A DNA stretch of 27,265 nt, from assembly GCA_019634245.1 (NCBI GenBank), contig JAHQVR010000042.1, forward strand, positions 1 through 27,265, in the 5' to 3' direction. The translations under genes were made by a program, and so were the position numbers. Shown piece after piece: positions 1 to 27,265 of the stretch. Numbering within the stretch: the stretch's first letter is position 1; every line of letters starts with the position of its first letter. The notes below the pieces were generated by a model that saw only the letters and a list, made by a program, of their open reading frames with translations, was not told the DNA's origin and ran no database searches. The DNA comes from Gammaproteobacteria bacterium. GTDB lineage: Bacteria; Pseudomonadota; Gammaproteobacteria; Granulosicoccales; Granulosicoccaceae.

Positions 1-786
1 ATCAACATCCGCGTGGTTAGGTGCACCGTTACCATCAGTGTTTGGCACCGCCAAGGGAGTCGCTGCGGTCAGATCATCCAGACCATCACCATCGCTGTCA
101 CTAAAGCCATCAATCTCGCCGTCATTATCAGCGTCCAATCCACCGGCTTCGACTGTGTCGTTGATGCCATCGTTATCAGAATCTATATCCAGATAGTCCG
201 CTGCTCCATCGCCATCGATATCTGCTACCGGTAGCGGATCGTTTCCGGCGCTGTCAGCTAAACCATCACCGTTACCATCAGTAAACCCATCGATTAAACC
301 ATCACCATCGCTATCGAGACCACCAGCCTCTTTCGTGTCTGTTAATCCATCATTATCTGAATCAAGATCATGAACATCGGCAACGCCATCACCGTCAGTG
401 TCCAGTAACCCCCCGGCCTCTACCGCATCGTCGATTCCGTTACCATCAAGGTCCGACCCGCCAGTGGCATCAACATCGTATTGATCATCGATTCCATCGT
501 TGTCTGAGTCCAAACCACTGTTCGGTGCTTCAACCGAATCCGGGATGCCGTCGTTGTCTGAATCTAAATCACGTAAATCCGGTATACCATCGCCATCACT
601 GTCATGAAAGCCAGAGAGATTTCCACCAAATTCAATCGCGTCTGGTACGCCATCGCCATCGGTATCTGTATCAAGATAATCGGCAATACCATCCCCATCG
701 GTATCTGCCAGCGCAGAAACCCCACCTGGACCGAACTCATAGGCGTCAGGGATACCATCTTGATCTGTATCAGCACTGATAATTCC
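1..786 (-). repeat. Tandem Asp-rich calcium-binding-type (thrombospondin type 3-like) coding repeats
   Basis: Read on the minus strand, this stretch encodes many irregular copies of DxDxDGxxD, such as DTDQDGIPD, DTDGDGVPD, DSDNDGIPD, DTDGDGVAD and DIDGDGAAD, with spacers often ending in VEAGG. In thrombospondin type 3 and related repeats these acidic loops bind calcium. The array continues past the left edge, so the copy number is unknown. The DNA shows matching short repetitiveness (many ccatcgccatc-like units on the plus strand), which could recombine or slip. Confidence 0.85.
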
Positions 787-3700
787 AATATCAATTGTTA
801 AGTTGGAAAAATCATCATTAGTGTTAGCGTCCACAATCGGAATAATATTGTCCCCAATGGGCTCATTACCTGTGGGCGCAGCACCGGGTAACGGGATTTC
901 AGCGTCAACTGTTATTTTGTCTGTCAAAATCCCATTGGCAAGTACTGAGCCTGTCACCATACCGTTATGATCGACGTCATGATTCACATCGGTATTGGCG
1001 TTAGCTGCACCCACCGCGACGGTCCATCCCATCAACGGATTACCCGGAGCAAACCAGGTTGCGGGAATCTGTACAAAGTAGTCACCGGGCTCAAGCTCAT
1101 CAAATAGATAGGTTCCATCCACGGTCTGTGTTGATTCGACCAAATCCCCGGTATCGTAATCCCTGAGTTCCACCGCTAGACCATCGGGAGCGAGTAAATC
1201 AATACCATCGTCGAATGCTCCGTTGGAATTGATATCTATAAAGATTAGATCCCCGATGGAATGTCCTGCAATGACTATGATCGATCGATTGGATTTAATG
1301 TACTGCGTTGCCGGCAGATCAATTGAGTCCGTACCGAACAAATTGACGTAGCGATCACCAGAGCGATTACCCGATGCCTGCAAGGTATAACTCAATTTAA
1401 TACCCTGCCGTGGATTGCCGTTTACCTCTAGTTCGTAGTTCGATACATGTTTTATCGCCGTTACACTGCTAAAATCTGCGGGACAGCTCATACCGCTTTC
1501 ATCAGGTATAAAAACTAAACCGTCCCAATGGCACCAATCACTAGCGTTTGAATCTGGATCGTGATTAATCGTCGTTGGTACATCAGCAGAATAGGAAATC
1601 AATCCGATTTGTGAAAAGGGATCGGACCCCGTTGGAACTGACCCATCCATCCAAGTCTCTGTGGCAGGCCCACTTAACGTTAAACTACCCGTAAAGTTCG
1701 ATGCAGGAGATCTTGCTGCCAATCCGGCAGAATCACCGTTGTAGGGTAAAACGTTGATCACCACTGGGTTTGCCACGGTGGAGGCTTCGGAAAAGTTAGA
1801 CCATGTCAGTGTGTGGTGTTGGCTGTCTCCCGCCCGATCAACCGGTACATCGACACTTGCTGCTGATTGAATGCTACCTGCTTGACCCAAAGTCACCGTT
1901 TGTTGAGTGGGCGTTGACACCACAGCGTTGTCCGCAGACATATATGCGCTATTGACCGCAGCGGTACCCGCCGGTGCTGTCGCATCCGTTATCGTGCAAT
2001 AGATAATCGGCGCATGAACTTGAGTGGAGTCAAGGTTGCCCAGTGGCCACTTCAGCGTAGTTTGACCCGCACTTGGGGTGTTATACAAAATCTGGGTGGG
2101 CGCAACCGCTCCAGGTTCTGCTAATGTGCAAGCCTGATCGTACGTTAATTCTTCTGGCAGTACATCAACCACTTCAGCGTTAATCGCAGTACTACCCTGT
2201 GATAATACTGATGACACCACAGGTTCCAACTGCCACACAACAGGATTTCCGGCCAGCGTGGACGTGGTTGTGCCCGCTGCTGCAAAAGGCGTTACCGTAG
2301 ATTTTGCAACGTCAACAGTCACGCGCGTCAACGACATACGATCGCCATGCGATGATGTTGACTCAGGCGAAGGCATGTAATTGTTGGTAAATCCTCCCGG
2401 CCGGAACTCATCACTTCGCCAATTACCAAACGATGGCATAACGGTTCCCACTGGTATCGGCGTACCGTCGTATGGCCCGCCATAGAAAACATCACGCGCT
2501 TGAACAGGTGTCATCAATCGTAGGTTGTGACCGGCATGAAGCTGAACCGTCGGGGAGGCCTTAACAACTCGTACGGCATTGACATTGTCACGCCCAATTA
2601 CGTTCAGGTCTGTGTTCCAGCTTACTGCCGGATCATCACAACGGAACGTTCGCATCTCATTCCAATCACCTTCATACCGCCCTGACATAGGATTAAAATC
2701 AACCGCGCCATCATTGTTGCTATCCAATGGATCGACTGCAGCGTAATTAATGCTCGCGTATTCAATTTGCCAATCGGATGTGTTTCCACCACCACCAGCC
2801 ACAACAAAGGCATCTTTACCTGCACTACCCCCAACACTGGCTCGATCCGACAAGCGCTGAGTCGAGTTATCAAAGGCAGTACACAATTGTGTGTTCGATA
2901 GGGAGACGCTACCCTGGTTCACGACATAGCTCATATACGGCCATGAGACAGTCGGTTCTACCAATCCTTCGCCGGTGTGATAGGAAGAGAGATAGGGAGC
3001 GTAAATTACCGACCCACCATCATTCGTTCGGCTCAGTGTGCGATGATTAAAACCACCGGTCGCTCTGATTTCAATAGTTAAGGGGCCAGAACAGTTGTTG
3101 CTGGCACTACCATCGGGCATCGCAGTTCCGTTATATCCAGGCTCTAGCCCACCCCCATAATTAGACACTGAGTAGTTATCTACAGGATCGAAATCGTTAA
3201 AACAGTTTGTTAGGTTGAGTGAACCACTCGAAGGCGTTGGGTTTTCACGATCAATTTCTGAGAAAGGCACAAAAATTTGAACTCTATAGGCCATCGCAAA
3301 ATAAGGCCCCGCCGCTAACGACGAATTGTTTATCGTCTGTGTGGGGTAGCGGGTTCCGCGCGTATCAACATTGTTCGCTGTTAGTGTCCAGCCATTGGTC
3401 GTGTCCCCTGAAATAGCACAACTTCCCGAATCTACGACGTGCTCTCCGAGTGGATCGTTTGGCCGAATCGACTCATTACCCCATACGGTGTTTCCCCAGC
3501 CCGAAGGGTTGGGTATACATTGCACAATAGAATACTCAAACGGAAACGGTGTAACCCCGTCGCTTTCAACTGCAGTTAGTAGATTATTGAAAGAAAAACT
3601 ATCTGTCAGCGCAGAAACGCCTTTACCTGCGCGATCAACATCGGCTGACAAGTGGACCGTTGTCCACAAATAGTATCCAAGTTCAGGGCCTCTTCCGGTA

Positions 3701-4425
3701 CCAACATCCTTAGTAGTAACGCCGCCACGATAGATACTCCGGCGATCTCCAATCAAATCCCAGGCTGGGGCCGATGAGATAACATAGGTTTGTGGATCAT
3801 GGTAGATAACATCAGATACGATTTTTGCGCCTAACGCATCCAGGCCATACACCTTTTGATGAGATGTGAAGGTTGCCCCATCCGCCGAATCCGCCATGGG
3901 TCGAATAGGTACGGAGAATGACTTTTGATCCCCGTTAGCCATAGCACCAAGATTACACAGTAGCGTTATTGAACCATCGCCATTGTTGATAACTGAGGAA
4001 GTAGGATTGGTTCCCCCTGGACCCTGCGGTGGCGCCAAACAGATTGTCGGCATCTCATCAAACTGCACATTCGCATCTGCGCCGGGTATCAGCGTTTGTT
4101 CTAAAATCACAGACGCTACCGGCGGGTCTCCCACTGGTATATTGGACATCGAAATCGACCAAAAATGATTTTGCAAATCCGCCGTGCGGATTCGTGCATC
4201 GTTTGCGCCGCAGTCTTCCCCAGAATTGTTGCAACTAGCAGGTAACGCAAATGGCTCTGAACCTGTTGTTACACCCTCACCAAACGGCCCCAGACTCAGA
4301 GATTGAGCCAATGTCGACGGTGACCACATCACCAACGACAGCAGAACAGCAATCCGGGGATTAAACAGTGAAAAACCATCTGCTAAGCAGGCGCAAAAAT
4401 GTTCACTTACCGCTCTTAAATTCAT
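1..4425 (-). CDS. Very large secreted surface protein with SdrD-B-like domain and calcium-binding-type repeats, C-terminus outside window
   Basis: The minus strand stays open for 1475 codons from an ATG at 4425 to the left edge, with no stop, so the C-terminus is missing. The N-terminus has a long n-region, then a hydrophobic core (IAVLLSLVMW) and a likely signal-peptidase site after STLA. Residues about 45-1055 are Ser/Thr/Asn/Gly-rich with scattered cysteines, typical of exported beta-sandwich proteins, but I recognise no named domain there. Residues about 1057-1118 read as an SdrD-B-like/Cna-B-type domain (GDLIFIDINSNGAFDDG ... YLFDELEPGDYFVQIP). From about residue 1216 to the edge there are DxDxDGxxD repeats. 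A second in-frame ATG at 4437 is possible; 4425 is preferred because a GGA lies upstream. The gene starts 54 bp after the OmpA-family gene and is probably co-transcribed with it. A role in adhesion or the cell surface is inferred. Confidence 0.85.
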   Translation of the reverse strand, partial: MNLRAVSEHFCACLADGFSLFNPRIAVLLSLVMWSPSTLAQSLSLGPFGEGVTTGSEPFALPASCNNSGEDCGANDARIRTADLQNHFWSISMSNIPVGDPPVASVILEQTLIPGADANVQFDEMPTICLAPPQGPGGTNPTSSVINNGDGSITLLCNLGAMANGDQKSFSVPIRPMADSADGATFTSHQKVYGLDALGAKIVSDVIYHDPQTYVISSAPAWDLIGDRRSIYRGGVTTKDVGTGRGPELGYYLWTTVHLSADVDRAGKGVSALTDSFSFNNLLTAVESDGVTPFPFEYSIVQCIPNPSGWGNTVWGNESIRPNDPLGEHVVDSGSCAISGDTTNGWTLTANNVDTRGTRYPTQTINNSSLAAGPYFAMAYRVQIFVPFSEIDRENPTPSSGSLNLTNCFNDFDPVDNYSVSNYGGGLEPGYNGTAMPDGSASNNCSGPLTIEIRATGGFNHRTLSRTNDGGSVIYAPYLSSYHTGEGLVEPTVSWPYMSYVVNQGSVSLSNTQLCTAFDNSTQRLSDRASVGGSAGKDAFVVAGGGGNTSDWQIEYASINYAAVDPLDSNNDGAVDFNPMSGRYEGDWNEMRTFRCDDPAVSWNTDLNVIGRDNVNAVRVVKASPTVQLHAGHNLRLMTPVQARDVFYGGPYDGTPIPVGTVMPSFGNWRSDEFRPGGFTNNYMPSPESTSSHGDRMSLTRVTVDVAKSTVTPFAAAGTTTSTLAGNPVVWQLEPVVSSVLSQGSTAINAEVVDVLPEELTYDQACTLAEPGAVAPTQILYNTPSAGQTTLKWPLGNLDSTQVHAPIIYCTITDATAPAGTAAVNSAYMSADNAVVSTPTQQTVTLGQAGSIQSAASVDVPVDRAGDSQHHTLTWSNFSEASTVANPVVINVLPYNGDSAGLAARSPASNFTGSLTLSGPATETWMDGSVPTGSDPFSQIGLISYSADVPTTINHDPDSNASDWCHWDGLVFIPDESGMSCPADFSSVTAIKHVSNYELEVNGNPRQGIKLSYTLQASGNRSGDRYVNLFGTDSIDLPATQYIKSNRSIIVIAGHSIGDLIFIDINSNGAFDDGIDLLAPDGLAVELRDYDTGDLVESTQTVDGTYLFDELEPGDYFVQIPATWFAPGNPLMGWTVAVGAANANTDVNHDVDHNGMVTGSVLANGILTDKITVDAEIPLPGAAPTGNEPIGDNIIPIVDANTNDDFSNLTIDIGIISADTDQDGIPDAYEFGPGGVSALADTDGDGIADYLDTDTDGDGVPDAIEFGGNLSGFHDSDGDGIPDLRDLDSDNDGIPDSVEAPNSGLDSDNDGIDDQYDVDATGGSDLDGNGIDDAVEAGGLLDTDGDGVADVHDLDSDNDGLTDTKEAGGLDSDGDGLIDGFTDGNGDGLADSAGNDPLPVADIDGDGAADYLDIDSDNDGINDTVEAGGLDADNDGEIDGFSDSDGDGLDDLTAATPLAVPNTDGNGAPNHADVD

Positions 4426-4440
4426 GAGTAATTCCATTTG

Positions 4441-4458
4441 AAATAGAGATTTCTATTT
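4441..4458 (-). other. Short AT-rich inverted repeat before the large secreted gene
   Basis: AAATAGA (4441-4447) pairs with TCTATTT (4452-4458) around a 4-nt loop. It sits about 16 nt upstream of the ATG at 4425, in the gap after the OmpA-family gene. It has almost no GC and no U-tract, so it is not a standard terminator. It could modulate translation or RNA processing in the operon, or be chance in an AT-rich leader. Confidence 0.3.
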
Positions 4459-4479
4459 GAATGTCTATCGAAACTATGA

Positions 4480-5616
4480 TTAGTAAGTAATCGCGAGCTC
4501 TACCCGTCGATTAGCGGCACGCCCCTGGGCATGTGCATTCGAATCGAGTGGTTTCAACTCACCGTAAGCCAGCCGCTGTAGCTTGTTGGTATCAATGCCT
4601 TCAGCCTCAAATATCTCAGCCACCGTACCTACACGCTGACGGGACAGACGCAGGTTGTATCGAGCGGGCCCAACATCGTCGGTATGACCGGAGATCACGA
4701 TATGGCGCGGGTTACAGCGACGAAGCGATTCAGCCACGCTCGACAACCTAACTTTTGCTGAATCTGTTAGCACTGCAGAGTCTGTGTGAAAGGTAATACC
4801 GGATATGACACCCTGCAGAGAACTACAATCTCTTGCGACCTGAATAGCAGGTACTGGCACAAGTACCGCGGGAGACTTAGGGGAATATTCAGATAGTGGA
4901 TTATTAACTTTTTGGCGTTTACCCGACGGTCGATAGATCAAACCCAATTGAGCATATTGGACGTCTTTGTCAAAGGCGATGTAATCTGCGCGCAAGCCTA
5001 AACCGATGCGAGTCATATACTCCAAACCCAAACCAAACAGCAAATGGGTTGAACTCACCTGTTCATACAGCACCGGACCAATGGTATCGTTGGTTAATTG
5101 TCCAAAACCTATTCGTCCATAACCGGAAAATCCCTGGCGCAGAAAGTTATGTCGATTTTTACCGGCATAAAAAAGAGCACTTGCCGCATTTATTTCGTAA
5201 CCGATGTGGCCTTGTGGAGATAAGTCTGCGGTACCTAGGGAGGAATGATGAAGCTCTATAGATAATTGGCGGCTGAGATCGGCTCCAAGAGTGAACTGCG
5301 AACCACCGTTCGTAGAATTATCAACGTTCCAATTCGGCACCTCACTGGTATCTGGATTGAGTTCGCTGACACCTAAACCAATGCCTGCGTAAACACCGCG
5401 TTGAAGTTTTCGGTCAGGCGTCGTGGTATTTTTGGGTTGGGTAATGCGATGGTTTACGGTCGCATCCGATTCCGGTACGGGAGGCGCGCTCAGATTGTCT
5501 GGTTGCCTGGCACAGCTGGCCATGGCAGAACCCAGCATCAGTAGGCAGATAATTTGACGCCCAAAACGGCACGGTCTGCTTGTTATTGTCGGTGATTCCA
5601 AGCGCCGAAATCCCAT
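4480..5616 (-). CDS. OmpA-family outer-membrane protein with C-terminal peptidoglycan-binding domain
   Basis: 378 aa. The N-terminus has a basic region, a hydrophobic stretch (IICLLMLGSAMA) and a lipobox-like MASC with Cys35, suggesting a lipoprotein, although Met at -3 is not ideal. Residues about 70-235 alternate like a small outer-membrane beta-barrel (YAGIGLGVSELNP, GYGRIGFGQL, LLFGLGLEYMTRIGLGLRADY). Residues 263-378 are an OmpA C-terminal domain: ITFHTDSAVL, ISGHTDDVG, the YNLRLSRQRV helix and GRAANRRVEL. This domain normally binds the diaminopimelate of peptidoglycan. It probably heads an operon with the giant secreted protein 54 bp downstream and may anchor or help display it; that partnership is inferred. 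No clear ribosome binding site precedes the ATG, so the start is less certain than the domain call. Confidence 0.88.
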   Translation of the reverse strand: MGFRRLESPTITSRPCRFGRQIICLLMLGSAMASCARQPDNLSAPPVPESDATVNHRITQPKNTTTPDRKLQRGVYAGIGLGVSELNPDTSEVPNWNVDNSTNGGSQFTLGADLSRQLSIELHHSSLGTADLSPQGHIGYEINAASALFYAGKNRHNFLRQGFSGYGRIGFGQLTNDTIGPVLYEQVSSTHLLFGLGLEYMTRIGLGLRADYIAFDKDVQYAQLGLIYRPSGKRQKVNNPLSEYSPKSPAVLVPVPAIQVARDCSSLQGVISGITFHTDSAVLTDSAKVRLSSVAESLRRCNPRHIVISGHTDDVGPARYNLRLSRQRVGTVAEIFEAEGIDTNKLQRLAYGELKPLDSNAHAQGRAANRRVELAITY

Positions 5617-6087
5617 GAATTTCGAATACTTGTGCCAGCAGTGGATCTAGGCTAATTACTATCGCCTCCTGCTGATTACCTTGGAATCCAATTCCGCCAA
5701 ATTGACCTACATCGCCCGTTTTACCTAACGCGCGGACACAAATTTCTGTGATTGAGGGTCTAGTTATTGGCAAAATGAGACATTTGTTGAGATGTGACGA
5801 ACATCAATTAACATTCGTTGACATATCTATAGAGGCTTCAAGCTCAGCTCAGCTAGGGCCGCACTGAGCCGGACCCAGACTGCCAGGTGACAATCGCTAT
5901 CCCCCCAATTATACCGCCGGCTCGGAAACGCAGATCGGTAGGCGATAGATTCACCTGAAACAAAGCACGTTGCGCTCTGAAGGTCAATATTCTTTGTGCG
6001 ACGTTGATGTCCTAATGACTGGGCATCGGCAGCATAATCAGGTATAAACACGTATCTTTTTTAGGCCGTCTCGTTAGAGCATTGAAT
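5617..6087. other. Intergenic region between divergent genes, no convincing gene
   Basis: About 470 bp separate the OmpA-family start (minus) from the HPt start (plus). Small open frames exist on the minus strand (5414-5773 and 5827-6051), but neither resembles a known family and the first overlaps the OmpA-family gene out of frame. Promoters for both flanking genes should lie here. A TATAAA at 6043-6048 could be a -10 element for the HPt gene, but I see no good -35 partner. No repeat, RNA gene or mobile-element end was recognised. Confidence 0.5.
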
Positions 6088-6438
6088 ATGAGTTCCATCG
6101 ACGTAAACCTGCTTGGGCAACTCAAAGAGCTCATCGGTGGCGATCAATCTGAACTGAACGAACTAATTAATACGTTTTTAAGTGAAGCCAATGACATTGT
6201 TTCTGATATGAATTCATCCTTGGATACGCAAAATCTTGAGGTACTGAGACGGTCGGGACATTCACTGAAATCCAGTGCACAAGATTTTGGAGCAACCGAA
6301 CTCTCTGCCCTTTCAGCATCTCTCGAATCTGCCTGTCGTAGTAGCTGGCCTGACGACAGCAACCTGCAAGTTGAACGCATTCAATCTGAGCTGGTCTTGG
6401 CTCAGCAAGAACTCCAATCATACCTTCAAAATAACTAA
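6088..6438 (+). CDS. Stand-alone HPt (histidine phosphotransfer) domain protein
   Basis: 116 aa from the ATG at 6088; a TTG two codons upstream is a weaker alternative. The whole protein is one HPt helical bundle. The phosphoacceptor is His58 in RRSGHSLKSSAQDFGA, followed by the usual ELSALSASLE helix. HPt proteins shuttle phosphate between the receiver of a hybrid kinase and a response regulator. The hybrid kinase at 7987-10809 has two receivers but no HPt of its own, and a receiver-transporter fusion starts 16 bp downstream, so this is the natural middle carrier of a local phosphorelay. Co-transcription with the fusion gene is likely from the short gap. The partner assignment is inferred from position and domain content. 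Confidence 0.9.
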   Translation: MSSIDVNLLGQLKELIGGDQSELNELINTFLSEANDIVSDMNSSLDTQNLEVLRRSGHSLKSSAQDFGATELSALSASLESACRSSWPDDSNLQVERIQSELVLAQQELQSYLQNN

Positions 6439-6454
6439 CCCTTAATTTTCGAGC

Positions 6455-7990
6455 GTGTCCTCATTGGAACAGAGTGAAGCCAAGGAACTTGTCCTAATTG
6501 TCGATGATCAGGCTACTCATCGGCAGAAACTTAGACTTGCCATTGAGAACTTAGGCTACAAAACCGTTCTGGCTGTGGATGGAAATGACGCCTTACACAA
6601 GCTCCGCACATCAGATATCGATTTGGTTCTACTCGATATCATCATGCCCGATGTGGACGGATTTGATGTCATGGAATTTATGCAGCGAGATAAGAAACTT
6701 CGAGAAATTCCAGTAATCGTAATTTCAGCACTCGATTCCGAAATGGATAGTGTTGTTCGTGCCATAGAGTTTGGGGCACGAGATTTTCTACCTAAAAACT
6801 TCGATCCTATCTTTCTACGCGCTCGAGTTGAAACATCTCTCGAATCGAAACGAAATCGAGATAGAGAAATAGAGCATTTGCAGCAAGTGGAACGTCTTAC
6901 TGACGCAGCAGCAGTGCTTGAAAAGCACAACGTCAATCCATCACGACTGCAGCTCGTAGATATGCGTGAGCGAGAAGATGCTTTGGGGAAACTGGCCCGT
7001 GTCTTCACAGATATGGCCAGCCAAGTCTATGAGCGTGAACAGCGTCTGCGCCAACAAGTTAGGACATTACGCGGGATAGGACTTTTGTTGGCCGTGGGAG
7101 CCGTCTATGGGCTTGGCATACCAATCTCAAGAATCGCCTCAGAACAATCCAGCAACGCCTTTGGTATTGCACTATGGGTCAATGTAATAAGTGCTTTTAT
7201 CTGCTTATCAATCTCTTTCTACCGAGGCAGAGTCCCTAAACTCAACAAAGATACACTGATTCTTTTTGGATTTTGGGGATGTTTTGGAACACTGTTTGGC
7301 GAAGTAGTGCTATTCAAAGTAGCTGCGCATGTCGAAGCTTCGTTAATTGCGTTAATACTGGTCGCGGAAGGTTTTATAGTGTTTGCTTTCGCAGCCGCGA
7401 TGCGTATAGAGAAAGCGAGTATTCGTAGACTGTTAGGCTTTGCAGTTGGTTTTGTCGGCATGTTGCTCGTAATCTTTGCCGCCCGCAATATCGAGGGAAA
7501 TTCTTTAGGTATCTGGGTACTAGCAGGACTGGTTATTCCTACCGCCTACGCTTGCCGAACCATACTTCTTACACTAAAGTTCACAAACGATTTGGATCTG
7601 ATGGGCGCTGTGGGCTTTTCATGTGTTTCCGGTTCCATCATTGTAATGCCGTTCGTCATTGCAACCGGGGACTGGGTATCACTGAACTCGATCGGAAACC
7701 TCGGATCAAACAGTCTGCTATTTGCCATTCTATTACTCGCCATTATCACGGCCTCCGGTTCCGCCTTAAGAGCAACCCTAATCAAATCCACCGGAGCAGT
7801 TTTTGCCAGCCAAGCCAGTTTGGTGACAACGCTTGCCGGCATCATTTGGAGCATGTTGTTGTTGGGGGAACAGCTGCCGCCGATTGGGTGGCTGGCGTTG
7901 ATATTCATGTTAGGTGGGGCGTACCTAATTGGACCAAAAGAGGAAGCCGAAGAAGTGGACCCTCTCACCAAGTTAGATTATGAACTTTAG
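6455..7990 (+). CDS. Response-regulator receiver domain fused to a ten-helix EamA/DMT-type transporter
   Basis: 511 aa from a GTG start; no clear ribosome binding site, so translation may be coupled to the HPt gene 16 bp upstream. Residues about 12-130 are a CheY-like receiver with acidic Asp17/Asp18, phosphoacceptor Asp61 in LVLLDIIMPDVDG, Ser91 and Lys114. Residues about 135-205 form a charged, probably coiled-coil linker (LARVFTDMASQVYEREQRL) like those following receivers in other regulators. Residues about 207-493 are hydrophobic and divide into about ten membrane helices in two halves, as in EamA/drug-metabolite transporters (helices near 207, 237, 266, 290, 327, 352, 383, 420, 446, 476). 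Transporters of this fold move small metabolites across the inner membrane; the substrate here cannot be read. Receiver outputs are usually DNA-binding or enzymatic, so direct attachment to a transporter is unusual. The stop codon overlaps that of the convergent kinase gene. Confidence 0.88.
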   Translation: MSSLEQSEAKELVLIVDDQATHRQKLRLAIENLGYKTVLAVDGNDALHKLRTSDIDLVLLDIIMPDVDGFDVMEFMQRDKKLREIPVIVISALDSEMDSVVRAIEFGARDFLPKNFDPIFLRARVETSLESKRNRDREIEHLQQVERLTDAAAVLEKHNVNPSRLQLVDMREREDALGKLARVFTDMASQVYEREQRLRQQVRTLRGIGLLLAVGAVYGLGIPISRIASEQSSNAFGIALWVNVISAFICLSISFYRGRVPKLNKDTLILFGFWGCFGTLFGEVVLFKVAAHVEASLIALILVAEGFIVFAFAAAMRIEKASIRRLLGFAVGFVGMLLVIFAARNIEGNSLGIWVLAGLVIPTAYACRTILLTLKFTNDLDLMGAVGFSCVSGSIIVMPFVIATGDWVSLNSIGNLGSNSLLFAILLLAIITASGSALRATLIKSTGAVFASQASLVTTLAGIIWSMLLLGEQLPPIGWLALIFMLGGAYLIGPKEEAEEVDPLTKLDYEL

Positions 7991-10809
7991 TGTTTGGCGC
8001 TACGACGTGATTGCCAAGCCGCCTCGAGCCCCGCAACTAACTCATTAATTCGCAGAGGCTTACTGATATAACCGTCCATACCAGCTTCTAAATAACGCTC
8101 TCTATCCCCTTCCATAGCATTCGCTGTAGTCGCGATTATAAAAGGTGTTTGAGAAACACTTTCTATCTGACGGATTTGTCGAGTCGCTTCAACGCCATCA
8201 AGCTCCGGCATTTCAATATCCATGAGAATTAAATCGTAAGAATTAAGATGCTGTTGATCCACTGCATCGACACCGTTCACCGCAATATCAGCGCTATAGC
8301 CCAAACGCTTTAATACCAAGGACCCGAGCTTTTGATTGGTTTTGTTGTCATCCACTAAAAGTATTGACAATGGGAATTGTATCGCCACATCAGCATCGTA
8401 CTGCTCTTTTTCAGAACTGTCAGTGCGTATATAGGTTCGAGTTTCCTTAGTAAAAAGATCCAGCAAATTATCCAGTAATGCGCTCGGTTTAATAGGTTTG
8501 GACAATTTAGCGTGGAACGCAATCCTATTCAATCGATCCACCTCTACATCCGATAAAGAAGTCAATGAACTCAATAGTATTAGGGGTAATTTTTCCGCCG
8601 TTCGATATGCGCGAATGTGCTCTGCAAGTTCAATTCCATCCATGTCAGGCATACTCATATCTAATATAGCCACATCATACTCTCTGCCTTCCTTTATCCA
8701 CCGCAAAGCTTCCAAAGGAGAGCTCGTTTGTTCTGACAACATGGACCATTCGGCAGATTGCAGCTCTAATATACGACGATTGGTATGATTGTCATCCACG
8801 ATGAGTAACTTCTTGTTTCGTAAATCTGGTTTTGCTTCGTGGAGTTCAACTCTACGTTTAATGTTCGATACAGGCACTGTGATGGTGAAATGAAACGTTG
8901 TGCCGTCCCCTAGCTCACTCTCAACCCAGATGTGGCCATTCATCATTTGCACCAGGTTTTTGCTGATGGCCAGACCTAGCCCTGTACCTCCATACAATCG
9001 GGTTGTTGATGCATCCACCTGGGAAAACGACTCGAACAACACATGTAGTTTATCTTCGGGAATTCCAATACCACTATCAGCCACCGAGAAGTGTAAAGCG
9101 ATAGAACCTTCCGGCACCCCTTCCCGCAACACATTACTTGGCACAGTTCCACTTTCTAAATCTAAGCGCCTAACCCGCAAAACAATCTCACCTTGACTAG
9201 TAAACTTTACTGCATTGTTCAACAGATTGAGCAATATCTGTCGCAAGCGATTGCCATCACATACAACGCCTTCGGGTGTGTCACGATCAATAAGGTAGGC
9301 AAGGTTTAGCTTCTTTTGATCAACGCTGGCTGTAATTAAGTCCAAGGCACTTTCGACACATTCGCGTAAATCCAAAGCTTGCGGATCAAGATCGAGCTTG
9401 CCAGCTTCTATTTTTGAAAAATCGAGAACATCATTAATAACCACTAATAAAGCTTCTGCACTATCGGTTATAGTTTCACAGAAATCTCTCTGTTCAGTAT
9501 TCAATTCTGTATTTAGCAGAAGGTTACTCATTCCAATGATGCCGTTCATGGGAGTTCGAATTTCATGGCTCATGGTCGCCAAAAATTTGCTTTTTGCTTG
9601 AGTTGCATCCTCTGCCAAATCACGAGATCGGGTAATAAGCGCTTCGTTCTCTTTTAATTCTGTGATATCTGTATATATGGCGACGGTTCCACCGTTAGAA
9701 AGTTTACTCTCCTCTATCCTCACCCAGCGCCCATCACTGCGTCGCTGTACAAACGGTTCACCAGGGTTTTGATGAGCTTTTACACGTTCACGAATCCATT
9801 CCTCCTCTCTGCCTTTTGCATTTTCGATCAGACCGCTGAGAGCCGAAGACCTCATCAGTTCCTCAAAATTTGCACCCGGTTTAATGTCATCAGACATTGA
9901 TGAATGCAAACCTTCTTTGTAGTTGTCATTACACAACACCAAATTGTCTTCAGCGTCGTACAACACAAACCCTTCGGAAATACTCGCAAGCGCAGCGTTT
10001 AGTTGGTTCTGTGTCTGCAGTAGATTTTCATCGGCTCGGTTTTTCTCATCGGCTAATTTATCCCTTTCTATTAGGCTGTCTCTAAACAATGACAATGTTT
10101 CAGTCATTGAGCCAATTTCATCTTCACCAGCTTCAGGAATTTCCGTGGTCAGATTACCTCGGGTTATTTCCGACATAGACGCAACCAGACCTTGCAAGGG
10201 CTTTCGAATTGAATGCAACACAAGCCAAGTCAATCCGATACCCAGTAAACTCACTAGGCCAATAATCCATGCAGACACAGTAACGGACTGCTTGGCTCTC
10301 GAGACCGCTTGTCCGCTTGTTTCTAGAGCTCGACTCTCAAGATCGTCAACAAGATACGCAAGCTGGGTGTCTATCTCCATAATATTGATCCGAGCTTCGG
10401 ACATTAAGGTGTTACCCAGAACGCGTTGCCCTTCTGAATAGGCATCCACAGCATCCATGGATGTATTTTGCATGGACTCGAGCTCAGTTTGAATGCCTGT
10501 CACAATGTCTGGATAATGTGGTTGCAGCTCAACCAACGCTGCAGAGAGCCTGGTGGCGGCGGCTTCTGCTTCTAGTTCAGAGCGCATCAACAGACTCACT
10601 GCTAAGTCCGTTTGCCAGTATTTGTAATCACCAAAGGCTCGATTTGCTTGATTCGCGGTGGTCAGCACCGACACAAGTTCAGATTCCTCTACGAGCGTAT
10701 TGGCTCCACTAGAGATGCTCCGATTGAGATACAGATTTGACGCGATCAGCGCTCCAAGCAGCAGAGCGGCAAGTAGAACTAGGCGAGTGACAATGGAGAG
10801 TTTGTTCAA
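7987..10809 (-). CDS. Membrane hybrid histidine kinase (HAMP-PAS-HisKA-HATPase-REC-REC)
   Basis: 940 aa. A membrane helix at about 7-27, a mostly helical periplasmic region at 30-175 and a second helix at about 178-199 are followed by HAMP (about 200-250), PAS (about 270-385), HisKA with His415 in ATMSHEIRTPMNG, and a HATPase with N-box LLNNAVKF (529-536), DSGIGIPE (578-585) and GGTGLGLAIS (607-616). Receiver 1 (about 666-787) has Asp717 in AILDMSMPDMDG; receiver 2 (about 814-930) has Asp864 in ILMDIEMPELDG. There is no HPt, which fits the separate HPt gene at 6088. The start is a TTG 6 bp after the stop of the haem-sensor gene; no nearby downstream ATG keeps the first membrane helix. Operon position suggests it senses through, or with, that haem protein. 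Confidence 0.92.
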   Translation of the reverse strand: MNKLSIVTRLVLLAALLLGALIASNLYLNRSISSGANTLVEESELVSVLTTANQANRAFGDYKYWQTDLAVSLLMRSELEAEAAATRLSAALVELQPHYPDIVTGIQTELESMQNTSMDAVDAYSEGQRVLGNTLMSEARINIMEIDTQLAYLVDDLESRALETSGQAVSRAKQSVTVSAWIIGLVSLLGIGLTWLVLHSIRKPLQGLVASMSEITRGNLTTEIPEAGEDEIGSMTETLSLFRDSLIERDKLADEKNRADENLLQTQNQLNAALASISEGFVLYDAEDNLVLCNDNYKEGLHSSMSDDIKPGANFEELMRSSALSGLIENAKGREEEWIRERVKAHQNPGEPFVQRRSDGRWVRIEESKLSNGGTVAIYTDITELKENEALITRSRDLAEDATQAKSKFLATMSHEIRTPMNGIIGMSNLLLNTELNTEQRDFCETITDSAEALLVVINDVLDFSKIEAGKLDLDPQALDLRECVESALDLITASVDQKKLNLAYLIDRDTPEGVVCDGNRLRQILLNLLNNAVKFTSQGEIVLRVRRLDLESGTVPSNVLREGVPEGSIALHFSVADSGIGIPEDKLHVLFESFSQVDASTTRLYGGTGLGLAISKNLVQMMNGHIWVESELGDGTTFHFTITVPVSNIKRRVELHEAKPDLRNKKLLIVDDNHTNRRILELQSAEWSMLSEQTSSPLEALRWIKEGREYDVAILDMSMPDMDGIELAEHIRAYRTAEKLPLILLSSLTSLSDVEVDRLNRIAFHAKLSKPIKPSALLDNLLDLFTKETRTYIRTDSSEKEQYDADVAIQFPLSILLVDDNKTNQKLGSLVLKRLGYSADIAVNGVDAVDQQHLNSYDLILMDIEMPELDGVEATRQIRQIESVSQTPFIIATTANAMEGDRERYLEAGMDGYISKPLRINELVAGLEAAWQSRRSAKH

Positions 10810-10815
10810 TGCTAA

Positions 10816-11601
10816 CTACTTAAATAAAGCGATACTAATTGACCCACCTAAATCACCTTGCTTGCCGCCTTCTTTCGGATAACCAGTGATGTCCATTGAA
10901 CCCTTCGGGTCTCCATGACAACTCAAACAAGCTTCTCCGTAATACTCTGGAACCATAACGCGATAGGCTGGCACACCTGCTAGCTCGGTCAATTCAGCAT
11001 ACAACTCACCTTCATTCCAACTCTCGCTTTGAAAACGCTGCTCAATAACGCCACGTTCCCAAATATCTGGACGAGACTTTCGATTTCGAACTAACTCCAT
11101 GGGTGCGGTAACTTTGACTTTAGCCGCTCGGCCGGCTTTTTCGCCAAATCGTTCATTCACAAGCCTGGTAAACACTGCCGGTACGAACCCCTTGAAACCT
11201 ACCCCTGAACGATTGATTACAGGCTGATTTTCGTTAATCACCTCTCGAATCGCATCCAGCTGCGCTTGAATCAAGTTATCCTGACGCGACCCATCGGCTA
11301 AATCGAGTAAATCAGCTTTGCCAGAAGACGCAAGCCTTGACTGTACTAATTCAACCACTCGTTCGCCGTCGAGATTCTTAGCATCATCTGACGGCTCGTT
11401 TATCAACGGTTGTTGATGTGCGATTTCACTTCTTGCGGCTCGTAACACATCGGCAAGAGCCAAAGCGATCTCTAGGTCTTCTTCCTCGGAACTATGAATC
11501 TGAGAACTGATGGCTAGCAAGCTCGCCAATAAGCAGCATTTTGTGGAGATGCACAATAGCCTTATTCCTTGAATTTTATACAGTGTATCGCGGGCAATCA
11601 T
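10816..11601 (-). CDS. DUF3365/Tll0287-like c-type haem sensor protein, exported
   Basis: 261 aa from the ATG at 11601, chosen because a GGAG lies 6 nt upstream; an in-frame ATG at 11658 gives 280 aa with a poorer site. A hydrophobic stretch near residues 22-34 (CCLLASLLAIS) looks like a signal peptide or membrane anchor. The C-terminal two thirds match the DUF3365/Tll0287-like fold: FVPAVFTRLVNERFGE, AAKVKVTAPMELVRN, then CLSCHGDPKG, a CxxCH covalent haem site at Cys225-His229. Such domains are periplasmic haem sensors, often built into the N-terminus of kinases or chemoreceptors; here the domain is a separate protein with the kinase gene 6 bp downstream. It probably supplies a redox, gas or small-ligand signal to that kinase. 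Ligand and direct contact are inferred. Confidence 0.85.
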   Translation of the reverse strand: MIARDTLYKIQGIRLLCISTKCCLLASLLAISSQIHSSEEEDLEIALALADVLRAARSEIAHQQPLINEPSDDAKNLDGERVVELVQSRLASSGKADLLDLADGSRQDNLIQAQLDAIREVINENQPVINRSGVGFKGFVPAVFTRLVNERFGEKAGRAAKVKVTAPMELVRNRKSRPDIWERGVIEQRFQSESWNEGELYAELTELAGVPAYRVMVPEYYGEACLSCHGDPKGSMDITGYPKEGGKQGDLGGSISIALFK

Positions 11602-11705
11602 GTCCAACTCCATAGGGTCAAGCCTGTAAGAGTAGCGCAGTTTATCTTCCTTAATCATCCTGCATCTAGTAAGCTTGATGTCTTTCTGCGACGCTCTCTG
11701 GCACC

Positions 11706-11735
11706 TTTATATACAAAAGGCTAGTGTCCTGACAA
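11706..11735 (-). promoter_or_regulatory. Probable sigma-70 promoter for the haem-sensor/kinase operon
   Basis: On the minus strand a TTGTCA (11735-11730) precedes TATATA (16-nt spacer) or TATAAA (18-nt spacer, 11711-11706). Both fit a sigma-70 promoter, about 100 nt before the chosen start at 11601. A hairpin GCTCG-TTAG-CGAGC lies just upstream at 11741-11754, without a U-tract. No other good promoter was seen in this gap (11602-11849). Confidence 0.5.
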
Positions 11736-11849
11736 GCCCCGCTCGTTAGCGAGCTAGAGAATTCGTTTGACGATCGGCGCAATGGGTCTAGACCCGTTTA
11801 GACTCTATCTCACACAAGCCAAATCAACCATTGAAGGGTGCTTCTGCCC

Positions 11850-12209
11850 TTATTCCATGGCAGAACCATGAGTTTCTCGGGTGGGAATATCGTCAAGATT
11901 CACGTTCTGCAGGCAATGAATGTTGACACCAAAAAAATCCGGTGTGACTCTTTTTCGGTGAAACGGATAGATGCCACAAATGCGACAAAAGAAGTGCCGC
12001 GCGACGTGAGTATGAAAACGATATTCAACCAAATCGTTTTCTCCGCTAATCAGCCTAAACTGCGACTCATGCACTTTCACCATTGTCGCTGCCCTACGCT
12101 TGCACATTGAGCAGTCACAAGTGGTAAGTTCGACAAAATTACTGTTGATTTCGAACTGCACAGCACCACAATGGCAACATCCGTGGCATCGCGTGTGCGC
12201 TTCTTCCAT
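11850..12209 (-). CDS. GFA/CENP-V-family zinc-binding protein
   Basis: 119 aa from the ATG at 12209, which has GGAAGAG 6 nt upstream; an ATG at 12239 would add ten residues with a poorer site. The family's zinc ligands are clear: a CHGCCHCGAVQFEI start, TTCDCSMCKRR, and HFFCRICGIYPFH near the C-terminus. The family is named after glutathione-dependent formaldehyde-activating enzyme, but most members have no proven reaction, so an S-(hydroxymethyl)glutathione synthase role should not be assumed. It stands alone, divergent from the ABC transporter operon. Length is typical for the family. Confidence 0.88.
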   Translation of the reverse strand: MEEAHTRCHGCCHCGAVQFEINSNFVELTTCDCSMCKRRAATMVKVHESQFRLISGENDLVEYRFHTHVARHFFCRICGIYPFHRKRVTPDFFGVNIHCLQNVNLDDIPTRETHGSAME

Positions 12210-12450
12210 CTTAGACTCTTCCAATAGACTCGAGGGCATGCCTTATCCTAACGGTGTCCCAGCGAATTCGCTATATTTATGTCTATCTGCGCTTGTCCTG
12301 TATTTCTGACATCAGCTATTGCCTTTGACCATCCATTAGGTTAGCGTGTAACCGCACTGTATTGCAGAAAAACGATCGGCCTTGGCAGCTGCGTTAACGG
12401 CCAAAAATCCAGACTATCTGTAGTACTAATAACAAATTAGGAGAACATCA

Positions 12451-13290
12451 ATGCGAATTAAAAATGTACTGTTTTCGGGGCTTATGGCCTCAGCACTAAC
12501 AGTCGCGACGGGCAGTGCTAGCGCTGCCTGCACCAATGACACATGGAACAAGGTCATGGATCGAGGGACGTTAGTCGTAGGTGTTAAGGCCGACTACAAA
12601 CCTTGGGGATACCGCGACACAAGCGGTGCCATTGTGGGTATGGAAATCGACATAGCCCAAGCGGTTGCAGATGCAATGAATGTCGAACTGGAAACTGTCT
12701 CCGTTCAGTCCTCGAACCGTATGCAGTTTCTGGAGCAAGGCAAAATCGATTTAATGATTGCCACGATGTCAGATCGTGCAGACCGGCGTGAGATCGTTGG
12801 TATCACGCAACCAAACTACTACACATCGGGCACAAACATAATGGCGCCCAAAGCTTTAGGTTTTAAAAACTGGGAAGATTTACGCGGAAAACCTGTGTGT
12901 GGAAAGCAAGGAGCCTTCTACAATGAAGTGGTTACCGAACGCTATGGCGTCGAAATTATCGCCTTCACGGGTAATGCAGAAGCTAAGCAAGCGCTCAGAG
13001 ATAAGAAATGTGTAGCGTGGGTCTATGACGATTCTTCCATTGGCTCAGATTTATCGTCTGGTGAGTTCGCTGATTTTGAAATGCCTCTAGCTTCCGAAGA
13101 CGACAACCCTTGGGCTTTAGCAGTACCACTAGCAGAAAAAGACTGCGTATTTGGAAATTTTATGTCAGGCCTGATATTCAACATGCATCAGTCTGGTCAA
13201 TTAATCGAACTTGAAAAAAAATGGGGCATTCAAGCTACGCAGTATCTAGCCGACAAAAATGCCGCCTACGCAGATTGGTTGGCTGAGTAA
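12451..13290 (+). CDS. Periplasmic amino-acid-binding protein of an ABC transporter (SBP_bac_3 family)
   Basis: 279 aa with a strong ribosome binding site (AGGAGA, 8 nt before the ATG). The signal peptide runs to about residue 26 (LMASALTVATGSASA, cleavage before ACT). The mature protein is a family 3 solute-binding protein: GTLVVGVKADYKPWGYRD, GMEIDIAQAVADAMNVELE, QGKIDLMIATMSDRADRRE, and the C-terminal lobe FGNFMSGLIFNMHQSGQ. It captures a polar amino acid or related molecule in the periplasm and delivers it to the permeases at 13372 and 14130. The substrate is not readable; the Asp- and Asn-rich pocket regions fit this broad class. A hairpin terminator directly follows, a common way to make more binding protein than membrane subunits. 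Confidence 0.92.
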   Translation: MRIKNVLFSGLMASALTVATGSASAACTNDTWNKVMDRGTLVVGVKADYKPWGYRDTSGAIVGMEIDIAQAVADAMNVELETVSVQSSNRMQFLEQGKIDLMIATMSDRADRREIVGITQPNYYTSGTNIMAPKALGFKNWEDLRGKPVCGKQGAFYNEVVTERYGVEIIAFTGNAEAKQALRDKKCVAWVYDDSSIGSDLSSGEFADFEMPLASEDDNPWALAVPLAEKDCVFGNFMSGLIFNMHQSGQLIELEKKWGIQATQYLADKNAAYADWLAE

Positions 13291-13314
13291 CTCAACAGTA
13301 TTAACCAGCAAGAG

Positions 13315-13344
13315 AAGAAAGGCTGCCATGCAGCCTTTCTTTTC
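13315..13344 (+). terminator. Rho-independent terminator/attenuator between binding protein and permease genes
   Basis: AAGAAAGGCTGC (13315-13326) pairs perfectly with GCAGCCTTTCTT (13330-13341) around CAT, and the sequence continues TTTCC, giving a strong stem followed by a T-rich run. It lies 24 bp after the binding-protein stop and 27 bp before the first permease. As the operon continues on the same strand, it probably acts as a partial terminator that lowers expression of the membrane components relative to the binding protein. Confidence 0.8.
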
Positions 13345-13371
13345 CTACAAACGCGTTCTGAATAAGCCCCA

Positions 13372-14130
13372 ATGTTAGAACTGTTTACACAGTTTTTCAT
13401 CGAGCTAGCTGATGAGCATCCTCGTTGGAACTTTATTTTTTTTCACGACCCCAGACAATGGGCGCGAATTGTCAAAGGGTTGCAGTACACCTTAATTTTA
13501 TCTTTGGCCTGTCTTTTATTGTCCGTAATTATTGGTGTTGTGGGCGCATGGCTACAGAATTCTCCCTCTATGCTTGTGCGAAAGCTCGTACAAGGCTATA
13601 TCCAGTTTTTTAGAAACACTCCACCCTTCGTACAATTGCTGTTCTTTTACTTCGCGCTAGGTCAGTTCACACCTGCGGTGACAGGACCAGATGGTTGGAC
13701 TGAGGTACCCATAATATCCAACGTTGGCTGGGCCATTATTTCCCTATCTTTTTTTGCCGGTGCGTTCAATGTGGAAATATTTCGAGCCGGAATAGAGGCT
13801 GTTCCCGATTCCACTCAAGAAGCAGCGAGTGCACTGGGATTTTCTCGCTTACAAATCTATTTGGAAGTCGTGTTACCACTGGCCTTTCGTGTTTCATTAC
13901 CAGCATTGAATAACAACCTTGTCAATCTGGTAAAAACCACCACTCAGGCAATCGGCATTGCGGTGCCTGAACTGTTGTATCAATGTGTGAGTATTTGGAA
14001 TGATTATCCAAGTGCACAGTACCCAACCATGTTGCTATTGTTTGTCTCCTTTATCGTGCTGGTAGGTGTTTTAGTGTTCGGTATGAATAGATGGGAAAAT
14101 GCTATGCGCATACCTGGGTATGGCCGCTAG
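13372..14130 (+). CDS. Amino-acid ABC transporter permease (HisM/GltJ type)
   Basis: 252 aa integral membrane subunit. Membrane helices are visible near residues 35-58 (YTLILSLACLLLSVIIGVVG), 80-96 (FVQLLFFYFALG), 118-135 and 222-243 (LFVSFIVLVGVLVFGMN). The ATPase-contacting EAA loop reads EAASALGFSRLQIYLEVVLP. The family forms heterodimers with a second permease, here the next gene, whose start overlaps this stop by one base. No strong ribosome binding site precedes the ATG. Confidence 0.92.
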   Translation: MLELFTQFFIELADEHPRWNFIFFHDPRQWARIVKGLQYTLILSLACLLLSVIIGVVGAWLQNSPSMLVRKLVQGYIQFFRNTPPFVQLLFFYFALGQFTPAVTGPDGWTEVPIISNVGWAIISLSFFAGAFNVEIFRAGIEAVPDSTQEAASALGFSRLQIYLEVVLPLAFRVSLPALNNNLVNLVKTTTQAIGIAVPELLYQCVSIWNDYPSAQYPTMLLLFVSFIVLVGVLVFGMNRWENAMRIPGYGR

Positions 14131-15029
14131 TGAAGGCTCAAGGCAACATTCCAGGTGTCAGTACGGGTGGAACTACCGACCTGCCAGTATTAAAGCCTTT
14201 TACAGCCCAAGCTGCTGGAGATGTTAACGACCTTTTATTCTCTCGCTGGCTTGCCGATTTGCCCAAACGATTTTGGCTGTTTCTCGCTATTATTATTCTT
14301 GCCTGGCCAAGCATAGGGTCAGCTGCCAGTGGCTACACGATGGGCCAAGCATTCGGTGCTTTGTGGAGGTGGATACCTTTTATTGTTAAAGACGGATTTT
14401 TCTTTAACATCATTATTTCGTTTTTCGCTATGCTCATCGGCACGCTAGCCGGCGTGGTCTTAGGGTTGATGCAAATATCACCGCTCAAGTCTATTCGATA
14501 CCCTGCAAAAGTTCTCACGCAAACCTTTCGCAATTCTCCTTGGCTTGTATTGCTCTTCATCGTTCTGCTGGCGTTGCCGTTTGAAGTGGAGATTGCAGGA
14601 GAAATAATTCGAATCCCCGATTGGATGAAAGCGGTCTTTGGCCTTTGCCTACCTATCATGGCGAATATTTCAGAGGTCGTTCGTGGTGCTGTGAACTCCG
14701 TTCCGAGCGGACAATGGGAAGCTGCAGAATCCCTTGCCTATACCCGCACTCAGACGTTGTGGCAAATCATATTGCCACAGTGCTTCAAACGTATGATTCC
14801 TCCTTGGATGAATTGGTATGCCATATTAACCATGGCTACCCCCTTGTGTTCGCTGCTTGGGGTGGAGGAACTTATCACCTTAAGTAGACAAGCCATTGAA
14901 GCCGAAAACAATCGACCAGAACTTCTTGTTCCGTTTTACGGTTTCGCCCTATTTATATTCTTTGCTTATTGTTATCCGATTGCACGGGCTACTCTAGCGT
15001 TAGAGAAGCGCTACTCAGTCATCCAGTAG
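14130..15029 (+). CDS. Amino-acid ABC transporter permease, second subunit (GltK type)
   Basis: 299 aa from a GTG overlapping the previous stop (TAGTG), which suggests translational coupling; an upstream ATG at 14091 would overlap the preceding gene by 40 bp. A hydrophilic N-terminal leader of about 40 residues precedes a helix (FWLFLAIIILAWPSI), then the core helices IIISFFAMLIGTLAGVVLGL and SPWLVLLFIVLLALPF. The EAA loop is EAAESLAYTRTQTLWQIILP, followed by the helix of LLVPFYGFALFIFFAYCY. It pairs with the permease at 13372 to form the inner-membrane channel. Confidence 0.9.
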   Translation: MKAQGNIPGVSTGGTTDLPVLKPFTAQAAGDVNDLLFSRWLADLPKRFWLFLAIIILAWPSIGSAASGYTMGQAFGALWRWIPFIVKDGFFFNIIISFFAMLIGTLAGVVLGLMQISPLKSIRYPAKVLTQTFRNSPWLVLLFIVLLALPFEVEIAGEIIRIPDWMKAVFGLCLPIMANISEVVRGAVNSVPSGQWEAAESLAYTRTQTLWQIILPQCFKRMIPPWMNWYAILTMATPLCSLLGVEELITLSRQAIEAENNRPELLVPFYGFALFIFFAYCYPIARATLALEKRYSVIQ

Positions 15030-15037
15030 AGCAGCAA

Positions 15038-15793
15038 ATGAACAGTGAAAAATGGGACCCATCCCAACCGATTGTATCCATAAAAGATGTGCATAAATCT
15101 TTTGGTGACCTAGAGGTTCTAAAAGGTGTATCCATCGATGTAATGAAAGGTGAAGTGATTTGTATTATCGGCCCTTCAGGGTCAGGTAAATCCACTTTAA
15201 TCCGGTGCATAAACGCCCTGAACGACATACAGTCCGGTTCGATTACGGTTGAAGGTCAACCGGTTCATGGCCCAAAACTCAATAAATTGGAACTACGAAA
15301 AAAAGTCGGCATGGTATTTCAGCAGTACAATCTATTTCCACACAAAACTGCACTTGAAAACGTCATGATGGCGCCAATCAAAGTGCTTAAAGAACCCAAA
15401 GCCGATGTTGAGAAACGAAGCCGCGCATTGATCAAAAAAGTGAGGCTAGAGGGTAAGGAAAATAGCTACCCAGGCGAGCTGTCGGGCGGACAACAACAAC
15501 GAGTTGCCATTGCTCGGTCACTTGCCATGAAACCAGATGTCATGCTCTTTGACGAAGTTACTGCAGCTTTGGACCCAGAGACCGTTAAAGAGGTTTTAGT
15601 CACTATAAAAACTCTCGCCGAAGAGGGCATGACTTGCATACTCGTGACTCATGAAATGGGCTTTGCACGCGAGATAGCCGATCACATATATTTCACCGAC
15701 CGTGGCATTATTGTTGAGCATGGCCCGCCAGCCACTTTTTTCGATAGTGCTAAGGATGAACGAACCAAAGAATTTTTAAGCCAGATACTTTAG
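15038..15793 (+). CDS. Polar amino-acid ABC transporter ATP-binding protein (GlnQ/GltL type)
   Basis: 251 aa from the ATG at 15038, 8 bp after the permease stop; an in-frame ATG at 14969 lies inside the permease gene and is less likely. All ATPase motifs are present: Walker A GPSGSGKST, Q-loop VFQQYNLFP, signature LSGGQQQRVAIARSLAMKP, Walker B VMLFDEVTAALDP and switch histidine VTHEM. It energises uptake by the permease pair. The Walker B continuation is EVTAALDP rather than EPTSALDP, a known variant in this subfamily. Confidence 0.95.
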   Translation: MNSEKWDPSQPIVSIKDVHKSFGDLEVLKGVSIDVMKGEVICIIGPSGSGKSTLIRCINALNDIQSGSITVEGQPVHGPKLNKLELRKKVGMVFQQYNLFPHKTALENVMMAPIKVLKEPKADVEKRSRALIKKVRLEGKENSYPGELSGGQQQRVAIARSLAMKPDVMLFDEVTAALDPETVKEVLVTIKTLAEEGMTCILVTHEMGFAREIADHIYFTDRGIIVEHGPPATFFDSAKDERTKEFLSQIL

Positions 15794-15830
15794 TAGATTT
15801 GCGGGTAGTGAACATCGATTTAGGTGAGTT

Positions 15831-17033
15831 ATGAAACCCTTTGAAGGCATACGCATTCTGGATCTTACCCATGTGCTTGCAGGTCCATTCTCAACGTACC
15901 AGTTAGCTGTTCTAGGGGCTGACGTTATTAAAATCGAATCACCCGATAACCCGGATATGACTCGACAAGAGGGTGTTCTACCCGAAGAAAACCAAAACCA
16001 ATACGGAACGTATTTCCAAGGCCAAAACGCTGGCAAGCGTGCCATCACATTGAATTTGAAAACCTCTCAGGGCAAAGCCATTCTGTGGCGCTTGATCAAG
16101 ACCGCCGATGTACTGGTTCAAAACTATGCTGCTAGTAGCTTAGATAGATTAGGCTTTTCCTACCAGGAAGTGGAAAAGAAAAATCCCTCTATTATCTATT
16201 GTTCGATTTCAGGTTATGGGAAAACCGGTCCAAAAGCTAACCACCCAGCCTATGACGTGGTTATTCAGGCGTTCTCTGGGTTGATGGCTGCGAACGGTGA
16301 AGAGAACGCGCCACCCGTTCGGGTCGGACCACCGTTGGTGGACTATGGCACCGGTGCGCAGGCAGCCTTGGCGATTAGCGCTGCCCTATTTCAACGGCAC
16401 CAAACCAAGCGCGGTCAGTACATTGATGTATCCATGTTGGACTCGGCGCTTATGTTAATGACCGCCCACGTTAAAGACACACTGGCCACTGGTGTGGCAC
16501 CCCGTGCTCACGGCAATGCGCACCCGCTCTATGCAGGCTATGCCACTTACCCCACTCAAGAGGGTGTCATCATGGTCGGTGCCTGGACCAATAGGCAGTT
16601 GGCAGCTCTACTTAGAACCCTGGGGAATGAAAAGCGTGCTGAGGAGGTAGCCAATACCGCTCGTTCAGAAATACATTTTGAAAGAGATTCAGACAGAGAG
16701 TTTATCGCAGATCAACTTCTCACTAAGTCGGCTGCTGAATGGGAGGATTTACTGAACGAAGCACATGTTCCCGCGGCGAAGGTTCGCACTATCGATGAGG
16801 CCATCGCTACAGAACAAGTGCTCTCGCGCAAAGTGATTCAGCAGCCCTCAAATCATCCGGGTAACAGCACCCCTTCTTCTGCTTGCACTGTGGCAGGTTT
16901 TTCATACCTACACGGCTCCCCTTCCGTAGAAAGGCCGCCCCCTCAAGTCGGGGAGCATACGGATGAGGTGCTGAGTGAAATTGGCTACTCGATTGAGGAG
17001 ATAAACAACCTTCGCCATGCGAAGGTTGTTTGA
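15831..17033 (+). CDS. Class III (CaiB/BaiF, formyl-CoA-transferase-like) CoA-transferase
   Basis: 400 aa, with AGGTGA 6 nt before the ATG. The family fold is clear: FEGIRILDLTHVLAGPF, LGADVIKIESPDNPD, NAGKRAITLNLKT, YDVVIQAFSGLMAANG, and the likely catalytic Asp171 in PLVDYGTGAQAAL (equivalent to Asp169 of formyl-CoA transferase, by my alignment). These enzymes move CoA between carboxylic acids through an acyl-aspartyl anhydride. The substrates cannot be read. It starts 37 bp after the ABC ATPase gene on the same strand, so it may act on an acid taken up by that transporter; this is inferred. A perfect 13-bp hairpin forms the last codons of the gene. Confidence 0.93.
   Translation: MKPFEGIRILDLTHVLAGPFSTYQLAVLGADVIKIESPDNPDMTRQEGVLPEENQNQYGTYFQGQNAGKRAITLNLKTSQGKAILWRLIKTADVLVQNYAASSLDRLGFSYQEVEKKNPSIIYCSISGYGKTGPKANHPAYDVVIQAFSGLMAANGEENAPPVRVGPPLVDYGTGAQAALAISAALFQRHQTKRGQYIDVSMLDSALMLMTAHVKDTLATGVAPRAHGNAHPLYAGYATYPTQEGVIMVGAWTNRQLAALLRTLGNEKRAEEVANTARSEIHFERDSDREFIADQLLTKSAAEWEDLLNEAHVPAAKVRTIDEAIATEQVLSRKVIQQPSNHPGNSTPSSACTVAGFSYLHGSPSVERPPPQVGEHTDEVLSEIGYSIEEINNLRHAKVV
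17003..17031. terminator. Perfect 13-bp inverted repeat overlapping the end of the CoA-transferase gene
   Basis: AAACAACCTTCGC (17003-17015) and GCGAAGGTTGTTT (17019-17031) pair without a mismatch around CAT. The right arm runs into the TGA stop. There is no long U-tract on the plus strand, while the minus strand continues TTTATC, so it may be a weak or bidirectional terminator, or an mRNA-stabilising 3' hairpin, between the converging CoA-transferase and DUF1330 genes. Confidence 0.6.
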
Positions 17034-17090
17034 AGAACACCCGTTTACGTAAAAATTGCCAATCAAGTATCCGCTCCGATCCAATACATC

Positions 17091-17154
17091 CTTGCTTCGG
17101 TCCGACCCGATATACTTTGATTAAAACAAGCACTTGCTTGGGTCCGACCCGATA
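17091..17154. repeat. 22-bp direct repeat pair carrying a GGTCCGACC dyad
   Basis: Positions 17091-17112 and 17133-17154 match at 21 of 22 bases (only the eighth differs, C against G) with a 42-bp start-to-start distance. Each contains GGTCCGACC, a short inverted repeat, and ends CCGATA. On the minus strand, CAAGC-AAGT-GCTTG followed by TTTT (17140-17123) lies between the repeats and could be a weak terminator for the DUF1330 gene. The composition resembles REP-type palindromes, but no transposase is nearby. A weaker related piece lies at about 17070-17085. Confidence 0.7.
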
Positions 17155-17156
17155 GA

Positions 17157-17462
17157 TCAGGGGGGCTGATGGCGGTGGACGCCATCGACCAGAATCATGT
17201 TCCTGCTTAATGCCAATGGTTTTACTTTGAGTGCTTTCGAGTATTCGACAGACTCATACCAAGCCCTTGCCTTACCCATCGACGGGAACTCAGCAATGAC
17301 CAAAACACCCGGCTTCCAATCTCCTTCGATTATTTCAAGATCCCCAGCCTGAGCCAAAAACTGACCGCCGTAGGGTTTTAAAGTGTGCACCGACAAATCC
17401 AAATACTGCTGCAGATAGTCGCGATCTTTTACCTGTACATCACAGATGATGTAGGCACTCAC
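17157..17462 (-). CDS. DUF1330 family protein
   Basis: 101 aa, about the usual family length. It begins with a GTG that overlaps the cupin stop by 4 bp (GTGA), so the two are probably translationally coupled. The sequence shows the DUF1330 pattern of a small dimeric alpha/beta-barrel (ferredoxin-like) protein: AYIICDVQVKDRDYLQQYL, GGQFLAQAGDLEIIEGDW, VLVIAEFPSMGKARAWY and SVEYSKALKVKPLALSRNMI. No catalytic role is established for the family. Its pairing with a cupin under a divergent LysR regulator suggests a small-molecule response, but the compound is unknown. Confidence 0.88.
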   Translation of the reverse strand: MSAYIICDVQVKDRDYLQQYLDLSVHTLKPYGGQFLAQAGDLEIIEGDWKPGVLVIAEFPSMGKARAWYESVEYSKALKVKPLALSRNMILVDGVHRHQPP

Positions 17463-17995
17463 TTGTCAGCTGCCGACTGTGCAGAAAAATTTATAGGTTC
17501 GACCAGAGCAAAATCGAACGGGCCTTCTTGAATGATGAGCTCCAGGCTTTCAAGCTCCTGAGTTGCACTGACGTGAGCCATGTTCGCTGGCATTTGAAAA
17601 TAATCGCCTGGTTCAAGCACCTGAGCATTCAGCTTTGACTCACCCGGAAGCCAATGGACAGACGTACCCTTCAGTTGAACGATTCGTTCACCCACGGAAT
17701 GTGTATGCATCGGAGACTCAAATCCTGCAGGCACTCGAAGTAAGGCCCCATAAGATCCGCCGAAAGGATCACCCCAAAGAGTTGCCATCGCTACGCCGTT
17801 GGGCTCGCGCGGATTCAGCGGAGTCCAGATCAATTCCGACTGCGTAATCGTGCGAACAGAATCAATCGGGTTATAGAGCGATCCGCCGTCTGCACGAATA
17901 CTGTTTCCAAATACCACCAGGAGCGCCACACAAATAAAAAGGCCCACTGGCATTGGATTCAACAGATCGGTTTTTAAAGGAATTCTGACTGTCAT
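17459..17995 (-). CDS. Cupin-domain protein with N-terminal signal or membrane anchor
   Basis: 178 aa from the ATG at 17995, which has a strong AGGAGAG 5 nt upstream; a longer open frame reaches 18112 but has no comparable site and would cover the promoter region. A hydrophobic segment (VGLFICVALLVVFG, residues about 16-29) suggests export or anchoring. Both cupin motifs are visible: HTHSVGERIVQLKG with two His and a Glu, and GDYFQMPANMAHVS with the third His, a usual metal site. The middle (GVAMATLWGDPFGGSYGALL) resembles ChrR/DUF4437-type cupins. The reaction is unknown. It is divergent from the LysR gene at 18131 and overlaps the downstream DUF1330 gene by 4 bp. Confidence 0.82.
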   Translation of the reverse strand: MTVRIPLKTDLLNPMPVGLFICVALLVVFGNSIRADGGSLYNPIDSVRTITQSELIWTPLNPREPNGVAMATLWGDPFGGSYGALLRVPAGFESPMHTHSVGERIVQLKGTSVHWLPGESKLNAQVLEPGDYFQMPANMAHVSATQELESLELIIQEGPFDFALVEPINFSAQSAADK

Positions 17996-18130
17996 TGTTC
18001 TCTCCTGAAGAGGTAAAAATCGAAGCCATAAAGTTGATTCAACTCCTGGCACCATCAACATAGATTCGAACAATATTTGAAACAATAGTGTATATTTGAA
18101 TTCATTGTACAAATAATCGAACAGTGAATA
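17996..18130. promoter_or_regulatory. Divergent control region for the cupin operon and LysR gene
   Basis: This 135-bp gap is AT-rich near the LysR side. It contains repeated ATATTTGAA units (near 18072 and 18089), a TTGTACAA palindrome (18105-18112), a TGAATTCA palindrome, and two copies of a TCGAACA sequence (near 18064 and 18116). Such dyads are typical LysR-binding candidates (T-N11-A rule). I did not find a single convincing -35/-10 pair for either gene, so exact promoters are left open. Confidence 0.5.
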
Positions 18131-19039
18131 GTGAAAATCGACCTAAATTGTGTCTCCGCGTTTGTCCATGTGGCCCACATGGGAAGCTACCGGGAGGCGG
18201 CGAAAGCTATGCGGATCCCGGTTTCAACCCTTAGTAATCGAGTGTCTCGCTTGGAGGAAAGCCTCGGCACGTCTCTATTAGACAGAAACACCAGGGTGGT
18301 AAGACTTACTGATATTGGTCAGGAATACTTAACGAATGCCGCCCCTGCACTTGAGGCACTGGACAGCGCTGCCCATATCGCGAACGAGCAAAGTGTGGAG
18401 CCCACAGGTCAGTTGCGCATTACTCTACCTAACGAACTTGGGCAACTGTACCTCGCTCGCATCATAGAAAGATACCGCCAGCTTTGCCCCGAGGTGAGTG
18501 TTGATTGCGAACTAAGCAATCGCCGTATTCGATTACAACAAGAAGGACTCGACATAGCGATCAGAGCAGGAAAGCTGGAAGACTCCTCTCTGATTTGCAA
18601 ACCCATTGGCTCAGCGCAGCAACTTCTCACCTGTGCAAGCCCTAAATATTTGGCAACGTACGGCATTCCAGTAGCACCGACAGATCTTAAGTCGCAGGCG
18701 TGTTTGATGATGACCGGGGCCCAAACTCCTAGCCGTTGGGATTACCTTATAGATGACAGAGTTGAGGCGATCGAAATAGATTCCGCCATAAGAGTCAACC
18801 ACTACGGTATTCTCCGTGAGCTTGCGCTGGTGCACCAAGGCATCATTAGGGTTCCAAGTTTTTTGGTGAACTCAGACATAAACGCTGGCACATTAACTCA
18901 GTTGTTAACCGATTACTCACTGCCTTCGACCCGATTTCACGTTCTATTTCGCCAATCAGGACGCCTATCTCCTAAAATTCGGCGGTTCCTACAAGCTGTC
19001 GAAGAATGTCTTGACCTCACATCTACGGCGCCAGTGTAG
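18131..19039 (+). CDS. LysR-family transcriptional regulator
   Basis: 302 aa from a GTG, with AGTGA just upstream. The N-terminal winged helix-turn-helix (about 3-62) is typical: VSAFVHVAHMGSYREAAKAM, IPVSTLSNRVSRLEESLG and LLDRNTRVVRLTDIGQEYL. Residues about 90-295 form the LysR substrate domain (TGQLRITLPNELGQLYLARI, GLDIAIRAGKLEDSSLICKP). This pattern is the AaeR/LrhA-like group that often acts on a divergent neighbour. It most likely binds 17996-18130 and controls the cupin-DUF1330 operon and itself; the effector is unknown. Confidence 0.93.
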   Translation: MKIDLNCVSAFVHVAHMGSYREAAKAMRIPVSTLSNRVSRLEESLGTSLLDRNTRVVRLTDIGQEYLTNAAPALEALDSAAHIANEQSVEPTGQLRITLPNELGQLYLARIIERYRQLCPEVSVDCELSNRRIRLQQEGLDIAIRAGKLEDSSLICKPIGSAQQLLTCASPKYLATYGIPVAPTDLKSQACLMMTGAQTPSRWDYLIDDRVEAIEIDSAIRVNHYGILRELALVHQGIIRVPSFLVNSDINAGTLTQLLTDYSLPSTRFHVLFRQSGRLSPKIRRFLQAVEECLDLTSTAPV

Positions 19040-19143
19040 CTCTAGCCAAAAGCTGAGCAGAAATAACCCATAGGCCAGATGGAATATGCCACCGAAAAAT
19101 TCAAGGGACACCGGAAGTATCGAATCCAAATTGGTGGAAAGAA

Positions 19144-20715
19144 TCAGTGGCGAAAATGGCGTATTGATGTGAATACCATTGCCATATCATGTTCATCGGC
19201 TGCTTGTATGACTTCCGGATCGTTTCGCGAACCGCCAGGTTGTATAACCGCCGCAATTCCTGCTTCAGCTGCGCTATCGATTCCATCTCGAAATGGGAAA
19301 AAAGCATCTGAAGCCATCACAGAGCCCGTAACCTCCAACCCTTCATCTGCGGCTTTGATTCCAGCAATTTTTGCCGAATAGACCCGACTCATTTGCCCTG
19401 CTCCAACGCCTATAGTGCAGCCGTTTTTACAAAACACAATGGCATTGGACTTTACATATTTAGCCACTCGCCAGGCAAAAAGTAGATCGACAAACTCTTG
19501 CTCAGAAGGCTGTCGTTTACTGACCACCTTTAGATCGCTGGGCTTCACTACCTTTAGATCATCGTCTTGTAAGAGCAATCCACCAGAGATCTGCTTCATC
19601 ACTTGTGTGTCAACTGGCATTTCAAACCCTGCACAGTCCAACACTCTTACGTTGGGAAATTCAGCTAAGACTTTTAGAGCGCTATCGCTTATACCCGGCG
19701 CGACTATCACCTCCACAAATTGGCGTTCAACAATCGCCTTGGCTACCGCTTCATCCAAGGGTTGGTTGAAGGCGATGATTCCACCAAATGCCGAGGTTGG
19801 GTCGGTACGGTAAGCGGCTTCGTATGCGTCCAGAGAGCTCTCACCCACCGCAACACCACAAGGATTGGCATGCTTCACGATGACACAGGCACACTGCGTA
19901 AATTGGCTTACACACCCTAGGGCTGCATCAGCATCGACCACGTTGTTGTAAGATAACGCCTTACCCTGCCTAATTGGACTCCTGGCCAGCGTTCCTTGCG
20001 CTGCGGAAATATCCTCATAAAAAGCCGCTTTCTGATGAGGGTTTTCACCATAGCGTAGCTCGCCCTTTAACTCGAATTGCGTGTTGAATGTGCGAGAGAA
20101 GTTGCTGGGCTCTGCTGCCGCTCCAGCGTCGATGTAACGACCAAAATAATTGGCAATCATCCCATCATAGCGCGCCGTATGTTCAAACGCTTTCACTGCG
20201 AGATCAAATCGAAGTTTGGCTCGTTCTTCATCTGATGAGCCAAGTGACTCAATAACTTTTGGATAATCCTGCGGATCAGTTACTACCAAGACATCTGCAT
20301 GGTTTTTTGCAGCAGCACGGACCATAGCTGGCCCACCTATGTCAATATTTTCAATCGCGTCATCAAAGGTAACGTCGGGCCGTGTCACGGTCTCGGCGAA
20401 AGGGTACAGGTTGACCACGACACAATCGATCGGCGCAATGCCTCGTTCCTGCATAACCGCATCATCCCGACCTCGTCGCCCTAGAATGCCTCCGTGTATG
20501 GTCGGGTGCAGTGTTTTCACTCGGCCAGCCATCATTTCGGCAGCGCCGGTATGATCGCTCACCTCAATGACGTCAAAACCGTGCTCACGCAATAGAGCTG
20601 CAGTTCCGCCGGTAGATAAAATCTGAAAACCACTCGCCACCAGAGCGGCAGCGAGATCAGTTAGGTTTCTTTTGTCGGAAACACTGAGCAAAGCAAAACG
20701 GGACGTATTGTTCAA
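19144..20715 (-). CDS. purH: Bifunctional AICAR formyltransferase/IMP cyclohydrolase
   Basis: 523 aa, close to the usual length, from a TTG start; no ATG lies near the expected N-terminus ([14 protein letters not shown] matches the family start). The IMP cyclohydrolase/MGS-like domain is at about 1-150 ([33 protein letters not shown]), then the AICAR transformylase domain with [13 protein letters not shown], the catalytic-site [11 protein letters not shown] and [13 protein letters not shown]. The C-terminus RHFRH is conserved. It makes the last two steps of IMP synthesis: AICAR to FAICAR, then ring closure. It follows fis after 56 bp on the same strand, the usual dusB-fis-purH order in many gammaproteobacteria. 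Confidence 0.97.
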
Positions 20716-20771
20716 CAGTGTCGCGCGCCTGAGTGTACCTAAAAAAAACTAAAGGATTGAACGACGTTGCG

Positions 20772-21065
20772 TTAGACAACGGTAGATTGTTCTTCCTTTG
20801 CAATTGCTGCAAGCTTGGTTCGGAGAGTACCACGGCTGATACCAAGCCAAGTAGCCGCTTTGCTTTGGTTGCCGCGACATTCTTTCATAACATGTGCTAG
20901 CAATGCGCTTTCTACTTGGCCCATAACCATGCGATACAAATCGTGTGGTGGTTGGTCTTTCAGAAGGGCAAAGTACTGTCGCAATTCTTCATTTACACAT
21001 TGTTGAATCGCTGTACCTTCACCAGGGACCGAAGGAATGTTCTCACCAAAGGTTCTGTTTGTCAT
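20772..21065 (-). CDS. fis: DNA-binding protein Fis
   Basis: 97 aa, almost exactly the length of the E. coli protein. The C-terminal helix-turn-helix matches Fis strongly: GNQSKAATWLGISRGTLRTKL. The preceding core (LRQYFALLKDQPPHDLYRMV, VESALLAHVM) corresponds to the dimerisation helices. Fis is a nucleoid protein that bends DNA and activates rRNA and other growth genes. It begins 3 bp after the dusB stop, the classic dusB-fis operon; a GGAAG at the end of dusB is the nearest ribosome-binding-like sequence. Confidence 0.96.
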   Translation of the reverse strand: MTNRTFGENIPSVPGEGTAIQQCVNEELRQYFALLKDQPPHDLYRMVMGQVESALLAHVMKECRGNQSKAATWLGISRGTLRTKLAAIAKEEQSTVV

Positions 21066-21068
21066 AAT

Positions 21069-22064
21069 TTAAGCAGCTTCCGTAAAACTATCAGGTTGTT
21101 GAAAAAAACGGGAGACGATAGCGAGCTGCTGCTGGGGTGAATCGATCGTGTTTGCTTGTTGCCTAAAAACCGTGGCATTACGCAGGCCTTTGCAGTACCA
21201 CGCAATATGCTTACGCGCTACTCGTACCCCTGTGTAATCCCCATACAAACGATACAAGCCTTCTAAGTGCTCGAGTACCGTTGCATGAATTTCAGCAACA
21301 CCAACACCATCTGTTTTGGAATGGCCAGAGAGCGAATGGACAATATCTTGGAATATCCAAGGATTGCCTTGCGCGGCTCGACCAATCATCACCCCATCGG
21401 CACCCGTCTCTGCGAGTACCTTTACCGCATCCTCTGCATTTCGAATGTCACCATTGGCGACAACCGGAATGCCAACCGCCTCCTTAATTGCTTTTATTGT
21501 TATGTATTCTACCGACCCTTTAAAGCGATCGGCACGTGTTCTTCCATGAACGGCCAGGCATTGAATACCTTCCTGTTCCGCTATTTGGGCTATCTCTACC
21601 CCGTTTCGCTGATCAGGACTTGGGCCTGTTCTTATTTTCAATGTCACCGGCACATCAACTGCGCTGACAACACTGCCAATAATCGATCTTACAAGCGACG
21701 GATTCTCCAACAATGCAGAACCTGCCGCTTTGCTACACACCTTTTTCGCAGGACATCCCATATTAATGTCAATGATGTCTGCCCCCAGCTCGACGTTCAA
21801 CGCTGCTGCTTTCGCAATTGCATCTGGATCTGAACCGGCAATCTGAACAGCGTGCGGTAAATTGTTGTTCGCCCGCTGAACTCTGTGTTTTGTTTTCGCT
21901 GTTGCATACAACAACGTGTCGCTAGAAATCATTTCCGATGCCGCATATCCAGCACCGTATCTGGCACAAAGATCGCGAAACGGCTGATCAGTAATTCCAG
22001 CCATTGGTGCCAGAAACACATTGTTTTTCAGCCGGTGAGGGCCGATGTCAATAGAACGAATCAT
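21069..22064 (-). CDS. dusB: tRNA-dihydrouridine synthase B
   Basis: 331 aa flavoenzyme, full length. The FMN-binding TIM barrel is clear: VFLAPMAGITDQPFRDLC, the active-site NMGCPAKKVCSKAAGSALL with the catalytic Cys after NMG, LKIRTGPSPDQRN, AVHGRTRADRFKGSVEY, VVANGDIRNAEDA and GADGVMIGRAAQGNPWIF. It reduces specific uridines in the D-loop of tRNA. It is followed 3 bp later by fis. Its own upstream gap (22065-22199) is very AT-rich and probably holds the operon promoter. Confidence 0.97.
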   Translation of the reverse strand: MIRSIDIGPHRLKNNVFLAPMAGITDQPFRDLCARYGAGYAASEMISSDTLLYATAKTKHRVQRANNNLPHAVQIAGSDPDAIAKAAALNVELGADIIDINMGCPAKKVCSKAAGSALLENPSLVRSIIGSVVSAVDVPVTLKIRTGPSPDQRNGVEIAQIAEQEGIQCLAVHGRTRADRFKGSVEYITIKAIKEAVGIPVVANGDIRNAEDAVKVLAETGADGVMIGRAAQGNPWIFQDIVHSLSGHSKTDGVGVAEIHATVLEHLEGLYRLYGDYTGVRVARKHIAWYCKGLRNATVFRQQANTIDSPQQQLAIVSRFFQQPDSFTEAA

Positions 22065-22199
22065 GGCAACTAATCAGCGCATATCCTAATACAAAAACAC
22101 AGAGATTAAAAATGTTTAACGAGGCAAAACGTAAATTAAAAGTAAAAAAAATCAGTTGCATTTTTAAGGCAAATTTGCATCACCTACTCGCTGATCTGA
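22065..22199 (-). promoter_or_regulatory. AT-rich leader upstream of dusB-fis, probable promoter and weak terminator
   Basis: This 135-bp gap lies between the DUF3426 stop and the dusB start. It holds an A8 tract (22144-22151), a perfect GCAAATTTGC palindrome (22169-22178) and, on the minus strand, TTGC-loop-GCAA followed by CTGA and T8, a possible weak terminator for the upstream gene. Its AT richness resembles UP-element DNA upstream of strongly regulated promoters such as E. coli dusB-fis. No clean -35/-10 pair is evident, so this is a region call only. Confidence 0.4.
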
Positions 22200-23525
22200 T
22201 TACATCACCTCGAAGGAATAAATCAGATGCCCTGGGTCATTAACTTCCAAGCTAAAGTCAATATGCTTTCCGCTCAATAATGTTGCGGAAGCGTCCCAAT
22301 TATTAACATAATCGGCGGGGTCTAGCTGCAATTGGCGAATGGTTGCGCCTACTCGGTTTTGAAACTTGATGGTCAGAGAAGGAAAACCCAATTCCTCATT
22401 GCCATTGTTGCGCATGGGACCAGATAACACCAAAACCCCTTCTTTTGTGGGGTGTGAGTACATTCGCCACGCATAGGTAAACAGTTTTGGGTCGCTTACC
22501 ACTGTCTTGGCGCAACTTAAATATTCACAACTTACATTAACTATCGAGCGGAACATCGGATTATTGGCGAAACGCGCTCGTTCACGATAGGCGTAAAGGC
22601 CGACCAACACACTCAACACCAACACACTCAACCCGATTCGCATTGTCCAGGAACTGGAAGGCGATGCAGGCGCATTATCCAAGGCCTCAGACACTGTCGT
22701 GGAGTCTAGTGAACTCGAATTGGCACCGACACTGGCACCATCATAATCAGCGTCCTCATTTACAGATCGGGTCGTTTCTGAAACACCCTCTGCGGTTACC
22801 TTTGCATCACTGCGCTCATAGTTGAAAATCAATGGCTCTTTCGGTACGCGATCGGCAATATAGTCCACATCCGCTGGCTTGGATAAAGGTGTGGAATCGT
22901 CAGGCTTCTCGCCAGTGATAGGTAGATCAGCGTTGATCGTAACGTCATTGGAAAACAACGTATCGCTGAAGGTTTCATCTTCATCGAGCTCCACGGAGTC
23001 GAAATTGAACTCCGGTGTGTCGCGAGTTTGATCAAAATATGCGATTTCCGGCAGCTCTGCATCCTCTGAAAAAAGATCGAAATCAGAATAGGTAACATCT
23101 AAAGCCTGGGTGTCGTTGGACAGACCCGCCAACGCTGCCGCACCAGCATTCTCCAGCGTGGACGCAGCGAGCGTGTTGGTGTCTTCGGACTCCGCAGCCA
23201 CACTGAGCACTGCATTAGCTTGCTCTGCGGCCATGTTCTCCACTTCATCCGCCAACGCTTCATGCGCCGCCGACAAATCGCCAGCGTCACTGAGTAACCC
23301 ATCGTTGTGAGTGTCATCAAGCCACTGTTGACCCAACGTGTCGTTGTTTTCATCGGCGCCGCGAAGGCCGTCCATTGCGTCAAAAATGCACAAACACTCG
23401 CCGCAACGCACACGAGTATCCGTTGACGCCAGCAATTCCTGGGCGACTTCAAAAACCGTGTGGCAATTGGTGCAGCGAGTGAGAGGAACCTCCTCCGTTT
23501 CAGTTTGTGAGCTCACAGATGACAT
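22200..23525 (-). CDS. Zinc-ribbon (MJ0042-type) and DUF3426 domain membrane protein
   Basis: 441 aa; the ATG follows the prmA TAA directly. The N-terminus is a zinc ribbon with Cys18, Cys21, Cys41 and Cys44 (TRCTNCHTVFEV, RVRCGECLCIFDA). Residues about 55-285 are acidic and low complexity, probably disordered. A membrane helix at about 293-313 (LSVLVLSVLVGLYAY) precedes the DUF3426 domain (about 320-441), with PMRNNGNEELGFPSLTIKF and WDASATLLSGKHIDFSLEV. The function of DUF3426 is not established. The gene is commonly found next to prmA in gammaproteobacteria, as here. Cys333 and Cys338 (VSCEYLSCAKTV) add a second cysteine pair on the far side of the membrane. Confidence 0.9.
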   Translation of the reverse strand: MSSVSSQTETEEVPLTRCTNCHTVFEVAQELLASTDTRVRCGECLCIFDAMDGLRGADENNDTLGQQWLDDTHNDGLLSDAGDLSAAHEALADEVENMAAEQANAVLSVAAESEDTNTLAASTLENAGAAALAGLSNDTQALDVTYSDFDLFSEDAELPEIAYFDQTRDTPEFNFDSVELDEDETFSDTLFSNDVTINADLPITGEKPDDSTPLSKPADVDYIADRVPKEPLIFNYERSDAKVTAEGVSETTRSVNEDADYDGASVGANSSSLDSTTVSEALDNAPASPSSSWTMRIGLSVLVLSVLVGLYAYRERARFANNPMFRSIVNVSCEYLSCAKTVVSDPKLFTYAWRMYSHPTKEGVLVLSGPMRNNGNEELGFPSLTIKFQNRVGATIRQLQLDPADYVNNWDASATLLSGKHIDFSLEVNDPGHLIYSFEVM

Positions 23526-24437
23526 TTATGAAGTGGATCGTCGGGTAGCAACCAACAGCGCCCAGTTATCTTCAACCTGGGACTCGTCGAATACGAAATG
23601 CTCATTGTAACGCATGCACAATGCACTGATTTGTTCCTCAAGCACGCCGGACAAAACGATTTCCCCACCTGGATAAATATAGTTCGCAAATGCCTGTTCG
23701 AGGTTCATCAGTGGCTCAAAAAGAATATTAGCTAGGATCAAATCCACCTTCAGACCGCCAAGGCTTTCTGCTGGACCCACCAGCACCCGGGAACCCACGC
23801 CGTTGGCCGCTGCATTGGCTTCTGTGGCCATCAGTGCCTGAGGATCGATATCCACCGCCCAGATCTTTTCTGCGCCCAGCAGCGCCGCAGCTATAGCCAG
23901 AACGCCGGAGCCACAGCCAAAGTCCAATACAGACCGGCCCGCAAGCGGGCTTTGACCCTTTAGGTCACCCAGCCAGCGCAGGCACTGTGCGGTGGTCGCG
24001 TGCGTACCGGTGCCAAACGCCAACCCAGGGTCCAGCATGATCGTATGTGCCTCAGCATCCACAGGTTCTAAATGACGAGGGCAAATCCATAAAGATGCAC
24101 CAAATTGCATGGGTTTGAAATCGGCCATCCAGGTTCTTTCCCAAACCGTATCTTCAAGCCCAGAATGGTGATAGACCGGCAAATCCAGATTCATCGATGC
24201 CGCTGAGACCTTCAGCGCCGTATCAATGGCTTCAGAGGATTGGCCTTGTTTGAACAACGCTTTGATTATGAGCCTGTCCCATAACCGCACTTCTCCAGGC
24301 TCAGGCTCGAGTATGGGTTCATCCTGCTCATCTCGATAGGTGACTGACAGCGCGCCTGCGGTGAACAACCACGATTCCAGTTGCTCGGCTGAATCAGCCA
24401 CTGCGGGAACAACGACTTCCGGCCAATCGGTGCTCAC
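23526..24437 (-). CDS. prmA: Ribosomal protein L11 methyltransferase
   Basis: 303 aa, typical length, from a GTG start. The N-terminal L11-recognition domain (about 1-110) precedes a class I SAM methyltransferase: LDPGLAFGTGTHATTAQCL, VLDFGCGSGVLAIAAALLGA, AVDIDPQALMATEANAAANG and DLILANILFEPLMNL. It methylates L11 on several amines. It sits between accC and the DUF3426 gene. The ribosome binding site is weak. Confidence 0.95.
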   Translation of the reverse strand: MSTDWPEVVVPAVADSAEQLESWLFTAGALSVTYRDEQDEPILEPEPGEVRLWDRLIIKALFKQGQSSEAIDTALKVSAASMNLDLPVYHHSGLEDTVWERTWMADFKPMQFGASLWICPRHLEPVDAEAHTIMLDPGLAFGTGTHATTAQCLRWLGDLKGQSPLAGRSVLDFGCGSGVLAIAAALLGAEKIWAVDIDPQALMATEANAAANGVGSRVLVGPAESLGGLKVDLILANILFEPLMNLEQAFANYIYPGGEIVLSGVLEEQISALCMRYNEHFVFDESQVEDNWALLVATRRSTS

Positions 24438-24463
24438 GGGATCAACGAAACGCTATAGATAAT

Positions 24464-25813
24464 TTAATGATCGAGCTTTTTCTCAAGGTAGTGAATGTTC
24501 GTACCACCTTCTTGAAAGGCTTCGTCATTAAATATGTCGACATGCAATGGAATATTGGTGGTTATACCATCGACAAAAATCTCACTCAGCGCACCGCGCA
24601 TCCGCGACATCGCCGACTCGCGACGATTTGCGTGAACCACTAATTTGGCGATCATGGAATCGTAGTGTGGCGGAACCGTATAGCCATTATAGATGTGCGT
24701 ATCCATACGAACGCCTAATCCACCCGGCGCATGATATTGGGATATGGTTCCCGGCGAGGGCATAAAGGTTTGTGGATCCTCGGCATTGATACGGCACTCA
24801 AAAGCATGCCCACTAACCGAAATATCCTCTTGTTTGAATCGCAACTCTCTTCCTTCGGCGACAAATACCTGCTCTTTGATAATATCAACGCCAGTGACCA
24901 TTTCGGTGACCGGGTGTTCAACCTGAACACGGGTGTTCATCTCGATAAAGTAAAACTCTCCGTTTTCATAAAGAAATTCAAAAGTTCCAGCCCCTCGATA
25001 GCCAATTCGCTTGCAGGCCGCAACACATCGAGCGCCCATATCTGCTCGTGTGCTCTCATCAATGCCCGGAGCTGGCGCCTCCTCAACGACTTTCTGATGC
25101 CTTCTTTGCATCGAGCAATCTCGTTCGGCAAGATGTATGGCGTTCCCATGTTCATCAGCGATTACCTGAAACTCCACATGACGTGGGTTTTCCAAATATT
25201 TCTCCATATACACAACAGGGTTGCCGAAGGCTGTCTGCGCTTCAGCCTTGGTCATCGCTATGGATTGAACCAATTCATCATCACCTCGCACCACACGCAT
25301 ACCACGACCACCGCCGCCACCAGAGGCTTTGATGATGATTGGATAGCCAATGTCATTAGCGATTTCGCGATTCTTTTGATTATCTTCAGTTAGTGGGCCA
25401 TCTGAACCCGGCACACAGGGGACTCCGGCCGCGCGCATCTCACTAATTGCGCTCACTTTGTCACCCATCAACCGAATGACGTCAGCTGTGGGACCGATAA
25501 AACGAAAACCACTGGACTCCACACGCTCAGCAAAATCGGCGTTTTCCGCAAGAAACCCATAACCAGGATGAATAGCTTCGGCCCGTGTGATTTCGGCAGC
25601 GGCGATGATCGCTGGAATGTTGAGATAACTATCCGTTGAACGAGCGGGGCCAATACAGACGGCTTCATCGGCCAATCGTACATGTTTTAAATCTCTGTCC
25701 GCTTGGGAATAGACGGCGACAGTTTGAATACCTAAATCGCGACAACAGCGCATGATTCTTAGCGCTATTTCACCACGATTAGCAATCAGAACTTTGTTAA
25801 TAGGAGTAATCAT
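24464..25813 (-). CDS. accC: Biotin carboxylase subunit of acetyl-CoA carboxylase
   Basis: 449 aa, the same length as E. coli AccC, from the ATG at 25813; a TTG five codons upstream would overlap accB and is less likely. Hallmarks are [34 protein letters not shown], the glycine-rich ATP loop [58 protein letters not shown] and the C-terminal [12 protein letters not shown]. It carboxylates biotin on AccB with ATP and bicarbonate for fatty acid synthesis. It starts 7 bp after accB. Confidence 0.98.
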
Positions 25814-25820
25814 CGGTTGC

Positions 25821-26282
25821 TCATTCAACGATGATTAGTGGTTCGCCAAATTCAACAGGCTGGCCATCTTCTATCAATATAGCGCGCACAGTCCCACTGA
25901 CTTCAGATTCGATCTGATTCATGATTTTCATAGCTTCGATGATGCACAAGGTATCGCCCTTGGAAATAGTTTGCCCCTCCTGTACAAAGGCTTTTTCACC
26001 CGGACCAGAAGCTCTATAGAAGGTGCCCACCATCGGTGATTCCACCACATTGCCTGGTGGCAACGCATCATCAGCTACAGCTGGAGTTGGATCTATTGGG
26101 GCGGCGCCAGTAGCTGCAACAGGGGCGGCAGCCACTGGCGGGGGTGCGGTGTAATTCACTACTGGGGGTGCCGTATTTCCTCTCGCGATACGAACCGATT
26201 CCTCGCCTTCCCGGATCTCGATTTCTGCCACATCGGAATCTTGGAGGAGCTCTATGAGTTTTTTTATCTTACGAATGTCCAT
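25821..26282 (-). CDS. accB: Biotin carboxyl carrier protein of acetyl-CoA carboxylase
   Basis: 153 aa with AGGA about 6 nt before the ATG. It has the N-terminal [14 protein letters not shown] helix, an Ala/Pro-rich flexible linker (about 38-75) and the biotinyl domain (about 78-153) with biotinylated Lys119 in EAMKIMNQ and the [12 protein letters not shown] thumb region. It carries the carboxyl group from AccC to the carboxyltransferase. Only 14 bp separate its start from the 5S-like element on the other strand, so its leader transcript would run antisense across that element. Confidence 0.98.
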
Positions 26283-26296
26283 GCTAATTCCTAATG

Positions 26297-26417
26297 TTCA
26301 GTACCAGCGTCTGGGTACCACCTAGTCCCATCTCGAACTCGGAAGAGAAACCATGCTGCACCGCTCATCGGCTGCAGTTAGGGCACTTTGATGACATACT
26401 TCGCCGCTAGTACTGGG
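26297..26417 (+). pseudogene. Isolated 5S-rRNA-like element, possibly a degenerate 5S gene
   Basis: About 121 nt, the size of a 5S rRNA. The terminal helix can form (TTCAGTAC 26297-26304 with GTACTGGG 26410-26417, two G-U pairs). The loop B/helix III/loop C block is strongly 5S-like: CCACCTAGTCCCATCTCGAA followed by CTCGGAAGAGAAAC (26318-26351). Helix II can form from CAGCGT-CT-GG and CCATGCTG. Against E. coli positions 28-56, helix III keeps C28-G56, C30-G54 and C31-G51 but has mismatches at 29/55 and 33/49 and G-U pairs at 32/50 and 34/48, and the helix IV/V half is hard to align. No 16S, 23S or tRNA gene is nearby, and only 14 bp separate it from the divergent accB start. A decayed 5S copy is the simplest reading; a functional lone 5S or an exapted leader is possible. 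Confidence 0.6.
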
Positions 26418-26477
26418 GTCCAGGGAAGAAATCGCTAGTTGTTTAGGCCAAAAGCAGCGCAACACTTTTCACATCTT

Positions 26478-26506
26478 AGTTTAATATAGCGACAAGATAG
26501 CATCAA
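26478..26506 (-). promoter_or_regulatory. Candidate promoter for the accB-accC operon
   Basis: On the minus strand TTGATG (26506-26501) and TAAACT (26483-26478) are 17 nt apart, each matching four of six consensus bases. It lies about 200 nt upstream of accB, so its transcript would read through the complement of the 5S-like element. The region is AT-rich, so a chance match cannot be excluded. Confidence 0.25.
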
Positions 26507-26635
26507 ATAGCCACTATTTATCGACTTTTCGGTTCTTTACAGGTAATAAAAATCACTCCATCCAACCACTCATCGATTGACCCCACAAGACTCGATCCGA
26601 CTCGCGCATATCAGCAACTGGACCCAACCACTCTA

Positions 26636-27265
26636 TTGGATGCTATCGATGCTGCCGGATGGCAAACCGATGGCAGGGTCTCTGCGCTGAACAGCTATGA
26701 AAATCGGGTTTATCAGATTGGTTTGGACGATGGTTCAAGCGTCGTGGCGAAATTTTACCGACCCGAGCGCTGGAGCGATGCAGCGATCTTAGAAGAGCAT
26801 CAGTTTTGTGAAACGTTGGCTGATCATGATTTGCCTGTCGTATGCCCATTGGCGACTGAACAGGGCGACACCCTGCTTCAAGTTGGCCCTTTTCGATTTT
26901 GTTTGTTTCCTCGCGCCGGCGGCCGACCGCCAGAACTCGACAATAGCGAGCAACTGACCGTGATCGGACGAACGATCGCGCGCATGCATTTGGTGGGGGC
27001 AATTACACCCTTTAAGCACCGAGTCAGCATCGGCCCGGAACGATTGGGTGATGAACCTTTCACCTTTTTAAAATCTTGTTCGCTACTGCCACCAGAAGTC
27101 TGCGAGCCTTACCGTACGCTGGTCGATGTCTTGTTAGCCACCATCCATGAGCGATTTGCTCAATTACCCGATATAGAACAGTTCAGTATTCACGGAGATT
27201 TTCATCCAGGGAATATTTTATGGGGTGCATCGAACACACCGCATTTACTGGATTTTGACGACATA
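26636..27265 (+). CDS. srkA: Stress-response serine/threonine kinase SrkA/RdoA (YihE), C-terminus outside window
   Basis: The frame stays open to the right edge. It matches E. coli SrkA/YihE closely: LNSYENRVYQ, VVAKFYRPERWSD, ILEEHQF, a GGRPPE region, GRTIARMH, and the kinase catalytic loop IHGDFHPGNILW followed by LLDFDD, an APH-like fold. The family phosphorylates proteins and protects cells from stress-linked death. The start is uncertain: the frame opens at 26501 and holds no ATG or GTG before the kinase core. The TTG at 26636 aligns with an internal Met of the E. coli protein (DAIDAAGW against DALFEHGI), while homology extends a few residues further upstream (QQLDPTTL), where only CTG, ATT, ATC or ATA could start. 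Confidence 0.85.
   Translation, partial: MDAIDAAGWQTDGRVSALNSYENRVYQIGLDDGSSVVAKFYRPERWSDAAILEEHQFCETLADHDLPVVCPLATEQGDTLLQVGPFRFCLFPRAGGRPPELDNSEQLTVIGRTIARMHLVGAITPFKHRVSIGPERLGDEPFTFLKSCSLLPPEVCEPYRTLVDVLLATIHERFAQLPDIEQFSIHGDFHPGNILWGASNTPHLLDFDDI

Follow-up and report, generated by a model that had tools for sequence, protein, structure and literature searches.

The window, a 27,265-nucleotide stretch of DNA from a gammaproteobacterium of the Granulosicoccaceae, carries four adjacent genes that we are somewhat inclined to read as a multistep phosphorelay in which the last response regulator doubles as a membrane transporter, the signal passing from a haem protein to a hybrid kinase, then to an HPt protein and finally to a receiver-transporter fusion. 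Whether this arrangement represents a new class of response regulator with transport as its output, in which a phosphorelay switches a drug/metabolite transporter (DMT) without new transcription and periplasmic inputs are interchangeable (c-haem Cache or solute-binding protein), is in our judgement an evenly balanced question.

The four-gene locus and its proteins

The locus spans positions 6088 to 11658 and consists of the genes for an HPt protein and a receiver-EamA fusion, both on the plus strand and 16 bp apart, and those for a hybrid kinase and a c-haem protein, both on the minus strand and 6 bp apart. The two pairs are convergent, and the stop codons of the fusion and kinase genes overlap tail to tail at 7987-7990. 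The genes and their features are as follows.

6088..6438, plus strand: HPt phosphotransfer protein, predicted phospho-accepting His58 at 6259-6261 (Pfam PF01627, Hpt, E 7.7e-14)
6455..7990, plus strand: receiver-helical linker-EamA/DMT transporter fusion, 511 aa from a GTG start (Pfam; full-length homologues; AF2 model, pLDDT 87)
6482..6847, plus strand: receiver domain of the fusion, acceptor Asp at 6635-6637 (Response_reg, E 5.8e-25)
6806..7078, plus strand: two-helix linker of the fusion, weakly HAMP-like in relatives (AF2 helices 115-154 and 173-228)
7079..7945, plus strand: 10-TM EamA/DMT transporter domain of the fusion (two EamA stretches, E 5e-17)
7987..10809, minus strand: hybrid histidine kinase with an N-terminal membrane/periplasmic region, HAMP, PAS_7, HisKA, HATPase_c and two receivers (Pfam; membrane segments by eye)
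9565-9567, 8659-8661 and 8218-8220, minus strand: kinase His415 (HisKA), Asp717 (receiver 1) and Asp864 (receiver 2), respectively
10210..10809, minus strand: N-terminal sensor region of the kinase (first 200 aa), common to other haem-linked kinases
10816..11658, minus strand: stand-alone c-haem Cache protein (Tll0287/DUF3365), CLSCH at 10915-10929 (PF11845, Tll0287-like, E 4.9e-18)

An earlier sequence-only reading had named the same four genes together with their phosphorylation sites; the genes lie where it placed them, and all of the named residues were present when re-checked against the sequence. Each of the parts, whether relay, EamA or haem Cache, is of a known kind, and the assignment as a relay is strong.

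In the fusion, Asp61 counted from the GTG start corresponds to D58 in the numbering of protein P0001, which begins at 6464; in that numbering the receiver has the acidic pair D14 and D15, the acceptor D58 and the switch residue K111. The acceptor Asp is conserved in all 14 fusion copies compared (window counted) and the switch Lys in 13, being replaced (K111 to E) in one orphan copy. The linker is strongly conserved among fusions, and in the AF2 model its second helix extends unbroken into TM1. Its likeness to HAMP is weak and is based on the helix-connector-helix shape of the model; the Pfam HAMP profile (PF00672) did not reach its cut-off in any of six linkers tested, giving no match in three, the window's own included, and subthreshold matches in the other three (best, 22.8 bits versus 25, in a distant relative). 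The transporter domain contains EamA repeats (Pfam) and is predicted to adopt the DMT fold. The EamA core is maintained in 43 aligned fusions, and the idea of a degenerate transporter is unsupported, with the transporter residues retained; the 11 free-standing relatives used for comparison were matches to profiles built for this analysis and thus chosen by likeness. No DNA-binding or enzymatic domain was found in the fusion by Pfam. The fusion family comprises 567 proteins at E <= 1e-3, and precomputed Pfam annotation places receiver and EamA together in 119 of the best 120.

The HPt and the kinase are similarly well preserved in their key residues, the catalytic His in 10 of 10 aligned HPts and the catalytic residues of the kinase in 13 of 13 aligned kinases (window counted in both). 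The best NCBIfam match of the window HPt is LuxU (E 5.8e-10) and the top-scoring model for the window kinase is TorS (E 1.1e-139), both under the cut-offs of those models; a Pfam search of the window kinase gave nothing for the TorS sensor domain at E <= 1. In relays of the LuxQ-LuxU-LuxO type, a hybrid kinase and a free HPt form a His-Asp-His-Asp phosphorelay. The present locus likewise has a hybrid kinase, a free HPt and a terminal receiver; however, its terminal regulator is a 10-TM transporter without a matched DNA-binding or enzymatic domain.

Judged by its sequence, the haem protein belongs to the recently described c-haem Cache family (sCache_heme), with a PF11845 score of 66.4 bits against a cut-off of 24.1, the CxxCH motif and a predicted Cache fold like that of Tll0287, which was recovered by fold search; a sequence comparison with solved structures gave no convincing match. 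By eye, its N terminus resembles a signal peptide, and the protein is hence taken to be secreted. One homologue (P0190) is from Granulosicoccus sp. The stand-alone haem Cache protein of P. putida is reported to look redox-like and to let go of NO quickly, also when its axial Cys is removed (PMC12889525). The window protein stands alone like such redox-type members, but the mature part of its relatives contains no Cys other than those of CxxCH (28/28 aligned), and it is genetically tied to a kinase. Slow NO release and the lack of an axial Cys mark the NO-sensor type of the family, but loss of the Cys did not make the P. putida protein hold NO.

Recurrence and co-occurrence of the four genes

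The neighborhood was read around 15 fusion copies from gamma- and alphaproteobacteria, namely, the window, L001 (with its near-copy L002), L003, L131, L120 to L122, two copies in L123, L124 to L128, and L139. An HPt gene adjoins 11 of them, three (L126 to L128) have none beside them, and in L139 the contig ends first, after the haem gene, the kinase gene and the N-terminal 153 aa of the fusion. The complete four-gene set is present in the window and in L120 to L124. Gene order varies: the fusion is inverted in L121 and L122 relative to the window, two fusions surround one HPt in L123, and the alphaproteobacterial loci L001, L003 and L131 have the co-directional order kinase, HPt, fusion. The flanks mostly differ between loci, and the adjacency persists. 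Exceptions among the flanking genes are ABC ATPases in several loci, the similar flanks of L001 and L002, one gene common to L122 and L123, one to L124 and L128, and two to L128 and L131. In addition, two genes of L131 have a relative in L003, and the dehydrogenase gene that adjoins the fusion in L001/L002 has one in L125. Neither HPt nor kinase was found near the three orphan fusions, the sequence on one side extending only about 1.5 kb in L126 and 2.6 kb in L127; these orphans come from two genomes that also have the full set (G663 and G689) and from the genome of the truncated locus L139 (G698). In a tree of 30 fusions the haem-linked ones group together with support of 91/87, short of what the tool marks as firm, and linkage to kinase and HPt is found on either side of the midpoint root.

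Co-occurrence was followed in an order of 48 genomes chosen via PurH, for which its member G261 was the best match. Ten full-length fusions (E <= 1e-30) occur there in six genomes, and the EamA part alone was matched in three others. The haem gene and the kinase sensor region are each present in 6 of the 48 genomes, the same six as the fusion, with the fusion match in G698 being the orphan, since its locus copy is cut by the contig end. All six haem genes adjoin the kinase and the fusion (the latter, in one case, being cut by the contig end after 153 aa). Agreement of two six-genome sets by chance would have a probability of 1/C(48,6) = 8e-8 under random placement with kinship ignored, which is no clean probability because the six genomes are kin; as they belong to one order, the co-occurrence partly reflects shared descent.

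A comparison of contig sizes points in the same direction. Among fusion clusters on contigs of at least 7 kb, 20 of 29 near clusters, the window being one, match the exact contig size of a listed haem homologue, versus 0 of 40 distant clusters; 5 of the 20 contigs were also read directly and 15 were not. The corresponding near and distant fractions are 20/52 versus 1/68 with no size limit, 20/36 versus 1/45 at 5 kb and 17/24 versus 0/32 at 10 kb. This comparison used the best 120 of 2022 haem homologues, so that the haem neighbor of a distant fusion could rank lower and be missed. The near miss P0046 (14413 bases) has the size of the contig of L120, which does carry a haem gene. A search for HPt homologues gave 18 proteins, 7 of them on a contig exactly as long as one belonging to the 52 near fusion clusters.

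Broader searches returned few fusions. A profile scan of genome contigs gave mostly ordinary receivers, with one full-length fusion (L003) among 80 loci kept; full-alignment searches across whole classes found full-length fusions in 0 of 369 and 1 of 289 genomes (the center itself), which are weak negatives because at most 4 to 5 candidates were scored per genome. An alignment search with the linker and EamA parts in the order of G001, the genome of L003, matched 2 of 297 genomes, center included, with up to 9 candidates scored. No fusion was found in viral contigs.

The sequence-only reading had proposed looking for the same neighborhood in other genomes, and there the parts recur together; given this recurrence and the co-occurrence, the fusion is not a gene that never neighbors the HPt, kinase or haem gene. 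The same two lines of evidence give good support to a single four-gene system and speak against chance adjacency, which we reject. One amendment to the earlier reading is that three fusion copies stand alone.

Variable proposed inputs to the kinase

The haem gene adjoins a gene with the sensor region of the window kinase in 10 of 10 relatives' genomes read (6 of the order and 4 alphaproteobacterial), and this association extends to other outputs. In two alphaproteobacterial loci (L144 and L145) the haem gene lies upstream of kinases with the same sensor region, followed by a receiver-cyclase protein, and in L148 it accompanies the same sensor region in a chemoreceptor. For two further chemoreceptors with this region (L160 and L161), no haem gene was found within the 17 to 18 kb read around them. 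That the haem gene and the sensor region travel together, other outputs included, supports a haem-protein input to the kinase.

The haem gene is not, however, an obligatory part of every fusion locus, an idea ruled out by L001, L003, L125 and L131, where the kinase N termini are unrelated (phmmer E 0.33 to 0.68 among 13 kinases, with L001 compared over its whole length) and the search beside the kinase gave no haem gene. The L003 kinase is open at the contig start, so that the gene upstream of it lies beyond the sequence. A search of G001 likewise gave no haem match, with 8 of 24 candidates scored. In two of these haem-less fusion loci, a gene for a solute-binding protein, one just under the Pfam cut-off, stands upstream of the kinase, and the L131 kinase has a TorS sensor domain (27.5 bits versus a cut-off of 27). 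With the haem gene replaced in this way at two loci, the inputs appear to vary while the transporter output stays. The earlier proposal of a haem-borne signal thus gains support from the shared occurrence of haem gene and sensor region, but the haem gene is no fixed part of the system, none having been found beside the kinases of four fusion loci.

The TorT-TorS system follows a scheme of secreted partner plus hybrid kinase. The locus described here shares that scheme, TorS being the best model for the window kinase and the TorS sensor domain occurring in L131; it differs in its partner, a c-haem Cache protein, in its separate HPt, in its transporter output and in the lack of a TorS sensor match for the window kinase. 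The receiver-guanylate cyclase regulators of L144 and L145 have the same input pair and end in a receiver joined to an output domain, but there a class III cyclase serves as the output domain, the loci include an additional small receiver gene, and no HPt was found by similarity.

Proposed mechanism and alternative readings

In the mechanism that we propose, the secreted c-haem Cache protein would change state in the periplasm, either in its redox state or on binding of a gas (nitric oxide, for example), and act on the hybrid kinase through the periplasmic region of the latter. Autophosphorylation at His415 would follow, and the phosphoryl group would pass via the kinase receivers to His58 of the free HPt, which would hand it to Asp61 of the fusion receiver; His-Asp-His-Asp chemistry itself is established, and we infer this order of transfer from the parts present. 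The phosphorylated receiver may then turn or tighten the two-helix linker, whose second helix runs into TM1, and this movement would raise or lower the activity of the DMT transporter. Phosphorylation would thus gate transport through the helical linker.

Among the alternatives, the one that best withstands the data, though we regard it as unlikely, is a transceptor in reverse, in which the EamA domain senses a substrate or the membrane state and modulates the phosphorylation of its own receiver, as a second input or feedback point. CbrA, a transporter fused to signaling domains, is described as both sensor kinase and transporter (PMC7096432; PMC13022988), and the conserved transporter residues would equally fit ligand binding without transport. 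Against this, the last receiver protein behind a haem-kinase pair of the same kind has an enzymatic output in L144 and L145, which suggests that EamA occupies the output position; moreover, no other gene for a receiver or relay output was found by similarity in the window locus, L120 to L122 or L124, and L123 offers only its second fusion. The SLC5/STAC sensor kinases (CbrA, CrbS) resemble the fusion in having a transporter domain covalently joined to two-component domains, but they carry an SLC5 transporter on the kinase, that is, on the input side, whereas here an EamA/DMT domain is joined to the receiver, on the output side.

Receivers without an active output are known phosphate sinks. A membrane-bound receiver that drains the HPt and so tunes a regulator encoded elsewhere, with transport incidental, would accord with the extra fusion copies in several genomes and with the paired fusions around the single HPt of L123; we nevertheless think it improbable, since a bare sink would need neither the EamA core nor the strongly conserved linker. 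Equally hard to sustain is the reading that the genes share no wiring, the kinase and haem gene serving an unlinked regulator, other kinases driving the fusion and the cluster being inherited synteny: the opposite strands of the two gene pairs in the window and the three orphan copies would suit it, but kinase, HPt and fusion are co-directional in the alphaproteobacterial loci, and the adjacency outlasts inversions and changed flanks.

We therefore retain the relay ending in a transporter as our preferred reading. No printed description of the receiver-EamA fusion or of its modular inputs was found among the best-ranked open-licence full texts; passages of one of these that mention EamA and response regulators name them as separate items only (PMC12487129).

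Two-component systems mostly act through transcription, second messengers or contacts between proteins. If the transporter is shown to be gated, this would add a new class to the outputs of response regulators, and a receiver tied by a conserved helical linker to a transporter would, if the reading is true, be a direct and testable case of phosphorylation-controlled membrane transport in bacteria. On the input side, this clade of stand-alone haem Cache proteins would then consist of detachable sensor subunits of kinases and chemoreceptors, not of redox carriers, and the recurring pair of haem gene and sensor region offers a concrete route to the function of its members.

Flanks of the four-gene locus

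The window regions on either side of the four-gene locus contain the following features, assigned by Pfam or by eye.

Features flanking the four-gene locus in the window
1-4437, minus strand: long open frame, truncated by the window end; by eye, secreted-looking, with many C-terminal calcium-binding-like repeats of the D-x-D-x-D-G type
4480-5616, minus strand: flanking gene for an OmpA-family protein (Pfam)
11850-12239, minus strand: flanking gene for a GFA-family (glutathione-dependent formaldehyde-activating) protein (Pfam)
12451-17033, plus strand: operon for an ABC transporter of the amino-acid type, with genes for a binding protein, two permeases and an ATPase, then a CoA-transferase-like gene (by eye)

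Across the 13 loci compared, the operon at 12451-17033 has relatives for its ATPase only, which is of a common type.

Fusion genes and their neighbors in relatives

L123, a full four-gene locus, carries a diverged second receiver-EamA gene (11311-13473) across the HPt from the first, and the gene arrangement suggests that one HPt may serve both fusions; in the alphaproteobacterial locus L131, the receiver-EamA gene (9309-10911) is apparently broken by a frameshift. Two ordinary EamA transporter genes (L122:8213-10309) lie one gene off the haem gene of another four-gene locus. On Mesorhizobium plasmids, the fusion is followed by a hydroxyacid-dehydrogenase gene (L001:7658-8683), a relative of which is located approximately 5 kb from the fusion at L125 (16018-16992).

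Haem homologues, chemoreceptors, and a cyclase-output relay

The sensor region of the window kinase, its N-terminal 200 residues, is also found in chemoreceptors. At L148 (9477-12072), a haem Cache gene is immediately upstream of one of these, and at L160 (8114-10398) and L161 (7836-9845) its place ahead of the chemoreceptor is taken by a gene for a small protein of approximately 150 residues, which looks secreted by eye and had no match in a Pfam search.

At L144, the haem homologue (4679-5644) neighbors a kinase and a receiver-cyclase and reads RLTCH at the CxxCH site; either the first haem-binding cysteine is gone or the sequence contains an error. In G378, a relative's genome, consecutive genes (L147:420-6422) encode a hybrid kinase that contains its own HPt, then one single-receiver protein and one receiver-cyclase, and the haem gene of this genome is on a separate contig. 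This gene row is a related relay with a predicted cyclase output.
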